Part shown: positions 1-64,000 of the stretch, one piece after another
How the letters are laid out: the number at the start of each line of letters is the position of its first letter
Position numbering within the stretch: the first letter of the stretch is position 1
Virus record (IMG/VR): IMGVR_UViG_3300008740_000003
Location: 25,497-89,496 of that record
Strand: one strand, 5' to 3'
DNA: 64,000 nucleotides
From: a virus
Program-made: the position numbers and the translations under genes
Notes under the pieces: generated by a model
The model's database searches: none
Told to the model about the DNA's origin: nothing
The model's input: only the letters and a program-made list of their open reading frames with translations

Positions 1-1
1 T

Positions 2-379
2 GTATCAGCATTTGGCTGTCACCCAAGTTGTCCTTGTCAATTCCACTGGCACAATCCGACACCGGCAGGAATGTTCAGTGAAAACGGAGCATATATCACT
101 TACAATACAGAAAATAATAATGGATTTTCACAATGGTCAGGTCACGGAGGTCACCAATTGGAAGCATCACTAGGTGCTGGAAGATTCCCAACTGGTGGAA
201 TACCTTGGGCAACTTGCTGGGGAGCAAGTAAGGCTTGTAACTGTTATGAAGCAGATCCATGTATACCACACGTTCCAGTAGGAATGGGAGGTCACGGACC
301 AATGCCTTGCGATGGAGTAAGAGATCACGCAAACAGAGGTGGCCATGGTGGAGTTAGAATTAAATGGATTACAGGATAG
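2..379 (+). CDS. Cys/Gly-rich virion protein, C-terminal part (cut by window edge)
   Basis: The frame is open from base 2, so the start lies outside the window; the internal Met at base 71 is not the true start. The visible part aligns with the C-terminal third of the two genes that follow: a Cys-rich stretch (GCHPSCPC), then SENGAYIT, CWGASKACNC, a glycine/histidine-rich segment and an ending like RGGHGGVRIK. It is the first of three tandem paralogues. Related proteins are, to my recollection, annotated as virion structural proteins in marine T4-like phages. A surface or fibre role is inference; no enzymatic motif is visible. Confidence 0.8.
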   Translation, partial: VSAFGCHPSCPCQFHWHNPTPAGMFSENGAYITYNTENNNGFSQWSGHGGHQLEASLGAGRFPTGGIPWATCWGASKACNCYEADPCIPHVPVGMGGHGPMPCDGVRDHANRGGHGGVRIKWITG

Positions 380-388
380 GATAAAATT

Positions 389-1396
389 ATGGCATCATTA
401 ACGACATTATTGCAAACAAAATATGATGGGATAGCGGCTGGAGAAACTAACCTGGAAAAAGGTACAATTTATACTTTTTATCCTTCCAACGATTATAACA
501 CAAACTTCCAATGTCACGTATGTTGGAAACCACCTGCAAACGGTACAGCACTTTTAGAAGTTTGGGGAGCGGCTGGATCAGGTGCAGAAATGTGTTGTTG
601 CGGTGGAGGAATACCAGGTAACCCAGGTGGTTATGCTAAAAAACAACTAGCGGCTTTTGGTGCAAGTTGGTCAGATTGTTTTGTTTGTTCAGTTATTGGT
701 TTATCATGCGGTAACTCAGATACTTTAAGTCACAGAGGACGTTCAGAACCAACTCAAGTTTGTTGGTTTGCCGGCGGAGCAGATGGATGTATTTGTTCTG
801 AAGGTGGTCAAGGAGGATGTTCTATTTGTTCTACTGGTAATGCATTATATTGTTGTTTTGTAGCACAAAATTATTGTCATACACAAGGTGGAAGCACTTA
901 TTGTGGAATAATTTGTAATTATAGAGATGATGGTGGAAACAGTTATGACGGTGCAGATTATTGTGCATTTGCTTATGGCGGAGATGTAAACTGTTATGGT
1001 GGATTTAGTTGTTATTACTTTAGAGGATGTCAACCAAACTGTAACTGTAGATATATTGCAGTAATTAAAGTTCCACCTGGAATGGTTTCAGAGTGCGGTG
1101 GAGAAGTTCAATACGCACACGATGAAGATAGTGAAAAAGTTTATCACTCAGGTTCAGGCGGAATTATGGGAGTTATGGAACCTCTTAATTTAATGACAAG
1201 AAGTCCTACACAAGGTTCACCTTACAACGCTTGTTGGACAGGTAATGACTCTTGCGGTTGTTATCAAGATCAAGGATGTATTCACTTCTTTCCAGGAGGA
1301 ATACCAGGACAAGGACCAACACCGTGCGATGGATATAGAGATCACGCATGGAGAGGTGGAAACGGAATATTAAGAATTAAGTTTATAGCTTCGTAA
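389..1396 (+). CDS. Cys/Gly-rich virion protein, paralogue 2
   Basis: 335 residues, of which I count about 30 cysteines, many in pairs or triplets (MCCCGG, DCFVC, GCICS, NCNC), on a glycine-rich background. The N-terminus (NLEKGTIYTF) and C-terminus (RDHAWRGG, LRIKFI) match the next gene, so they are tandem duplicates. WGAAGSG and GGIPGNPGGY resemble glycine-rich adhesin-like domains of phage tail proteins. It has no signal peptide or membrane segment. Likely a late virion surface protein. The cysteines could form disulfides after lysis or bind metal; neither is shown by the sequence. The start is the first ATG, 9 nt after the previous stop. Confidence 0.85.
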   Translation: MASLTTLLQTKYDGIAAGETNLEKGTIYTFYPSNDYNTNFQCHVCWKPPANGTALLEVWGAAGSGAEMCCCGGGIPGNPGGYAKKQLAAFGASWSDCFVCSVIGLSCGNSDTLSHRGRSEPTQVCWFAGGADGCICSEGGQGGCSICSTGNALYCCFVAQNYCHTQGGSTYCGIICNYRDDGGNSYDGADYCAFAYGGDVNCYGGFSCYYFRGCQPNCNCRYIAVIKVPPGMVSECGGEVQYAHDEDSEKVYHSGSGGIMGVMEPLNLMTRSPTQGSPYNACWTGNDSCGCYQDQGCIHFFPGGIPGQGPTPCDGYRDHAWRGGNGILRIKFIAS

Positions 1397-1414
1397 AAAG
1401 GAATAAATATTATT

Positions 1415-2386
1415 ATGGCAACATTAAAAAACATATTAACAACAAGACAACCGGCAAGTATGTCAGAAAATAACCTAGAAAAAGGTTACATTTATGCATA
1501 TTCTCCGGGTACTCAATTTGCTAATTTTTGTAATGGTGTTTGTTGGACAGCTATAGCAGATGGAAAAGCTATTGTAGAAATTTGGGGAGCTGGTGGATCT
1601 GGTTCTCGTATGTGTTGTTGCGGAGATGGATTACCAGGTAATGCAGGAGCATATTCTAAAAAAACAATTCAAGTAAATCAAGGTGATACAATTACAGCTA
1701 CTTTAGGAATGGCTTGTAGAGCTCACCCACTTTGTCACTCAGGATGTAGTGATTCAACTCAATTATGTTACATAACAACTACTGGAAGTGCAGATGGTTG
1801 TATGTGTGCAAGAGGTGGATATGGTGGAAAATCTATGTGTACAACTGGTACATCTTTCTATTGTTGTTACAGTGCAGAAGGTTTCTGTACTAATAGATGT
1901 AACAATGACAATTGTGGAATGACTTGTAACTGGTGTAATGGTGCATGGGAAGCCTTAGCATATGGTGGAGATATAAATTGTTGTGGACAAATAGGCTGTA
2001 CTAGTTGGTTCGGCTGTTGCCCTCACTGTAAATGTTTCTTCCAAAGACACGCTCCTATACCTTCAGGACTTTTTGCGGAAAATGGAGCATTAATTACGTT
2101 CCAAACAGAATCAGATGGAACACCTATGTCTAACTGGTCAGGTAACCAATTATTCCAATATTATGCGGCTCTTAATTTGGCTACTAAATCACCAAGACAA
2201 GGAAATCCAAGAGCTTATTGTTGGAGATCAGACAGATCTTGCGGTTGTTATGAATCACAAGGATGTGCTAATTTCTTACCAACAGGAGCAGGTGGACTAC
2301 CGCCAATGGCTTGTCCAGACGTTAGAGACCACGGAATACGTGGAGGACACGGAGGAGTTAGAATCAAGTTTATAGCTTCGGCATAA
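1415..2386 (+). CDS. Cys/Gly-rich virion protein, paralogue 3
   Basis: 323 residues with about 31 cysteines (MCCCGD, GCMC, YCCY, NCCG, CCPHCKC, SCGC). The fold is the same as the preceding gene: NLEKG near residue 20, WGAGGSG near 60, and a C-terminal RGGHGGVRIKFI. It starts 18 nt after the upstream stop; an AAAGGA ribosome-binding sequence and an AATAAATA motif lie in that gap. The proteins share layout but differ in the middle, as expected for diversifying receptor-contact or decoration proteins. Function is inferred only from the virion-gene context and remembered family annotation. Confidence 0.85.
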   Translation: MATLKNILTTRQPASMSENNLEKGYIYAYSPGTQFANFCNGVCWTAIADGKAIVEIWGAGGSGSRMCCCGDGLPGNAGAYSKKTIQVNQGDTITATLGMACRAHPLCHSGCSDSTQLCYITTTGSADGCMCARGGYGGKSMCTTGTSFYCCYSAEGFCTNRCNNDNCGMTCNWCNGAWEALAYGGDINCCGQIGCTSWFGCCPHCKCFFQRHAPIPSGLFAENGALITFQTESDGTPMSNWSGNQLFQYYAALNLATKSPRQGNPRAYCWRSDRSCGCYESQGCANFLPTGAGGLPPMACPDVRDHGIRGGHGGVRIKFIASA

Positions 2387-2401
2387 TAATTGCAGGAGTA
2401 G

Positions 2402-2409
2402 GATAAATA
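2402..2409 (+). promoter_or_regulatory. T4-like late promoter motif GATAAATA
   Basis: GATAAATA lies 23 nt before the ATG at 2433, with an AAAGGAA ribosome-binding site in between. It matches the T4 late -10 element (TATAAATA) except for the first base. The same motif recurs before many other structural genes here. Confidence 0.65.
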
Positions 2410-2432
2410 GTTAAAACAAAGGAACAAAAATT

Positions 2433-3086
2433 ATGATAACAAAAGCGTTTAACATTGAGATGCCAAATAAACCATACGTGGACAACTTTTCAGATAATAC
2501 TGTCCATGCTTCAGAATATGTTGGATTTAAATACGTTAAAGTAATAGTAGATGCAAATGATTGGGTAGTAAATGTAACTTCTGAAGCTGATTCAATGGCC
2601 GAATTAAACGAACAAGCATCTCCAGTTCCAGCAGGTTGCAGTGCAGTTGTAATTGACGCTACAGCAAATCCTTTTGAAGCGGCTTTTATTACAGGAGATT
2701 ATACAACTGGTGCAGTTGCGGCTTATGAAGAATCATTAGGAACAAATGATGATGACGGAAATCCAGAAACTTGGTCATATACTTGGCAAGAAAATAGCCT
2801 TTTAGCTCAAATTTACTTACACGGTACAATGAAATATACAGCTGGTTCTTTTGTTAAACCTCAAATGAGAACACACGCATTAACTAGACAAATGTTCTTA
2901 GATTCTTTAGGACCATTAGCTGATGGTTTACAAGCTAATCTTGATGCAGATACGGCAGATCCTAAATATACAGCGGCACAAAGACAAGCAGTTGTAGATC
3001 ACAAAGCATACGTAGATAATATTCCTACAAAATACGCGGCAGTTGACCATTGGAAGATTCCTTTCAAACCAATGCCTCAAGTGTAA
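2433..3086 (+). CDS. Predicted virion protein, unknown function
   Basis: 217 residues, acidic, with no recognised motif. It follows the three Cys-rich virion genes and has its own late promoter motif and ribosome-binding site, so it is probably a late structural or fibre-assembly protein. The C-terminal part (KIPFKPMPQV) is preceded by helix-rich sequence. It contains a single cysteine, in contrast to its upstream neighbours. I do not recognise the family beyond a general resemblance to short marine-phage virion proteins. Confidence 0.7.
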   Translation: MITKAFNIEMPNKPYVDNFSDNTVHASEYVGFKYVKVIVDANDWVVNVTSEADSMAELNEQASPVPAGCSAVVIDATANPFEAAFITGDYTTGAVAAYEESLGTNDDDGNPETWSYTWQENSLLAQIYLHGTMKYTAGSFVKPQMRTHALTRQMFLDSLGPLADGLQANLDADTADPKYTAAQRQAVVDHKAYVDNIPTKYAAVDHWKIPFKPMPQV

Positions 3087-3126
3087 TAATTTAATACTTC
3101 TAATCACATTTCAAGAATTTTAGGTT

Positions 3127-3156
3127 ACACTATTCGTACCTAATAAGTAATAGTGT
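3127..3156 (+). promoter_or_regulatory. Inverted repeat between virion gene and glycosyltransferase
   Basis: ACACTATT (3127-3134) and AATAGTGT (3149-3156) form a perfect 8-bp stem with a 14-nt loop, in the 80-nt gap between two genes. No T-run follows, so a classical terminator is unlikely. It may be a processing signal, a weak attenuator or an operator. Confidence 0.4.
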
Positions 3157-3166
3157 TAATCTAATT

Positions 3167-4144
3167 ATGACTGAAAATAATCCAATATCTAGACCAAAAG
3201 CATTTTTTTTAAATGGGGGAATGGGCAGAATAATTTGTGCCATCCCTGCCCTTGAAAAATACTATAATGAATCTAACGATAAAGATTTTATTATAGTAAT
3301 AGAAGGTATCCAAAATATCTTAGATGGTCATCCAACATTAGATTCTAAAACATTTGACTATGGTCATAAAAATTTATTCCACACTAAACTTGTAAAAATG
3401 GATGTGATAAGTTTAGAGCCATATAGAGTATGGGAATACTATAATCAAAAATGTAATATAACTCAAGCATTTGATATTTTAATTAATAACAAAGGCGTTA
3501 GAGAATTATCAGCACCTACAATTAATCTAAGTCAAGAAGAATTACTTGCAGGGAAAAAAGCAGTTAAAGAAATTAAAGATAAACTTAAAAAAGAAAAAGT
3601 AATTGTTTTACAACCTTTTGGACGAGGCATTCAACAAATAGATAATAGTTTTGTAGATAAAACTTGTCGAAGTATGGAATTTAAAAATCTAAAAAGTATA
3701 ATAAGAAAATTACAAGCACAAGATTATGCAATTATATTAATGGCAGAATTTGGAATTGAATTAAAAGGTGAGAAATATCCAGATGAAGTAGCAATGCCTG
3801 AAGGAATTGATTTAAGAAAATGGTTAGCAATTATAAAAAATTGTGATCATTTTTTAGGTTGTGATAGTGTAGGTCAACATTTAGCCTATATAGGTGGAAC
3901 AGAAGCAACAGTAATAATTGGTGCAACGTTCCCAGTTAATACATCATATCCTAAAACAAAAGGAATTAATATTATAGATATGGGACAAATAGATAGAGAA
4001 TATGATCCAATAAGAATAACAAACGATGAACAAGTTAGTAGACATAATGAAAAATTAATGTGGATGTCTGATGAAGTAGAAGATTATGTTGTAAATGTAA
4101 TATTAGGAAAACAAAAAACTGACGAGGAAGAACTAAATGAATAA
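3167..4144 (+). CDS. Heptosyltransferase-like (GT9) glycosyltransferase A
   Basis: 325 residues. The N-terminal FLNGGMGRIICAIPALE pattern is the GT-B/GT9 start (gly-rich loop, then xIPALxxL). The C-terminal GCDSVGQHLAYIGG resembles the GT9 nucleotide-heptose site (D-S/T-G-x-x-H-x-A). Family members transfer heptose from ADP-heptose to glycans. It is a clear paralogue of the gene at 5935-6882, sharing RVWEYY, QPFGRG and RSMExKNL. It overlaps the carbamoyltransferase by 8 nt, so the two are translationally coupled. With phage HldE and HldD elsewhere in the window, ADP-heptose is a plausible donor (inference). Confidence 0.75.
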   Translation: MTENNPISRPKAFFLNGGMGRIICAIPALEKYYNESNDKDFIIVIEGIQNILDGHPTLDSKTFDYGHKNLFHTKLVKMDVISLEPYRVWEYYNQKCNITQAFDILINNKGVRELSAPTINLSQEELLAGKKAVKEIKDKLKKEKVIVLQPFGRGIQQIDNSFVDKTCRSMEFKNLKSIIRKLQAQDYAIILMAEFGIELKGEKYPDEVAMPEGIDLRKWLAIIKNCDHFLGCDSVGQHLAYIGGTEATVIIGATFPVNTSYPKTKGINIIDMGQIDREYDPIRITNDEQVSRHNEKLMWMSDEVEDYVVNVILGKQKTDEEELNE

Positions 4145-5948
4145 ATCAGGTTATATTGCGGCAATAGCCAGAGGACATAATGCAGGAATATGTTTATTAA
4201 AAGATGGAGAAATTGTTTTTGCAATAGAAGAAGAAAGATTATCTAGACACAAATACGATGGTGGTCCTTATCGTTCAATGATGGAAGTATTAAAATATAC
4301 TGACAAAATAGATTATTTAATTGTAGCTCATACACAACCATTAGATGATCCTACTACTGGTAAAGTAGATTATACTCATGATGATGTATATACAGGAATA
4401 GCAAGAAAATTAGGTTTAATAGATAGAAAAGCAAATTTAAAACAACACCCACAAGTAATTGACCTAAGTCATATTCATCATAAGTTACACGCCGGTTGTG
4501 CTTTTTATAGATCAGGATTTGATAAAGCCTGTTCGGTTATTGTTGATGGAGCAGGAACTTTTATGCCTGTTAATAATCAACTTACAGGAGATTTATGGAT
4601 GTTTGAAATAGAATCTATTTTTGATTGTTCATATCCTAATAATATAACAACTGTATGGAAACACTACGGTACTGGTTCTGCGTCTCCTGGAGCACATATG
4701 ACAAAAATGGATTCATCTAAAATGGGAGAACCTGGTAAAACTCATGAATGTTTATTTTCAGATGTAGCAGGAATTGTTAAAGTTTATGAAGCAGTTACTC
4801 AATACTGTGGATTCTCAGCCATTGAAGCAGGAAAAACAATGGGATTATTTCCTTATGGAAAACCTAATGATAGAATTCCTCCATTATTTCATAATGAAAT
4901 AAAATATATGTCTTTATCTAATAGACATTTAATAATTCCTACATATCCTAATGCGGCAATAGTAAATGAAGGCATTTATGATTATTTAGATGAAACACCT
5001 ACAGACAATCCTGATGTTACTAAACTACCTAATAGAAGAGATTTAGCCTATGCTTGTCAAACAGAAACTCAAGCAGAAGTTTTAAAATTAATTTATAAAG
5101 CTGTAGAAATGACAGGTCAAAAAAATGTTGTATTATCTGGTGGATATGGATTAAATTGTGTAGCAAATTATTGGTATCTTGAGTCTTTAAGAAAAGATGG
5201 AATTAATTTATTTGTTGAACCAGTATCAAATGACGCCGGAACAGCCATTGGAGCGGCTCTTTTATTTTATTATGGTATGTCAGAAGATATGACAAAAAGA
5301 CCACTTACTACATTATGTCAAGGTCCAGAAAGAAAATATACATTAGAAGAAATAGAAAAATTAGCAAATAAACCTGGTGTTGAATTGATGGACGCAAACG
5401 ATAAAGATGTAGTTAAATTAATGATAGAAAAAAATATTGTTTCAATGTTTCAAGGAAAATCAGAAAGTGGTCCAAGAGCATTAGGTAACAGAAGTATTTT
5501 ATTTGATCCTTCATTTAAAGATGGTAAAGATTTTGTTAATATAGTTAAACGAAGAGAATATTTTAGACCATTTGCAGGATCTATATTACATGAACACGTA
5601 CACGAATGGTTTGATTTAAGAGGAATGGAAGAAAGTCCTTATATGATGTATGCTGTAAATTGTCAAGAAGGAATAGCAGAAAAAATTCCTAGTATTATAC
5701 ACGTAGATGGTACTTGTAGAATACAAACAGTTAAAGAAGAACAAAATCCATTGTATTATAAATTAATTAAAGAGTTTTATAATCAAACAAAAATACCAAT
5801 TGTGTTTAATACGTCATTTAATTTAGCTGGAGAACCACTTGTAGAAACATTAGAAGACGCTATATGGACTCTTGAACAATCTCTTTTAGAATATTTGTAT
5901 CTTCCAGAATATGGAAAAATGATAAAGGTAAAAAATGTTAAGAAATAG
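4137..5948 (+). CDS. O-carbamoyltransferase, NodU/TobZ family, full length
   Basis: 603 residues, the usual family length. The N-terminal domain carries RGHNAGICLL, EEERLSRHK, the metal-site cluster HIHHKLHAG and IVDGAG. The C-terminal domain carries QGKSESGPRALGNRSI and RREYFRPFAGSI, both characteristic of Carbam_trans_C. These enzymes make a carbamoyl-adenylate from carbamoyl phosphate and ATP and carbamoylate a hydroxyl, often of a sugar. The gene is flanked by and overlaps two GT9-like genes (8 and 14 nt), so the acceptor is probably the glycan they make. Key motifs look intact, so it should be active. The exact acceptor is unknown. Confidence 0.9.
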   Translation: MNKSGYIAAIARGHNAGICLLKDGEIVFAIEEERLSRHKYDGGPYRSMMEVLKYTDKIDYLIVAHTQPLDDPTTGKVDYTHDDVYTGIARKLGLIDRKANLKQHPQVIDLSHIHHKLHAGCAFYRSGFDKACSVIVDGAGTFMPVNNQLTGDLWMFEIESIFDCSYPNNITTVWKHYGTGSASPGAHMTKMDSSKMGEPGKTHECLFSDVAGIVKVYEAVTQYCGFSAIEAGKTMGLFPYGKPNDRIPPLFHNEIKYMSLSNRHLIIPTYPNAAIVNEGIYDYLDETPTDNPDVTKLPNRRDLAYACQTETQAEVLKLIYKAVEMTGQKNVVLSGGYGLNCVANYWYLESLRKDGINLFVEPVSNDAGTAIGAALLFYYGMSEDMTKRPLTTLCQGPERKYTLEEIEKLANKPGVELMDANDKDVVKLMIEKNIVSMFQGKSESGPRALGNRSILFDPSFKDGKDFVNIVKRREYFRPFAGSILHEHVHEWFDLRGMEESPYMMYAVNCQEGIAEKIPSIIHVDGTCRIQTVKEEQNPLYYKLIKEFYNQTKIPIVFNTSFNLAGEPLVETLEDAIWTLEQSLLEYLYLPEYGKMIKVKNVKK

Positions 5949-6882
5949 TGCTATCTTTTTAAATGGCGGTGCTGGAAGAATGATTAGTTCCATACCTGCA
6001 TTAGAAAATTTTGAAAAAGAAAATCCTAATGATGATTTTGTAATAATTTGTGAAGGTGGAACTGATGTTTTAAAAGGTCATCCAACATTATATTATAAAA
6101 CATATGACAATTGGCATAAAGGACTTTTTAAAGAATTAATAAAAGATAGAAATTGTATTAATCCTGAACCATATAGAGTATGGGAATACTATACTCAAAA
6201 ATGTAGTCTTGCTCAAGCATATGATATTGCAATTAATAATAAAGGTATAAGAGAATTACAAAAACCTACAATAAGATTAAGCAAAGATGAACTATTATAT
6301 GCTCGAAAAATGTTAACTGAAGTAAAAGAAAAATGCAAAAAAGATAAAATAATTGTTATTCAACCCTTTGGAAGAGGTGTTAGAAAAGAAGATAAAGATG
6401 TAGTTGACATTACCGGCAGAAGTATGGAAACTAAAAATCTTTATAATATAGTAAGAAAGTTATCTAAAAAATATGCTGTAATGATTATGACAGAAACACC
6501 ATTAGAATTTAATAAGCATATGTCATCACCTGTAGCTACACCACAAAACGTACATATTAGAATATGGATGGCTGTAATTAGACAATGTGATCACTTTGTA
6601 GGATGTGACAGTGTAGGTGCACATATGGCTTATACTTTTGACACAACTACAACATCTATTATAGGATCTACATTTCCTATTAATACATCATTTCCAGATT
6701 ATGAAAAATTTGATGTCATTGATTTGGGCAAAGAAGACCGTGTTTATAGCCCTATAAGAATTACTGTAGATGAATTTTCAGACCGTATAAACGAGGGTAT
6801 TATGGAGATGAATGACCAACAAGAGCAACAAGTTATTGCATCTGTCAATAGAATGATAAAACACGGTAAAAATACCCGTTAA
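5935..6882 (+). CDS. Heptosyltransferase-like (GT9) glycosyltransferase B
   Basis: 315 residues, paralogous to the gene at 3167-4144 over its whole length. NGGAGRMISSIPALE is at the N-terminus, QPFGRG mid-protein, and GCDSVGAHMAYTFD near the C-terminus. The start overlaps the carbamoyltransferase stop by 14 nt. Two divergent copies around one carbamoyltransferase suggest sequential transfer to different acceptors or linkages, rather than simple redundancy (inference). No membrane segment is seen, so action is cytoplasmic. Confidence 0.75.
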   Translation: MLRNSAIFLNGGAGRMISSIPALENFEKENPNDDFVIICEGGTDVLKGHPTLYYKTYDNWHKGLFKELIKDRNCINPEPYRVWEYYTQKCSLAQAYDIAINNKGIRELQKPTIRLSKDELLYARKMLTEVKEKCKKDKIIVIQPFGRGVRKEDKDVVDITGRSMETKNLYNIVRKLSKKYAVMIMTETPLEFNKHMSSPVATPQNVHIRIWMAVIRQCDHFVGCDSVGAHMAYTFDTTTTSIIGSTFPINTSFPDYEKFDVIDLGKEDRVYSPIRITVDEFSDRINEGIMEMNDQQEQQVIASVNRMIKHGKNTR

Positions 6883-6948
6883 GCCCAATATCTACTTAAA
6901 CTTTATCCTAATAAAATTGGTAAATACACTTAAAGAAGGAATCTTCAT

Positions 6949-7371
6949 ATGTTTGATGTGTCAAAACTATTTGGAAAAGGCGATAAAAATACGCTATTAA
7001 TGAAAAATGGGTTAAATTTTTCATATAATGGTCCGTATGCTACAGTTGTAGAAGGATTAATTTTAGACAGATTTCATGTTGGAACTTTTTGTTCTGCAGA
7101 ATATACAATATCTATAGACTATGATACTAATAATAAAGAAATTATTAGAGCACTAGTAGTAGGTAGCCCATCAAATAGTTCTGTAACAATTTACGGAAGA
7201 TCAAATTTAGGAAATGATTTAGTAAAATTAACTAGTACAGTTACTAATTCTTATGTAGAATTAAAACTAGATCCTGAACAAAAAACATCAACAACAAAAT
7301 ATGACGGTTCAAAAGCTATTTTCAAAGCAACATATTATCAAACAATGAATGCTTTGGTAGGTGGTGCATAA
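6949..7371 (+). CDS. Small predicted virion protein
   Basis: 140 residues, probably beta-rich (alternating hydrophobic residues and many Ser/Thr/Asn). MFDVSKLFGKGDKNT at the start is reminiscent of small phage structural subunits. A strong AAGAAGGA ribosome-binding site lies 8 nt upstream and a weaker late-type motif GGTAAATA lies at 6919-6926. It precedes a fibre-like gene. I do not recognise a family. Confidence 0.65.
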   Translation: MFDVSKLFGKGDKNTLLMKNGLNFSYNGPYATVVEGLILDRFHVGTFCSAEYTISIDYDTNNKEIIRALVVGSPSNSSVTIYGRSNLGNDLVKLTSTVTNSYVELKLDPEQKTSTTKYDGSKAIFKATYYQTMNALVGGA

Positions 7372-7389
7372 TATATGAAGTTATATTTT

Positions 7390-7397
7390 GATAAATA
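7390..7397 (+). promoter_or_regulatory. T4-like late promoter motif GATAAATA
   Basis: GATAAATA lies 15 nt upstream of the ATG at 7413. It is identical to the motif before gp19 and several other late genes here. Confidence 0.6.
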
Positions 7398-7412
7398 TAG
7401 AGTATAAAGACT

Positions 7413-9269
7413 ATGGCAGTAAATTATAAACAGTTTGAAGCAAACTATGGATTTAAGAGTCCAGGATTTACGGTTGACAATCTTGGTAATGTAATAGTAA
7501 GAACAATTACTAATACATATACTCCAACTGCGACTGACTCTATAGATTATACAGTTACAGAATCTACAAATAATTTTAGTATTACAGATAAAGAAAGCAA
7601 TAATTTAGGATCAAATCCTGTTCTTGATTTAAAAAGAGGTACAACTTACGTTTTTAGCCTTGATACTACATCTGTTACATTTAATATTTTTGCACCTGAT
7701 ACAAATAATAATTCAGTACCTGGTGAGCTTTATAATACTGGGTTATCACATACTACAAGTATTAATGGACAAAATCTTTCAACTGATACATGGACAGTTC
7801 AACAAACTTGGCAACAAGAAACAACAGCATATAGTAGACCTGTAACTGTTGTTGTACCTAATACTGTTGGAACATCCTTAGAAGGTAAACAAATTCCTGT
7901 AATTATATCTTTACACAATGCAAATCAATCATCCGGAAATGCTATTACACATTTAAATTATCTAACAGATAAAATTATAGTTGCTCCTCAAGGTTATAGT
8001 AAAGAATGGAATGTTGGATATTCATCTAGTAAAGCAGATGATATAGCATATCTTGATGCAATAATAGATAAGTTAGCAACTTTTGATAACGTAGATATAA
8101 GAGAAATTTCAATTCATGGACAAGGACTTGGTGGTCAAATGGCACACCAATATGCTTTACAAACAACAAAAACAAATATTAAAAATGTAATTATTGAATC
8201 AGCATTATTTAATGAAGATCAATATAGAGAAAATACAAACATTTTCTACAAAATGGCTTTATCTAATCTAGGAGATTCAACAGCAGTTTCTTGGACACCT
8301 GTAACACCTTTAACTAAATCAAAAGTTGTAATGTTTCATGGTGAAGAAGATTTAGCGTATCCATTTAATGGAGGAGTTGTAGCAGGCGAAACTATTTTAA
8401 CAGCGGCAACTACAATATATGGATGGGCAAAAGCCGTTGGTACTAGTCAAAGTAAATTAACATCTGGAACACTACAAAGTGATGGAGCAAGTTTATATTC
8501 TTATAATTCAGGTGCAGTAGCATTATATGGCTATCCTAATGTAGCACAATCTTGGGAAGGAGCTGTAAAAACAAGCATTCAAACAAAAGTAAATGAAACA
8601 GCAACACCTAGTTCATTTTTAGATATTCCTACAGCTTCAACTGTATCAGGAGCAAGTGCTCAAGCAAAAACTAAAGGACTTTTAAGTTTTATAGTACCAA
8701 TTGATGCCCCAGATAAAATATTTTATGGTGATGGAGACAAAATACCTAATGCGGCAATGAATATAACTAATCCTACGGTAACAGGAATTGGATCATTTAG
8801 TTCTATTCTTAATACAGGAAATTTAATAAGTTCAGGTGTAGATGCAACTATAACAATTAGTCCTACAGGTACTGGTACAGTAGATATTAATCCAGCTGGC
8901 GGTGGTACTATAAACAATGTAAATGTTAATGCATCAAATTTAACAACATCTGGTGAAGTATCAATAACACCTAATTCAGACGTAACTATAAGCCCGCAAA
9001 TAAGTGGAACACTAACAATTAATCCTACAGCAACAGGAGTTTTAAATAATGTAACTGTAGGGCAATCTGTTCCTAAAGCTGGGTCTTTTACTACTCTCGT
9101 TTCGACGTCAGGAACGTTAAATAGTACTACAATTGGTACAACAACACCTGCTAATGCTGGATTTTTACAGGCATCGGGCGAAAATGCGCCTTCAACAGGT
9201 AAACACTTGACCAATAAAACTTATGTGGACGCAACTAGTATGGTTTATTCTATTGCGTTAGGAGTATAA
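7413..9269 (+). CDS. Fibre-like virion protein with degenerate alpha/beta-hydrolase domain
   Basis: 618 residues. Residues 55-110 resemble a cupredoxin-like beta module common in marine phage fibres (LDLKRGTTYVFSLD). Residues 145-385 match polyhydroxybutyrate-depolymerase/feruloyl-esterase-type alpha/beta hydrolases: LHNANQSS at the oxyanion region, DDIAYLDAIIDKL, an HGQGLGGQMA elbow, and HGEEDLAYPFNGG. The elbow serine is replaced by Gly238 and the H-x-W-P-G histidine by Gln379, so the catalytic triad looks broken and binding is more likely than hydrolysis. Residues 440-600 are short TINPTATG-type fibre repeats, ending with a KHLTNKTYVD fibre signature. It lies directly upstream of the metallothionein-like gene and the giant virion gene. 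Confidence 0.8.
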   Translation: MAVNYKQFEANYGFKSPGFTVDNLGNVIVRTITNTYTPTATDSIDYTVTESTNNFSITDKESNNLGSNPVLDLKRGTTYVFSLDTTSVTFNIFAPDTNNNSVPGELYNTGLSHTTSINGQNLSTDTWTVQQTWQQETTAYSRPVTVVVPNTVGTSLEGKQIPVIISLHNANQSSGNAITHLNYLTDKIIVAPQGYSKEWNVGYSSSKADDIAYLDAIIDKLATFDNVDIREISIHGQGLGGQMAHQYALQTTKTNIKNVIIESALFNEDQYRENTNIFYKMALSNLGDSTAVSWTPVTPLTKSKVVMFHGEEDLAYPFNGGVVAGETILTAATTIYGWAKAVGTSQSKLTSGTLQSDGASLYSYNSGAVALYGYPNVAQSWEGAVKTSIQTKVNETATPSSFLDIPTASTVSGASAQAKTKGLLSFIVPIDAPDKIFYGDGDKIPNAAMNITNPTVTGIGSFSSILNTGNLISSGVDATITISPTGTGTVDINPAGGGTINNVNVNASNLTTSGEVSITPNSDVTISPQISGTLTINPTATGVLNNVTVGQSVPKAGSFTTLVSTSGTLNSTTIGTTTPANAGFLQASGENAPSTGKHLTNKTYVDATSMVYSIALGV

Positions 9270-9272
9270 AAA

Positions 9273-9368
9273 ATGGCTTGCGAAAACGAAAAATGTAAAT
9301 GCGAAAATTGTACTTGTGATCCTTGTTTATGTACGGAAGACAAACAGTGTGAGTGTGCAAAGGAATAA
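9273..9368 (+). CDS. Metallothionein-like small Cys-rich protein
   Basis: 31 residues (MACENEKCKCENCTC and so on) with nine cysteines at positions 3, 8, 10, 13, 15, 18, 20, 26 and 28, mostly in C-x-C and C-x-x-C pairs, and no aromatic residue. That composition is typical of metallothioneins, which bind Zn, Cd or Cu ions in thiolate clusters. The gene starts 4 nt after the fibre gene with GGAG about 8 nt ahead of its ATG, and ends 5 nt before the giant virion gene. This tight fit in the late operon argues that it is real. Metal chaperoning or redox buffering during virion assembly is inference. Confidence 0.75.
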   Translation: MACENEKCKCENCTCDPCLCTEDKQCECAKE

Positions 9369-9373
9369 TTTAA

Positions 9374-12300
9374 ATGGCTAAGAAAAAATTAAAAAATTAT
9401 ATATTTCAAACAGGAATTCCTAAAAGCGGGAATAATTATCCTATTGCTCACAATCTTATCTCTAAAAACGTAGACTGGATTAAAGATGAGATGATGGGGT
9501 ACATCTTAGAAAAAACAAATTTACATACAAAAGCAGATATATATCCTAATACATCTAACAGAATTACAAACAATAGAACTTTTATTAAAGATGAAGTATG
9601 GGCTTGGGTGGCGGCACAAGTTGCAGGTAACGTTGCACCATTTGCCGGTTTCACTAAAACTGAAGACACTATAGAAGCAGATGTAGAAAAAGTAGTAGAT
9701 GCTATTGCACGTGACGTTAGATATGGTGGTAATGAAAATTTAAGAACTCAAACAGGAACATATTTTATAGATGGTGTACTTCAATTAGCTAATAGTGGAG
9801 ATCCTGAAATCGCATATTGGACTTATATGCGAACACTTATAAAAGATTATATTTTACCTGGAAGTGCATTTAGTTCTTTACAAACTAGTACATCTTACAC
9901 TCCTACAGGAGCAACATATACGCCAGCAACTGGTGATATGATTTTAACTATTGGTGCTCACACTTTAACAGTTGGACAATCTGTTAGAATTAGTACACTT
10001 GGTTTAACTTTTACGTGTGCAAAGGACAACAATGCAACAAATCACAGTTATCCAAGAGCGTCTGGTTCAAACGCACCCGGTGGTGCTGATTATTTTTATA
10101 ATAAACCAGTTAAAATTACAGCTAAAGATTCAATGTCAATTACTATAAATGTAGGAGTATCTAGTAATACATCAGCACATACTTTTGTAAGTGCTTCTTC
10201 TGGATCTGTACAAAGTGGAACAATACAAGATTTAACAGGAACAAATGCTGAAAGTGCCGGTGTTACAGATTATGATACAAAATTAGGTCAATTAATTAAT
10301 ACAGTTGACAATGGATATCTTCAATTACCAGCTTTAATAAGTAGCTCTTATAAATTTGAAAATTTTACTTATAATACAGACAAGTGTAATAGAGATTATC
10401 AATTTATTCTTGATGCATATCTTAATGATTTACGTTACAATGGTAACAAACAAACAAGATTTATTGCTTCTAAATTCTGGGTTGGAACAACTCCTCAGAT
10501 AGATGGTGATAGACAACCAGAAATTGCCGCAACAAATTGGGTTAGAGATTTAATAACTAATTACGTTTTAGCAAATAGATCAGTAAACTTCACTCCAACA
10601 AATGCAGTATACACACCTACAACTGGAGTAATGACATTAACTATTGGAACACACCCAATAACAGTTGGTCAATATATTAGAATTAATACAAATAGTTTGA
10701 CGTTTACGTGTGCTATGGATAACCATGGATCAAATCATACATATCCAAGAGCAACAGGCTCGAATGCACCAGGTGGGGCTGACTATGCCTATAATGAACC
10801 AGTTTTAGTTACAGGAATAAGTGCAGATTCAATTACTGTAAACGTAGGAATATCAAGTAATACAACAGCACATACTTTTGTAAGTGCTACTACAGGTGCA
10901 GTTACAAGATCAAAACAAAGCCCAGTTGTTACTACACAATTTACAGATGGAACTCTTTCTGAATCAAATGCGGCAAGTAGAATAGTAACATTGTCAAATA
11001 TTATTGCTGATGTAAAAGAATTTGGTTTAGATAATTTACCAACATTAGAAAAAAATGAAGTATCTAGTTTAAAAGTTGTTAATCCAGGTGGACAAGTTAA
11101 TCATGAAGATATTTTATTAATTACAAACACTACAAGAAATACTGTATTATATAATTTTGCAGATGCAAGTCTTGGTTGTACAGTAGAATATGAAAAAGAA
11201 GAAGATGATGATTTTAAAGCATTCTTACAAGGTAGTGATACTGTAACTACAATATTTTTAAATGCTGATACTAGTACACACTCATTAACTGATGCAGTAT
11301 CTATTTTTATAGAAGGCGGAGAACTTAAAACAAGACCATTTGATTTTGGTACTGACGCAATTGAAAGATTTAGAATTGCAAAACCACAATCAATGATAGA
11401 TGCTGACTTTGAGTATGGACTACAGCCAACCAAGTGGCAAGCGATTGCAACACAAAGAGGTTATCCATCAATTTACGAAGTACCGGGAACAGATGTAGAT
11501 ATTGCATCAGTAACAACTGACGCATCAACTGGTACAGCAGGAATAGGTGCATCATTAATAACTGTAACAACAGTTGGTCCTCACTCCATGTTAGCAGGAG
11601 ATCCATTAACTATTATAGGTTTTGCAGGATCAGGAGTAGAAGGGGCAGGTAGAGCCCAAGGGTCATTTGTTGTAAATGCTATAACATCTAATAAAATTTT
11701 TAATTACTATGCAAAAGCAAAAGTAGGAACATCAAACGCACAGGTCATATCAACTAAATTTACTCAAATGCGTAAAGGTGCATTTTATACTGGAGCAGAT
11801 TTAGGAGAACCGACTTTCTCTGTTGTAACTCAAGGATCAAGTGGATCAGTTGCAACTTCATTAAAAGTATTATCAGGACAAACAATTGTTCCATTTACTG
11901 GAACAGCTCCTCCAACAGGAGCACCAGTGGCAGGAACAGGTATTGCAACTGGTACACAAATTACAGCAATTACAGGTTCAGGTGGAGCAATAGTTAGTCC
12001 AAAAATTAAAGGAGATTATGCTTCAGGTGTAACTCAAGTTGAAGTCGTAGATGCGGCTGGTATTTTACAAAATTCTGTAATGGATAGAGGTGATGGGTTT
12101 GGTACAAATATTATAAACGTTAATGGAATGGTTTTAACTTTATCAAGTCCCTTACAATCAAGTTTAATAGGTGATCAAACAGTTTATCAAAATGTTGCTG
12201 GATTAAACAGATCACCAAATGGTTCAGGTGCAACTTGGAATGTAAGTTGGACTGGTGGAACTTATACTGTTGCAATATCTGTAACTGGTCTAAATTATCA

Positions 12301-15300
12301 AGTAGGTGATGCAATAACAATTCTTGGAACGGCTTTAAGTGCATCAACACCAGCAAACGATTTAACAATTAATGTAGATAGTGTAGATACTGCAGGAGAA
12401 ATTCTTTCTTTCAGTTATTCAGGAACTGCATTTGACGGAACAGGATCAGTATCAAACGCAACTGGTAGTGTACCAGGTGGCGTAGGAACAGGCGGCACAT
12501 TTAATATTACTAAAACAGCTGGAACATATTCAGTAGCATTGGCAAGTAAAACATATACAGCTATAACTCCTGCATACGCAGGCGGTAATGGTGCTGGATC
12601 TATTTGGGACATAACAATATTGAATAATACTTTTAGTGCCGTTACAATGTCAAATGGTGGAACTGGTTTCATTGTTAATGATTCATTAAGATTTGCAGGA
12701 ACAGAATTTGGTGGAGTTGGAGATACTAATGAATTATTAATTAGAGTTACTGGTGAAAGTTCAGGAGTAATAACAGGTCATTCATCTGCAGGTACGGCTC
12801 CTGATGCAGTAGTAACATACTCAAACCCAGCATTTACTACAAGTGGTTCAGGAACATTAGCACAATTTAACGTAACAAGAACAGGTACAACTTATTCAGC
12901 AGTTATAACAGGATTAGGAACAAATTACGCACAAAATGATACTATAACAATTGATGGTGGTAATTTAGGTGGTGCATCAACAACAAATGATTGTACATTA
13001 ACAGTTGCAACTGTAGACGGTTCAGGTGGAATAACAAGTGTTACACCTACAGGTACAGCCGTAAACACACAATCCTGGACTGGATTAACATCAGCTAACA
13101 ACTATGTAGGTTCAGGAGCTCAATTTAGTGTTACTAACGCAGGCGGTGGTGGTAGCTATAGTAATGTTACAGTAACGTCAGTTGGAGAACATTATACATT
13201 AGGTCAAGAATTAAAAATATCAGGAACAACATTAGGAGGCTTATCTCCTACACACGATTTAACAATTACATTGGATACAGCATTAGGAGCCAATGACGCA
13301 ATTGTACAAGGTAATTGGACAGATAGTGGTAATGCTTTACCAGGACCTGAATCAATGGCTTATGTAGTAAATGATATATTAGAAGTTTCTGGTTCGGCTT
13401 TGGGCGGAGTTAATACGACCAATGATGCATACGTTAGAGTGTCTAGCGTAGACGCAGACGGGTCTATTACAGGATTAGCTGTTAGTGGAACAGGAACTGA
13501 TGGAGACGTAACATATACGGAAATACCAGAATGGGATGGTTCAACGATACCAGGATGGACTACAAACCAATCAGGTACAGGTGCAACATTTACAATTCAA
13601 AGAGTAGGAACAGCTTATACAGCCACAGTAGTAGCGATAGGATCAGGATTTGTAGGAACAGAACAAATAACAATTTTAGGAACACACTTAGGTGGTGCAA
13701 CACCTGGCAATGACGCTTCATTTACTATTTCAACAGTTGACGGATCAGGTGGTATTACAGCCATTAGTGCAGTAACAGGAACCGCGGCTAATACTCAAAC
13801 ATATACAAATGCACCTACATCAAAAAGAATAGGTCAAGGTGAAGCATTTGATATTAGTATTTCAGGTGGAAATTATACTGTAGATGCAATTGCACAGGCA
13901 GGTACAAATTTCTGGGTAGGACAAATAGTTAAAATTTCTGGATCAACATTATATGGTGCTTCACCAGGAAATGATTTATCATTAGAAATTACATCAATAG
14001 ATGCAGTATCAACAGGCGGAATAACAGGCGTAACTGCTACTGGAAGTGCTAACACAGGTACTGGTGCTGTAGGAACATTAATAGGTGGAAGTAATAGACC
14101 ACAGGCTGGTGTTGGAGCAGTATTCTACATAACTAGATCATATACAAATGATTCATCAACTACATATACAGAAGCAACAGTTTCATCTTTAGGAACAGGT
14201 TATAATGTAGGAGATCAAATTGTAGTTTCCGGTTCAAGTTTAGGTGGAGGAACACCTACGCATGATTGCAGTATTACTGTTCAAGCTGTAAATTCATTTG
14301 GTGGTATAACACAATGTACTCATTCAGGTAGTGCAGTAACAGGAACAGGTGTATCAGTTTATTCATCTATTACTTTATCAGATGCAACTACACAAGTTTT
14401 ACCTTCTTCATCTACAATAACTTATAGTGCGATAGCAACAATACAAGTACAATTTTTAACACCACACGGTTTAGTTCCAGGAGATGGTTTCTTAGTAACT
14501 ATTGGATCTGATAATGGAAGTAATAATCATTTATTAGCATCAGGACCATTCCTTGTTACAGAACTTCCAGCAACTAATCAATTAAGATTCCAAGCTAGAG
14601 CTCCAGGACAAATTACGGATCAGGATTGGTCTGGATTCGTATATGTTAGACCAGATTCATTCTTCGTACATAGACCATTTGATGGAGGTGTACAATTAGG
14701 AACAGGTGGACCACAACATGGTGCACAGGCGATAAGACAATCTAAAAAATATATTAGATATCAATCAGGTAAAGGTATAATGTATACAACGGGTGCCTTG
14801 TTTGCTCCTTCTTATGATATTTTAAATATTGTAGCAGAAGGTAAAACACTTGGTTCAGTTATATCAGTTACTACAGATGAAGTTGATCACGGTTTACAAG
14901 TTGGTGCAATTATAACATTAATTGGAATAGCACAACAAGAATTTAATGATGATTATACAGTAACTCAAATAGTAAATGAAAGAACATTTAAAGTTACTGC
15001 TCAAAGTACTTTAAGTATGTTAACTCCAGAATTTAAAGATCAACCACAAGTATCATTAAAAAATTGGAATGGTGCAACTGTAAGATCAGGTATATTTGAT
15101 GATCAAAATGGAATTTTCTGGGAATATGATGGTGTAAACTTAAATCTTGTACAAAGAACAGCTACAAGACAATTAGCAGGAACAATTTCAGTAAATCCTG
15201 ATTCTAATACAATTGCAGGAACAGGAACAAGATTTAGAGAACAATTAAAAGCAGGTGATAGAATAGTAATAAGAGGTATGACTCACGTTGTATCTAGTGT

Positions 15301-17092
15301 TACGGATAATGTAACAATGAATGTTACTCCAGACTATAGAGGAGTTAATGCTTCATCTGGTGTTAAAAGTTGTTTAGTATTTGATAAAAAAGTTAAACAA
15401 GCTAACTGGAATTTAGATAGAGTAGACGGAACAGGAGCTAGTGGATATGATTTAAATGTATCTAAGATGCAGATGATCGGTTTACAAATGTCCTGGTATG
15501 GAGCAGGATTTATTGACTATATGACTAGAGGTGGTGATGGTAACTTTATTTTCTGTCACAGAATGAGAAATTCTAACATCAATACAGAAGCATATATGAG
15601 AACAGGTAACCAACCTGTACGTTATGAAGTTACAAATGAAGGTCCTAATGGTAAACTTTCAGATAATTTAACTGCAGGAGATACAACAATAAGATTAATA
15701 GATGCTTCTTTCTTCCCACCAGGTGGCGGAACACTTTATATAGATAATGAAATTATAACATACACAACTGTTACTGGTAATAAATTAACAGGTGTTACTA
15801 GAGCAACTCAATTAACTAACTTTTCTGCAGGAGCTACTAGATCATATACAGCAGGTCCGGCGGCTGAACACTTTAGAAATACAGGAGTTGTATTAATTAG
15901 TAACTCAGCAAGTCCAATTATATCACACTGGGGATCATCTTACATAACAGATGGTGACTTTGATGAAGAACGTGGATATCTGTTTAGTTACTCAGCAACG
16001 AATTTAGAATTATCAACTACGAAAAAAACTGTGTTCCTAATAAGATTAGCACCATCAGTTGCTAACGCTTTAACAGGAGACCTTGGAGATAGAGACTTGC
16101 TTAACAGAGCCCAGTTGCTACTTGAAGGTATAGAAATTACAACTGAACCTGAAGCTACTAATCCAGGTTCACTAGTTGTACAAGGGGTTATTAATCCTCA
16201 AAACTATCCAATTGATCCAAGTGATATAGGTTGGACGGGACTGTCAGGAACTGCACAAGGTGGTCAACCATCATTTGCTCAAATAGCGGCAGGTGGTTCG
16301 GTTAACTGGAACGGTGGTGCAACTCAGGTTACAGCAACAGCAGACACATCGGCGGCAATTTCAACTCAAGTTACAAACAACTGGTGGAACATGGGTACTT
16401 GGTATAACAATTATTCATACTGGTTAAAAGAAGATGGTCCAGGAAACAACAATGGTTTTGATGACAGAAATATTAAAGTGGGAGATTCAGTAAGTGGTGG
16501 TAGTTTCCCTGCAAATACAATTATTACAGAGCTTTATGAATATTCTTATTACTACCTAGCATACTACAGTAATAATCACGGTGGTATTCCAATGGGAACA
16601 CCTATTACGTTTTCTATGGGAGGTACATTAACTAATACAAACTACTTGTACATGGATCCAACTTCATGGGAAGCTTCAAATGCCACACAAGGTACAGAAT
16701 TAGAAGACGCTAATTTTCCAGCTGGTACATCAGTTATTAGTGTGGATCCAATAGCAAGATATGGTCCAGTTAGTGGTGGTACAAATTATTACAAAGTAAC
16801 GTTTTCACAAACGTCTACCGGGGCTATTGCCGCAGGTGCAAGTGTTACGTTCTTATTTGGTAATCCACCATATGCACAACCAGGTGAAACGATCTTTTCA
16901 TTCGTTGCACAGCCAGGTGAAAGAGCAACATTATCTCTTCATCCGATCAAGGAATTGACTAATACTACATTAGGTGGAAGAGGAACATTTCCTAATGGTC
17001 CAGATGCGTTAGCAATTAACGTATACAGAACATCAGGTGCTGGAGCAGTTAACGGTACAGTTACACTGCGTTGGTCAGAAGCTCAAGCGTAA
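9374..17092 (+). CDS. Giant repeat-rich virion protein (2572 aa)
   Basis: The N-terminus (KKKLKNYIFQTGIP and the following INxxVDWIKDEMMGYI-type helix) resembles the start of large virion structural proteins of marine T4-like phages. Residues about 175-280 and 406-513 are two copies of one domain sharing YPRAxGSNAPGGADY. Residues about 950-1660 hold seven or eight tandem beta repeats of the form GxxYxVGDxIxIxGxxLGGxxPxxD. A later region has an IDNEIITYTTVTG-type fibre segment, and the C-terminus is Trp/Tyr-rich and unique. Probably a long tail-fibre or baseplate-attached adhesin. An AAAGGA ribosome-binding site precedes the ATG. No enzymatic domain is recognised. Confidence 0.8.
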   Translation: MAKKKLKNYIFQTGIPKSGNNYPIAHNLISKNVDWIKDEMMGYILEKTNLHTKADIYPNTSNRITNNRTFIKDEVWAWVAAQVAGNVAPFAGFTKTEDTIEADVEKVVDAIARDVRYGGNENLRTQTGTYFIDGVLQLANSGDPEIAYWTYMRTLIKDYILPGSAFSSLQTSTSYTPTGATYTPATGDMILTIGAHTLTVGQSVRISTLGLTFTCAKDNNATNHSYPRASGSNAPGGADYFYNKPVKITAKDSMSITINVGVSSNTSAHTFVSASSGSVQSGTIQDLTGTNAESAGVTDYDTKLGQLINTVDNGYLQLPALISSSYKFENFTYNTDKCNRDYQFILDAYLNDLRYNGNKQTRFIASKFWVGTTPQIDGDRQPEIAATNWVRDLITNYVLANRSVNFTPTNAVYTPTTGVMTLTIGTHPITVGQYIRINTNSLTFTCAMDNHGSNHTYPRATGSNAPGGADYAYNEPVLVTGISADSITVNVGISSNTTAHTFVSATTGAVTRSKQSPVVTTQFTDGTLSESNAASRIVTLSNIIADVKEFGLDNLPTLEKNEVSSLKVVNPGGQVNHEDILLITNTTRNTVLYNFADASLGCTVEYEKEEDDDFKAFLQGSDTVTTIFLNADTSTHSLTDAVSIFIEGGELKTRPFDFGTDAIERFRIAKPQSMIDADFEYGLQPTKWQAIATQRGYPSIYEVPGTDVDIASVTTDASTGTAGIGASLITVTTVGPHSMLAGDPLTIIGFAGSGVEGAGRAQGSFVVNAITSNKIFNYYAKAKVGTSNAQVISTKFTQMRKGAFYTGADLGEPTFSVVTQGSSGSVATSLKVLSGQTIVPFTGTAPPTGAPVAGTGIATGTQITAITGSGGAIVSPKIKGDYASGVTQVEVVDAAGILQNSVMDRGDGFGTNIINVNGMVLTLSSPLQSSLIGDQTVYQNVAGLNRSPNGSGATWNVSWTGGTYTVAISVTGLNYQVGDAITILGTALSASTPANDLTINVDSVDTAGEILSFSYSGTAFDGTGSVSNATGSVPGGVGTGGTFNITKTAGTYSVALASKTYTAITPAYAGGNGAGSIWDITILNNTFSAVTMSNGGTGFIVNDSLRFAGTEFGGVGDTNELLIRVTGESSGVITGHSSAGTAPDAVVTYSNPAFTTSGSGTLAQFNVTRTGTTYSAVITGLGTNYAQNDTITIDGGNLGGASTTNDCTLTVATVDGSGGITSVTPTGTAVNTQSWTGLTSANNYVGSGAQFSVTNAGGGGSYSNVTVTSVGEHYTLGQELKISGTTLGGLSPTHDLTITLDTALGANDAIVQGNWTDSGNALPGPESMAYVVNDILEVSGSALGGVNTTNDAYVRVSSVDADGSITGLAVSGTGTDGDVTYTEIPEWDGSTIPGWTTNQSGTGATFTIQRVGTAYTATVVAIGSGFVGTEQITILGTHLGGATPGNDASFTISTVDGSGGITAISAVTGTAANTQTYTNAPTSKRIGQGEAFDISISGGNYTVDAIAQAGTNFWVGQIVKISGSTLYGASPGNDLSLEITSIDAVSTGGITGVTATGSANTGTGAVGTLIGGSNRPQAGVGAVFYITRSYTNDSSTTYTEATVSSLGTGYNVGDQIVVSGSSLGGGTPTHDCSITVQAVNSFGGITQCTHSGSAVTGTGVSVYSSITLSDATTQVLPSSSTITYSAIATIQVQFLTPHGLVPGDGFLVTIGSDNGSNNHLLASGPFLVTELPATNQLRFQARAPGQITDQDWSGFVYVRPDSFFVHRPFDGGVQLGTGGPQHGAQAIRQSKKYIRYQSGKGIMYTTGALFAPSYDILNIVAEGKTLGSVISVTTDEVDHGLQVGAIITLIGIAQQEFNDDYTVTQIVNERTFKVTAQSTLSMLTPEFKDQPQVSLKNWNGATVRSGIFDDQNGIFWEYDGVNLNLVQRTATRQLAGTISVNPDSNTIAGTGTRFREQLKAGDRIVIRGMTHVVSSVTDNVTMNVTPDYRGVNASSGVKSCLVFDKKVKQANWNLDRVDGTGASGYDLNVSKMQMIGLQMSWYGAGFIDYMTRGGDGNFIFCHRMRNSNINTEAYMRTGNQPVRYEVTNEGPNGKLSDNLTAGDTTIRLIDASFFPPGGGTLYIDNEIITYTTVTGNKLTGVTRATQLTNFSAGATRSYTAGPAAEHFRNTGVVLISNSASPIISHWGSSYITDGDFDEERGYLFSYSATNLELSTTKKTVFLIRLAPSVANALTGDLGDRDLLNRAQLLLEGIEITTEPEATNPGSLVVQGVINPQNYPIDPSDIGWTGLSGTAQGGQPSFAQIAAGGSVNWNGGATQVTATADTSAAISTQVTNNWWNMGTWYNNYSYWLKEDGPGNNNGFDDRNIKVGDSVSGGSFPANTIITELYEYSYYYLAYYSNNHGGIPMGTPITFSMGGTLTNTNYLYMDPTSWEASNATQGTELEDANFPAGTSVISVDPIARYGPVSGGTNYYKVTFSQTSTGAIAAGASVTFLFGNPPYAQPGETIFSFVAQPGERATLSLHPIKELTNTTLGGRGTFPNGPDALAINVYRTSGAGAVNGTVTLRWSEAQA
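9899..10215 (+). repeat. Duplicated domain, copy 1 (pairs with 10592-10911)
   Basis: Encodes a domain of about 106 residues from TPTGATYTP to GSVQSG, containing TFTCAKDN, YPRASGSNAPGGADY and AHTFVSAS. The second copy, at about 10592-10911, has the same order with diverged residues (TFTCAMDN, YPRATGSNAPGGADY, AHTFVSAT). This is an intragenic domain duplication. Confidence 0.75.
10592..10911 (+). repeat. Duplicated domain, copy 2
   Basis: Second copy of the TFTCAxDN / YPRAxGSNAPGGADY domain within the giant virion protein. See the first copy at 9899-10215. Confidence 0.75.
12232..14360 (+). repeat. Tandem beta-repeat array in giant virion protein
   Basis: Seven to eight imperfect units of about 75-110 codons. 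Each has an opening strand (xFxIxRxGxxYxAxV), a GxxYxVGDxIxIxGxxLGG core, a P/T-x-x-D turn, and a closing GGITxVxxTGTA segment. Similarity is at protein level with scattered DNA identity, typical of a shaft that changes length by recombination. Confidence 0.7.
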
Positions 17093-17482
17093 TTATTTCT
17101 TTTCAGGATTGTCTTTTTTGGATTGGCTATCGCCTTTTATAACTCTATAATTATCTTCAGAATGATCAGGTGTACTAACTTCGGATACGCTACCATGATC
17201 AGATACTAATTCTAATTGATGAGGCATTAATGGTGGATTGTACCAAGTTTCACCTTCTTTAAATTCTTTAGTATATAAGGTTGCATCTTTAGTATCAATC
17301 CAATGTAATTTGAATACTCCACTATTACAAAACCAAGTTTCATCTTTGTCTTTATGAAAATGCATACTAAATTTTGCACCTTTTTTAGTAAAGACCATAA
17401 TTTTTCCACAGTATTTGTCGCTGGATGCCCATATTAATTCATAGCCCCAACCCATTTCTCTTTTACCTAGTTTATTGATCAT
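17093..17482 (-). CDS. Cupin-fold protein (sugar-isomerase-like)
   Basis: 129 residues. MGWGYELIWASSDKYCGK and KFSMHFHKDKDETWF are the WG..E and HxHxxxxE cupin motif 1, and PPLMPHQLEL is motif 2. This layout resembles mannose-6-phosphate-isomerase-type or sugar-epimerase cupins. The last gene of the minus-strand HldE/HldD operon, overlapping hldD by 11 nt, so a role in nucleotide-sugar processing is likely. Its stop codon abuts that of the convergent giant virion gene (17092/17093). A tail of Lys/Asp/Ser residues follows the cupin core. The substrate cannot be read from sequence. Confidence 0.75.
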   Translation of the reverse strand: MINKLGKREMGWGYELIWASSDKYCGKIMVFTKKGAKFSMHFHKDKDETWFCNSGVFKLHWIDTKDATLYTKEFKEGETWYNPPLMPHQLELVSDHGSVSEVSTPDHSEDNYRVIKGDSQSKKDNPEKK

Positions 17483-18293
17483 CGATAAATTCCTTAACTG
17501 TTTTCCAATTAATGTCTATATGTTTATTTAATTTTGTTAAATCGGCGCAAGTATAAGTTTGATATTGTTTGCTTAAATTTATTGGCATAGGTATTGTTTC
17601 TAATTTGGCATTGTATTTTTCAGCAATAATTTTAGCTATTCTTAAAAAACTAGTAGACTTACCAGTACCTACATTAAAAATACCACTTGTATCTGTTGTT
17701 AACATTTGTTCATGTACTTTACATATATCACTTACACAAACAAAATCTCTCATATAATTTTCACTATTTTCAAAAACTTTAATTACTTTATTTTCTTTAG
17801 CTTGTTTTGTAAATTTAGTTATAGGTGACGCTTGATCTTTTTTATCTTCTTCATGAGGACCATACACATTAAAATATCTAAATCCTTGAACAAGAATTTG
17901 AAATCCATCTTTATCTACAGATTCTACAAAACGATCAAAGAAATATTTGCTCCATGCATAAGCATTCATAGGATAAACAGGACCTTCTTCATTAAAATTT
18001 CCTGTAGTTCCATATACACTAGCAGAGCTGGCGTATTGAAAATTTGTTCCCATAGTATCACATAATTGTAACAACCTCATACTAAAGTCATAATTTTGTT
18101 TCATTATTTTGTTTACATTTGTTTCAGTAGTTTTAGAAATTGCTCCTAAATGAATTATCCAATCATATTTTGATGGATCTGGGAAAGAATTTTCTATATA
18201 ATCATAACCTTCTACAGTATGTCCTTTAGTTTGTAAATATGCAAACAAATTACGTCCTATAAATCCTTTATATCCTGTTATTAAAATATTCAT
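17472..18293 (-). CDS. hldD: ADP-heptose 6-epimerase-like SDR (HldD/RfaD type)
   Basis: 273 residues. A Rossmann TGYKGFIG loop is at residues 6-13, SSASVYG carries the SDR serine, and AYAWSKYFF is the YxxxK catalytic motif. The later FRYFNVYGP, RDFVCVSD, GIFNVGTG and TCADLTKL segments match HldD closely in order. HldD converts ADP-D-glycero- to ADP-L-glycero-beta-D-manno-heptose. I chose the inner ATG at 18293, which overlaps the upstream stop as TAATG, over an in-frame ATG 21 nt earlier. Two genes upstream lies hldE, which makes the substrate. A different NDP-sugar epimerase remains possible. Confidence 0.82.
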   Translation of the reverse strand: MNILITGYKGFIGRNLFAYLQTKGHTVEGYDYIENSFPDPSKYDWIIHLGAISKTTETNVNKIMKQNYDFSMRLLQLCDTMGTNFQYASSASVYGTTGNFNEEGPVYPMNAYAWSKYFFDRFVESVDKDGFQILVQGFRYFNVYGPHEEDKKDQASPITKFTKQAKENKVIKVFENSENYMRDFVCVSDICKVHEQMLTTDTSGIFNVGTGKSTSFLRIAKIIAEKYNAKLETIPMPINLSKQYQTYTCADLTKLNKHIDINWKTVKEFIDDQ

Positions 18294-18892
18294 TAGTATC
18301 CGTCTGTTTGCCAATCTCTAGTTAATTTACATATTTCTTCTGGTATAGACAAATAAGAATATTTGCTATCTGGAATTGGCACAAAATTAATATTAATTGC
18401 TATTCTAACTTTTTCATCTGTACAAGTAGAACCTGAATGATTTAGATAGCTAGGAAAAATAACCATTGAATTTGCAACACTAGGTATTTGTACACCATTT
18501 TTAAATTCAGTATATCCATTATTAGTATTAACATAAAATATTGCTGTAAGTGAGCAAGGATGAATAGTATCTATATGGTATCCGTGAACAACTACTTTAT
18601 CGGCTTTTGGAATAAGATTAGCTTTAATTCTAACAAAGTTTATTGGATCTAAAACTGCAAAAATTGGCATTAAAATTTCCCAATTTTCTCCTTGTGTAAC
18701 AATTTTACTAAATTCTTGAAATTGATGTACAAATTGTTGTTGATATTCTGATGTACCTGGTTTTGCCATAGCATCTCCTACAACATAATCATAATAGTAC
18801 CAAGGAAAACTTTTATCCATTATTCTATTTCTTAATTTTTCAAAATCTTCAGTACTTAATACATCATTAACAGTTATAATTTTATCTTTCAT
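18293..18892 (-). CDS. Fe(II)/2-oxoglutarate-dependent oxygenase
   Basis: 199 residues. The metal and co-substrate residues are visible: H106-x-D108 (GYHIDTIHP), H152 (YLNHSGS) and R163 (KVRIAININF), with double-stranded beta-helix strands such as SLTAIFYVN and SMVIFPS between them. Similar short oxygenases are common in marine T4-like phages. It sits between hldE and hldD with overlaps at both ends, so it may hydroxylate or otherwise oxidise a sugar nucleotide or glycan (inference). A protein or nucleobase target cannot be excluded. Confidence 0.8.
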   Translation of the reverse strand: MKDKIITVNDVLSTEDFEKLRNRIMDKSFPWYYYDYVVGDAMAKPGTSEYQQQFVHQFQEFSKIVTQGENWEILMPIFAVLDPINFVRIKANLIPKADKVVVHGYHIDTIHPCSLTAIFYVNTNNGYTEFKNGVQIPSVANSMVIFPSYLNHSGSTCTDEKVRIAININFVPIPDSKYSYLSIPEEICKLTRDWQTDGY

Positions 18893-20123
18893 TTTTAATT
18901 TTCTCTATTATATCACTTGTAGAATGTCCTTCTATTCTTGAAAAAATTTTGACGTCTGCAAGTTCATTTCCTATTACTGTTTCTACAGTCCAATCACCGC
19001 CTTTTACTATAATATCTGGCATAATTTCTTTCATAAGATTGTGTGGATTATCTTCTTCAAAAACTTTAACTTCATCTACCCACGGTAACATCATTAATTG
19101 TTTAACTCTTTTATCAACATCATTAATAGGTCTATCAGGACCTTTTATTTTTTTAACACTAGCATCACTATTAATTCCAACAATTAATTTTTTACCTAAA
19201 CTTTTTGCATATTTTAATAATTCTAAATGACCTATATGTAAAATATCAAATACTCCATTAGTAAAAATAACTCCTTTTTGTAAATCATTTAAAGTAACAG
19301 GAACAACACCACGTTGTTCTACATTTCTAGCTGATGCCATACACGCTAATTTACAACATTCAAATACATTAATATCTTTGGATATACCATAAGCTAATAC
19401 ACTTAAAAATGTATCTCCTGCACCTGTGACGTCAGCAACATCTTTTGCTTTTTCTTTTAATAATTGATATTCACCTGTAGTAGATAATACATGAGCACCA
19501 TTACTACCATCTGTAACTATTAACCATGTCCATTGATGATCTCGCATAAATTTAAGAGCATCACTAATTGAAAATACACCATTCCATTCTTTGTATTCTT
19601 TCATATTTGGTTTAACAATATAAGCTCCATCATAGGTATCTGCACTTTGTTTTGGATCAACTATTACATATTTTGTTTTTTCTAATAATTTAGATATTGT
19701 ATCTTTTTTAATAACACCTTTATTATAATCACTAACAATTACTATATCATTTTCTTTACAGTCAACAATAATTTCATTAGAATAATTTTCTTCTTTATCT
19801 AATCTTAATACGTGTTTACCACCTTGACCTATTATTCTAGTTTTAGTAGTTGTAACAGAATGATCATAATTTAATTTAGGATGTATTTCTTGTGTCAAAA
19901 ATAATTTTATTAATTTTTTACCTGAGTCATCTTGTCCTACTGCACCATATAATTCACAAAATATTTTTAAATTTGCAATATTAACTGCAACATTTCCAGC
20001 ACCACCTATACTATATCTTTTATTTTGTTCTTTTAAAACTAATACAGGTCCTTCAGGTGAAACTCTATTAGCTTGACCTTCTACCCATACATCTAGCATA
20101 ATATCACCAATTATTTTAATCAT
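18882..20123 (-). CDS. hldE: Bifunctional heptose 7-phosphate kinase / heptose 1-phosphate adenylyltransferase
   Basis: 413 residues with both HldE domains in order. Residues 1-275 are a PfkB-type kinase (GDIMLDVW, GGAGNVAVN, and GAGDTF at 234-239 with catalytic Asp237). Residues 285-413 are the nucleotidyltransferase (TNGVFDILHIGH with HxGH at 296-299, then INSDASVKKIKG and IVKGGDW). It phosphorylates D-glycero-D-manno-heptose 7-phosphate at C1 and adenylylates it to ADP-heptose. It is somewhat shorter than the E. coli enzyme but no key motif is missing. It overlaps the Nudix gene by 4 nt. No isomerase (GmhA) or bisphosphate phosphatase (GmhB) is in the window, so these must come from the host or elsewhere in the genome. 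Confidence 0.93.
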   Translation of the reverse strand: MIKIIGDIMLDVWVEGQANRVSPEGPVLVLKEQNKRYSIGGAGNVAVNIANLKIFCELYGAVGQDDSGKKLIKLFLTQEIHPKLNYDHSVTTTKTRIIGQGGKHVLRLDKEENYSNEIIVDCKENDIVIVSDYNKGVIKKDTISKLLEKTKYVIVDPKQSADTYDGAYIVKPNMKEYKEWNGVFSISDALKFMRDHQWTWLIVTDGSNGAHVLSTTGEYQLLKEKAKDVADVTGAGDTFLSVLAYGISKDINVFECCKLACMASARNVEQRGVVPVTLNDLQKGVIFTNGVFDILHIGHLELLKYAKSLGKKLIVGINSDASVKKIKGPDRPINDVDKRVKQLMMLPWVDEVKVFEEDNPHNLMKEIMPDIIVKGGDWTVETVIGNELADVKIFSRIEGHSTSDIIEKIKNER

Positions 20124-20554
20124 GTTATAAATTTAACCATTTTAAAAACTGTTTCTAATTTTGTTTGATTAGTTTTATTTTGTAATGTTTTTCTTAATCC
20201 TTGATGCAAAGGCTTTGGCCATCTACCAAAAGACACCCACGAATATCCATCGTGTTCTTTGTTTAATTTAGGAATAAATTCATTTTTGACTAAACAGAGA
20301 TATGTATGATATAAGAAATTTTCATCATTACTGATAAAAGTTTCCATTGGAATAGTTTTAATAATTTTTTGGTCACCTATCTCTTCTTTAATTTCTCTTT
20401 TTAAACCTACCCACGCATTAGAATCAGTAGTAGTTGTACCACCAACTAAACCCCAAACATGGTTTTGTTTGCTTTGTGTTCTATGTAATAATAAAAAACG
20501 TTGGGTGTCTAAAGTATAGAAAAGTGCTCCGCAACCAATTATTCTCTGGGTCAT
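20120..20554 (-). CDS. Nudix hydrolase
   Basis: 144 residues with the core REIKEEIGD (53-61) preceded by LVGGTTT, i.e. a Nudix box. The first conserved Glu of Gx5Ex7REUxEExGU aligns with a Ser, so the box is slightly atypical, while the metal-binding REUxEE is intact. Family members hydrolyse nucleoside diphosphates linked to another group. It lies between gp15 (13-nt gap) and hldE (4-nt overlap). Acting on an ADP-sugar or GDP-mannose-type compound would fit the operon, but general nucleotide housekeeping is equally possible. Confidence 0.85.
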   Translation of the reverse strand: MTQRIIGCGALFYTLDTQRFLLLHRTQSKQNHVWGLVGGTTTTDSNAWVGLKREIKEEIGDQKIIKTIPMETFISNDENFLYHTYLCLVKNEFIPKLNKEHDGYSWVSFGRWPKPLHQGLRKTLQNKTNQTKLETVFKMVKFIT

Positions 20555-20567
20555 GTAAATAATTATC

Positions 20568-22028
20568 TTAAAGAGAGATGTTCCAGGTTCCTTTACGATA
20601 TTCGCCTTCGAAACTTAATAACCAATTTGTGCCATCCCATTTATATTGAATGCCTGTATTAAGGTTGGTAATATAGGTAGGTGTAAATGCTGTTGAATCA
20701 TCTAAATTATTAGCACTTGCATTAAAAATTATTGTCCAATCTGTTCCATTCCATTCTACAATATCATTAGCTTCTGCTATAAAGTCTCCTGCATTACCTT
20801 TCCATGCATCTGGACCGTCTTGATTTCCTGCATCTCCTACAGGTCCTAGTAATAATAATCTTTGACCTGCTACTTTTGTAGTTGATGGATTATAAGTTGA
20901 TGGATCTATTATAAAATCTACTGTACCTTTTGCGTCTGCATATCCTTGAATAACAGAGTCAGTAGGAATAGAATCTGTGTCCCAATTTACAATTAATTGA
21001 TTTTCATTTAAAGTGTTTACTGCAAACGTTCCAGTAATTCTTGTGCTTACATCTTTTCTATTCAAATATAATGTACTAATTCCTGCTTTGTAATTTCCTG
21101 GTAATCTATCTAATAAAGAATTCCAATTTACATTTCCTACAACACCTTTTTCTATTATTTGTGCAATATTATTCATTACAAGTACATCATATTGAATGCC
21201 TGTAGTTCCTACAATACTATCAACATCTGGTTTGTAAGCAACACTAGTATCAATTTTACCATCAGCTGTTTTAACAATATCTGCTTTAATACTTTTAGTA
21301 TAATCATCTTGATATGCTTGTAATTCAGGCATTGTTTGACTAAGGTCAATATTACCTGTTTTTTCATTGTATATGCTAGTAATAATTTGAGTTACTACTC
21401 CTAATTTTTTAACTTTAGTTGGCGGACTTATCCAAATAGGTGTTGTAAATCCTAAAGTAGCTACATCTATTTCACTTTCTGTTCCAGTTGGAATTGTTCT
21501 TCCACTAAATTGTACACTTGTTAAATCTACTACACTTAAACTAGTCCAATCAATATAATTGTCTGTAGTTTGGATTTCTAAACTTGGATTGAATAACATC
21601 ATAACTTGTTCTAAAATTTGTAATTTTTGTTCTGTGTTTGTAGACCATATATCACAACTTACTCCTAATGTATAAGGCGTAGGCATTAATCTTTCAACAG
21701 TATAATTTGCTCCTTGAACATTTAAATATTCTTTTCCTGATTCATCATATTTTCTTTCTCTTACGTGAATTTTGCTAACGTAAGTAGCATCTGCTAATCT
21801 GTCTCTAGCCATTTCTAAATTAGTAATGTATATTGCCATTCTTGGAGCTGATGGGATTTTATTTTCTGAATTATCTCTAACAATATGAGCAACTTGTCTA
21901 GTCATATCTCCGTACATAACAGGTATTTGTCTTAAAACACCATCACCATCTTTATAGCTAAAGTTACTCATTAGTCTAATAATTTGAGTTATGTATCGTC
22001 TAATTTGTCCGTCGTAAAAAAATTGCAT
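20568..22028 (-). CDS. gp15: Tail sheath stabiliser / neck protein gp15
   Basis: 486 residues against 272 in T4. The N-terminus FFYDGQIRRYITQIIRLMSNF corresponds to T4 gp15 YFYNSSFRRYATL; the following VPVMYGDMTRQ, APRMAIYI and QILEQVMMLFNPSLEIQ are the family core. gp15 caps the tail tube and sheath and joins the tail to the neck. The C-terminal extension ends in two copies of a short module (VEWNGTDWTIIF, YKWDGTNWLLSF) also seen in gp14 and gp18. The start overlaps the upstream 55-residue gene as TAATG. Transcribed divergently from gp13. Confidence 0.9.
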   Translation of the reverse strand: MQFFYDGQIRRYITQIIRLMSNFSYKDGDGVLRQIPVMYGDMTRQVAHIVRDNSENKIPSAPRMAIYITNLEMARDRLADATYVSKIHVRERKYDESGKEYLNVQGANYTVERLMPTPYTLGVSCDIWSTNTEQKLQILEQVMMLFNPSLEIQTTDNYIDWTSLSVVDLTSVQFSGRTIPTGTESEIDVATLGFTTPIWISPPTKVKKLGVVTQIITSIYNEKTGNIDLSQTMPELQAYQDDYTKSIKADIVKTADGKIDTSVAYKPDVDSIVGTTGIQYDVLVMNNIAQIIEKGVVGNVNWNSLLDRLPGNYKAGISTLYLNRKDVSTRITGTFAVNTLNENQLIVNWDTDSIPTDSVIQGYADAKGTVDFIIDPSTYNPSTTKVAGQRLLLLGPVGDAGNQDGPDAWKGNAGDFIAEANDIVEWNGTDWTIIFNASANNLDDSTAFTPTYITNLNTGIQYKWDGTNWLLSFEGEYRKGTWNISL

Positions 22029-22195
22029 TATTTCTTCTCTAATTTAAATTTTTCATTTGCTTTTTTATTTGTTGGTTCATAAAAAGTTCTAACTTTACCC
22101 ATATATTTTCGAGTAACTTTTTTAAGTCCTACTGCTTTTTCTGTGCCCGGTATAGGAATACCCCACACGCCTCCTAAAAATTCTCTAAGTCTCAT
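22028..22195 (-). CDS. Small basic protein between gp14 and gp15 (55 aa)
   Basis: 55 residues beginning MRLREFLGGVWGIPIPG, Lys-rich at the end. It links gp14 and gp15 with TAATG overlaps at both ends: its start lies on the gp14 stop and its stop on the gp15 start. That perfect coupling makes it a likely real gene despite its length. No family recognised; possibly a small neck or tail assembly factor. Confidence 0.7.
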   Translation of the reverse strand: MRLREFLGGVWGIPIPGTEKAVGLKKVTRKYMGKVRTFYEPTNKKANEKFKLEKK

Positions 22196-23352
22196 TAACT
22201 ATCTGCCTTAGGTTTAAGTGCTTTAGACAAACTTTGTCTTTCAGGTACTGATTTTCCACCTATTGTATTAGTTGCCGTATTATTAACAAACCCTGTCTTC
22301 ATTGTATTTCTTGCATCTGTATTAGTTAGTGTCATACGTAATGCATCTTCCATTTTAATCCATCTTGAACCATCAAATCTAAATAATCTATTTGGTAAAA
22401 AGTCAGTTCTTAAATAATAATCACCTTTAATAGATCCTGTTGGGAAAGTAATTCCATGACCAAATACTTCACCATTAGGTGCAAGACCATCACCTAATAA
22501 GTATCCATCATACCCTTCTCTTTCAGGTGTTTGATGTACTCTATCTGCTAATTCATTTTGTGTACTAGCATCTAACGTACTTGTATCTGTTGTAACAAGT
22601 TCGTTTCTACCTTGTTTATCTACTTGTAATGTATATAAATGACTAGTTTCATATCCACTTTTTTTAGTATCTGCTTCTGCTTGAGCAACAACGGCATTAT
22701 TAATTTGCATTTCTTTTTCATAAGTGGATAATACATCTCTTAATGTTTGACTTGATCCTTCTTCTGCAGGTAAATCTAGTATGCCTTTAAATTCTTGACT
22801 GTCTACTATTTGTTTTAATTTTACTCTATATAAATGAGGATACCACGATACACTAAATCCTTCTGCCGCCCTGCTTATATCTTCTACTACATAGTATCTT
22901 TTTAATGCTAAATTAAAATCATTTAAGGCGTGTTCATCTTTAAGATGTGGTAATTCGAATACATCTCCTGGCATAACTTTTCTACCTAAAGTTTCTACAG
23001 ATGTAGATATAGGAATAGTCATAAACAACGTATCATTTTGTAAAAATAATCCAAATTGACTCATATCAAAGTCAATATCTTGTACGTTGTAAATGCCTCT
23101 TAATTGATAAATGCTAGAATCATATTTTCTGTCCCTGTTTTCAAGGAATAACATATCTTGAATATTTGTTTCTTTAACAGCATTATACCTTGGTTGGCTA
23201 GATGTAGCATCTGCTTCTTCAGGATTCTTAGGTCCAAGGTATTTGTGTACAAATACATCAGTACCACCCACAGTAAACATCTCATTAACTGTTTTATCTA
23301 GAAAAGCGTAATCATGGCCCTTCTCTGGTTTATATAGACTAATTCTTGGCAT
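22195..23352 (-). CDS. gp14: Neck protein gp14
   Basis: 385 residues (T4 gp14 has 256). MPRISLYKPEKGxDYxFLD, MFTVGGTDVFVHKYLGPK, IQDMLFLENRDRKYD and DIDFDMSQFGLFLQNDTLF match the marine T4-like gp14 form as I recall it. gp14 forms the neck collar with gp13 and enables head-tail joining. The C-terminal half adds LFRFDGSRWIKME, a module shared with gp15 and gp18. First gene of the minus-strand operon, with a late promoter motif just upstream on the minus strand. Confidence 0.88.
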   Translation of the reverse strand: MPRISLYKPEKGHDYAFLDKTVNEMFTVGGTDVFVHKYLGPKNPEEADATSSQPRYNAVKETNIQDMLFLENRDRKYDSSIYQLRGIYNVQDIDFDMSQFGLFLQNDTLFMTIPISTSVETLGRKVMPGDVFELPHLKDEHALNDFNLALKRYYVVEDISRAAEGFSVSWYPHLYRVKLKQIVDSQEFKGILDLPAEEGSSQTLRDVLSTYEKEMQINNAVVAQAEADTKKSGYETSHLYTLQVDKQGRNELVTTDTSTLDASTQNELADRVHQTPEREGYDGYLLGDGLAPNGEVFGHGITFPTGSIKGDYYLRTDFLPNRLFRFDGSRWIKMEDALRMTLTNTDARNTMKTGFVNNTATNTIGGKSVPERQSLSKALKPKADS

Positions 23353-23358
23353 ATGTTA

Positions 23359-23366
23359 TATTTATT
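23359..23366 (-). promoter_or_regulatory. Late promoter motif AATAAATA for gp14 operon
   Basis: Reverse complement of TATTTATT, 6 nt upstream of the gp14 ATG. It lies back to back with the plus-strand GATAAATA motif at 23382-23389, making a 55-nt divergent late promoter region. Confidence 0.6.
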
Positions 23367-23381
23367 CATAGCAAGGTCCTT

Positions 23382-23389
23382 GATAAATA
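23382..23389 (+). promoter_or_regulatory. Late promoter motif GATAAATA for gp13
   Basis: 18 nt upstream of the gp13 ATG. Divergent partner of the gp14 motif. Confidence 0.65.
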
Positions 23390-23407
23390 TCTATAGAGAC
23401 ATATAAA

Positions 23408-24166
23408 ATGGCAGATTTAGCAACACAAAAGCAAGAAATCTTTGACTACGTATACAATATGCTAGGTGGTGGTATGGTAGAAGTAGAGCTAGATCCACCT
23501 CACTATGAGACAGCTTTACAGGATTCACTTGATAGATTTAGACAAAGATCCGACAATTCAGTGGAAGAAAGCTATATGTTTCTACCTACAGTAATAGACC
23601 AAAACGCATATACCTTAGGACAAGAAGTAATAGAAGTTAAAAAAATATATAGACGTTCAATTGGTTCTAGAACAGGTGGTGGAGACGGTGGTACACTATT
23701 TGAACCATTCAATTTAGCATACACAAATACATACTTGTTGGCAAGTACAAATATGGGTGGACTATCAACTTACAACTTGTTTACACAATATCAAGAACTT
23801 GTAGGAAGAATGTTTGGTAGCTTTATTGAATTTAAATGGAATACTACAACCAAAGAATTAACATTATTACAGAGACCTAGAGCAGAAGAAGAAATTCTAT
23901 TATATTGCTATAATTATAGACCTACTACAGAATTATTAAATGATTATCTTGCTAAAGAATGGCTTAAAAGATATACTCTAGCATTATGTAAAATGGCACT
24001 AGGACAAGCAAGATCTAAATTTGCCACAATAGCAGGCCCACAAGGCGGTGCCGCTTTAAATGGTCCACAACTTATTCAAGAAGCACAATCCGAAATAGAA
24101 AAACTTGACGAAGAGCTAAAATTACAAGTTGGCGGTGGTCAAGGATATCACTTCACAATTGGTTAA
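23408..24166 (+). CDS. gp13: Neck protein gp13
   Basis: 252 residues. The N-terminal helix (IFDYVYNMLGGGMVEVELDPPHYETALQ, given here as a pattern of alternating hydrophobics), then IEVKKIYRR and KEWLKRYTLALCKMALGQ, and a C-terminal coiled region rich in Glu/Leu, follow the marine T4-like gp13 pattern. gp13 completes heads with gp14 so that tails can attach. Expressed late and divergently from gp14. In T4 these neck genes are co-directional, so the arrangement differs here. Confidence 0.88.
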   Translation: MADLATQKQEIFDYVYNMLGGGMVEVELDPPHYETALQDSLDRFRQRSDNSVEESYMFLPTVIDQNAYTLGQEVIEVKKIYRRSIGSRTGGGDGGTLFEPFNLAYTNTYLLASTNMGGLSTYNLFTQYQELVGRMFGSFIEFKWNTTTKELTLLQRPRAEEEILLYCYNYRPTTELLNDYLAKEWLKRYTLALCKMALGQARSKFATIAGPQGGAALNGPQLIQEAQSEIEKLDEELKLQVGGGQGYHFTIG

Positions 24167-24175
24167 TAATAACAT

Positions 24176-24204
24176 TTGACATTATAACTATTATCCGTTA
24201 TAGT
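24176..24204 (+). promoter_or_regulatory. Sigma70-type early promoter for dNMP kinase
   Basis: TTGACA (24176-24181), a 17-nt spacer, then TATAGT (24199-24204). The ATG at 24211 begins 6 nt after the -10 box, about where transcription should start, so the mRNA is predicted to be leaderless. Confidence 0.7.
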
Positions 24205-24210
24205 ATTAAA

Positions 24211-24804
24211 ATGATTATCGGTATTTGTGGATTAATGGGTAGTGGTAAAGATACAATAGCTAACCATCTTATTCAAAAACATCAATTTAAAAAAATCTCA
24301 TTCGCAGACAAATTAAAAGAGTCTGTTGCTACGATGTTTGATTGGGACAAAACTATGCTTGACGGTCAAACAGATGAAAGTAGACAATGGCGTGAACAAC
24401 CAGATGAATATTGGTCTAAAGAAGTAGGTAAATCTATTACTCCAAGATTTGTATTACAAAAATTTGGTACAGAATGTATGCGTGATAATTTTTATGACGG
24501 TATATGGGTTAGTATGACTAAAAAGAAAATTTTAGATAATCCTAATTCTAGCTGGGTTATTCCTGATGTTAGGTTTGAAAACGAAGTTAAAATGATTAAA
24601 AGTATTGGTGGTCAAGTATGGTGGGTAAGAAGAGGTGAATTACCTACATGGTTTAGAGTTTATCAAGATATAGGTGTTGAACCTAAAGATGTACACCCTA
24701 GTGAATGGGCTTGGGCAAAAGCAGACTTTGATAAAATTTTAGATAATAATTCTACAGTAGATAGTCTTAGAAATCAGGTACAAGATCACCTTGTTTCCAT
24801 TTAA
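24211..24804 (+). CDS. gp1: Deoxynucleoside monophosphate kinase (T4 gp1-like)
   Basis: 197 residues. P-loop GLMGSGKD at 7-14, FADKLKESVA, an LQKFGTECMRDNF segment, WVIPDVRFENE (substrate/metal region) and WWVRRGE follow the phage dNMP kinase family. T4 gp1 phosphorylates dTMP, dGMP and hm-dCMP for DNA synthesis. It has its own sigma70-type promoter, so it is expressed early although it lies among late genes. Its last 38 nt overlap the 3' end of the antisense HNH gene. Confidence 0.88.
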   Translation: MIIGICGLMGSGKDTIANHLIQKHQFKKISFADKLKESVATMFDWDKTMLDGQTDESRQWREQPDEYWSKEVGKSITPRFVLQKFGTECMRDNFYDGIWVSMTKKKILDNPNSSWVIPDVRFENEVKMIKSIGGQVWWVRRGELPTWFRVYQDIGVEPKDVHPSEWAWAKADFDKILDNNSTVDSLRNQVQDHLVSI

Positions 24805-25108
24805 ATCCTTGTTTGTGTAAAGTTCTTTGACAGTTAGCACATACCGTTTTAAGGTTTTTAAAATTACAATTAGTTAAATGTCCGTCAATATGGTAAACAT
24901 TAAATTGTTCTGTTGAGTCACTTTTATATCCACACTTATCGCATTTTGCTTTCATACGGTATCCTGCATTATACCATTTAGGCATTCCATGACTTGTTCC
25001 CCCATACCTAATACAAGCTTCACATTTTCTTCTGTAAAACGTTATACCCTTTTTACGATAGTTAATTGCACAAGGATTCCTACGACAATAGTTACATAAA
25101 GGTCTCAT
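24767..25108 (-). CDS. HNH-type endonuclease-like protein
   Basis: 113 residues. Four zinc-type Cys pairs are visible (CNYC, CEAC, CDKC, CANC), with a YHIDGHLTNCNFKNLKTVC core that fits H-N-H (His-Ile-Asp, then Asn-Leu). Small stand-alone HNH proteins of this kind are common in T4-like phages and may act as homing or DNA-processing nucleases. It is antisense to its neighbours, sits between gp1 and the sheath gene, and its 3' end runs 38 nt into gp1. That placement is typical of a mobile insertion. Confidence 0.75.
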   Translation of the reverse strand: MRPLCNYCRRNPCAINYRKKGITFYRRKCEACIRYGGTSHGMPKWYNAGYRMKAKCDKCGYKSDSTEQFNVYHIDGHLTNCNFKNLKTVCANCQRTLHKQGFKWKQGDLVPDF

Positions 25109-25178
25109 ATAACGTATTTACCTGCCCTTTTCAGGCCCTTTTCTAGACATAATTATAGCTTATATTTTGTTGATATAG

Positions 25179-25186
25179 TATAAATA
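25179..25186 (+). promoter_or_regulatory. Perfect T4 late promoter motif TATAAATA (gp18)
   Basis: Exact T4 late consensus TATAAATA, 37 nt upstream of the gp18 start, with an AGCAGGAGA ribosome-binding site in between. It is the only perfect match among those I mapped, in front of one of the most highly expressed virion genes. Confidence 0.75.
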
Positions 25187-25223
25187 ACGTTAACAATAGA
25201 AATATTAAGCAGGAGATTATAAA

Positions 25224-28200
25224 ATGGCATTAGTTTCACCAGGAGTACAAGTAAGCGTAATAGACGAAAGTTTCTATACACCGGCCGAACCAGGCACGGT
25301 GCCAATGATATTTGTGGCAACAGCACAAGATAAAACTTCAAGTTCAGGTACAGGTACAGCAACAGGTACATTAGCCGCAAACAACGGTAAAGTTTACCTA
25401 ATGACGTCTCAAAGAGAATTAGCTGAAACATTTGGTGATCCAGTATTCAAAAAAGATGCTAACAATAATCCTATACACGGTGGTGAATTAAACGAATACG
25501 GTTTACAAGCGGCTTACTCATACTTAGGTGTAGCCAACAGAGCATACGTGGCAAGAGCGGCAATTGACACAGGTCAACTAGAAGCAAGTGCTACAATGGC
25601 AACTGCAGATCCTGAATCAGGAACTTCCTGGTTAGATACTGCAAGTACAGATTATGGTATGTTTTCTTGGAACAGTAATGCGTCATCTACTACAGGTGGT
25701 CAAACATACACAAAAATTTATCCAACAGTATTAACTGATACTACACATCTTTCAGGTGGAGACGGTTCAATTCCTAAAACTTCATTTGGTGCAGTAGGTG
25801 ATTATGTTGTTAATGCTACAACTTCATACAATGACATTTATTTCAAAAGATATGATAATACTTGGGTTAATGTAGGAACACCGGCTTGGAAAAAATCCCA
25901 AGCTACAGTAACAGGTACAGTAGCAAATCCTACAGTTACAAACACAGGAACATTTGTAGTAAATGGTTCAACAGTTACATCAGGTGGTACTGATGTTGCG
26001 GCAGTTGTTACTGCAATTAATAACGCGACAATTACAGGAATTTCTGCTAGAGCAGTAGCAGGTATATTAGAAATTTATAGTGAAGGAACTGGCGCTGGTG
26101 GTTATGCAGATACAGTTGTTATAGCAAACGGTGGTGGTAACGCAGGTTTAGAAACAGAATTAGGAATTGCGGCAGGTACTTACTACTTGCCTAAGGCGGA
26201 TGTTCAAGCTCATACTAGTGTTCCAGCTTTCAAAAATTCATCTGGTGGAAATATGACATCAGGAAGACCAGCAGGTTCAATTTGGATTAAAACAACAACT
26301 CCTAATTTAGGATCAAATTATAAAATCAAAAAATTCAATGCAACTACTAAATTATGGGAAGATTTAACATCACCTTTATATTCAAGTGGTAACAATGCTA
26401 TCTACAATTTAGATAGAGTTGGCGGTGGAAAAAATCTTGCTGTTGGTACAACATATATAAACTACGATAATGGTACAACTGAATTAGATTTAAGACCATA
26501 CAGAAGAGCAAATACAGGTAACACATCAATTACTTCAAGTGTAATTGCAACGCAAGTAACAGGCGGTACATACGCATTTAATATTGCTGAATCAATAGTT
26601 GGACAAGATGCAATGTCATCTGCGTCTACTATTTCAGTAACAACTACAGCGGCGGCAACAGACTCAGATGTTATTGCGGCAGGAATTAATGGTGCAGGAA
26701 TGGTTAACGTTAGTGCAACTGTTGACAGTTTAAACAGAGTTGTAATTTCACACAATGACGGTGGTGAAATGCATATTACTGATACTGGCGGAGTATTAGC
26801 ATTAGCTGGTTTCTCAAGCACAACAACTAATATGGAATATGAGCCAGGTACAGATGCGGCAACAAATCCTAAACAATGGAGAGCTTCTAACTGGACAGTA
26901 TTAACATATACAGCTTCAGCAACGGCTCCAACATCACTTGCGGCAGATGGTCAACTTTGGTATTCTTCAGTTATTGATTCTGTTGATATTATGGAACACA
27001 ATGGATCTAAATGGGATGGATATTTAACTGTAAATGCAGGAACAGATCCAGCAGGACCACAAGTAAAAGCTACAGCACCTACTACACAATCAGATGCAAC
27101 AGCATTAGTAGAAGGTGACATTTGGATTGATTCTTCAGACTTAGAAAATTATCCTAAAATTAATAAATGGAATGCAACTTCTCTTAAATGGGTTGCAGTA
27201 GACAACAGTGATCAAACAACAGAAGATGGTGTTGTATTCGCTGACGCTAGAAGTTCAACTGCAGGTGCAGATACAACAGATGCTACAATTGTTGCTTTAC
27301 TATCAAGCGATTATGTAGATACTGATGCTCCAGATCCAGCATTATATCCAAAAGGAACATTGTTATTCAATTTACGTAGAAGTGGATTTAATGTTAAGAA
27401 ATTTGCAAGAAATTATGTAGATACAACAGCTAATAATACTAGAATGGGTGATGTATCAATGAGTGGTTATTATGCTCACAGATGGGTAACAGAATCAGCT
27501 AATAATTCAGATGGTTCAGGTGCATTTGGAAGAAAATCACAAAGAAAAGTTGTAGTACAATCACTACAAGCATTAGTTAATGCTAATCAAGATATTAGAG
27601 ATGATGAATCTAGAATATTCAATTTAGTTGCGGCTCCTGGCTATCCAGAATTAATTGGAGAACTAGTTAGCTTAAACACTGACAGAGGATTATCAGCATT
27701 TATAGTTGGTGATGCTCCGTTTAGATTGTCTTCAGATTCAACATCATTAAGCGATTGGGCAACGAACGTTAATTCAGCAGTTGAAGATAACGACAAAGGA
27801 CTTGTAACTTCAAATGATTATCTTGGAGTATTTTATCCATCAGGATTTACAAGCGATAACTTCGGCAAAAACATAACTGTTCCAGCAAGTCACATGATGC
27901 TTAGAACGATTGCTTTAAGCGATCAAGTTTCTTATCCATGGTTTGCTCCAGCAGGAACTAGACGAGGTACTATAACGAATGCTTCTTCAACTGGTTACAT
28001 TAATAGCGAAGGTGAATTTACTGCGTCAGCATTAAATGAAGGTCAAAGAGATACTTTATACAGTAATAACGTTAATCCAATTACTTTCATAACAGGTGCA
28101 GGTTTAGTTAACTATGGACAAAAAACTAGATCAGGTGCAACTTCATCTTTAGACAGAATTAATGTTTCAAGATTAGTAATTTACATTAGAAGTCAATTAA

Positions 28201-28469
28201 ACAAATTGGCTAGACCTTTTGTGTTTGAACCTAATGATAAAATTACAAGAGATGAAATTAAAGCTCAAGCAGACAGCCTATTACTTGAATTAGTAGGTAA
28301 CAGAGCATTATACGACTTCTTAGTAGTGTGTGATGAATCAAACAACACACCTGCAAGAATAGACAGAAACGAACTTTATTTAGACATAGCAATAGAGCCA
28401 GTTAAAGCAGTGGAATTTATATACATTCCATTAAGACTTAAAAACACTGGTGAAATAGCAGGTTTATAA
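25224..28469 (+). CDS. gp18: Contractile tail sheath protein gp18 with large insertion
   Basis: 1081 residues, against 659 in T4. The N-terminus (LVSPGVQVSVIDESFY, AEPGTVPMIFVATAQDK) and the C-terminal core from about residue 680 (FADARSS, LFNLRRSGFNVKKF, NLVAAPGYPELI, DYLGVFYPSGF, GLVNYGQKT, NVSRLVIYIRSQL) are the conserved sheath domains that polymerise and contract. Residues roughly 95-670 are an insertion. It contains at least three short modules (GSIWIKTTTPN, GQLWYSSV, GDIWIDSSD, each followed by a KWNATxxxW-type segment), probably displayed on the outside of the tail. Confidence 0.93.
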   Translation: MALVSPGVQVSVIDESFYTPAEPGTVPMIFVATAQDKTSSSGTGTATGTLAANNGKVYLMTSQRELAETFGDPVFKKDANNNPIHGGELNEYGLQAAYSYLGVANRAYVARAAIDTGQLEASATMATADPESGTSWLDTASTDYGMFSWNSNASSTTGGQTYTKIYPTVLTDTTHLSGGDGSIPKTSFGAVGDYVVNATTSYNDIYFKRYDNTWVNVGTPAWKKSQATVTGTVANPTVTNTGTFVVNGSTVTSGGTDVAAVVTAINNATITGISARAVAGILEIYSEGTGAGGYADTVVIANGGGNAGLETELGIAAGTYYLPKADVQAHTSVPAFKNSSGGNMTSGRPAGSIWIKTTTPNLGSNYKIKKFNATTKLWEDLTSPLYSSGNNAIYNLDRVGGGKNLAVGTTYINYDNGTTELDLRPYRRANTGNTSITSSVIATQVTGGTYAFNIAESIVGQDAMSSASTISVTTTAAATDSDVIAAGINGAGMVNVSATVDSLNRVVISHNDGGEMHITDTGGVLALAGFSSTTTNMEYEPGTDAATNPKQWRASNWTVLTYTASATAPTSLAADGQLWYSSVIDSVDIMEHNGSKWDGYLTVNAGTDPAGPQVKATAPTTQSDATALVEGDIWIDSSDLENYPKINKWNATSLKWVAVDNSDQTTEDGVVFADARSSTAGADTTDATIVALLSSDYVDTDAPDPALYPKGTLLFNLRRSGFNVKKFARNYVDTTANNTRMGDVSMSGYYAHRWVTESANNSDGSGAFGRKSQRKVVVQSLQALVNANQDIRDDESRIFNLVAAPGYPELIGELVSLNTDRGLSAFIVGDAPFRLSSDSTSLSDWATNVNSAVEDNDKGLVTSNDYLGVFYPSGFTSDNFGKNITVPASHMMLRTIALSDQVSYPWFAPAGTRRGTITNASSTGYINSEGEFTASALNEGQRDTLYSNNVNPITFITGAGLVNYGQKTRSGATSSLDRINVSRLVIYIRSQLNKLARPFVFEPNDKITRDEIKAQADSLLLELVGNRALYDFLVVCDESNNTPARIDRNELYLDIAIEPVKAVEFIYIPLRLKNTGEIAGL

Positions 28470-28472
28470 TAA

Positions 28473-28480
28473 GATAAATA
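28473..28480 (+). promoter_or_regulatory. Late promoter motif GATAAATA (gp19)
   Basis: 15 nt before the gp19 start, with ATAGGAGA as ribosome-binding site between them. Confidence 0.65.
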
Positions 28481-28495
28481 CTATAGGAGAAACAA

Positions 28496-29122
28496 ATGAG
28501 TATATCGACACTATCAAAGATTACAGTACCATTGAATTCTAGCCAATCAGCTAGTAATCAAGGTCTATTGATGCCTAAATTACAATATCGTTTTAGAGTA
28601 TCATTAGAAAACTTTGGTGTATCAACTCCTACAACTGAACTAACAAAACAAGTTGTTGACGTTACAAGACCTAATTTAAGTTTTGAAAATACAACAATAG
28701 ATGTTTACAATTCTAAAGTATTTTTAGCAGGTAAACATACTTGGGAACCAATTACATTAACATTAAGAGAAGATGTTGCAAATAATGTTCAAAAATTAGT
28801 TGGCGAGCAACTACAAAAACAATTTGATTTCTTTGAACAATCTGCGGCGGCTTCAGGTGCAGATTACAAATTCGTAACTAGAATAGAAGTAACTGACGGT
28901 GCAAATGGTGCCAATGTAGTTAATATTTTAGAAACATATGAATTATATGGTTGCTATGTTCAATCAGCAAACTATAACACTTTAGCATACAACTCTAGTG
29001 AACCAGTAACTGTTACGTTAGTAATGCATTATGATAATGCTATACAAACACCACAAGGTACAGGAATAGGTACGTCAGTGGGCAGAACAGTTAATACTTT
29101 AATCACTGGTGGTGGTGCATAA
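28496..29122 (+). CDS. gp19: Tail tube protein gp19
   Basis: 208 residues (T4: 163). YRFRVSLENFG near residue 35, TKQVVDVTRPNLSFE, KHTWEPITLTLRED and a C-terminal VTVLTVM-like strand (PVTVTLVMHYDNAI) are the tube fold. It forms the inner tail tube under the sheath. Located directly after gp18, as in T4, and followed by a strong intrinsic terminator. Confidence 0.9.
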   Translation: MSISTLSKITVPLNSSQSASNQGLLMPKLQYRFRVSLENFGVSTPTTELTKQVVDVTRPNLSFENTTIDVYNSKVFLAGKHTWEPITLTLREDVANNVQKLVGEQLQKQFDFFEQSAAASGADYKFVTRIEVTDGANGANVVNILETYELYGCYVQSANYNTLAYNSSEPVTVTLVMHYDNAIQTPQGTGIGTSVGRTVNTLITGGGA

Positions 29123-29150
29123 TAACAAAATTTAAAATTCCACTAATAGA

Positions 29151-29173
29151 GGAGGCGCTAAGGCGCCTTTTTT
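29151..29173 (+). terminator. Rho-independent terminator after gp19
   Basis: AGGCGC (29153-29158), a TAAG loop, GCGCCT (29163-29168), then a run of T to 29173. GC-rich stem plus U-tract, the clearest intrinsic terminator in the window. It separates the sheath/tube unit from the next late unit. Confidence 0.9.
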
Positions 29174-29197
29174 ATTCTCTACCCTGTTTTTCTACTC

Positions 29198-29205
29198 GAT
29201 AAATA
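29198..29205 (+). promoter_or_regulatory. Late promoter motif GATAAATA
   Basis: Ends 6 nt before the ATG at 29212; no ribosome-binding site fits between, so the transcript may be leaderless. Confidence 0.6.
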
Positions 29206-29211
29206 CTGTAT

Positions 29212-30363
29212 ATGGCAAATTTATTAAATGGATTTTTAGATAATTTAAAAAGCGGTACCTTATCGCCAAAAGGTAATCTTGGTGATTTCGCTCATGCGGC
29301 TAGACTATATGTTGATGATAGTTTTAGACTTGCACCTAAAGTAAAATTTTTATATCACGTAGCATTTACTCTAAATGAATCAGTATTAAAATCTGATCCA
29401 CCAATATCTAAACACGGAACAGAATTAAATATGTTAGTAAAAGGTGTAGAACTACCTAAATATTCTATTGATACAGATACAGTTTTTGCGTATAATAAAA
29501 AAAGAAAAATTCAAAAAAAAATTCAATATGATCCTATAAGCATTGTATTCCATGATGATAATTATGGTGTAACAACTGCTATGTGGGAATCATATTATAG
29601 ATATTATTTTAAAGATGGTAATTATGGAGCTCTTGATAATGCAGGAAATCCTGACTCAGGTGTGCCTAGACAATTTAATAGAACAGCAGGTGGCCCATAT
29701 AATAGAGGAAATACATATTTGTCATCTGATCATAATAGATATAGATTTGGTTTAGATGCTGGATCTTTTGATCCGTTCTTTCGTAGTATTCAAATTTATC
29801 AAATGGCTAGAAAAACATTTACTTGTTTTACAATAGTTAATCCTGTAATTTCTGGTTGGACGCATGATTCAATGCAAAATGAAGAAACTGGTCCAGTAAC
29901 AAATCAAATGACTATAGAATATGAAACTGTATTTTATAGTAGAGGTAGAGTAGTTAAAGGTAGTGCACCTAAAGGATTTGCCTTAGAACATTATGATAAA
30001 ACACCTAGTCCTAATTCTTTAAGTGGTGGAGGAACTACAAGTGTATTTGGTCAAGGAGGAATATTAAGTGGATTATTTAATGATGGTTCAGGTCCTCATA
30101 CATACATAGGTAGTCAATTAGGAGCTGGCGGCGGTAAAATGACTTTAGGGTCTATAATAAGAACTGCCAACAGAATTAAAAATGCTAAAAATTTAACTAA
30201 AGGTGGATTAATACAAGAAGGTGTTAATATATTAACAGGAGCAATAGGTAAAATAGGCGGGACTTCAGATTCTTCTTATGGTGTTGCTAATACTGTTATT
30301 GGTAGAACAGCTTCTAATGTTAGAGGTGGAGTAGTTAAAGCAATTAAAGGAATAAGCAAATAA
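29212..30363 (+). CDS. Tail-tube-fold virion protein, possible baseplate tube initiator (gp54-like)
   Basis: 383 residues. VKFLYHVAFTLN, LVKGVELPKYSID, YDPISIVFHDD, MWESYYRYYF and QMTIEYETVFYSRGRVV are arranged like a gp19-type tube domain, and the last three recall T4 gp54 (DPLVISFRMD, DNQITTFDVTFAYRV). A glycine-rich, low-complexity C-terminal tail of about 110 residues follows. T4 gp54 caps the baseplate and starts tube polymerisation; that role is inferred from pattern only. Otherwise it is a tube-associated structural protein. Confidence 0.55.
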   Translation: MANLLNGFLDNLKSGTLSPKGNLGDFAHAARLYVDDSFRLAPKVKFLYHVAFTLNESVLKSDPPISKHGTELNMLVKGVELPKYSIDTDTVFAYNKKRKIQKKIQYDPISIVFHDDNYGVTTAMWESYYRYYFKDGNYGALDNAGNPDSGVPRQFNRTAGGPYNRGNTYLSSDHNRYRFGLDAGSFDPFFRSIQIYQMARKTFTCFTIVNPVISGWTHDSMQNEETGPVTNQMTIEYETVFYSRGRVVKGSAPKGFALEHYDKTPSPNSLSGGGTTSVFGQGGILSGLFNDGSGPHTYIGSQLGAGGGKMTLGSIIRTANRIKNAKNLTKGGLIQEGVNILTGAIGKIGGTSDSSYGVANTVIGRTASNVRGGVVKAIKGISK

Positions 30364-30731
30364 TGTCACAAAATATACCAAGTACAACAGAAAATAATTC
30401 GGAAACAAATGTAAAAGAATTTTTTAATCAATTTTTTACAGAAACTATAACGTTTCCTAGTAGTCAAGTAGATGCAGTTGTTGGATTTTTCGAATCAAGA
30501 GGATTTGATAAAGTTGCTAGTATAAGCACAGCTACAATTTTATTACAACAAGCAAAATTAGATAATGTAAATGTATTTCAATTAATTGATACATTAAAAG
30601 GATTAAAATCAGCTAATTTAAGTTACATGGTAACTGAAGTATTAAATCATAATAGATCAAAAATTTCTTCTTTAGGTTATAAAATAACCGATTCAAATGA
30701 GGCCACTCAAAAAAGAAATATAGTGGTGTAG
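30363..30731 (+). CDS. Small late protein of unknown function
   Basis: 122 residues, with a low-complexity Ser/Thr/Asn N-terminus followed by helical segments (VDAVVGFFESRGFDKVA, VFQLIDTLKGL, SYMVTEVLNHNRSK). The start overlaps the preceding stop (TAATG) and gp4 follows 3 nt later. Position and coupling point to virion assembly. I recall similar genes next to head-completion genes in marine T4-like phages but cannot name a function. Confidence 0.65.
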   Translation: MSQNIPSTTENNSETNVKEFFNQFFTETITFPSSQVDAVVGFFESRGFDKVASISTATILLQQAKLDNVNVFQLIDTLKGLKSANLSYMVTEVLNHNRSKISSLGYKITDSNEATQKRNIVV

Positions 30732-30734
30732 TCC

Positions 30735-31172
30735 ATGAAGCGTTATCTAAATGGCAAATTCACTCCTAAGAATCCTGGCAAATACATAGGTAATAGATCT
30801 CCTTTATATAGATCAAGTTGGGAATTCGCTTTCATGAGATTCTGTGATGAAAGTCCTAGTATTAGTAAATGGGCCAATGAAGCAATTAAAATTCCTTACA
30901 AACATCCTTTCACAGGAAAGTTTTCAATTTATGTTCCTGATTTCTTTATAGCATACACAGATAAAAAAGGAAAAAGCCACGCAGAAGTTATAGAAATTAA
31001 ACCTGAAAATCAAACTAAAAAAGAAAGTATAGGTGAAAGTAGAACTAACAAAATACACTATGTAGTCAATCAAGCCAAATGGGGTTCCGCTATAGCATGG
31101 TGTAAAAACAAAGGTTTTAGATTTAGAGTTGTTAATGAAAAAGACCTTTTCCATACTGGAAGACGCGGATAA
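30735..31172 (+). CDS. gp4: Head completion protein gp4
   Basis: 145 residues (T4 gp4 about 150). KFTPKNPGKYIGNRSPLYRSSWE, the PDFF strand, and EVIEIKP give an E..PD..ExK nuclease-like arrangement typical of gp4, which is required before tails join DNA-filled heads. Located between tail genes and terminase. No residue of the E/PD/ExK set appears missing. Confidence 0.85.
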   Translation: MKRYLNGKFTPKNPGKYIGNRSPLYRSSWEFAFMRFCDESPSISKWANEAIKIPYKHPFTGKFSIYVPDFFIAYTDKKGKSHAEVIEIKPENQTKKESIGESRTNKIHYVVNQAKWGSAIAWCKNKGFRFRVVNEKDLFHTGRRG

Positions 31173-31179
31173 TATTCTA

Positions 31180-31187
31180 AATAAATA
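31180..31187 (+). promoter_or_regulatory. Late promoter motif AATAAATA (terminase unit)
   Basis: 15 nt upstream of the gp16 ATG, in the 30-nt gap after gp4. Confidence 0.55.
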
Positions 31188-31202
31188 TAGTAGCATATAA
31201 TT

Positions 31203-31709
31203 ATGACCAAAAAATTAGAAGAATTACTAAACTTACCTGAATCTCAAGAAATAGTAGATGAAGAAAAAGCTAAAGAAGTTAAAGCTGACGTTAAAAAAGT
31301 AAAAATTGAAGACCACGAATCTACTAAAAGAGATATAGCAGAATTGGATAAAATAACAGCCGCTTTACCTCAAGTAAAAGGATTAGGAGATATGTCTGAT
31401 ACAGAGGTAAATGATATTAGTTCCAAAGCCATTGACGCATATGAAGATTTAATGGACTTAGGTATGAACGTAGAAAGCAGGTACTCTTCTAGAGTATTTG
31501 AAGTAGCTGGACAAATGCTTAAAACAGCCCTAGATGCCAGGGTAGCTAAAATAGATAAGAAGCTTAAAATGGTCGATTTACAGCTAAAGAAACAAAAGCA
31601 AGACTCTAAACAGGGTGTTGATGACACTACTAACATAGTACAGGGCGAAGGATACGTCATTACTGACCGGAACAGTTTACTCGAGAAGTTGAAGAAACTG
31701 GCTAAATAA
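31203..31709 (+). CDS. gp16: Terminase small subunit gp16
   Basis: 168 residues (T4: 164). Acidic N-terminus, central helical pair (NDISSKAIDAYEDLMDLG, then FEVAGQMLKTALDARVAKIDK) and a C-terminal VITDRNSLLEKL match the T4-type small terminase, whose central coiled coils form the ring that regulates gp17 during packaging. Starts a late unit leading to gp17. Identification rests on layout, size and position rather than a strong motif. Confidence 0.8.
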   Translation: MTKKLEELLNLPESQEIVDEEKAKEVKADVKKVKIEDHESTKRDIAELDKITAALPQVKGLGDMSDTEVNDISSKAIDAYEDLMDLGMNVESRYSSRVFEVAGQMLKTALDARVAKIDKKLKMVDLQLKKQKQDSKQGVDDTTNIVQGEGYVITDRNSLLEKLKKLAK

Positions 31710-32260
31710 TGCATATGGACAAAAGTTTTAAAGAATATCTAGCTGAAAGTAAAAGAACTTACAATTTCAAAGTAGGTTTAGCAGGTATGTTAGCAGATGA
31801 TACAGCTGACAAACTTGAATCAGCTATGCAGAAATATAGTGTAGTTAAAATGAGTAATGGCAAAAAAACGCCTATTCAGAAAAAAGCATTAGATTTTCCT
31901 GCATTAGAAAATACAGAAGTTACATATTTTGATATTGAAGTTGAATATCCAACAACTACTTCTGTACTTGAAGAATATTTAAAACATACATTAGGTTTAG
32001 CTGAAAATCATATAGTAGTTAGAAAACCTGGTGACCCTTTAGTTGCTCAACAAGAAGAGCCAAAAGAAGGTGACGGAAAAGCTAATTTAGAAAGTGAATA
32101 TCCTAAAGCTGATCCTAAAGCACAAAAAACAGCAGGTACTTCTAGAGTAATGGAATTACTTAAAGAATTAGAAAAAGTTAGAAAAGATAGAGAGGCTCCT
32201 GATGCCGCTAAAGATGTTAAAACTAATCCAGAAGGCGACAAAGGAATAATGGAGAGATAA
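31709..32260 (+). CDS. Conserved late protein next to terminase, unknown function
   Basis: 183 residues. The N-terminal domain (FKEYLAESKRTYNFKVGLAG, KKTPIQKKALDFPAL, VTYFDIEVEYPTT) looks like a small alpha/beta fold known to me from marine T4-like phages near terminase. A charged, disordered C-terminus follows. It overlaps gp16 by 1 nt (TAATG). Probably a virion or head-assembly protein; no catalytic motif is seen. Confidence 0.65.
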   Translation: MHMDKSFKEYLAESKRTYNFKVGLAGMLADDTADKLESAMQKYSVVKMSNGKKTPIQKKALDFPALENTEVTYFDIEVEYPTTTSVLEEYLKHTLGLAENHIVVRKPGDPLVAQQEEPKEGDGKANLESEYPKADPKAQKTAGTSRVMELLKELEKVRKDREAPDAAKDVKTNPEGDKGIMER

Positions 32261-32261
32261 G

Positions 32262-32738
32262 ATGGATATTAGAGATTTTATAGGTAAAGTAGACAAGATT
32301 CAAAGCAAAGAAGAAAACAGAAAAGAAGCTAACAAAGAAACTTTAAAAGAAGCAGTTCAGTTTTCTATGGTTGGTGACAATCTTGATGATATCCAAAACT
32401 TCTTACAAATTTTTAAAAATGCAGGAGTACAAGCACCAAAAATGGATGCCGCTACTACTACACAAGACGTAGAAGATATATTACAACCTGATGCCGAAGC
32501 TACAGAAGAAACTAAAGATGAAGTACCTGGTAAAGCAAGTACTACACCTGACCCAGAAGTTAAAGATACTAACTTTATGACAAAGGATATAGCAGGCGGT
32601 ATTAATAAAGCTAAAAAAACTTATCCTAAAGTGTCATCTGGTGACAATCCAATGGCTATGGAACAAGAAACTGTTGATTTTGTTGCAAAAGTTAAAGAAG
32701 ATATAGCAAGTCAATACAAAGAATACAAAGCAAAGTAG
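32262..32738 (+). CDS. Acidic late protein of unknown function
   Basis: 158 residues. MDIRDFIGKVDKIQ helix, a middle rich in Glu/Asp/Thr/Pro, and a C-terminal helix (ETVDFVAKVKEDIASQYKEY). It begins 1 nt after the previous stop. Probably a scaffold-like or head-associated protein by position; not recognised. Confidence 0.6.
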   Translation: MDIRDFIGKVDKIQSKEENRKEANKETLKEAVQFSMVGDNLDDIQNFLQIFKNAGVQAPKMDAATTTQDVEDILQPDAEATEETKDEVPGKASTTPDPEVKDTNFMTKDIAGGINKAKKTYPKVSSGDNPMAMEQETVDFVAKVKEDIASQYKEYKAK

Positions 32739-32770
32739 TTTTCAAAACATTTTCCACCCCCCAGTTTACT

Positions 32771-32778
32771 ACTAAATA
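32771..32778 (+). promoter_or_regulatory. Late promoter motif ACTAAATA (gp17)
   Basis: Ends 5 nt before the gp17 ATG, with no ribosome-binding site between. A C-rich tract (32755-32762) lies just upstream. Leaderless transcription of gp17 is possible, besides read-through from the gp16 unit. Confidence 0.45.
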
Positions 32779-32783
32779 TTAGT

Positions 32784-34376
32784 ATGTCAATGAAAAGTTT
32801 AGATGGTGTACTAACCAAAAAAGCACACCTTAAGGAAAGATTTACAGAGGATCAACTAACAGATCTGACTAAATGTACAAATCCAGATAATGGTTTTGAA
32901 CATTTTGCTAAAAATTATTTTCATATCCAACATCCTGTACAGGGTAAATTATTATTCAAACCTTATGAATATCAATCTAGACTTTTAAACAGTTATCATA
33001 ATTATAGATTTAATATTAATATGCTACCACGACAAAGTGGAAAAACTACTTCAGCCGCTTGTTATCTATTATGGTATGCAATGTTTCATCCAGACCAAGT
33101 TGTATTAATTGCCGCACACAAATTTGCTGGTGCCCAAGAAATTATGCAACGTATTCGTTATGGATATGAATTATGTCCTGATCATATTAGAGCAGGTGTA
33201 ATAAACTATAATAAAGGTTCTATGGAATTTGAAAATGGAAGTAGAATAGTTAGCACAACAACTACTACAAATACTGGAAGAGGTATGGCGATATCATTAT
33301 TATATTGTGATGAGTTTGCTTTCGTAAATGCCGGTATTGCCAGAGAATTTTGGACTTCTATTTCTCCTACACTAGCAACAGGAGGTAAAGCAATAGTTAC
33401 ATCAACTCCTAATTCAGATGAAGATATGTTTGCAACTTTATGGAAACAATCTCAAGATAAATTTGATGAACACGGTAATGAAGCAGAACTTGGATCAAAT
33501 GGCTTTCATGGTTATACTTGTATGTGGAACGAACATCCGGATCGAGATGAAGAATGGAAACAGGCAGAATTAAGTAGAATAGGTGAAGAAAGATTTAGAC
33601 GAGAATATGGTTGTGAATTTTTAGTTTATGATGAAACTTTAATTAATAGTATTTTCTTATCAACGTTAGATGGAAAAGAACCTATAATGAATATGGGACA
33701 AACACGTTGGTATGAAAAAATTAATTCAGAAAGTATTTACGTAATAGCATTAGATCCTGCAATGGGTACCGGTGGAGACAATGCCGCAATACAAGTTTAT
33801 GAATTACCAAGTTACAAACAAGTAGGCGAATGGAAACATAATATGACTGGTATACCACAACAAGTTAGAATTCTAAAAGACATATCAACTTACATTAAAG
33901 ATGAATCAGGAAATCCTAATGGTTCAAATATATATTGGAGTGTAGAAAATAATACAATAGGTGAGTCAGCATTATTAGTAATTCAAGACTTTGGTGAGGA
34001 TTCTATACCCGGTATGTTTGTAAATGAACCTATTAGAAAAGGTCATATTAGAAAATTTAGAAAAGGTTTTAATACAACTCATAAAACTAAAATAAGTGCC
34101 TGTGCAAGATTAAAATCAATGATAGAAAGAAACAAAATGACAATTCATAGTAAACCTCTAATTAGTGAACTTAAATCATATGTGGCGGCAGGTTCCTCTT
34201 ATAGAGCTAAAACAGGTGAAAAAGATGACCTAGTTAGTGCATCTTTATTAGCTATGAGGATCATACAAGTATTAAAAGACTGGGATCCTAAAGTATATAC
34301 GTCATTTAGCCAGGCAGATGAAGATACAACAGAAAGAGTTATACCACTACCAGTGTTCGCAAGTTACACAGGGTAG
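32784..34376 (+). CDS. gp17: Terminase large subunit gp17
   Basis: 530 residues (T4: 610). ATPase domain: Walker A PRQSGKTT at 82-89, Walker B LLYCDE at 172-177, coupling motif TSTPN at 206-210. Nuclease domain: IALDPAMGTGGD with the first metal Asp at 324, then WSVENNTIG and EKDDLVSASLLA near the end, giving the other acidic residues. It packages DNA and cuts the concatemer. All key motifs are intact. It ends inside a late promoter motif for the next gene. Confidence 0.95.
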   Translation: MSMKSLDGVLTKKAHLKERFTEDQLTDLTKCTNPDNGFEHFAKNYFHIQHPVQGKLLFKPYEYQSRLLNSYHNYRFNINMLPRQSGKTTSAACYLLWYAMFHPDQVVLIAAHKFAGAQEIMQRIRYGYELCPDHIRAGVINYNKGSMEFENGSRIVSTTTTTNTGRGMAISLLYCDEFAFVNAGIAREFWTSISPTLATGGKAIVTSTPNSDEDMFATLWKQSQDKFDEHGNEAELGSNGFHGYTCMWNEHPDRDEEWKQAELSRIGEERFRREYGCEFLVYDETLINSIFLSTLDGKEPIMNMGQTRWYEKINSESIYVIALDPAMGTGGDNAAIQVYELPSYKQVGEWKHNMTGIPQQVRILKDISTYIKDESGNPNGSNIYWSVENNTIGESALLVIQDFGEDSIPGMFVNEPIRKGHIRKFRKGFNTTHKTKISACARLKSMIERNKMTIHSKPLISELKSYVAAGSSYRAKTGEKDDLVSASLLAMRIIQVLKDWDPKVYTSFSQADEDTTERVIPLPVFASYTG

Positions 34377-34383
34377 ATAAATA
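34376..34383 (+). promoter_or_regulatory. Late promoter motif GATAAATA
   Basis: Overlaps the last base of the gp17 TAG stop and ends 8 nt before the next ATG; no clear ribosome-binding site between. Confidence 0.55.
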
Positions 34384-34391
34384 CAAGATAT

Positions 34392-36470
34392 ATGAACACA
34401 AGAGCAGTTGCAAACGATTTATTCGCTAAAATTAGGGGACGATTTCCAGCAGTCACTTTGGGTAATGACGCAGGAGAAGTTACTAGTAATCCCGAAGAAG
34501 CACGGTATTTTGACTTCGATTTTCAAGAAGCTGGAAAGCAACTAGGAAAGGTAAGTATTAGTATAGACGACAAAGATGGTCTAGTAGTACTACACAATAC
34601 GGATTTTATAGAGGATGCCGATAGTGGAGTAAAGCATAAGTGGTTTGAATTTCTTAAAGAATTAAGAAATTTTGCTAAATCAAGAATGCTTAATTTTGAT
34701 ACAAGGGATATTACTAAAAGCAACCTTGAAAAACGAGACTATCAATATTTGAGTCAAACACGTCAAGATGGCGAGGAAAAAAGAATGAGTGAATCTAATA
34801 TATACGGAACTACAAAAACTAGTTTTCAACCTATTGGAAATGCACGTTTAGTTATTAAACACTCTGCTCCAATAGATATGTCTGTTGGTGCTAACAGATC
34901 TCGAAGAATAGAATCTTTATTCATAGAAAGTCCTAAAGGAGAAAGATTTAGATATCCTCTTAAACATCTTAACGGTGCAAGAGCAATGGCTCAACATATT
35001 TCCAATGGCGGTGTTCCATATGATGATTTTGGAAAACATATAGCAGGATTAAGTGAAGAACTTTCAAAACTAAAACAATTTAAAACATATATTAATCGTT
35101 CAGCTGTGATGGCAGAAGGTCTTAAAAGTTATCTATCTATTGTAGATGAAAGAGTAGAAGAAATTAAAAGTACCTGCCAAAAATTACAAAGAAATTCATA
35201 TTATTCAGAAGCAATTAAAGATTATAAAACAACAGAAGTTAAAGAAGTTCCTGAAGAAATTAAACAAAATTGGATAGATGAATTAACAATTAAAACTTTC
35301 AAAGAAGAATTAAAAGACGTATTTCCTTACATTTATAATTTAGTTTCAGAAAAAACAACAGCAAAAGAAGTTACACCAGAAGACTTTGATGAAGCAGGAG
35401 GCTTTCAAGGAGAAACAGAACCTCATATGCTTCAGTATGATTTAGCAGGTGACTTTGATCAAGAAAATGGTGTATCGGACGAACACGCAAAAGAAATTGA
35501 AGCCAAATTAGCTGATGCTGGTATTACAGCAGAAGTTCATCCAGACGAAATGCGTTATCAAGGAATTCATATTCATACATTAGCATCTGCAGAAGAAGTA
35601 GAAAAAGTATTAGCTGGAATGATTGAACATATTGCTGACATAGAAGATTTTGAACAAGCATTGAATACTATTGTAGGCGAAGCAGAAAATGGTTTATTTT
35701 CATCTGATCCTGAAGAAGCTAAACAATCTTTGACAAAATTAAATAATTTAATGGACAAACATTTCCCTGCAGGAGTAAATGGTGTTAATGGTTTAGAAAG
35801 TTTACAAGGTATTATCGACGATAAAGAATTAAACGATCAAATAGTGTCAATGGGTAAAGAAGATAGTGATGCTTGTATAAGAGGCACAATAATGAATTAT
35901 ATTAAAAGCAAAAGACCAGATTTAGCTCAAAGCATCAATGTAGGTGATATGAAACCAGAAGGCGAAACATTTACTTGGGAAAATATTAAACCTTATGTGT
36001 CAATGTACAAAGGTGATGACGGAAAAACAGTTTATGATGTTTTAGACAAAGATAGTAAGTCTGTATTCCAATCAAATAAAGCCAAAGAAGCAATGGCATA
36101 TTTGAAAAAGAATTTTGACGCATTAAGAAAAGGTGAAATGAAACCAGAAATGCCAGCAGGTTGGGAAGATGATTCCGGTAATGTTTCTATAATGAAAGGA
36201 CCAGATGGCAAAATTAGTTTAGAACCAAAAGCTGAACCAGGTAAAGAAGAAGAACCAGAACTTGATGATCCAAAAAATTTAGCTGAATTTATTAAAAGTC
36301 ATTTTGATTATACAACTAACAATTTTCCAAAAGGTGAAACAGGTCTTTTAACAGCAGTTGAAAAAAGATTTGGTGAAAAACACGTAAGAACTGCTGAAGC
36401 TATTATCCAAAAATTAATGACGGGCCAAGATAAGCAAATTAATAGAATAAAAAAATTGGCTGGCGTTTAA
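34392..36470 (+). CDS. Large late protein downstream of terminase, unknown function
   Basis: 692 residues. The first 320 are mixed alpha/beta (TKTSFQPIGNARLVIKHSAP, RRIESLFIESPKGERFRYP, LKHLNGARAMAQHISNGGVPYDDFG). The rest is acidic with predicted disorder, a Gly-poor linker and a C-terminal helix (AVEKRFGEKHVRTAEAIIQKLM). It has its own late motif and no enzymatic signature. By position after gp17 it could be a head protein or internal virion protein. I cannot name the family. Confidence 0.65.
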   Translation: MNTRAVANDLFAKIRGRFPAVTLGNDAGEVTSNPEEARYFDFDFQEAGKQLGKVSISIDDKDGLVVLHNTDFIEDADSGVKHKWFEFLKELRNFAKSRMLNFDTRDITKSNLEKRDYQYLSQTRQDGEEKRMSESNIYGTTKTSFQPIGNARLVIKHSAPIDMSVGANRSRRIESLFIESPKGERFRYPLKHLNGARAMAQHISNGGVPYDDFGKHIAGLSEELSKLKQFKTYINRSAVMAEGLKSYLSIVDERVEEIKSTCQKLQRNSYYSEAIKDYKTTEVKEVPEEIKQNWIDELTIKTFKEELKDVFPYIYNLVSEKTTAKEVTPEDFDEAGGFQGETEPHMLQYDLAGDFDQENGVSDEHAKEIEAKLADAGITAEVHPDEMRYQGIHIHTLASAEEVEKVLAGMIEHIADIEDFEQALNTIVGEAENGLFSSDPEEAKQSLTKLNNLMDKHFPAGVNGVNGLESLQGIIDDKELNDQIVSMGKEDSDACIRGTIMNYIKSKRPDLAQSINVGDMKPEGETFTWENIKPYVSMYKGDDGKTVYDVLDKDSKSVFQSNKAKEAMAYLKKNFDALRKGEMKPEMPAGWEDDSGNVSIMKGPDGKISLEPKAEPGKEEEPELDDPKNLAEFIKSHFDYTTNNFPKGETGLLTAVEKRFGEKHVRTAEAIIQKLMTGQDKQINRIKKLAGV

Positions 36471-36497
36471 TCCTAAAATCATATCCAAAAAAAATAC

Positions 36498-36526
36498 TTG
36501 ACTAAATATTAGAGTTAATATAGTAT
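36498..36526 (+). promoter_or_regulatory. Upstream sigma70-type promoter for gp32
   Basis: TTGACT (36498-36503), 17-nt spacer, TAGTAT (36521-36526). It overlaps the -35 box of a second promoter by one base. A late-like ACTAAATA at 36501-36508 is embedded in it. Confidence 0.55.
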
Positions 36527-36554
36527 TGACATTATGTTTGTCTTGTGCTACATT
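36526..36554 (+). promoter_or_regulatory. Proximal sigma70-type promoter for gp32
   Basis: TTGACA (36526-36531), 17-nt spacer, TACATT (36549-36554). Unlike the other early promoters here it leaves a leader of about 40 nt with an AGGAGG ribosome-binding site at 36588-36593. This fits a gene whose translation is controlled (T4 gp32 represses its own mRNA). Confidence 0.65.
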
Positions 36555-36601
36555 AACAATAAGGCACAATTAACAAAGGCTAAAAATAGGAGGCTTATAT
36601 T

Positions 36602-37549
36602 ATGGCAACATTAGCAGACATTCGTGCAAAACTTAAAGAACAAGAAGCACGACAAGGCGGCGGAAGCCGATCAGGCGGAGACAACGCCATTTTTCCATTT
36701 TGGAATCTGAAAGAAGGAGAGCAGGCAACTGTTCGTTTCTTGCCGGATGGAAATAAAGAAAACACTTTTTTCTGGAAGGAACGTTTAATGATTAAACTAC
36801 CTTTCCAAGGCATAAAAAGTGAAACAGACTCTAAACCGGTACAGGTACAAGTTCCATGTATGGAAATGTATGGAGAATCTTGTCCTATACTATCAGAAGT
36901 TAGAGGATGGTTTAAAGATCCCAAGTTAGAGGATATGGGAAGAAAATATTGGAAGAAAAGATCTTATATCTTTCAAGGTTTTGTTGGAACAAATCCTTTA
37001 AATGAGGAAACTACACCAGAAAATCCAATTAGAAGATTTATAATTGGACCACAAATTTTCCAAATTATCAAAGGTGCATTAATGGACCCAGACATGGAAG
37101 ATTTGCCAACGGATTCAGTAAACGGTGTTGATTTTAGAATAATCAAAACTAGCAAAGGTGGCTATGCAGATTATTCAACTTCGACTTGGTCAAGAAAATC
37201 AAGACCACTTTCTGAAGAAGAAAATAAAGCAGTTGAACAACATAGTTTGTGGAACTTGAGCGACTTTCTTCCAAAGAAACCATCTGAAGTAGACGTTAAA
37301 GTAATCAAAGAAATGTTTGAAGCATCTGTGGATGGCGAAGCATATGACCAAGAAAAATATGGTCAATACTTTAGACCAGCAGGTATTAGTGCAAGAACAG
37401 GTGATCCAGTAGCAACGCCAAAAGCGACTACACCAGAACCTAAAAAAAGTACGGTTCAGGAAACACCTAAGTCTAATGCTGATACTAATAAACAGAATAG
37501 TAAGGCTGAAGACATTTTAGCGATGATTAGAGCAAGACAACAAAAGTAA
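36602..37549 (+). CDS. gp32: Single-stranded DNA-binding protein gp32
   Basis: 315 residues (T4: 301). TVRFLPDG, VPCMEMYGESCPILSEV, KRSYIFQGFV, RRFIIGPQIFQIIKGAL, DFRIIKTSKGGYADYSTSTW are the OB-fold core of the marine gp32 form; the tail is acidic to Lys/Gln-rich. T4 gp32 coordinates zinc by His-Cys-Cys-Cys. Here only C86 and C94 remain and the CPxC pair reads CPIL, so zinc is probably not bound in the T4 manner. It protects ssDNA and organises replication and recombination. The strongest ribosome-binding site in the window precedes it. Confidence 0.92.
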   Translation: MATLADIRAKLKEQEARQGGGSRSGGDNAIFPFWNLKEGEQATVRFLPDGNKENTFFWKERLMIKLPFQGIKSETDSKPVQVQVPCMEMYGESCPILSEVRGWFKDPKLEDMGRKYWKKRSYIFQGFVGTNPLNEETTPENPIRRFIIGPQIFQIIKGALMDPDMEDLPTDSVNGVDFRIIKTSKGGYADYSTSTWSRKSRPLSEEENKAVEQHSLWNLSDFLPKKPSEVDVKVIKEMFEASVDGEAYDQEKYGQYFRPAGISARTGDPVATPKATTPEPKKSTVQETPKSNADTNKQNSKAEDILAMIRARQQK

Positions 37550-37558
37550 CTTAATTAA

Positions 37559-37585
37559 TATGGTGGGGGCTAGTTCCCCACTATA
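37559..37585 (+). terminator. GC-rich hairpin downstream of gp32
   Basis: TATGGTGGGG / CCCCACTATA form a 10-bp stem (one G-T pair) around a GCTAGTT loop, 9 nt after the gp32 stop. No T-run follows, so it may be a partial or factor-dependent terminator or an mRNA-stabilising structure rather than a classical one. Confidence 0.55.
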
Positions 37586-37593
37586 GAAATATT

Positions 37594-37692
37594 ATGAAAA
37601 GAGAAATTAAAAAAATAATAGACTGGATATTATATAAACAAATTCCTGCCTGGATATTGTTAGTAGTAATAATTATCTGGATCTTAATATAG
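37594..37692 (+). CDS. Small single-pass membrane protein (32 aa)
   Basis: Translates as MKREIKKIIDWILYKQ followed by a hydrophobic helix (WILLVVIIIWILI). A basic N-terminus plus one transmembrane segment. It fills most of the gap between gp32 and uvsX and ends 8 nt before uvsX. The ribosome-binding site is weak. It may be a small inner-membrane effector; not recognised. Confidence 0.5.
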   Translation: MKREIKKIIDWILYKQIPAWILLVVIIIWILI

Positions 37693-37700
37693 GATAAACA

Positions 37701-38765
37701 ATGGCAAATAAGGCATTCGACGCATCAAAATTCAGAAAAAATTTAACAAAAAGTATAACAGGATTAGGTATAGGATTTACAGATCCAACAGATTGGATAA
37801 GCACAGGTAATTATGCATTAAATTATCTAATATCAGGAGATTTCAATAAAGGTGTTCCATTAGGAAAAGTTACAGTATTAGCAGGTGAACCACAAGCAGG
37901 TAAATCTTATATAGCATCAGGTAATATTGTTAAAGCGGCACAAGATCAAGGAATTTTTGTAATTTTAATAGATTCAGAAAATGCTTTAGATGAAAAATGG
38001 TTACAAGCACTTAACGTAGATACAGATGAGAAAAAACTTTTAAAATTAAGTTTATCTATGATAGATGATGTAGCAAAAACTATATCAACATTTATGAAAG
38101 ATTACAAAGAACAATATGCAGATAATAAAGTAGATGCACCAAAAATTTTATTTGTAGTTGATAGTTTAGGTATGTTATTAACACCAACTGATGTTGATCA
38201 ATTTGAGAAAGGTGATATGAAAGGTGATTTAGGTAGAAAAGCAAAATCACTAACAGCACTTGTAAGAAATTGTGTTAATATGTTTGGTAGTTGGAATGTC
38301 GGACTTGTTGCAACAAATCATACTTACGCATCACAAGATATGTTTGACCCAGATGATAAAATATCAGGTGGACAAGGATTTGTATATGCATCAAGTATTG
38401 TAATTGCAATGAAAAAATTAAAGTTAAAAGAAGATGAAGATGGTAATAAAATAACAGATGTACGTGGTATTAGAGCATCTTGTAAAGTAATGAAAACAAG
38501 ATTTGCTAAACCATTTGAAGCAGTACAAGTTAAAATTCCATATGATACAGGTATGGATCCTAACAGTGGATTAGTAGACTTATTTGAGAAAAAAGGTATT
38601 TTAGTCAAGTCGGGTAATAGATTAAAGTACGTCGGACCTGACGGAAAAGAGCACTTAGAGTATAGAAAAGCGTGGACCGGAGATAAATTAAAGATGTTAA
38701 TGGATGATTTTGACCAAATGCAAGATAATCCAACAGCAAAAGAAATTGAAGAAGAAACGGAGTAA
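37701..38765 (+). CDS. uvsX: UvsX recombinase (RecA family)
   Basis: 354 residues (T4: 391). Walker A GEPQAGKS at 62-69, then ILIDSENAL, the Walker B strand ILFVVDSLGML and a C-terminal RecA core with GGQGFVYASS (L2 region). Catalyses strand exchange for recombination-dependent replication, loaded by UvsY on gp32-coated DNA. gp32, uvsX and uvsY lie together, which fits that pathway. Confidence 0.94.
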   Translation: MANKAFDASKFRKNLTKSITGLGIGFTDPTDWISTGNYALNYLISGDFNKGVPLGKVTVLAGEPQAGKSYIASGNIVKAAQDQGIFVILIDSENALDEKWLQALNVDTDEKKLLKLSLSMIDDVAKTISTFMKDYKEQYADNKVDAPKILFVVDSLGMLLTPTDVDQFEKGDMKGDLGRKAKSLTALVRNCVNMFGSWNVGLVATNHTYASQDMFDPDDKISGGQGFVYASSIVIAMKKLKLKEDEDGNKITDVRGIRASCKVMKTRFAKPFEAVQVKIPYDTGMDPNSGLVDLFEKKGILVKSGNRLKYVGPDGKEHLEYRKAWTGDKLKMLMDDFDQMQDNPTAKEIEEETE

Positions 38766-38768
38766 ACT

Positions 38769-39002
38769 ATGCTTGATTCTAACAAAGTAATAGAGCTATG
38801 GCAGTTCTTTAAAGAATATCTAGATCAAAAACAAATAGAAGTAATTGCAGAAAAGTATGTTGATTTATTAGCAGACTACGGAGTTCCAGACGAAGAATTA
38901 CAAGATGCAATAGGTCATGACGATACATTAGATGATGCAATAAATTATTATTTAGATGTAGATAATGAGGATAAACACGACGACGAATTAGAGGATTATT
39001 AA
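38769..39002 (+). CDS. Small acidic protein between uvsX and uvsY
   Basis: 77 residues, very acidic (DNEDKHDDELEDY at the end), helical. Coupled by 3-nt spacing to uvsX and 1-nt overlap (TAATG) to uvsY. Probably a recombination accessory or DNA mimic; no family recognised. Confidence 0.7.
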   Translation: MLDSNKVIELWQFFKEYLDQKQIEVIAEKYVDLLADYGVPDEELQDAIGHDDTLDDAINYYLDVDNEDKHDDELEDY

Positions 39003-39460
39003 TGTCAAATTGGTATACAATAATAGCAAGAGACGTTAGTAAAATACCAGAAGCAATCAAACATTTTGAAACTGAATTACAAAGTGCAAGATATGAAATA
39101 AAAATTAAAGGTAATGTTGAAAAACAATCAGCAGATTTACCTGGTGTAGTAGAAAATAGATTCCATCAATTACAAGAAATAGAAGCAATATTAGAATACT
39201 TAAACATAGAATTAAGAAGATTAAGAAGTAAATTTTTCAAAAAATATCTAGAAAATTATCAAAGAGCATTGTCTAGTAGAGACGTAGAAAAATACGTAGA
39301 TGGTGAACCAGACGTTGTAGATTACGAAAAAATTATTAATGAATTTGCGTTATTGCGTAATAAATGGTTAGCAGTGACCAAAGGATTAGACCAAAAGCAG
39401 TGGCAATTAACTAACATAGTTAAGTTAAGAGTTGCTGGTATGGAAGACGCAACCGTTTAA
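39002..39460 (+). CDS. uvsY: UvsY recombination mediator
   Basis: 152 residues (T4: 137). Helical protein with LRRLRSKFFKKYLENYQRALS, SRDVEKYVDGEPDVVDYE and KQWQLTNIVKLRVAGMEDATV, the last two matching the marine T4-like UvsY form I recall. Forms hexamers that load UvsX on ssDNA. The order gp32-uvsX-uvsY supports the call. Confidence 0.85.
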   Translation: MSNWYTIIARDVSKIPEAIKHFETELQSARYEIKIKGNVEKQSADLPGVVENRFHQLQEIEAILEYLNIELRRLRSKFFKKYLENYQRALSSRDVEKYVDGEPDVVDYEKIINEFALLRNKWLAVTKGLDQKQWQLTNIVKLRVAGMEDATV

Positions 39461-39483
39461 CACCTTCCACCAAACTCCCTCCA

Positions 39484-39491
39484 AATAAATA
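39484..39491 (+). promoter_or_regulatory. Late promoter motif AATAAATA (glycan cassette)
   Basis: 12 nt upstream of the first gene of the 39504-45462 run. A pyrimidine-rich tract lies just before it (39461-39482), similar to the one before gp17. Suggests the glycan genes are expressed late. Confidence 0.5.
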
Positions 39492-39503
39492 TTAAAAATA
39501 ACC

Positions 39504-40358
39504 ATGACTGATTTCAAATTACCAAAATTAGAAGGTGACGTTTGTTTAGGACAACACATAATATATTTTAGTTGTGATCCAAAATATTGGGAGAACCACG
39601 GAATATATTTGGTTAAAAGCACGGCACATTATAATCCTCATATATCTATTCACGTACATATTTTATTTAATAACAAAGAAGTTACCATTAATAAATTTAT
39701 AGGCAGAAACAATAATATAACTTATTCATATGAATTTGTTACTGATAAGTTTTTAAAGACTTTAAAATTATCTAGTAATGATTATTATAAAAAAAGAAGT
39801 CATACGTTACTCAATACAAATAGTGAAAAAATAATCAAACAAAAAATATATTTTGCTAGTGCAAGATTTATTAGAATGAAAGAACTTTTTAGTGATTACC
39901 AATATGTATTACAATTAGATGCTGACGGACTTTGTCGTAAAAAATTTACTATAGATGACTTTGAAAAAATTACAAATTCACCATCAGCAATGAGAAAACC
40001 AAAAGATCCTAGTACATTAATTGCAAGTTGTATAACGCCTGGAACAGGAAAAGAAGGTTCTAAATTTAAAACTGATTTAGCAGAACAAATGACTAAAACT
40101 TTTGCAGGAGAAATTTATTGGTTTATAGATCAAGTTGTATTAAAAAAAGTTTTTAGTAAATTTAAATTTGAATCTATTCCTTATCATTGGAATGCTTGGG
40201 GTTTTAAACCTGCAGATATATTCAGTACAGCAAAAGGTAAAAAGAAAAATAATTGGAGATACCTTGATGTAAGAGCAAATTGGTTAGATGAAAAAGCAAG
40301 AAAAGAATATATTTTAAATTGTACAGAAGATAGAAAGAGAAATTTACTTAACAAATGA
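39504..40358 (+). CDS. Predicted glycosyltransferase (DxD, GT-A-like)
   Basis: 284 residues. YQYVLQLDADGLCRKKF carries the D-x-D metal/sugar-nucleotide motif, preceded by a basic helix and followed by YWFIDQVVL, an acceptor-side D/Q pattern seen in GT8-like enzymes. No membrane segment. First of a chain of overlapping glycan genes. Donor and acceptor cannot be told. Confidence 0.7.
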   Translation: MTDFKLPKLEGDVCLGQHIIYFSCDPKYWENHGIYLVKSTAHYNPHISIHVHILFNNKEVTINKFIGRNNNITYSYEFVTDKFLKTLKLSSNDYYKKRSHTLLNTNSEKIIKQKIYFASARFIRMKELFSDYQYVLQLDADGLCRKKFTIDDFEKITNSPSAMRKPKDPSTLIASCITPGTGKEGSKFKTDLAEQMTKTFAGEIYWFIDQVVLKKVFSKFKFESIPYHWNAWGFKPADIFSTAKGKKKNNWRYLDVRANWLDEKARKEYILNCTEDRKRNLLNK

Positions 40359-40930
40359 AAATACAAGGTTACATAATTTATTTGCCTAATCATAAAAATA
40401 GTGTTGAATGGAGTAATGAAGCATTAAAATCTGGAGAAAAATATAATTGGAATTTACAATTATTTCCTGGCATAGATGGCAAAAAAGAAACTCTTAAATA
40501 TTATGGTTTAACAATATATGAAAAAAATAAAAAATGCAAAAGATATATGTCTAGACCAGGCACAGCCGGTTGCTTTTTAAGTCAATTCCAATTATGGAAC
40601 TATTGTTATCATACTAATAAAACTATAGCAATATTTGAACACGATGTAATTTTTAAAAAGCCTATGGCACAACAATATAAATTTAAAGATGTAATTAAAT
40701 TAGAAGGATTTAATAAAGCAAAACCTGTCGCAGGACAATGGTGGGAAGGTGCAAGAGCATATCTAATTAAACCAAAAGGTGCTAAAAAAATAATAGACTG
40801 GGTTAAACTTAATGGTGCTATGCCGGCAGACTGGATGTTAAATGATGGTATAGTAGATGTTAAGTTTGATACAAATAAAGCAGTAACATATAAACAAAGA
40901 AGATTTAGCTTTACAAAGGATTTAAAATGA
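40355..40930 (+). CDS. GT25-like glycosyltransferase
   Basis: 191 residues. GYIIYLPNHKNSVEWSNEAL, LFPGIDGKK, a GTAGCFLSQFQLWNYC segment and FEHDVIF match the LPS glycosyltransferase family 25 layout (start strand, then GCxxSH-like region and EDD/EHD motif). Four-nt overlap with both neighbours. Probably cytoplasmic galactosyl- or other glycosyltransferase. Confidence 0.75.
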   Translation: MKIQGYIIYLPNHKNSVEWSNEALKSGEKYNWNLQLFPGIDGKKETLKYYGLTIYEKNKKCKRYMSRPGTAGCFLSQFQLWNYCYHTNKTIAIFEHDVIFKKPMAQQYKFKDVIKLEGFNKAKPVAGQWWEGARAYLIKPKGAKKIIDWVKLNGAMPADWMLNDGIVDVKFDTNKAVTYKQRRFSFTKDLK

Positions 40931-41706
40931 AACGATTAATTTTTCAAGTTGCTGTAGGTAAACAAAATATATTATATGAAATTTGTATTAAAAGTGTAGC
41001 AAATTATTGTAAAAAATTTAATATAGATCATATTATATTAAGGGAACCTAAATTGAGAATTAGACCAGATTTAAATAGAACGGGTCGTAGTAAAGAAGCA
41101 GTTGAACGATTAGGTTACCTTCCTATATTTGAAAAAGAAAATGCATTTGAATATTTAAAACCATACGATCAAGTATGTATAGTTGACAGTGACATATACA
41201 TTAAAGATACTGCACCTAATGTATTTGATGAACTACCACAACAATATGATTTTGGTGGTGTTGTGGAAAGAGAAATGCCTTTAACAAAAAAATATTTTAA
41301 CAAAATAAGAAAATATTCTAAAAATGCTTTTCAAAATTTAAAAGACGTTGAATGGGAATGGAACGATAATGGAGCAAAATTTATTAATATGGGTTTAATG
41401 TTAATGAACAAAAGTATGTTAAAATATCTTAATAATGAAACACCAAAACAATTTCTAACACGTCCAGAGTTTAAAGACTTTGTTGATGGAGTAGGTTTTT
41501 ATAAATGGTCAACGGATCAAATGTTATTAAATTGGTGGGTTAAAAAATCACAAATGAATACTAAATTTTTAGATTGGAAATGGAATGCTTTATATACAGC
41601 AGTACACGATTATAAATTAAAAGAAGCACACTTTGTACATTTCTTTTTAAAAGATTTATTACCTAACAAAGGAAACGAAATAGAAAGATTATTAAAATTA
41701 ATATGA
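40927..41706 (+). CDS. Predicted glycosyltransferase (DSD motif)
   Basis: 259 residues. VCIVDSDIYIKDTAPN is the D-x-D region of a GT-A fold, DNGAKFINMGLMLMNKSM is the substrate-side strand typical of GT8-like proteins, and STDQMLLNWW follows. Coupled by 4-nt overlaps. Related in pattern to the proteins at 39504 and 46567. Confidence 0.72.
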   Translation: MKRLIFQVAVGKQNILYEICIKSVANYCKKFNIDHIILREPKLRIRPDLNRTGRSKEAVERLGYLPIFEKENAFEYLKPYDQVCIVDSDIYIKDTAPNVFDELPQQYDFGGVVEREMPLTKKYFNKIRKYSKNAFQNLKDVEWEWNDNGAKFINMGLMLMNKSMLKYLNNETPKQFLTRPEFKDFVDGVGFYKWSTDQMLLNWWVKKSQMNTKFLDWKWNALYTAVHDYKLKEAHFVHFFLKDLLPNKGNEIERLLKLI

Positions 41707-42482
41707 TACACATAGTAAACAGAATAATGAGTACTAGAATTCCTAATCTACGTTATACAATGCCAGGATTTGGTGATGCAATACATACAATTCTTTTAGC
41801 TTACTTGTACGGTAAAGCACATAACGATCAAGTCACAATGCATTTAGACAAAGACAAATACAATAAAGATAAACCAGGAACCCTTGCTCAATGTATTTCT
41901 TTGTTTCCAAAAAATAAAATTTTTGTAGAAGGTCACGACAAGTGGTTTAAAGGAGATAAAGAATTTGTAGATTATATTACACAACTAAAAGGAAAATGTA
42001 TTGGACATTATTATAAAGATTTTCCTAATAGTCATAGAGTACAACAAGTAGTAGAACCTTTCTTTTGGGCTGACGATTATCTTAATGGCGGGTATCCATG
42101 TTTACCAGCAGATGATATGAGTCATGAAGTAAAAATACCTAAAAAATTTATAACTGTACAATGGGACGCAGGTTCTAAAAACAGAATGCTATCTAGTCAA
42201 CAAATTTCTGAAATACATGATTCTTTTAAAAAGAAAGGTTATGAAGTTCTTGTAGTTGGTGGACAAGCTCAAGGAAAATTAAGAAGATCATTAAAACATA
42301 TAGGGTATGCAATGGCAAATGCAGACTTTCATGTAGGTGTAGATAGTGGCTATATGCATTTAGCTCAACTATATTTTAAACCAGAAAACATCTACATATA
42401 TACTAATAAAAAAGGAAAATGGGAACATCATTTATTAAGATTTCATAAAAACGGTTCCAAAGTTAACGAAAAATTTGTATGA
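41703..42482 (+). CDS. GT9/GT-B-like glycosyltransferase
   Basis: 259 residues. Early PGFGDAIHTILLAYLYGK resembles the GT-B glycine loop, KFITVQWDAGSKNRML starts the second Rossmann domain, and ANADFHVGVDSGYMHLAQLYF is the D-S-G-x-x-H-x-A donor motif of heptosyltransferase-like enzymes. Third GT9-like gene in the window, diverged from the pair at 3167 and 5935. Confidence 0.68.
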   Translation: MIHIVNRIMSTRIPNLRYTMPGFGDAIHTILLAYLYGKAHNDQVTMHLDKDKYNKDKPGTLAQCISLFPKNKIFVEGHDKWFKGDKEFVDYITQLKGKCIGHYYKDFPNSHRVQQVVEPFFWADDYLNGGYPCLPADDMSHEVKIPKKFITVQWDAGSKNRMLSSQQISEIHDSFKKKGYEVLVVGGQAQGKLRRSLKHIGYAMANADFHVGVDSGYMHLAQLYFKPENIYIYTNKKGKWEHHLLRFHKNGSKVNEKFV

Positions 42483-42979
42483 GTATAGACACAATAAATC
42501 ATAATGGTAATTCTTTTTACAGATTACAAGCCGAAGGTTTTGCTTCAAAATTTGCATTTTCATTTGCAAAAGAACTTTGTAAAGGCGAAGGATTAGACAT
42601 TGGTTGTCATAAAAAGGAATGGGCTTTACCTGGAGCTACACCTATAGATAAAATATTTGGTGACGAATGGTATGCAGAAAATCTTCCAAACAAAAAATAT
42701 GATTATATTTTTTCTTCACATTGTTTAGAACATTTAGATGATTGGGTAGGAGCATTAGATTATTGGACTGAACATTTAAAAACAGGTGGAGTTATGTTTT
42801 TATATTTGCCTCATTATGAACAAACATATTGGCGACCTTGGAATAATAGAAAACATATTCATATACTAGATCCTAAATATTTAAGAGACTATTTCAAAGC
42901 AAGACCTTTTCATAACATATGTGTAACTGATGGATACGATTTAAATTATTCTTTTTACGCTATAGCGGAGAAAAAATAA
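42479..42979 (+). CDS. SAM-dependent methyltransferase (type 11-like)
   Basis: 166 residues. GEGLDIGCHKKEW is motif I (E/D-x-G-x-G-like with Cys-His in place of the second Gly), YDYIFSSHCLEHLDDW is motif post-I/II, and TGGVMFLYLPHYEQTYW is motif III. The divergent SAM loop leaves activity uncertain. Coupled on both sides by overlaps. Acceptor probably the cassette's glycan. Confidence 0.72.
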   Translation: MSIDTINHNGNSFYRLQAEGFASKFAFSFAKELCKGEGLDIGCHKKEWALPGATPIDKIFGDEWYAENLPNKKYDYIFSSHCLEHLDDWVGALDYWTEHLKTGGVMFLYLPHYEQTYWRPWNNRKHIHILDPKYLRDYFKARPFHNICVTDGYDLNYSFYAIAEKK

Positions 42980-43551
42980 TGATGTTCGGTAAAAATCCAG
43001 GTACAGATAAAACCTGGATAAGAATTCCTAAAGATAGCATTGGTGCAGAATTAGGTGTATGGCGAGGAGATAGTTCTGTAAAATTTCTAAACAATGCAAA
43101 ACACATACATTTAGTAGATAGTTGGAGTACTATACCATATGAAAACTCTGATGAATTTGGTAATTACCAAGCCTATCTTGATAGATATTCTATACTTGTA
43201 AAGTCTAATAATCCAGAAGATTTTCAAAAATACTATGACAAAATTTATAATAGTGTTGTTGAAAGATTTAAAAATAGTCCTGTAACAATTTATCGTATGT
43301 CAACTAAAGAATGGTTTGAAAGTTTTAAAGAAAAATTAGATTGGATATATGTAGACGCTAGTCATAGCTTTGAAGGTTGTTATTATGATTTAATTAATGC
43401 TGTAAAATTTATTAAGCCAGGAGGAACTTTATTTGGTGATGATTATGGAGATAAAAAACCAAATGTAAAAAAAGCCGTAGATAAGTTTATTGCTGATACA
43501 GGTTATGAATTTAATAATTTTCATTTAGATCAATTTGAGGTAAAGATATAA
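42979..43551 (+). CDS. SAM-dependent O-methyltransferase (class I, Methyltransf_24-like)
   Basis: 190 residues. GAELGVWRGDSSVKFL is motif I, HLVDSW ends strand 2, LDWIYVDASHSFEGCYYDL and IKPGGTLFGDDYGD carry the acidic metal-binding pattern of TylF/macrocin-like sugar O-methyltransferases. Coupled by 1-nt overlaps. A sugar hydroxyl acceptor fits the context. Confidence 0.78.
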   Translation: MMFGKNPGTDKTWIRIPKDSIGAELGVWRGDSSVKFLNNAKHIHLVDSWSTIPYENSDEFGNYQAYLDRYSILVKSNNPEDFQKYYDKIYNSVVERFKNSPVTIYRMSTKEWFESFKEKLDWIYVDASHSFEGCYYDLINAVKFIKPGGTLFGDDYGDKKPNVKKAVDKFIADTGYEFNNFHLDQFEVKI

Positions 43552-44096
43552 TGCACCCTACGTCAATGGAAAATATGCGTTTAGCAAAAACAAAAATACC
43601 TGATCTAGGAAATAATATAACAATAGTAGATGTAGGTGGTAGAGGAACAAAACAAATACCTGTTAGATCTTATCAAAAAGTTTTTAAAGACGTATACAAA
43701 CATTATTACGTTGCTGACATCAATGAAGGTCCTGGTGTTACTCACATTATGCCAGAACAATACAAATTACCATTTGCAGATAATTCAATAGATTTAGTAG
43801 TATCTGGGCAAACATTAGAACACGTAAGGAACCCTTTTAAAATGATGACTGAAATAAAAAGAATTATAAAACCAAATAGATATATGATAATAATAGCACC
43901 AAGCACAGGACCAAATCATGATGATATAGATTGTTGGCGTTTCATGGCTAACAGTTTTGAATCAATAGCTCAGGAATGTAATATTAAATTTATTGAATCT
44001 TGGATAACAAATGATGCTGTTTGTGATAAAAAAAGTTATAGATTTGAAAGTAGACGAAATATTTGGTCAGATCATACATTCATAGGACAAAAATAA
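43551..44096 (+). CDS. SAM-dependent methyltransferase (type 11)
   Basis: 181 residues. ITIVDVGGRGTKQIP is motif I, IDLVVSGQTLEHVRNPFKM motif II, IIKPNRYMIIIAPSTGPNHD motif III. Same operon and coupling. Third of four consecutive methyltransferases. Confidence 0.78.
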   Translation: MHPTSMENMRLAKTKIPDLGNNITIVDVGGRGTKQIPVRSYQKVFKDVYKHYYVADINEGPGVTHIMPEQYKLPFADNSIDLVVSGQTLEHVRNPFKMMTEIKRIIKPNRYMIIIAPSTGPNHDDIDCWRFMANSFESIAQECNIKFIESWITNDAVCDKKSYRFESRRNIWSDHTFIGQK

Positions 44097-44797
44097 TGAT
44101 AATGTCAAACAAAGATGCGGCGGAATGGCAAAAACAATTAGACAAATTACAAATGTCTACTTTAAATGAATTGTTTTTAAAACATAAATGCCTTAAAGGT
44201 ATAGACCTAAAATATGATGAAATTTATGAAGCTGACTTTAAAAAATTAAGAAATGAACCAATTAATATATTAGAAATAGGTGTAGATCAAGGACGAAGTA
44301 TAGCTGTTTGGTTAGATTATTTTCCTAATGCTAAAATTTATGCTATAGATATTTTTACAAGAATGCATGAATCTCGTATTAAATCTCTTAAAGACAACAG
44401 AGTACAATATTTAAAAATAGACAGCACTCACCCAGATGTACACAATCAAGTTGCACAATGGAAAACTGAATTTGATATTGTAATAGATGATGGTAGACAT
44501 ACTCCCGAAGCAAATGCATTAACATTTAAAAGCATTGCTCCTTTTTTAAAACCAAATGGCATATATTACATAGAAGATATTTGGCCTATAGATCAAATGA
44601 CTAAACCAGATCTTAAAAATTTAGGATTTGATTTTAAAAAACAAATAGCTTGGGCTCAAAAATATCGTAAAAATGAATTTACAAAAGGGAAATGGACAAT
44701 GTTTATTAATACTCTTAAAGGATATAAAATTGAAAAATTTGATCATAGAAAAAGATGTAAACTATTAGATAGTTACATTTATAAAATTACAAAATGA
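44096..44797 (+). CDS. SAM-dependent methyltransferase (macrocin O-methyltransferase-like)
   Basis: 233 residues from the ATG that overlaps the preceding stop (TAATG); an in-frame ATG 33 nt upstream is less likely. INILEIGVDQGRSIAVWLDYF is motif I, KIYAIDIF ends strand 2, FDIVIDDGRHTPEANA and LKPNGIYYIEDIW are the acidic motifs found in enzymes modifying antibiotic or cell-surface sugars. Fourth consecutive methyltransferase. Confidence 0.78.
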   Translation: MIMSNKDAAEWQKQLDKLQMSTLNELFLKHKCLKGIDLKYDEIYEADFKKLRNEPINILEIGVDQGRSIAVWLDYFPNAKIYAIDIFTRMHESRIKSLKDNRVQYLKIDSTHPDVHNQVAQWKTEFDIVIDDGRHTPEANALTFKSIAPFLKPNGIYYIEDIWPIDQMTKPDLKNLGFDFKKQIAWAQKYRKNEFTKGKWTMFINTLKGYKIEKFDHRKRCKLLDSYIYKITK

Positions 44798-45462
44798 AAG
44801 CATTTATAATAACAATTTTAGATAATGAAAGTAGTATTGCCTACAGCAATAATGTTATTAAATCAATAAAAGAAACAAATTCTGATTTAGAACCTATTGT
44901 TTATCCTGCTGTTACTCCTGCAACAATGTGGAAAATTGATTGGACATGGCCCTGGCACAAAAAGAAAATTTGTGAAAAAACAAAATTATTATTAAAGCCG
45001 TACAAAACATATGATATGAATAAAAGAATTGCCGCGGCAGGAAGTCATTATAACTTATGGAAAAAATGTGTTGAATTAAATGAACCAATAATAGTTTGTG
45101 AACACGATGCATACTTTACTAGAAAATTTACACCCTTTGATTTTGAAGGAGGTTGTTTAGGATTAAATGATCCTGCAAAAGCTACACCAAAAGCAGAACT
45201 TTTCCATGAGACATTAAAAAATTTAGGAGAAGGAGTACACGATGCACCTTGGGTAATGAAGAAAGAAATACCACAAGGAATGGCGGGCAATAGTACATTT
45301 ATTATAAAACCTTGGGCCGCAAAAGAAATAATTAAAGCACAAGATGAAATTGGTTGGTGGCCAAATGATGCCATAACTTGCAAACAACTTTTTCCATGGA
45401 TTAAAGTTGTATATCCATACTACACTAGAGTACAAAACATCAAATCAACTACATCATTATAA
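44794..45462 (+). CDS. GT25-like glycosyltransferase
   Basis: 222 residues. KAFIITILDNESSIAYSNNV at the start, AAAGSHYNLWKKCVELNEPIIVCEHDAYF in the middle (GSHYxLW and EHD motifs) mark a family 25-like enzyme related to the gene at 40355. Last gene of the first glycan run. Confidence 0.72.
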   Translation: MKAFIITILDNESSIAYSNNVIKSIKETNSDLEPIVYPAVTPATMWKIDWTWPWHKKKICEKTKLLLKPYKTYDMNKRIAAAGSHYNLWKKCVELNEPIIVCEHDAYFTRKFTPFDFEGGCLGLNDPAKATPKAELFHETLKNLGEGVHDAPWVMKKEIPQGMAGNSTFIIKPWAAKEIIKAQDEIGWWPNDAITCKQLFPWIKVVYPYYTRVQNIKSTTSL

Positions 45463-45470
45463 AATTGGTT

Positions 45471-45478
45471 AATAAATA
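45471..45478 (+). promoter_or_regulatory. Late promoter motif AATAAATA (second glycan run)
   Basis: Lies 11 nt before the ATG at 45490, in the only real gap (27 nt) within the glycan cassette. Confidence 0.5.
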
Positions 45479-45489
45479 TTGGTAGTCCA

Positions 45490-46206
45490 ATGAAAATATT
45501 AATAACAGGTAATAAAGGTTTTATAGGTTCAGAACTTTCTAAAAGATTGGAAGAAAAAAATCATAAAATTTTTGGTATAGACATTAAAGACGGAAAAAAT
45601 ATATTTACGGCAGAATTACCAGAAGTAGATTTAGTAATTCATTTAGCCGCTATAGGAGGAGTACGTGAATCAATGTCTGATCCTAAAAAATACTGGGATA
45701 TGAACGTAGAAGGAACTAGAAAAATTTTAGAACATTATCAAAAAACAAGAGTGTTATATGCAGGTTCAAGTTCACAATATGAACCACATTTAAATCCATA
45801 TGCCGCTACAAAAAATGTAATTGAATACATACCTCATCCTAATTCAGTATGTATGAGATTTCATACAGTTTATTCTAAAACACCTAGATTTAATATGTTC
45901 TTTGACAAATTATTAAATGGAAAATTAGAATATGTTACCAATCATAAAAGAGATTTTATTCATGTAGAAGATTTGTGTAGTGCAATATTATGTATTATAG
46001 ACAATCCATTTTTTAAAGGACCTCTTGATATAGGCACTGGACAAAATATTAGAATAAGAGATATAGCACCTAATTTACCTGTAAAAGAAATAACATTGGG
46101 AGAACGTGAAGAAACTTTAGCTGACCTTACTAAAATAAAATCTTTAGGATGGGAACCTAAATGGACAGTACAAAAATTTTTAAGCGAGGAGGGATTTGAT
46201 TTATGA
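45490..46206 (+). CDS. NAD-dependent sugar-nucleotide epimerase/dehydratase (SDR)
   Basis: 238 residues. ITGNKGFIGSEL is the Rossmann loop, VIHLAAIGGVRESM the strand-4 region, AGSSSQYEPHLNPYAATKNV contains the S and Y-x-x-x-K catalytic residues, RDFIHVEDLCSAI and LDIGTGQNIRIRDIA follow. Shorter than typical family members. Probably epimerises or dehydrates an NDP-sugar for the cassette. Distinct from the HldD-like gene at 17472. Confidence 0.82.
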   Translation: MKILITGNKGFIGSELSKRLEEKNHKIFGIDIKDGKNIFTAELPEVDLVIHLAAIGGVRESMSDPKKYWDMNVEGTRKILEHYQKTRVLYAGSSSQYEPHLNPYAATKNVIEYIPHPNSVCMRFHTVYSKTPRFNMFFDKLLNGKLEYVTNHKRDFIHVEDLCSAILCIIDNPFFKGPLDIGTGQNIRIRDIAPNLPVKEITLGEREETLADLTKIKSLGWEPKWTVQKFLSEEGFDL

Positions 46207-46574
46207 AGCAAGGAAAAATTTGGGGACAAACAGAATTAATACACGCAAATGGTGTATTAGAATTCCATAGAATAGATTTTAAGAAAAATGTACAATGCTC
46301 TAAACATAAACACAAATATAAATGGAATGGCTTCTATGTTGTTTCAGGTAAGTTAATGGTAAAAGTTTGGAAAACTGACCAAGGATTAATAGATGAAACA
46401 ATACTTAAAGCAGGAGATTGGACAAGAATTAAACCTGGAGAATATCATCAATTTATAGGATTACAAGATGGTGTTGCTTTTGAATTATATTGGGCACAAT
46501 TTGATCATGATGATATAGAAAGAGCAAACGCCGGTCAACGGGTTAATGAAGATATAGACAGAACAAATGATTAA
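46203..46574 (+). CDS. Cupin-fold protein
   Basis: 123 residues. HRIDFKKNVQCSKHKHKYKWNGFYVVSG contains the HxHx(n)E-like cupin motif (HKHKYKWNG) and GDWTRIKPGEYHQF motif 2, as in type II phosphomannose isomerase-like cupins. Overlaps the SDR gene by 4 nt. Likely sugar-nucleotide isomerase or binding protein. Confidence 0.72.
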   Translation: MKQGKIWGQTELIHANGVLEFHRIDFKKNVQCSKHKHKYKWNGFYVVSGKLMVKVWKTDQGLIDETILKAGDWTRIKPGEYHQFIGLQDGVAFELYWAQFDHDDIERANAGQRVNEDIDRTND

Positions 46575-47244
46575 CATTTTTATAGGATATGATAGCAAAG
46601 AAACAGTAGCGTTCAATATACTATCGTATAGTATATTAAAAAATAGTACTAGACCTGTTGCTATTACTCCAGTTAACTTACAAAATATAAAAGATAATTT
46701 TACTAGAGAACGAAGTAATATAGAATCTACAGAATTTAGTTTTAGTAGATTTATTGTTCCTCACTTAATGAATTATAAAGGGTGGGCTTTGTTTATGGAT
46801 TGTGATCAATTAATGTTAGCAGATGTGGCAGAGCTATGGAGATTAAGAGATGAAAGATATGCTGTACAAGTATGCAAACACGATTATATACCAAGAGCTG
46901 ATAAGAAATTTTTAGGACAAGTACAAACAAAATACGAAAAGAAAAATTGGTCAAGTTTTATGTTAATGAATTGTGATAAGTGTACAGCACTAACACCTGA
47001 CTATGTTAATACTGCTACAGGATTACAATTACACCAATTTAAATGGTTAGCAGATGAAAATCTAATAGGTGATTTGCCTTTAGAATGGAATTGGTTAGCT
47101 GGAGAATATCCACGAAAAGATAATGTTAAAAATGTACATTATACTGAAGGCGGACCTTGGTATGTAGATTATTTGCAATCTGATTATGCAAATGAATGGC
47201 AACAATATTTTGACGAAGCCACTAAAAGGAATATGAACAAATAA
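46567..47244 (+). CDS. Predicted glycosyltransferase (DCDQ motif)
   Basis: 225 residues. IFIGYDSKETVAFNILSYSI is the nucleotide-sugar binding start seen in GT8-like phage/bacterial proteins; GWALFMDCDQLMLAD is the D-x-D region; FKWLADENLIGDLPLEWNWL follows. Cytoplasmic. Overlaps the cupin by 8 nt. Confidence 0.75.
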   Translation: MINIFIGYDSKETVAFNILSYSILKNSTRPVAITPVNLQNIKDNFTRERSNIESTEFSFSRFIVPHLMNYKGWALFMDCDQLMLADVAELWRLRDERYAVQVCKHDYIPRADKKFLGQVQTKYEKKNWSSFMLMNCDKCTALTPDYVNTATGLQLHQFKWLADENLIGDLPLEWNWLAGEYPRKDNVKNVHYTEGGPWYVDYLQSDYANEWQQYFDEATKRNMNK

Positions 47245-47245
47245 T

Positions 47246-48070
47246 ATGAATAAATGGTATGCTGTAGATCATGATGATGCAATCCTAAAAAATTGGATGG
47301 CAGGAATCAAACAAGTGACAGGTCATCCAGATCCTAGTGAATATGACCATTGGGATAATATTAAATTAACACCTACGACTAATTCTATATCTGTTAGAGG
47401 AATGACAAATCATAAAATTATTCACGAGTGTTGGAGAACTAAAAGACCTTTTTATTATGTTGATACAGGATACATAGGTAATAATCAAAAAAGAAAAGAA
47501 TGGCATAGAGTAATTCGTAACAATGTACAACATCAAAAACTTGTAGATGTTCCTGCTAATAGGTTAGTATCACTACAACAATCTTTTCCAGAACTTAAAT
47601 GGAAAGGTTGGAGAAAAGATGGTGGAGCAATATTACTTGTAACACCTAGTCCTAAACCTTGTAGATTTTATAATGTAGATAGAGATACATGGGTAGAAGA
47701 CACTATTGCAACTTTAAAAAAATATACTGATAGAGAAATTATTGTTAGAGATAAAGTAGAAAGACGTAAAAGAGTTGGAGTAGGTCATATATTTTCTCAA
47801 ATAAAAAATGACAACATTTATGCTTTAGTAACATATCAATCTATAGGAGCAATAGAAGGAATAATTGCAGGAGTTCCAGCATTTACAGGAGCACCTACAG
47901 CCGCTGATCCAGTTAGCAATCATGACCTAGCAAATATTGAAAATCCAAAGTATTCAGATGAAGAAGAAATTTGGAAATGGCAAAAATGGTTAGCGTACTG
48001 TCAATATACTTCTGGAGAATTATCAAACGGCAATGCATTAAGAATTTTACAAGAAATGGAGTTAGAATAA
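47246..48070 (+). CDS. Predicted GT-B-like glycan protein, triplet member 1
   Basis: 274 residues. The C-terminal part IYALVTYQSIGAIEGIIAGVPAF ... NHDLANIENP matches the two other members at 48070 and 49853 (VxxxSxxxxxxxxxGxPxF, then a conserved IExP). This resembles the donor half of capsule-type glycosyltransferases (SSxxxExxxxGxP). The N-terminal half is diverged. Function inferred from context only. Confidence 0.6.
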   Translation: MNKWYAVDHDDAILKNWMAGIKQVTGHPDPSEYDHWDNIKLTPTTNSISVRGMTNHKIIHECWRTKRPFYYVDTGYIGNNQKRKEWHRVIRNNVQHQKLVDVPANRLVSLQQSFPELKWKGWRKDGGAILLVTPSPKPCRFYNVDRDTWVEDTIATLKKYTDREIIVRDKVERRKRVGVGHIFSQIKNDNIYALVTYQSIGAIEGIIAGVPAFTGAPTAADPVSNHDLANIENPKYSDEEEIWKWQKWLAYCQYTSGELSNGNALRILQEMELE

Positions 48071-49020
48071 TGAAAAGAGTAGTTGCATATATGAAAGTTA
48101 TTCCACCAGGAAACAAAAGTCCACAAAAGCCTTTAATTATAAAAAATTTTATAGAAGGTGTTAACGCAAGTGGAGATCAAGGATTAGTTTCTAATGGTTG
48201 GTCAATTATAGATGCAGATGTATCTGTTATTCAAGGCTATGTACATAAAAATTCAAAACAAACACGTCATTTACTTTTAAGAAAAAATGTTCATGAAAAT
48301 CAAATTAAAAAAGGAAAAAGATGTTTAATTGTTGACAGTAGTTTATTTTTATGGGCAGATCCTAAACAAGAAAAAACATATTTAAGATATGGCTTTGACG
48401 GAATATTTCCTAATACAGCAGAATATTGTAATAAAGAACCAGACCCTAATAGATGGGAAATAATTAAAAAGAATCTTAATGTAGACCTTAAACCTTGGAG
48501 AACTACAAGTAGAGATGGCTTTATATTAATTTGTTGTCAGAGAGATGGTGGATGGAGTATGGAAGGTATGCCTGTTATGAATTGGTTAAGAGACGTTATG
48601 ACTAAAATTAGAACGTATACTGATAGACGTGTTAAGATTAGATTCCACCCAGGTGATAAAAATACAGCAAAACACCAAGCAATGATTAGAGAATGGATAA
48701 AAGCACGAAACGTACAATTCCAAGGAGTAGAAGTTAGTTGGTCAAAAGATATTAGAGATGAGTATGCAGGAGCATATGCAGTTGTTGGACATAATTCAAG
48801 TCCTACTGTATCTAGTGTAATTGAAGGAATACCTACTTTTATAACTGATCCTGAACGAGCTCAATCGGCTCCAGTAACACATCATTCATTTGCAGAAATA
48901 GAAAAACCTAGAGATTTTGATAGAGAATTATGGGTTCGACAAATGGCGCAAGTACATTGGACGTTAGATGAATTAAAAGATGGTACTGCTTGGAAACATT
49001 TGAGAAAGTGGGTTAAATGA
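48070..49020 (+). CDS. Predicted GT-B-like glycan protein, triplet member 2
   Basis: 316 residues from the ATG that overlaps the previous stop as TAATG (an in-frame ATG lies 99 nt upstream but inside the previous gene). LKPWRTTSRDGFILICCQRDGGW, KIRFHPGD and YAVVGHNSSPTVSSVIEGIPTF ... HSFAEIEKP parallel member 3. Likely a cytoplasmic polysaccharide-type transferase. Confidence 0.62.
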   Translation: MKRVVAYMKVIPPGNKSPQKPLIIKNFIEGVNASGDQGLVSNGWSIIDADVSVIQGYVHKNSKQTRHLLLRKNVHENQIKKGKRCLIVDSSLFLWADPKQEKTYLRYGFDGIFPNTAEYCNKEPDPNRWEIIKKNLNVDLKPWRTTSRDGFILICCQRDGGWSMEGMPVMNWLRDVMTKIRTYTDRRVKIRFHPGDKNTAKHQAMIREWIKARNVQFQGVEVSWSKDIRDEYAGAYAVVGHNSSPTVSSVIEGIPTFITDPERAQSAPVTHHSFAEIEKPRDFDRELWVRQMAQVHWTLDELKDGTAWKHLRKWVK

Positions 49021-49856
49021 AAAACTACAAAGTAGTAACTACCTTTCATCAAAAAGGAATGGATTTGTATGGGCAAAGATTTATAGATTCTTTTAATAAA
49101 AATGTAGATAAAAGTATACGACTAGAAGTATTTGCAGAAAATTGTAATCCACAAGGAGATGAAAGAACTACAATTCATAATAGTAACGTTATTACTAAAC
49201 TAACAGCTTTTAAAAATAAATGGAAAGATGTTCCTAAAGCAAATGGTATATGTCCTTTTCCTGAAAAGCGTCCACGAGATCATCATAAAAAATTTAAATG
49301 GGACGCAATAAGATTTGCAAATAAAGTTTATTCTGTATTACATAGTGCAGAAGATGAAAACACAGATTGGTTAATATGGATGGACGCTGATGTTGTTGTA
49401 CATAGTCAATGGCCACTTCAAGACTTTACAAAATTATTTCCTGATACAAGATGGTTAACATTTGTTGGAAGAGGAAGAGGAGCTCAAACATGGCCCGAGT
49501 GTGGATTTTATGGAATGAATTTAAAACATCCTTCTTGTAAAAAGTTTTTAAAAGATTTTGAACGTGTATATGAAGATGCCGAAAAAGGTATATTTTTATT
49601 ATCTGAATGGCACGACTCATATGTGTTTGGACAGTTATTAAAAAGTGCAAGACTGCAAGATGCAGATGTACTAGATTATAGCGAAAACATATACAATAGG
49701 ACCGCAAAGACGGGCGGAGGCGGGCATCCTTTCATCAACTGCGTACTAGGTACCTGGCTAGATCATTTAAAAGGAGATTCTCGAAAACAAAAAGGAACTA
49801 GCCTAAAAACAGATTTAATGATAGGTCGTAATGAAGAATATTGGAAAAATATATGA
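49017..49856 (+). CDS. Predicted glycosyltransferase (DADV motif)
   Basis: 279 residues. DWLIWMDADVVVHSQW contains the D-x-D motif, PECGFYGMNLKHPSCKKFL is the mid-domain pattern of GT-A-like enzymes, and SEWHDSYVFGQLL gives an acceptor-side D. It lies between two members of the triplet family with 4-nt overlaps. Confidence 0.72.
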   Translation: MKNYKVVTTFHQKGMDLYGQRFIDSFNKNVDKSIRLEVFAENCNPQGDERTTIHNSNVITKLTAFKNKWKDVPKANGICPFPEKRPRDHHKKFKWDAIRFANKVYSVLHSAEDENTDWLIWMDADVVVHSQWPLQDFTKLFPDTRWLTFVGRGRGAQTWPECGFYGMNLKHPSCKKFLKDFERVYEDAEKGIFLLSEWHDSYVFGQLLKSARLQDADVLDYSENIYNRTAKTGGGGHPFINCVLGTWLDHLKGDSRKQKGTSLKTDLMIGRNEEYWKNI

Positions 49857-50692
49857 AATTTAGTGTGTTTACAGATTTTGGTTCTTTAAATAGTGTTCCA
49901 GTTTTTAATGCAGTAATAAAAGGTTTATTAAAATTAGAACATGAAGTAGTTGTAAACTCTTTAGATGCCGATGTGGCTGTTATATGGTCATTACTATGGC
50001 ACGGAAGAATGGAACCTAATAAAAGAATATGGCAAGAATTTCATCGACAAAATAAAAAAGTATTAGTAATAGAAGTAGGAAATATTAAAAGAAATATTAC
50101 TTGGAAAGTTGGCATTAATGGAATAAATCGAAAAGCCGACTTTGGTCAAATGGGTAATGGTCCTGACAGAGCAAATAAATTTAATTTAAAATATAGTCCC
50201 TGGAGGACTGCAGGTGATCATATATTAATATGTTCTCAACATGACAAAAGTGAACAATGGAAAGATATGCCACCATTAAATCAGTATTTGCATGAAACCA
50301 TTGATAAAATTAGAGAACATTCAAAAAGAAAAATAATAATAAGAACTCATCCTAGATGTCCTGTACAATTAAATTTAAAACACGAAAGTCAAGTAGGAAT
50401 GCAAGTACCTAAACAAATTAAAGACAGTTATGATGACTTCGACTTTGATCTAACAAATTGTTGGGCAGTAGTTAGTGAAAGTAGTAACCCAGGTATTACA
50501 GCAGTTCTTAATGGAATACCTGCATTTGTAGGTAAAGACAGTCTTGCATATGACGTAGGAAATACTGATTTCTCCCACATAGAAGACCCAAAAATGCCCG
50601 ACAGGCAACAATGGCTCCAAGATTATGCATATACAGAGTGGACTACAGAAGAAATAGCGGAAGGATTACCATTTTCTAGATTGACTTTTTGA
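49853..50692 (+). CDS. Predicted GT-B-like glycan protein, triplet member 3
   Basis: 279 residues from the ATG overlapping the previous stop (ATGA), in preference to an ATG 12 nt earlier. YSPWRTAGDHILICSQHDKSEQW, IIIRTHPRCP and WAVVSESSNPGITAVLNGIPAF ... DFSHIEDP match member 2. Last gene of the glycan cassette; an early promoter begins inside its 3' end. Confidence 0.62.
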   Translation: MKFSVFTDFGSLNSVPVFNAVIKGLLKLEHEVVVNSLDADVAVIWSLLWHGRMEPNKRIWQEFHRQNKKVLVIEVGNIKRNITWKVGINGINRKADFGQMGNGPDRANKFNLKYSPWRTAGDHILICSQHDKSEQWKDMPPLNQYLHETIDKIREHSKRKIIIRTHPRCPVQLNLKHESQVGMQVPKQIKDSYDDFDFDLTNCWAVVSESSNPGITAVLNGIPAFVGKDSLAYDVGNTDFSHIEDPKMPDRQQWLQDYAYTEWTTEEIAEGLPFSRLTF

Positions 50693-50709
50693 TAATACCA
50701 AAGTATAAT
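50681..50709 (+). promoter_or_regulatory. Sigma70-type early promoter for the UvsW region
   Basis: TTGACT (50681-50686), 17-nt spacer, TATAAT (50704-50709). The ATG at 50717 is 7 nt after the -10 box, so the transcript should be leaderless or nearly so. The -35 box lies within the last codons of the upstream glycan gene. Confidence 0.8.
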
Positions 50710-50716
50710 ATAAGGT

Positions 50717-52000
50717 ATGCAAAAAATCTCAATAGAAGCTTGTTTGGAAATGATGGTAGGCTTGAGTGATAAGCCAGTTAATCCGCCATTTATTATACTA
50801 GATAAAGATAGAAAAATATTAACCGACATTGCCAAAAAAGTTTATAGAGGTACTGCTTTAACTGATAGACAGTACGCAACTGTAAAAAGAGTCCTTAGAA
50901 CTAACTACTCTACACAATTTAAAAATAGAGATATTGATATCCATGCATCATCAAATATATTACGTAAACCACTAAGACAAATAGATAGAAGTTCTTATAT
51001 TAAAATTGGAAATTATAAAGAATTTGTTTACGATCCTTTTAGTTATTATGCATATCAACCAAACCATAAAGTTCTTGTAATAAGATTTCCTTTTAATGTT
51101 ATGTATAGTAAACTTATGGGGGAAGTTAGAAAATGTTTTCCTTTTTATAGAACTCATAAACAAAAGGATAAAAACAAATATATTCTTCCTTATAATGAAC
51201 GTTTAGCTCATAAAGTAGTAGATAAGTTTAAAGGCAAAATAGCAGATATAGATCCAACATTATTAGAGATTCATGAAAAGTGTGAATACTTTTATAATAA
51301 TAAACAAGAATTTCTACCAGGAATTTATGATTTCAAAATTAAAAATTGTTTACCAAAAACGTCTGAACACTATGTAAATAAGTTTGGGCAACCAAGTCCT
51401 AGTAACTTATTTTTATTTAAAGATAGAAGTGAATATTTGGGATTAAAATATTTTAGTGGACTACATTTAGAACACTCATTAGCCGATCAAGATGAGTTTA
51501 CTAAAAGGCTTGTTAAACGTAAAGCATCTGTAGTTGTTGTTGAAAAGAAAAAATGGGAATTAAAACAAGTAATAAAAACAATGTTTGATTTAAAAAGAAT
51601 TCCTTTATTGGTAGTATTACCAGTATTTCCAAAAAAAGATCCTGCTGAATCTTTGGAAGCATCACATAAAATTTTTAAAAACTATGTAGACAATAAAGAC
51701 ATTTCGGTATTGTTTAGATTAGAAAACATGGAATCTGGCATCAAGTTTAACGAATATGTTCGTGAAAATGGACTTAATAATAAACTTGCAAATAATACAA
51801 AAATAGTGTACATTAATAATAAGAAGATTCCAAAACCTTTATTAAGATTTAATTGGGAACCGGAAGGCGTATTATGTCTTGATACTACAAGGAATTACAG
51901 CAAAGTAAATTCTTTTGAAGAAGAATTTGATTTAGTTGTTCAATATGCTACTGAAGAACATAGCCCTTGGAATCCATATTTTGTTATGGAAAATATATGA
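50717..52000 (+). CDS. Early protein upstream of UvsW, unknown function
   Basis: 427 residues. It includes the segment VLVIRFPFNVMYSKLMGEVRK and KYILPYNERLAHKVVDKFKGK, a pattern that reminds me of N-terminal domains on some helicase-like proteins, but no ATPase motif is present. It overlaps UvsW by 4 nt and has a strong early promoter, so it may be a UvsW partner. I do not recognise the family with any confidence. Confidence 0.7.
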   Translation: MQKISIEACLEMMVGLSDKPVNPPFIILDKDRKILTDIAKKVYRGTALTDRQYATVKRVLRTNYSTQFKNRDIDIHASSNILRKPLRQIDRSSYIKIGNYKEFVYDPFSYYAYQPNHKVLVIRFPFNVMYSKLMGEVRKCFPFYRTHKQKDKNKYILPYNERLAHKVVDKFKGKIADIDPTLLEIHEKCEYFYNNKQEFLPGIYDFKIKNCLPKTSEHYVNKFGQPSPSNLFLFKDRSEYLGLKYFSGLHLEHSLADQDEFTKRLVKRKASVVVVEKKKWELKQVIKTMFDLKRIPLLVVLPVFPKKDPAESLEASHKIFKNYVDNKDISVLFRLENMESGIKFNEYVRENGLNNKLANNTKIVYINNKKIPKPLLRFNWEPEGVLCLDTTRNYSKVNSFEEEFDLVVQYATEEHSPWNPYFVMENI

Positions 52001-53451
52001 GTTGTAAAATAGTAATCAACGACGAAGTCAATATAAAAATTGAAGGGCTACCTGTCGATGTACGAAGAAAAATAGCAAATAATTTAAAATGGGAAGTCCC
52101 TTATGCAAGATACTTGCCTCAATATAAATTAGGAAGATGGGATGGTAAGATAGGTTTCTTTGGTTTAGGTGGTAGCGGTTTTGTTAATCATTTAGATAAA
52201 ATTTTAGAATTACTTAATAAGCAAGGCGTTGAAGTAGGTTCTATAGAAGATAACAGAAAGAAATATGATTTAAAATTCCTACCTATAGATAAAAATTATT
52301 TTGGAAATAAAACGTGGCCCAAAGGTCATATTTGTGAAGGACAAAAAATTGTACTTCGTGATTATCAAGTAGATGTTGTTAATAATTTTATAAAACAACC
52401 TCAATCATTACAAGAAGTTGCCACAGGTGCAGGTAAAACAATTGTTACTGCTTGTTTATCTAGCTTATGTGAAAGACTTGGAAGAACTGTTGTAATAGTA
52501 CCTAATAAAAGTTTAGTTACACAAACAGAAGAAGATTATGTTAATGTAGGTCTTGATGTTGGTGTGTACTTTGGTGACCGTAAAGAATTAAACAAAACTC
52601 ATACTATTTGTACTTGGCAATCTTTAAATGTTTTAGATAAAAAAGCAAAAGCTGGACAATCTACATTATCCTTAACTGAATTTTTAAGTGGTGTACAAAC
52701 ATTAATAATAGATGAAGTACACCAAGCAAAAGCAGATGTTTTAAAAAAATTACTAACACATCATTTAAAAAATTCTCCAGTAAGATGGGGATTAACAGGA
52801 ACAATACCAAAAGAACAATTTGAATTTCAAAGTTTATTAGTTGCTATAGGTCCTGTTATTAATCAAATATCTGCAAAAGAATTACAAGATAAAGGTATCT
52901 TATCTAAGTGTCACGTTAATATAGTACAACTAGTAGACACTTTAGTACATAGAACATATCAAGAAGAATTAAGTTATTTGGTTACAACAAAAGATAGATT
53001 AACATACATAGCAAAATTAATAGGCAAAATAAAAGATACAGGCAATACACTAATATTAGTAGACAGATTAAAGGCAGGAGAGAAATTAAAAGAATTAATT
53101 CCTAATAGTGTTTTTATTAAAGGCGAAACAAAATTACAAGAAAGAAAAGAACAATACGATGAAATTTCTAGTTCAGATAATAAAATAATAATTGCAACAT
53201 ATGGCGTTGCATCTATTGGAATTAATATTCCTAGAATATTTAATTTAGTATTAATAGAGGCAGGTAAATCATTTATAAGGGTAATACAGTCAATAGGTCG
53301 TGGCATAAGAAAGGCAAAAGATAAAGACTTTGTTCAAATATGGGACATAACATCTACTTGTAAGTTTGCTAAAAGGCATCTTACACGAAGAAAGAAATTT
53401 TATAAAGAAGCTAACTATCCATTTACTGTAGAAAAAGTACAATGGAATTAG
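51997..53451 (+). CDS. uvsW: UvsW DNA/RNA helicase
   Basis: 484 residues from the ATG overlapping the upstream stop (T4: 587). N-terminal substrate domain (YARYLPQYKLGRWDGKIGFF), Walker A ATGAGKT at 142-148, DEVH at 239-242, LTGTIPKE (motif III), and GRGIRKAKD (motif VI). UvsW unwinds R-loops and branched DNA and moves replication from origin-dependent to recombination-dependent initiation. Motifs intact; the C-terminal accessory part is shorter than in T4. Confidence 0.93.
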   Translation: MSCKIVINDEVNIKIEGLPVDVRRKIANNLKWEVPYARYLPQYKLGRWDGKIGFFGLGGSGFVNHLDKILELLNKQGVEVGSIEDNRKKYDLKFLPIDKNYFGNKTWPKGHICEGQKIVLRDYQVDVVNNFIKQPQSLQEVATGAGKTIVTACLSSLCERLGRTVVIVPNKSLVTQTEEDYVNVGLDVGVYFGDRKELNKTHTICTWQSLNVLDKKAKAGQSTLSLTEFLSGVQTLIIDEVHQAKADVLKKLLTHHLKNSPVRWGLTGTIPKEQFEFQSLLVAIGPVINQISAKELQDKGILSKCHVNIVQLVDTLVHRTYQEELSYLVTTKDRLTYIAKLIGKIKDTGNTLILVDRLKAGEKLKELIPNSVFIKGETKLQERKEQYDEISSSDNKIIIATYGVASIGINIPRIFNLVLIEAGKSFIRVIQSIGRGIRKAKDKDFVQIWDITSTCKFAKRHLTRRKKFYKEANYPFTVEKVQWN

Positions 53452-53466
53452 CACAGAAAGAAAGAA

Positions 53467-53973
53467 ATGAGAATATTAACATTAGAAAACGAAACTTTTT
53501 TACTGAATAAATTACCAGAACACGTATCAGATGATATGTGTTTTTCGGTTTTAGATAATAGCAATCCTAAGGAACCCGATTTCTTTTTTATTCCTTTAAT
53601 TTATATAGAAAGTTTTAGTAGTCCTGCTGTTGTTTTAGACATCGGAGGAAATGAATTAATAATGCCTTTAGATTGGAGTATAGGTGTAGGCGATAAAGAA
53701 GATAGTACTTCTGTAGAAGTTGTTCCTTTAACTAGTATTACGGATAGAGGTTTTCAAGCATTTTTGTTTAATCCTTTAAATGGATTTAAAGCAGAATTTA
53801 TGGAAGTTAAAGTATTAAATTTTTATAATGATATTAAATGGTATTTCCCTAAAGTAAAAAATAATCAATTAATATCTACGCCTATTACAACAGGTAAAGA
53901 ACCTTTGTGTGCATTTTTTGTTAAAGATATATCAAGACAATGTGAAACTATTGAATATGGATTGTTATTATAA
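53467..53973 (+). CDS. Conserved phage protein of unknown function
   Basis: 168 residues, beta-rich. VVLDIGGNELIMPLDWSIGVGD, LTSITDRGFQAFLFNPLNGF, FYNDIKWYFPKVK and EPLCAFFVKDISRQ match a conserved hypothetical protein I recall near replication genes of marine T4-like phages. AAAGAAAG precedes the start. No catalytic motif. Confidence 0.75.
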   Translation: MRILTLENETFLLNKLPEHVSDDMCFSVLDNSNPKEPDFFFIPLIYIESFSSPAVVLDIGGNELIMPLDWSIGVGDKEDSTSVEVVPLTSITDRGFQAFLFNPLNGFKAEFMEVKVLNFYNDIKWYFPKVKNNQLISTPITTGKEPLCAFFVKDISRQCETIEYGLLL

Positions 53974-54173
53974 TGGGTAGACATAGTAAACAAGAACCTC
54001 AAGGTAAAGGTATGAACATGGATGTTCAATACGAAAAAGGTAAGGCGTGGGACGGACAAAGTCGTCCATCGGATGATGCATATAGGAAAGGATACAATGC
54101 TATTAACTGGAACAACAAAAAAAATGTCAAAAAGAAAAAGAGAAAACCTAAAAAAAATAAAAAGAACTCTTAA
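53973..54173 (+). CDS. Small Lys-rich protein
   Basis: 66 residues; MGRHSKQEPQGKG start, DDAYRKGYNAINW middle, then a run of Lys/Asn. Starts on the preceding stop (TAATG). The basic tail may bind nucleic acid. Not recognised. Confidence 0.55.
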   Translation: MGRHSKQEPQGKGMNMDVQYEKGKAWDGQSRPSDDAYRKGYNAINWNNKKNVKKKKRKPKKNKKNS

Positions 54174-54402
54174 AAACGGACTTATAATTAAAGCACCTGT
54201 GTTAAGAATACCAACAGGAAAAAGTAAGAAATTAACAGACGTTTGGTTAACACAAGATTACATACCAGAACTTTTAGATATAATTAAGAAGAAAAAATTG
54301 TCTTTAAAAAATATAAAAACAATGGACGAAGGTCATATTAAAATTACTTTTCATGATCCTAGACACGCAACATTATTTGGATTGCATTATGAAAAAATCT
54401 AG
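54124..54402 (+). CDS. Small basic protein of unknown function
   Basis: 92 residues from MSKRKRENLKKI; an in-frame ATG 102 nt upstream is less likely because that part lies inside the previous gene. It contains KLTDVWLTQDYIPELLDIIKKK and HIKITFHDPRHATLFGLHY, a compact alpha/beta pattern. Overlaps its neighbours by 50 and 14 nt. Possible small RNA- or DNA-binding regulator by position; it does not resemble RegA. Confidence 0.6.
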   Translation: MSKRKRENLKKIKRTLKNGLIIKAPVLRIPTGKSKKLTDVWLTQDYIPELLDIIKKKKLSLKNIKTMDEGHIKITFHDPRHATLFGLHYEKI

Positions 54403-54688
54403 AAAACTTACAAAAAAAGAAGTAATAGCCAAAAAATTAGGAATAGAATATATTTACGAATCACCAGATGGAGGAGAAACTGTATATCAACGAGAAGTAG
54501 GAAATTATACTGCCGAAAGACAAATGGTATCCAAAAGTGAGAAAGCATACATAGAAGAAGAGTTCAAAAGACGTCATCATTACATTACACCAGAGGCAGT
54601 TAAGCTATGTTGGAAACATAGGGGATTGCAAAAAGCCTGGGAAAAGTATATAATGTTATTGGAGTTATATGGCCACAGTGAAGAATAA
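54389..54688 (+). CDS. Small early protein of unknown function
   Basis: 99 residues from MKKSRKLTKKEVIAKK (chosen over an ATG 36 nt upstream). SPDGGETVYQREVGNY, KSEKAYIEEEF and a C-terminal helix (LQKAWEKYIMLLELYG). Overlaps the next gene by 20 nt. No family recognised. Confidence 0.6.
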   Translation: MKKSRKLTKKEVIAKKLGIEYIYESPDGGETVYQREVGNYTAERQMVSKSEKAYIEEEFKRRHHYITPEAVKLCWKHRGLQKAWEKYIMLLELYGHSEE

Positions 54689-55148
54689 ATTGCCGTTGAA
54701 GGATATCCTTGCGGCTATAGATATGAATGCCAAAAACATTTGGAATGAATTTTCTGATGATGAACAAAAGCAAGTAGGCTTTTATATATTGAATAGATAT
54801 GCAAGTTCAGTAGTAGGTAAGAAAGAAGATAAAGAATTAACTATTCTAAAAACAAATGAATATTATAATAAAAACTTTTTTACTTTATCTAGACATAAAA
54901 AATTATTATGGTATTTGTTATGTATGACTGCAAGTGAAAAGAAAAAAATAACATTTCATCCATGGATAGGATATAAACATAAAGAATATGGTAGTAAATC
55001 AAAGGCAGTTAAGTTTTTAAAAAATTTATATCCTACTAAAAAAGAAGATGAAATAACATTATTGGCAACAATAAATTCTGCTAGTGAATTAAAAACATTA
55101 GCACAAGACTTTGGTATGTCAAAAGAAGAGGTTAAAAAAGTACTATGA
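54669..55148 (+). CDS. Possible clamp-loader small subunit (gp62-like)
   Basis: 159 residues, helical. LPLKDILAAIDMNAKNIWNEF, VGFYILNRYASSV, FFTLSRHKKLLWYLLC, KITFHPWIGYK and LKTLAQDFGMSKEEVKKVL follow the order of the short clamp-loader subunit of marine T4-like phages as I recall it (IN..K, F.INR, N, K..FPW, YG.S...A). T4 gp62 binds gp44 to load the sliding clamp. gp44 and gp45 are not in this window. Moderate confidence, from pattern only. Confidence 0.5.
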   Translation: MATVKNKLPLKDILAAIDMNAKNIWNEFSDDEQKQVGFYILNRYASSVVGKKEDKELTILKTNEYYNKNFFTLSRHKKLLWYLLCMTASEKKKITFHPWIGYKHKEYGSKSKAVKFLKNLYPTKKEDEITLLATINSASELKTLAQDFGMSKEEVKKVL

Positions 55149-55828
55149 TAGAAAAGTTGCATTCTTGTAAACATTGTAACGCAAAGTTTACTAGAGAAAA
55201 AACTTTAGCTGTCCATATGTGCGAACAAAAAAGAAGATTTTTACAAAAGGATGAAAGGAGAGTTCAATTAGGATATCAAACTTTTATTAGATTTTATCAA
55301 TTGTGTCAAAAAATGGAAAAAGAAAAAACATACGAAGAATTTTGTAAGAGTCCATACTATACAGCATTTGTTAAGTTTGGAAGTTTTTTGAGTAATGTTA
55401 AACCTTTATATCCACACAAATATATTGATTATGTTGTTACTAGTGGAGTAAAATTAGATCATTGGTGTAGAGAAGAATTATATGAAAAGTATTCTATAAA
55501 TTTAATTTTAAAAGAAACAATGGAAACAGCAGTAGAACGTTCTATTAAATCTATGATGGATTGGGCAGAAGAAAAAGAAGCACCATGGCACGATTACTTT
55601 AAGTATGCAAGTTTGAATAGAGCTACACAAGATATTAGAGATGGAAAAATTTCACCATGGCTAGTATTAAATTGTAAAACAGGTAAAGAAATGTTGAGTA
55701 AATTTAATGATGAACAATTGCAAATTATAAGTCGTATAATGGATCCTAGACATTGGGCAGTAAGATTTCAAAGAGTGCCAGCAGATGTAGAAATAGTAAA
55801 AAATATTACCAAGGAGGCAAATTTATAA
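55145..55828 (+). CDS. Zinc-finger phage protein of unknown function
   Basis: 227 residues. The N-terminus has C8-x2-C11-x12-H24-x-C26, a C2HC-type finger. The rest is helical (FIRFYQLCQKM, YTAFVKFGSFLSNVKP, RSIKSMMDWAEEKEAPWHDYF, PRHWAVRFQRVPAD). Overlaps the previous gene by 4 nt. A DNA- or RNA-binding role in replication or late transcription is possible from context. Confidence 0.7.
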   Translation: MIEKLHSCKHCNAKFTREKTLAVHMCEQKRRFLQKDERRVQLGYQTFIRFYQLCQKMEKEKTYEEFCKSPYYTAFVKFGSFLSNVKPLYPHKYIDYVVTSGVKLDHWCREELYEKYSINLILKETMETAVERSIKSMMDWAEEKEAPWHDYFKYASLNRATQDIRDGKISPWLVLNCKTGKEMLSKFNDEQLQIISRIMDPRHWAVRFQRVPADVEIVKNITKEANL

Positions 55829-56019
55829 TGACAACACATACTACTAAAACATATATTAAAGGAAAATATCGTATAAAAGAATATTATACTGATCAAAATT
55901 TATGGAAAGAAACAAAGACACTTATTAAAAAGAAAAAACAAAAACCTAAAAAAGAAAAACCTAATCCTTTTAAAGGACTAGGTAGAGGTAGCAGTAGCAG
56001 AGGACCTTGGAAAATATGA
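55828..56019 (+). CDS. Small basic protein with GS-rich tail
   Basis: 63 residues from the ATG overlapping the preceding stop (TAATG), with AAGGAGG at 55811-55817 as a strong ribosome-binding site. TYIKGKYRIKEYYTD start, KKKKQKPKKEKPNPF, then GLGRGSSSRGPWKI. Probably nucleic-acid binding; not recognised. Confidence 0.6.
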   Translation: MTTHTTKTYIKGKYRIKEYYTDQNLWKETKTLIKKKKQKPKKEKPNPFKGLGRGSSSRGPWKI

Positions 56020-56312
56020 AAGATATAGAAATAAAAATAGAAACGTTTAAAAATAAAGATGTGGATTTTCTTGAAGTACAAAAATACGTTATTAATTTAT
56101 TTGAGTCAGGACAAATAACTGTAGAAGGAAAAACTTGCGAAGACATTTCAGATTTATTGTATATGAACATTGCAAGAAGATGGCAAAGTAGAGATATTGC
56201 TATTGAAATAACTGATGAAAGTAAATGTGGTTGTTCAATGTTGTATCCAAAGGATCCTAAAATTGTATTAAATCCAAATCAAAGGAATATTATTGTTAGA
56301 TGCCAGATATAG
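56016..56312 (+). CDS. Small protein of unknown function (98 aa)
   Basis: 98 residues from MKDIEIKIETFKNKDVDF. DISDLLYMNIARRWQSRDIAIEITDESKCGCSM is weakly reminiscent of tetrahydropterin-synthase-like folds but lacks the zinc histidines. Overlaps neighbours by 4 and 13 nt, coupling it to the DnaE-like gene. Not recognised. Confidence 0.6.
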   Translation: MKDIEIKIETFKNKDVDFLEVQKYVINLFESGQITVEGKTCEDISDLLYMNIARRWQSRDIAIEITDESKCGCSMLYPKDPKIVLNPNQRNIIVRCQI

Positions 56313-56878
56313 ATATAGACTTTGCAGATAGATCAATTTTACTAGATAAAATTAAACACAGAATTGCTAAATTAGATTCTGGGAAGAAACATAATACTGG
56401 AGTTTACTTTACAGAAGTACCTCACGATCCAGTAAACAATCTTTGTACACTTGATTATGAAAACGCAGAACAAAGAGGATATTTTAAAATAGATTGTTTG
56501 AACGTTAGCATTTATAAAGATATTAAAGATGAAAAACATCTTAATAAATTAATAAACACTGAACCATTATGGGAATTATTAGAAGCAAAAGAATTTGTAG
56601 ATCAAATTTTTCATATTAATGGACACGTAGAAATATTAAAAAAACTTAAACCAGTAAACATAGAACAATTAGCGGCTGTATTGGCAATAATTAGACCAGC
56701 TAAAAGATATTTACTTAAAAAAACTTGGGATGAAATATTAAAAAATGTTTGGATTAAACCAACTGATGGAAGTTACTTTTTTAAAAAATCCCACGCAACT
56801 TCATATGCAATGGCAGTAATTGTACATATGAATCTTTTATGCGAACAATTAAAAGGAAATAATGTCAAAAAGTCATAA
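56300..56878 (+). CDS. Miniature DnaE-like (DNA polymerase III alpha) protein
   Basis: 192 residues. It starts MPDIDIDFADRS, the bacterial DnaE catalytic motif PDxDxDF with two metal aspartates (here D3 and D5). It continues with GYFKIDCLNVS at 60-70, aligned to the DnaE G-x-x-K-x-D-F-L-G-L motif and the third Asp (D65). Then come KPVNIEQLAAVLAIIRPAKR (DnaE KPxxxEDLIALxALxRPG) and FFKKSHATSYAMAV (DnaE NKSHAxxYA). The PHP, fingers, beta-binding and OB regions are absent; full DnaE is about six times longer. I recall similar short proteins in cyanophages. Function unknown: a minimal nucleotidyl transferase, a replisome inhibitor or a decoy. Confidence 0.8.
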   Translation: MPDIDIDFADRSILLDKIKHRIAKLDSGKKHNTGVYFTEVPHDPVNNLCTLDYENAEQRGYFKIDCLNVSIYKDIKDEKHLNKLINTEPLWELLEAKEFVDQIFHINGHVEILKKLKPVNIEQLAAVLAIIRPAKRYLLKKTWDEILKNVWIKPTDGSYFFKKSHATSYAMAVIVHMNLLCEQLKGNNVKKS

Positions 56879-57152
56879 AAAAAGAAGTTTAGCTAAAACT
56901 CTTACATGGAGAATTATAGCAACTTCAGATACGTTTTTAATAAGTTGGATTATTACAGGTGCGGCAACTTTAGCAGGTGCTATTGCAGGTATAGAAGTTG
57001 TAACGAAAATGTTTTTATATTACCTACACGAAAGAGGTTGGAATAAAATTAAATGGGCAAAGCAAGTTAATGAAGGACATACGACAATATTTCCTTACTA
57101 TGATGCACCTGAACATAGTAAAATTCATAAAGAAGAAGCTAAAGAGGAATAA
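56862..57152 (+). CDS. DUF2061-type small membrane protein
   Basis: 96 residues. KRSLAKTLTWRIIATSDTFLISW and ITGAATLAGAIAGIEVVTKMFLYYLHERGWNKIKW are diagnostic of DUF2061: two membrane segments and a terminal ERxW helix. Inner-membrane protein of unknown role, present in many marine bacteria and some phages. Overlaps the DnaE-like gene by 17 nt. Confidence 0.88.
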   Translation: MSKSHKKRSLAKTLTWRIIATSDTFLISWIITGAATLAGAIAGIEVVTKMFLYYLHERGWNKIKWAKQVNEGHTTIFPYYDAPEHSKIHKEEAKEE

Positions 57153-57155
57153 TAT

Positions 57156-57251
57156 ATGAAATGGTTAACACACGCACCATTACAAAAAGCAGTAGTATAC
57201 TTTTTTGTTTTTATTTTTATCTTTATTTTAATTTTAACTTTTGTTCTTTAG
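57156..57251 (+). CDS. Small single-pass membrane protein (31 aa)
   Basis: MKWLTHAPLQKAVVYF followed by an unbroken hydrophobic helix (VFIFIFILILTFVL). Starts 3 nt after the DUF2061 gene, so the two membrane proteins are probably made together. It overlaps the 3' end of the convergent gene by 29 nt. The ribosome-binding site (AGAGGAA) is good. Confidence 0.55.
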   Translation: MKWLTHAPLQKAVVYFFVFIFIFILILTFVL

Positions 57252-57513
57252 AGTAACGTGGCCCATTTAAAATATTATTAAATCTAAATAAATGAGATTG
57301 CCAGTCTTTTATTGCTTTTCCAGAAAACAAATCCTCATCTTCTAGTCTTAAATCGCAATTAGGACAACCTTTATTTTCCATTGTTTCTACCCAATAGGGT
57401 TCACGATATATTGGAAGATTTGCACCTGTATCTGTGCATCGTTCATGCCACCAGACAGTTCTACCACTTATAGCATACCACACCTTTCTTGTCTCCTCGG
57501 TCCAGTTATACAT
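57223..57513 (-). CDS. Small protein with CxxC motif, unknown function
   Basis: 96 residues starting at the ATG that overlaps the upstream stop (TGATG); a GTG one codon earlier is the alternative. WWHERCTDTGANLPIYREPYW and KGCPNCDLRLE give a CPNC metal or redox pair. FNNILNGPRYSKEQ near the end. Second gene of a two-gene minus-strand unit. Confidence 0.6.
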   Translation of the reverse strand: MYNWTEETRKVWYAISGRTVWWHERCTDTGANLPIYREPYWVETMENKGCPNCDLRLEDEDLFSGKAIKDWQSHLFRFNNILNGPRYSKEQKLKLK

Positions 57514-57905
57514 CACTGATTGATTTTTTTGATTACTTCTTTAGGTTTTCTAACTAGTTGAACTGATCTTCTTTTTGTTCTTTTTACAGCAAGATTGTTT
57601 AAATTTGTGACGTGACCCATTTTTACTGTAACATCTTTAGTATTCATTATCATTAAAATTTCCCTATAATTTTGCATTTCTTTTCTTAAAAATATTCCAA
57701 TAGGGATCATTCTATTAGACTCCCACCACCAGGTTTTACACAAGGCTACAAAATCAGCTTTCTGACTATCGCCCTTTAAGTCCTGATAGATGTACATACT
57801 AGTGATTGCGTGGTCTTGATTGTTGATTACACCCACATATTCCTTACCTCCATACTCTACTACACTTATGAAGGGAAAATCTTTCTCTATGTCTTCTTTT
57901 AGCAT
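57513..57905 (-). CDS. Small protein of unknown function (130 aa)
   Basis: 130 residues if started at MLKEDIEKDFPF; an upstream in-frame ATG at 57959 would overlap the divergent gene and its late motif, so I prefer the inner start. FISVVEYGGKEYVGVINNQD, LCKTWWWESNRMIPIGIFLRKEM, VTVKMGHVTNLNNLAVKRTKRR. I recall similar proteins in marine T4-like phages. No catalytic motif. Confidence 0.6.
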   Translation of the reverse strand: MLKEDIEKDFPFISVVEYGGKEYVGVINNQDHAITSMYIYQDLKGDSQKADFVALCKTWWWESNRMIPIGIFLRKEMQNYREILMIMNTKDVTVKMGHVTNLNNLAVKRTKRRSVQLVRKPKEVIKKINQ

Positions 57906-57915
57906 TCTTTTTTCT

Positions 57916-57923
57916 AATAAATA
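57916..57923 (+). promoter_or_regulatory. Late promoter motif AATAAATA
   Basis: 30 nt upstream of the virion gene at 57954, in the divergent gap with the minus-strand pair. Spacing suits a late promoter. Confidence 0.55.
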
Positions 57924-57953
57924 CGTTATATTGTTACTAATTGATGGTGTATT

Positions 57954-58739
57954 ATGCAACTTATACGAAGATATTTATTAAATAATAGAATAGTGCTTAC
58001 TGCGAATTTGGCAGGGCAAGTTACGAGGTATAGATCCGTGTATCAAAGAAATATAAATGTTTACAGAAATATAGACAATGTTCTTCAGTTTGAAGTTAAA
58101 AATGCTGACGAAAAAGCTGTGAGTATCCTTAATACATACACACCTAAGTTTAAAATGTGGGATGAAAACAATACATTAGTTGCTGAAAAAGATGGAACTA
58201 TTATAGAAACATCTACTCCAAGCAAAGTAGGACAATTTACTATAACATTAACTGAAAACGATTTACTAAATCTTAAACAACAATATATGAGTTATAGTGT
58301 TTATTTGTATCATACAAATGATGCTAAGAACGTTTTAACTTATCCTAATTCACACTTCGGAAGTCAAGGAACAATATATCTTAATACTAGCAACTTTCCT
58401 GGACCTAAAGTATCGCATGAAGTTAAAACATTTATTCAAGATACAGCAGACAATACAATATATAATTCAGAAACAATTACAGCCGATCCGGCATTAAACG
58501 GAAATATAGCTTTACATACTGCGGCATATTATACTACAGATGCAGTTGGTACATTAACAGTACAAGGTACTTTAGATGCTCAGATAGGTGCAGGTACAAA
58601 TTGGGCAGATATAAGCACAACCAATTTAACTTCTGGTGACACACTTCAATATGTTAATTTCAATGGCGTATATCAACACTTAAGATTCAGACACCAAATA
58701 ACTGCTGGTACTATAGACAAAATATTAGTTCGAAACTAA
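57954..58739 (+). CDS. Virion structural protein
   Basis: 261 residues. The start LIRRYLLNNRIVLTANLAGQ and VYQRNINVYRNIDNVLQFEVKN is a pattern I know from marine T4-like virion proteins. Mostly beta-rich, no enzymatic motif. Lies alone among early genes with its own late motif. Confidence 0.75.
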   Translation: MQLIRRYLLNNRIVLTANLAGQVTRYRSVYQRNINVYRNIDNVLQFEVKNADEKAVSILNTYTPKFKMWDENNTLVAEKDGTIIETSTPSKVGQFTITLTENDLLNLKQQYMSYSVYLYHTNDAKNVLTYPNSHFGSQGTIYLNTSNFPGPKVSHEVKTFIQDTADNTIYNSETITADPALNGNIALHTAAYYTTDAVGTLTVQGTLDAQIGAGTNWADISTTNLTSGDTLQYVNFNGVYQHLRFRHQITAGTIDKILVRN

Positions 58740-58768
58740 TTGACTTTTCATTAAAATTATTTTATAAT
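58740..58768 (+). promoter_or_regulatory. Sigma70-type early promoter for primase
   Basis: TTGACT (58740-58745), 17-nt spacer, TATAAT (58763-58768), ATG 6 nt later at 58775. Best -10 match in the window and again a predicted leaderless start. Confidence 0.85.
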
Positions 58769-58774
58769 GCATAT

Positions 58775-59758
58775 ATGAATATCGTATATGACGCATTATT
58801 AATTCACTTACCCCAAAAAAGAAAACAAACACCTAGCGGTTGGCTATCTTTTAACGCACCTTGTTGTCAACATATGGGCACAACTGCGGATACTAGACAA
58901 CGAGGAGGTCTAATTGGTACCGTTGATGAAGGTGTAAGTTTCCATTGTTTTAACTGTGGTTTTACAGCAAGTTGGAGAATTGGTAGAAACTTATCATATA
59001 AAATGAAAAGGTTCATGAGATGGCTTAATATGCCAGATGAACAAATTACTAAATTAGCATTAGCAGTTCTACAAATCAAAACAGATACAGTAGGATATCA
59101 AGCAATAACACAATTACCAAAATTTAAAAATAAAGAGCTTCCGGAAGGAGCAAAACCATTACACGAATGGACAGAACAGGACAAATATTTTTATAAAGTT
59201 TTAGAATATGTAGACAAAAGAAGTTTAAAGTTAGATGATTATGAATTTTATTGGTCTAATAATAGTGGCTACAGAGATAGGTTAATTATTCCTTTTTATT
59301 ATCAATCACGTATAGTAGGGTATACTGCTAGAAGAGTTACTCACTCAGATAAAGTAAAATACCTATCTGAACAACAACCAGGCTACGTTTTTAACATAGA
59401 TGGACAAGATGATGATAGAAAATATGTAATTGCAGTAGAAGGACCTATAGATGCAATTACTATAGATAGTGTAGCACTATTAGGAAGTGAAATTAAAGAC
59501 CAACAAGGAGTTTTATTAAACAGTTTAGGTAAGCACGTGATAGTGGTACCTGACAGAGATGAAGCTGGAGAAAAGTTAGTTCATGATGCTCTGAACTTGG
59601 GATGGAGCGTGAGTATGCCTGATTGGGATCATGATATTAAAGATATTTCTGACGCCGTTGGTAAATACGGACGACTACATACTTTGTATGCAATCATAAA
59701 AAACGCACAGGAATCACAATTGAAGATAAAGTTAAGGATGAAAAAATGGTTTATATAA
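58775..59758 (+). CDS. gp61: DNA primase gp61
   Basis: 327 residues (T4: 342). Zinc site: C30, H33, C58, C61. TOPRIM: VEGPIDAIT and VVPDRDEAG. RDRLIIPFYYQSRIVGYTARR is the RNA-polymerase-domain core. Makes RNA primers with the gp41 helicase. Overlaps the next small gene by 13 nt. Confidence 0.92.
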   Translation: MNIVYDALLIHLPQKRKQTPSGWLSFNAPCCQHMGTTADTRQRGGLIGTVDEGVSFHCFNCGFTASWRIGRNLSYKMKRFMRWLNMPDEQITKLALAVLQIKTDTVGYQAITQLPKFKNKELPEGAKPLHEWTEQDKYFYKVLEYVDKRSLKLDDYEFYWSNNSGYRDRLIIPFYYQSRIVGYTARRVTHSDKVKYLSEQQPGYVFNIDGQDDDRKYVIAVEGPIDAITIDSVALLGSEIKDQQGVLLNSLGKHVIVVPDRDEAGEKLVHDALNLGWSVSMPDWDHDIKDISDAVGKYGRLHTLYAIIKNAQESQLKIKLRMKKWFI

Positions 59759-59868
59759 AAAAGTTCTTTTCGTTCTTATTTTCTCCTATAACTAAATTTC
59801 TAGAACACAGAAAGTACAAGAAGAAAGTTAAAGAACTACAGAAAAGAGATCCATTTATATACAAATAA
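59746..59868 (+). CDS. Small basic protein after primase (40 aa)
   Basis: MVYIKKFFSFLFSPITKF then EHRKYKKKVKELQKRDPFIYK: an amphipathic or membrane-associated start and a basic helix. Overlaps primase by 13 nt and stops 3 nt before the next gene, so it is plausibly real. Function unknown. Confidence 0.5.
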   Translation: MVYIKKFFSFLFSPITKFLEHRKYKKKVKELQKRDPFIYK

Positions 59869-59871
59869 GAT

Positions 59872-60894
59872 ATGATAATATGGGGAATAACAGGTAATAG
59901 TCACGATGCAAGTTTATCCGTGATGAAGTGGAGTCCGAATGGTTTAACGGATCATTATAAACTTAAACTGCTTTGGGCAGGACTGTCTAGAGACTTTAGT
60001 GGTAAACCAGGTGATCCAAGTTTAAGTGGCAAGATGTTAGCTTATGTTAGATCAAATCCTAGATGGGCTTTCCCGGCAAAAATTATTTGGTATGAAAAAC
60101 CTTTTTTAAAAAGTTTACGACAGTTATGGGCAGGTCAAGGATTATTATTTCAAGAAAATAATATTAAGAAATATCTAGCTAAAGCAGGTATTCATAAAGT
60201 TCCAATCGAATATGCAAAACATCATCACAGTCATGCGGCTTACGGATATTTTACAGCACCTTTTATTGAAAGAAATGCCGCAATAGTTGTACTAGATAGT
60301 ATAGGAGAATTTCAAACATTTACTATATGGCATGGTAAAAGACATCATTTAAAACAAGTATACTCACAAAGATATCCTCATAGTGTTGGATTATTTTATA
60401 GTGCAATGACTCAACGAGTAGGATTTAAACCAAACGCAGAAGAATATAAAACAGAACAACTTGCTAAAAAAGGTAACTGGAGAGTTCACTATAGAAAATT
60501 TATGGAAGAATTAGTTGATACTAGAATGCCTTTTAGATTAAGAGAAAATTTACATCGGGGAGCTAATTGGTGGAGACCTGAACTAACGTCAGAAGAAGAT
60601 TTAGCCAATATAGCCGCAACTACTCAACATATTTTTGAATTGACTTTAGTTAGTATTAGTGGATGGTGCCAAACAAATATTAAAGCTGATAATGTAGTTT
60701 TTGTAGGTGGTTGTGCATTAAACAAAACTGCTATTAGTAAATTACAACATATATGGGATGACATTTGGATTCCACCAAATCCGGGTGATCCAGGCTCTTG
60801 TATTGGTTCTGTTCTAACAAGGTATCCAAAACACCTTGACTTTGATCCCGATGTATGGTACAATAAGGATAATGGAAAAATCAAGACAAAATAA
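59872..60894 (+). CDS. Carbamoyltransferase-like protein, N-terminal domain only
   Basis: 340 residues. IWGITGNSHDASLSVMKW, AKHHHSHAAYGYF (the metal-binding histidine cluster), VVLDSIGEFQTF and FVGGCALN match Carbam_trans_N. The C-terminal domain that forms carbamoyl-adenylate, present in the 603-residue gene at 4137, is absent. It may be a different transferase, a subunit working with another protein, or a remnant. Such short forms occur in cyanophages as I recall. Overlaps the helicase gene by 23 nt. Confidence 0.82.
   Translation: MIIWGITGNSHDASLSVMKWSPNGLTDHYKLKLLWAGLSRDFSGKPGDPSLSGKMLAYVRSNPRWAFPAKIIWYEKPFLKSLRQLWAGQGLLFQENNIKKYLAKAGIHKVPIEYAKHHHSHAAYGYFTAPFIERNAAIVVLDSIGEFQTFTIWHGKRHHLKQVYSQRYPHSVGLFYSAMTQRVGFKPNAEEYKTEQLAKKGNWRVHYRKFMEELVDTRMPFRLRENLHRGANWWRPELTSEEDLANIAATTQHIFELTLVSISGWCQTNIKADNVVFVGGCALNKTAISKLQHIWDDIWIPPNPGDPGSCIGSVLTRYPKHLDFDPDVWYNKDNGKIKTK
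60836..60864 (+). promoter_or_regulatory. Sigma70-type early promoter for gp41
   Basis: TTGACT (60836-60841), 17-nt spacer, TACAAT (60859-60864), ATG 7 nt later at 60872. Located inside the 3' end of the upstream gene. The AAGGA next to the -10 is probably too close to transcription start to act as ribosome-binding site. Confidence 0.75.
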
Positions 60895-62299
60895 AGAATA
60901 CGGATACGATATTCAAAAAGTTTATCTAGAAATGATGCTAGGAAATGCAGAAGCATTTGTTAGATGTCAATCTATATTTGATCAGTCTTTATTTGATAGA
61001 AAATTACAAAGTGCGGCAGATTATCTTAACAAATATGTTGCTGAACATAATGCATTACCAACACCAGATATGATTAATGCAAATTGTAAAACAGATTTAA
61101 AAGTACCTGAAGGACTTCATGAATCTCATTATGATTGGTTACTAGGAGACTTTGAAACATTTGTTAGACATAAAAGTCTTGAAAGAGCTATATTAAAATC
61201 TGCAGATATGTTAGAAAAAGGTGACTATGGTCCAGTTGAAGACTTGGTTAAAAAGGCAGTCCAAATAGGACTACACAAAGATTTAGGTACAGATTATTTT
61301 AAAGATCCAAAAGAAAGATTAATGAAATTAAAAAATCAGGCTGGTCAAGTTAGTACAGGCTGGTCAACATTAGATAGAAAACTATTTGGCGGATTTAATA
61401 AAGGAGAACTTAATATATTTGCAGGAGGATCAGGTGCAGGTAAATCTTTATTTCTTACAAATTTAGGTTGTAACTGGACATTAGCAGGATTGAATATTTT
61501 ATATATTAGCTTTGAATTAAGTGAAGAATTAATATCAATGAGAATAGATAGTATGCTTACTGACATTCCAACAAAGAAAATTTTTAAAGAATTAGAAGGT
61601 GTTGAAATGAAAGTAAAAATACTTGGCAAGAAAGCTGGTAAATTCCAAATTAAATATTTGCCAAGTGGTAAAAATGCAAACGATATTAGATCATTTATTA
61701 AGGAATATGAAATTAAAACACAAAGCAAAGTAGATGTATTGCTAGTTGATTATTTAGATTTAATGATGCCTATATCTAAAAAAGTATCTCCAAGTGATTT
61801 ATTTGTTAAAGATAAGTTTGTATCAGAAGAATTAAGAAATTTATCAATGGAATTAGGAATTATATTTGTAACTGCATCACAATTGAACAGAGGTTCGGTT
61901 GAAGAAATAGAATTTGATCACTCACATATAGCAGGCGGTATTAGTAAAATACAAACTGCTGATAATGTATTTGGTATATTCACTAGTAGAGCAATGAGAG
62001 AACGTGGAAGATATCAAATACAATTAATGAAAACTAGATCATCTAGTGGTATTGGTAGTAAAATAGATTTAGAATTTGATATAGATTCATTAAGAATTAG
62101 AGATTTAATTGAAGATGAAGACGCTCAAAAATATGATAAACGAGTAGGTCAAGTATATAATACATTAAAGAAAACATCACCAGACCAACCAGAAACAACA
62201 GCCGTTGATCCTAGTAAAGGTACTAGAATACCTCAAGCTAAAACAGAAGGCGATTCTACTAAATTGCGAGAGTTTTTATCTAATCTAGACAAAGAGTAA
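60872..62299 (+). CDS. gp41: Replicative helicase gp41 (DnaB family)
   Basis: 475 residues from the ATG just after the promoter (T4: 475). N-terminal helical domain; RecA core with GWSTLDRKLFGGFNKGEL, Walker A GGSGAGKS at 185-192, the Walker B strand VDVLLVDYLDLM, and FVTASQLNRG. Unwinds DNA at the fork with gp61. The alternative ATG 36 nt upstream lies within the promoter and is unlikely. Confidence 0.94.
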   Translation: MEKSRQNKEYGYDIQKVYLEMMLGNAEAFVRCQSIFDQSLFDRKLQSAADYLNKYVAEHNALPTPDMINANCKTDLKVPEGLHESHYDWLLGDFETFVRHKSLERAILKSADMLEKGDYGPVEDLVKKAVQIGLHKDLGTDYFKDPKERLMKLKNQAGQVSTGWSTLDRKLFGGFNKGELNIFAGGSGAGKSLFLTNLGCNWTLAGLNILYISFELSEELISMRIDSMLTDIPTKKIFKELEGVEMKVKILGKKAGKFQIKYLPSGKNANDIRSFIKEYEIKTQSKVDVLLVDYLDLMMPISKKVSPSDLFVKDKFVSEELRNLSMELGIIFVTASQLNRGSVEEIEFDHSHIAGGISKIQTADNVFGIFTSRAMRERGRYQIQLMKTRSSSGIGSKIDLEFDIDSLRIRDLIEDEDAQKYDKRVGQVYNTLKKTSPDQPETTAVDPSKGTRIPQAKTEGDSTKLREFLSNLDKE

Positions 62300-62301
62300 T
62301 A

Positions 62302-62790
62302 ATGAGATTATATAAAAACAAAAGATCCAATATACATAGGAATGGCTTGTCTGCCTCTACTAATATTAAAAAAGGTCAAAGAATTATCCAGTATAAAGGA
62401 AAGAAAATTAGTCACGATAAAGCAGAAACAGATCCAAAGTATGATAACGATAAAGAGATTTACTTGTTTAATTTAAACAAACAGTACGATCTTGATGGTG
62501 ATTTTAAATTTAATACTGCTCGATTAATAAATCATTCCTGTAATCCTAACTGTGAAGTTTTTGATTATAACAGACAATTATGGATTTTTGCTATAAAGAA
62601 TATTAAAAAAGACGAAGAGTTAACTTATGATTATGGGTTTAGTTTTGATAAAACAGACTACAAACAATACCCTTGTAAGTGTGGATCATCTAATTGCGTA
62701 GGTTATATTGTTCGAGAGGGATCAAGATGGCGAATAAGCCGCGAAGCGGTCGTCCGCCAGAAAGTAAGCAGTCGCGAAGCGACGCGGTAG
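62302..62790 (+). CDS. SET-domain lysine methyltransferase-like protein
   Basis: 162 residues. GLSASTNIKKGQRIIQYKG (start of SET), RLINHSCNPNCEV (the NHSCxPN motif at 77-83), DEELTYDYGF at 105-113 (catalytic Tyr region) and a post-SET C-x-C-x4-C (125, 127, 132) with GYI. SET proteins methylate lysines; some bacteria and viruses carry them. All core motifs are present, so activity is plausible. The last 22 residues come from a GC-rich hairpin island unlike the rest of the gene. Target unknown. Confidence 0.88.
   Translation: MRLYKNKRSNIHRNGLSASTNIKKGQRIIQYKGKKISHDKAETDPKYDNDKEIYLFNLNKQYDLDGDFKFNTARLINHSCNPNCEVFDYNRQLWIFAIKNIKKDEELTYDYGFSFDKTDYKQYPCKCGSSNCVGYIVREGSRWRISREAVVRQKVSSREATR
62739..62783 (+). 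promoter_or_regulatory. Two GCGAAGC mini-hairpins in a GC-rich island
   Basis: CCGC-GAA-GCGG (62739-62749) and GTCGC-GAA-GCGAC (62771-62783) are perfect short stems with the same GAA loop, both containing GCGAAGC, a 7-mer known to form an exceptionally stable DNA mini-hairpin. They lie at the convergent junction of the SET and amidinotransferase genes. Could act as bidirectional terminators or DNA structure signals; no T-run directly follows. Confidence 0.65.
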
Positions 62791-62807
62791 CATTCGGTAA
62801 ACAGATT

Positions 62808-63872
62808 TTATATGATTTTTCTTTTGACGCCTGCACGTTTAACGTCTAATGTACTACAATGTATTCCACCATCCCAATACAAATAATGACGTTGCTCCAC
62901 TACGTGGCAATCGATGTGCAAGGACTTTAGTTTTTCAAACAATTTAGGTATGTGTCTTGCAAACACAATATTGTTTCTATCTAATATTAATACGTTTAAA
63001 TCAAAGCAAACTTCTTGACTGTACCCTCTCCAATTCTCTAAATACTTGTCTAACCAAGCAACATCCATTTTATCTCGTGCTTTAGCATAGTCTTGAATAT
63101 ACCTATCCATTTTTAATTCGGGCAAACAATCACTAACATCTATTAATTTTTTGTTATGCAAACACTTAGGCACCCAATCCATTCCAGCATGAATTACTGT
63201 TTCATCATCTATCATAATAAAGCCGTGGTCAATGTGTCCAAACTCTTTAACTCGTGTACCTTCGTTACTAATAAATCTATATTCAGGTAGCTCACGCTTA
63301 CACCACTCTAATCCAGTTTGACTTCCAGGACCTCGTGTATTAACAATAAATGCATCGCCCGCCTTAAACATTGTAGCTGTATGCCACAACACTCTATCAG
63401 ATAATTTGTCTACATACGTTCTATCACTCATAAACCATTCGTCTGTAGTATTCAAATCCATAAGCATAGGGGCTGGTTGGCTCATCCAACGATAGCCTTC
63501 ACGGAATAATTTTTCAAATATTTCATAATAGCTAATAGCATCAAAGTATCTGTCTGTATAACTTGTATAAGTTTGCATAATGTTTTTACCCATAACCATA
63601 TACTGATCTCTTGGTACGATTGGTGCAATTGGTACATTTATGTTGAACTGTGGCATTTTTACAGCATTATATTTGTAAACATTAGGACGATATACTTCAA
63701 TACCCCCTTTTGTAAGAAAGGTTGATAATGCTTCTAAATCTTGTTTAGTTTCTTCTAGGATATGATTAAATTGTTTAATGTTGCCTTTAGTCAACAAATG
63801 ATCCACGTCTCCAGGAGAGTACGTGTCTCCTACGATTACAGATTGTAATGGATCATATTCTGTGTAGATCAT
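62808..63872 (-). CDS. Amidinotransferase (glycine/inosamine-phosphate amidinotransferase type)
   Basis: 354 residues. Catalytic pattern: AGDAFIV (Asp173), GHIDHGF (His213), and RHYLYWDGGIHCSTL with Cys339, as in arginine:glycine amidinotransferase and StrB1-type enzymes. These move an amidino group from arginine to an amine, making guanidinoacetate or guanidino-sugars. All catalytic residues are visible. Similar genes occur in marine phages. Overlaps the partial upstream gene by 4 nt. The acceptor could be glycine or an amino-sugar. Confidence 0.87.
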   Translation of the reverse strand: MIYTEYDPLQSVIVGDTYSPGDVDHLLTKGNIKQFNHILEETKQDLEALSTFLTKGGIEVYRPNVYKYNAVKMPQFNINVPIAPIVPRDQYMVMGKNIMQTYTSYTDRYFDAISYYEIFEKLFREGYRWMSQPAPMLMDLNTTDEWFMSDRTYVDKLSDRVLWHTATMFKAGDAFIVNTRGPGSQTGLEWCKRELPEYRFISNEGTRVKEFGHIDHGFIMIDDETVIHAGMDWVPKCLHNKKLIDVSDCLPELKMDRYIQDYAKARDKMDVAWLDKYLENWRGYSQEVCFDLNVLILDRNNIVFARHIPKLFEKLKSLHIDCHVVEQRHYLYWDGGIHCSTLDVKRAGVKRKII

Positions 63873-64000
63873 AACATATATCCTTTGTTTATAAAAATTT
63901 GTATGCTGTGTCGCACAACATCTTTATTTGTAATTTGTGTTATTGCGTGGGGGAAGTCTTGTGGATTTAATATTAATCTGTTTGCTATAGGTTCTACAAA
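63869..64000 (-). CDS. C-terminal part of an unidentified gene (cut by window edge)
   Basis: On the minus strand the frame is open from the window edge, encoding at least 43 residues (FVEPIANRLILNPQDFPHA at the visible start, ending FINKGYML). Its TGA overlaps the amidinotransferase ATG (ATGA), so it belongs to the same operon. Too little is visible to name. Confidence 0.6.
   Translation of the reverse strand, partial: FVEPIANRLILNPQDFPHAITQITNKDVVRHSIQIFINKGYML

Follow-up and report, generated by a model that had tools for sequence, protein, structure and literature searches.

How does a viral protein of only 192 residues come to carry, in order, the active-site residues of DNA polymerase III alpha (DnaE) when most of that enzyme is missing from it? 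This question is raised by the open reading frame at positions 56300-56878 (+) of the window, by which we mean the whole 64,000-nucleotide stretch analyzed here. We consider it probable that this protein is one half of a PHP-less family C polymerase that is split into two proteins, reassembled, and active, and we call it the C-terminal unit (CTU), and its partner the N-terminal unit (NTU), of a split, minimal Pol III alpha.

The open reading frame encodes 192 amino acids plus a stop from an ATG start, and the codon directly 5' of this ATG is an in-frame TAG, so the protein, whose first residues are MPDIDIDF, truly starts at the DxD motif. The active-site residues of DnaE follow in the order DxDxD (D3/D5/D7), HxxG (H31, G34), KxD (K63, D65), RP (R132-P133), and KxHA (H165); the initial annotation had reported a reading frame of this length with motifs in Pol III alpha order, and all of them are present. 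The catalytic aspartates of E. coli DnaE are D401, D403, and D555, and its steric gate is H760 (PMC8485763). The metal-binding DxDxD lies in PDIDIDF (56303..56323, +, residues 2-8), which holds the equivalents of D401/D403 and corresponds to positions 414-420 of the Mtb DnaE chain. KID (56486..56494, +, residues 63-65) contains the third catalytic aspartate, D65, equivalent to D555, whereas KPVNIEQLAAVLAIIRP spans residues 117-133, and KKSHATSYA (56783..56809, +, residues 162-170) belongs to a fingers helix in which H165 is the equivalent of H760.

Homology, conservation, and selection

The relation to DnaE, first proposed from these motifs, is not due to chance. The CTU matches phrog_11778, 'DNA polymerase', in PHROGs (E=2.8e-60), and a family profile built from 11 diverse members has Pol III alpha chains as its sole PDB matches, with modest E values of 0.01-0.03; the fold matches described below also point to Pol III alpha. 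Pol III was found by the alignment profile only, and the elongation factor 2 match obtained in the PDB from the single sequence was discarded as chance. Pfam DNA_pol3_finger gave a weak, sub-threshold match on residues 91-134 (E=0.006). Against Mtb DnaE, the motifs of the CTU profile are ordered, with DxDxD at 415-419, the KxD aspartate at about 581, RP at about 661, and the KSHA histidine at about 781, as taken from the printed profile alignment.

Conservation was analyzed in 169 CTUs, comprising the window, 160 environmental loci, and 8 isolates, with 36-100% identity to the window protein. In the alignment of these sequences, D3, D5, D7, H31, G34, P41, A56, K63, and D65 show no variation, and L67, L84, W91, L124, R132, P133, K135, and H165 are fixed as well. 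The retention of D3, D5, and D65 had been interpreted as the result of selection, and this claim stands, since all three are invariant and none of the 169 members has lost one of them. This invariance, together with a dN/dS of 0.05-0.19 among close relatives (dS being near saturation in more distant pairs), shows that the CTU is under purifying selection, which is strong on the catalytic residues.

The losses relative to bacterial DnaE are large, as would be expected of a decaying DnaE gene, and an assembly artefact was also considered. We give practically no credit to either, as they are refuted by the more than 500 related loci, the annotated isolates from many hosts, the dN/dS values, the invariant catalytic residues, and the conserved gene order.

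In several isolates, the CTU is called 'putative membrane protein', e.g., GAP32_282 of GAP32 and relatives (L180:2447-3097). This label results from a predicted transmembrane helix, which, given the homology, is probably the C-terminal fingers helix. CTU homologues are also found in eleven contigs (L444-L454) from uncultured or metagenome-assembled bacterial and archaeal bins. A cellular origin of a stand-alone CTU was rejected, because these eleven matches probably represent viral contamination, i.e., mis-binned phage contigs.

The missing half of the palm

Missing from the CTU are the PHP domain, the GS-bearing first palm half, the larger part of the thumb, and all C-terminal domains of DnaE. 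D3 and D65 are 62 residues apart, compared to 154 for D401 and D555 of E. coli, which indicates that most of the thumb was lost, and the spacing from the RP arginine to the histidine is about 34 residues, compared to 120 in Mtb DnaE, corresponding to a loss of about 86 fingers residues. The end of the palm, a thumb stump, and two fingers pieces (the RP block and KKSHA) with the steric-gate histidine are kept. The initial annotation was correct in listing the PHP domain and the beta-binding region as missing, but not the fingers, since the RP block and KKSHA are present. Loss of most of the thumb and of about 86 fingers residues could have abolished polymerization.

The first NTU, a 185-aa protein encoded in the 236,751-bp record G002, was found by a PF07733 search of the relatives; its C-terminus reads ...GVGRGSSVASYVLYLIGVHKINSIQYGLDWREFLR*, and it matches phrog_11127 (E=6.1e-37). 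The members of this family, of about 180 aa, correspond to the first palm half with the GxGRGS motif. In this superfamily, the GxGRGS half contacts the phosphates of the incoming nucleotide. In G002, PF07733 is covered from 20 to 95 by the NTU and from 96 to 196 by the CTU, the two genes being 122 kb apart. The NTU profile aligns to residues 218-393 of E. coli DnaE and 335-407 of Mtb DnaE (5lew), and the first residue of the CTU falls at position 413 of the latter, with 5 residues between the NTU end and the CTU start. GRGS is present in all of the 158 genuine NTUs, and in 146 of these the terminus lies exactly 35 residues past the first G of the GS motif. The position of the split is thus precisely fixed, after the GS motif and before DxD. 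No intein sequence is present at the break, which discards a split intein. The long NTU frame of G029 (310 aa), considered as a fused NTU-CTU 'Rosetta stone', is merely an upstream open frame.

With three metal ligands and a steric-gate histidine in one chain that is predicted to fold confidently by itself, the CTU alone might act as a minimal nucleotidyl transferase, as had been suggested, or as a template-independent polymerase. Nevertheless, it represents half of a nucleotidyltransferase fold, and the GxGRGS half is supplied by a separate conserved gene, which makes a stand-alone nucleotidyl transferase unlikely. The GS motif sits on an NTU that is equally conserved and ends exactly where the CTU starts, and the CTU and NTU genes co-occur in nearly all large genomes, so that we regard any activity of the CTU alone as very improbable. 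Instead of a deleted DnaE working alone, the CTU would be the C-terminal unit of a two-protein polymerase whose partner is phrog_11127.

Predicted structures

The AlphaFold2 model of the window CTU (112 sequences) has a pLDDT of 92.5 and a pTM of 0.81, and that of an NTU (95 sequences) a pLDDT of 90.0 and a pTM of 0.70. Structure prediction, proposed earlier as a check on the DnaE relation, bears it out, as the best 11 PDB fold matches of the CTU model are all Pol III alpha; the best 15 of the NTU model are all Pol III alpha or PolC. The overlay is loose, with query TM-scores up to 0.45 and an rmsd of about 6-13 Å for the CTU, and query TM-scores of at most 0.47 with large rmsd over the fold matches of both units. 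The models thus point to a specific relation of both units to the Pol III fold, and the looseness of the matches suggests that the domain arrangement may differ from that of Pol III alpha.

Co-occurrence of the two units with a family B polymerase

Exactly one CTU gene and one NTU gene, together with a match to PolB, were found in each of eight isolates, PA5oct, Phosso, Atu_ph07, 121Q, XacN1, GAP32, SCTP-2, and Vibrio 2.275, whose genome is labelled partial. RAS14 and Slickus01 also have the CTU, the NTU, and PolB, which extends the observation to all ten isolate genomes examined. Of 10 IMG/VR records with a length of 250 kb or more, all of which were chosen for having one of the two units, 9 have both, and 26 of 28 large relatives have PolB. 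G023 (L352), an IMG/VR record of 359 kb, contains the NTU and PolB, and no CTU was found in it by profile or PF17657. The phage collection holds 90 CTU records, at least two of them short (86 and 110 kb), and 87 NTU records, with near-identical genus tallies. In the relatives, the two genes are separated by 11-280 kb, and they lie on the same strand in all of the 22 genomes compared. We thus observe two conserved half-proteins that complement each other in active-site residues, are divided at a fixed point, and occur together.

The Alishewanella phage Slickus01, whose circular, complete genome is 141,644 bp long, has the two halves 11 kb apart (L437:3884-4495 and L440:1486-1998). The presence of the pair in this 141-kb non-jumbo phage shows that its distribution extends beyond jumbo phages. 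The PolB match of Slickus01 is also split, over two frames of 578 and 322 aa.

The NTU was not found in the window or the rest of its 89-kb record by motif, profile, or protein searches (PF07733), and PolB was not found in this record, which is a fragment. Since the fragment is without the NTU, pairing in the window virus is inferred from its relatives. The small ORF at 55753-56019 has a GRGSSSRG tail, which was considered as an NTU motif and rejected as a low-complexity coincidence; of the loci scanned, only the near-identical one keeps it. With a marine NTU as the query, no contig was returned from the samples holding the closest CTUs of the window.

The homology to host DnaE, the small size, and the presence of PolB in these phages might also be explained if the CTU and NTU were non-catalytic decoys or inhibitors occupying the replisome of the host (or of PolB). 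DnaE contacts its replisome partners via its C-terminal regions, and these are among the missing parts. Moreover, a pure binder leaves the invariant metal ligands, the KxD lysine, the GS motif, and the steric-gate histidine unexplained. An inhibitor of the host replisome, as put forward in the initial annotation, would need neither an intact steric gate nor a constant partner bearing the rest of the active site, and we find this explanation unsupported and unlikely.

Gene context

Upstream of the CTU, the window encodes a UvsW-like DNA helicase (51967..53451, +, phrog_16, E=7.5e-76), a phrog_11058 neighbor (55145..55828, +) conserved in 79 of 80 related loci, and a small ORF with a weak phrog_17812 match (56007..56312, +), whose last 13 bases are shared with the start of the CTU. 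Downstream are a convergent phrog_11637 gene (57513..57959, -), conserved in 77 of the 80 loci, a virion structural protein-like gene (57954..58739, +), a DNA primase (58775..59758, +, phrog_47, E=3.1e-38), a carbamoyltransferase-type gene with Carbam_trans_N (59872-60894, +), found between primase and helicase in 55 of the 80 loci, and a DnaB-like replicative helicase of the T4 gp41 type (60836..62299, +, phrog_19, E=7.7e-69). The order phrog_11058, CTU, phrog_11637 (convergent), structural protein, primase, (carbamoyltransferase), DnaB-type helicase is shared by the window and the 80 related loci, read only as far as each contig extends. The surroundings of the CTU are similar in PA5oct, 121Q, GAP32, Atu_ph07, and SCTP-2, and differ downstream in XacN1. 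The NTU adjoins a GroES-like gene, near the gp44 clamp loader, in most isolates. The suggested coupling to replication genes is therefore confirmed for the CTU, with the primase and the DnaB-type helicase downstream, the UvsW-like helicase upstream, and a conserved order.

Directly 3' of the helicase, where some relatives have a mini-DnaE, the window encodes a SET-domain protein (62302-62790, +, E=1.8e-23), of which the 80 related loci, within the reach of their contigs, show no homologue; it is possibly a protein methyltransferase acquired by the window phage. A second carbamoyltransferase-type gene occurs at 4137-5948 (+), and the region 39504-50692 (+) appears, by eye, dense in glycosyltransferase-, methyltransferase-, and sugar-epimerase-like genes. 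The Xanthomonas phage XacN1 has, about 2.3 kb 3' of its CTU, a gene with the annotation DNA polymerase III epsilon (L179:5365-5546), whose product is a possible proofreading partner.

Proposed activity

We propose that the NTU and CTU chains would join after translation and with no intein involved, that a single active site would be restored in this way, and that the complex would catalyze template-directed dNTP addition. Given that most of the thumb, much of the fingers, and the C-terminal regions are absent, synthesis would presumably be limited to short stretches. With less certainty, the complex would most plausibly extend primase-made primers before PolB takes over, or alternatively fill gaps in repair. 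Primer extension with hand-over to PolB is favored by the fixed place of the CTU before the primase and helicase, and such a role is speculative. In its complete form, which we offer tentatively, an obligate heterodimeric minimal Pol III-type enzyme would extend primase-made primers and hand over to the family B replicase in a two-polymerase replisome, as a phage analog of the way in which Pol alpha shares the work with Pol delta/epsilon, or B. subtilis DnaE with PolC.

It is also possible, if somewhat doubtful, that the assembled NTU:CTU, while catalytic, acts in DNA repair or lesion bypass and not in primer extension. The truncated thumb and fingers recall distributive polymerases, and repair is among the possible roles counted by Iyer et al. 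where they discuss the split pair (PMC7824862). The position of the CTU upstream of the primase and helicase, in the window and most isolates, and that of the NTU gene near the gp44 clamp loader argue weakly against this role.

If active, the NTU/CTU pair would rank with the smallest known polymerases of the Pol III type, with an active site complete only once two proteins meet, and would offer a simple system for studying the minimal needs of a family C polymerase. It would also raise the question of why a second polymerase is retained by phages that already have a good family B replicase.

Comparison with known systems

According to Iyer et al. (Viruses 2021, PMC7824862), group 2.2 jumbo phages, with Atu_ph07 named among them, encode a phage-specific minimal Pol III alpha composed of an N-terminal NTP-binding and a C-terminal Mg-/template-binding protein from distant genes, accompanied by a family B polymerase. 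This description and the phage list (Atu_ph07) fit the CTU and NTU families analyzed here; the window CTU is a member of that split family, and nothing sets it apart. The split pair was already known in silico from this source, and the idea of a polymerase core in the CTU is accordingly not new (PMC7824862). Iyer et al. view the pair as a model of an ancestral polymerase (PMC7824862), a claim that becomes testable once activity is measured. Among the papers searched, we found no experimental follow-up of the pair, biochemical or proteomic. New here are the exact junction, the invariance over 169 CTUs and 158 NTUs, the same-strand pattern, the gene context, the pair in a 141-kb non-jumbo circular genome, and the abundance of the CTU in environmental viral contigs, largely aquatic judging by related records.

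Like bacterial Pol III alpha (DnaE, family C), the CTU has the equivalents of D401/D403/D555, HxxG, KxD, RP, and the H760 helix, and a matching fold. Unlike it, the predicted phage enzyme is without PHP, OB, and tail domains, and its palm is distributed over two genes; PHP, GS motif, and DxD in one chain, as in a complete family C enzyme, are absent, the CTU starting at DxD. In cyanobacteria, DnaE is also split, and DnaE-n and DnaE-c are joined by a split intein. The putative phage polymerase likewise comes from two distant genes, but its halves are without an intein and are separated within the palm, after GS and before DxD, such that they would need to associate non-covalently.

Unsplit, PHP-less mini-DnaE proteins (about 550 aa, P0003; phrog_405 relatives) are another case of a family C palm and fingers in phages. 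Unlike the CTU, P0003 is one chain with both GS and DxD, longer fingers, and a C-terminal extension. A mini-DnaE, with the GS motif and PDVDIDF, occurs next to dnaB in four relatives that themselves encode a CTU (L085:541-2187, -; L086:1474-3129, +; G007; G010), and the two complete cases are just downstream of dnaB. Two Pol III-type enzymes, the CTU pair and the mini-DnaE, may therefore coexist in one virus. Neither the window record nor any of the isolate genomes examined contains the mini-DnaE, whose nearest match in the phage collection is from an uncultured 484-kb phage (37% identity). Aligned by hhalign to P0003 alone, the CTU gives a weak match (probability 8%), in which the HxxG, KxD, and RP motifs are still correctly aligned.
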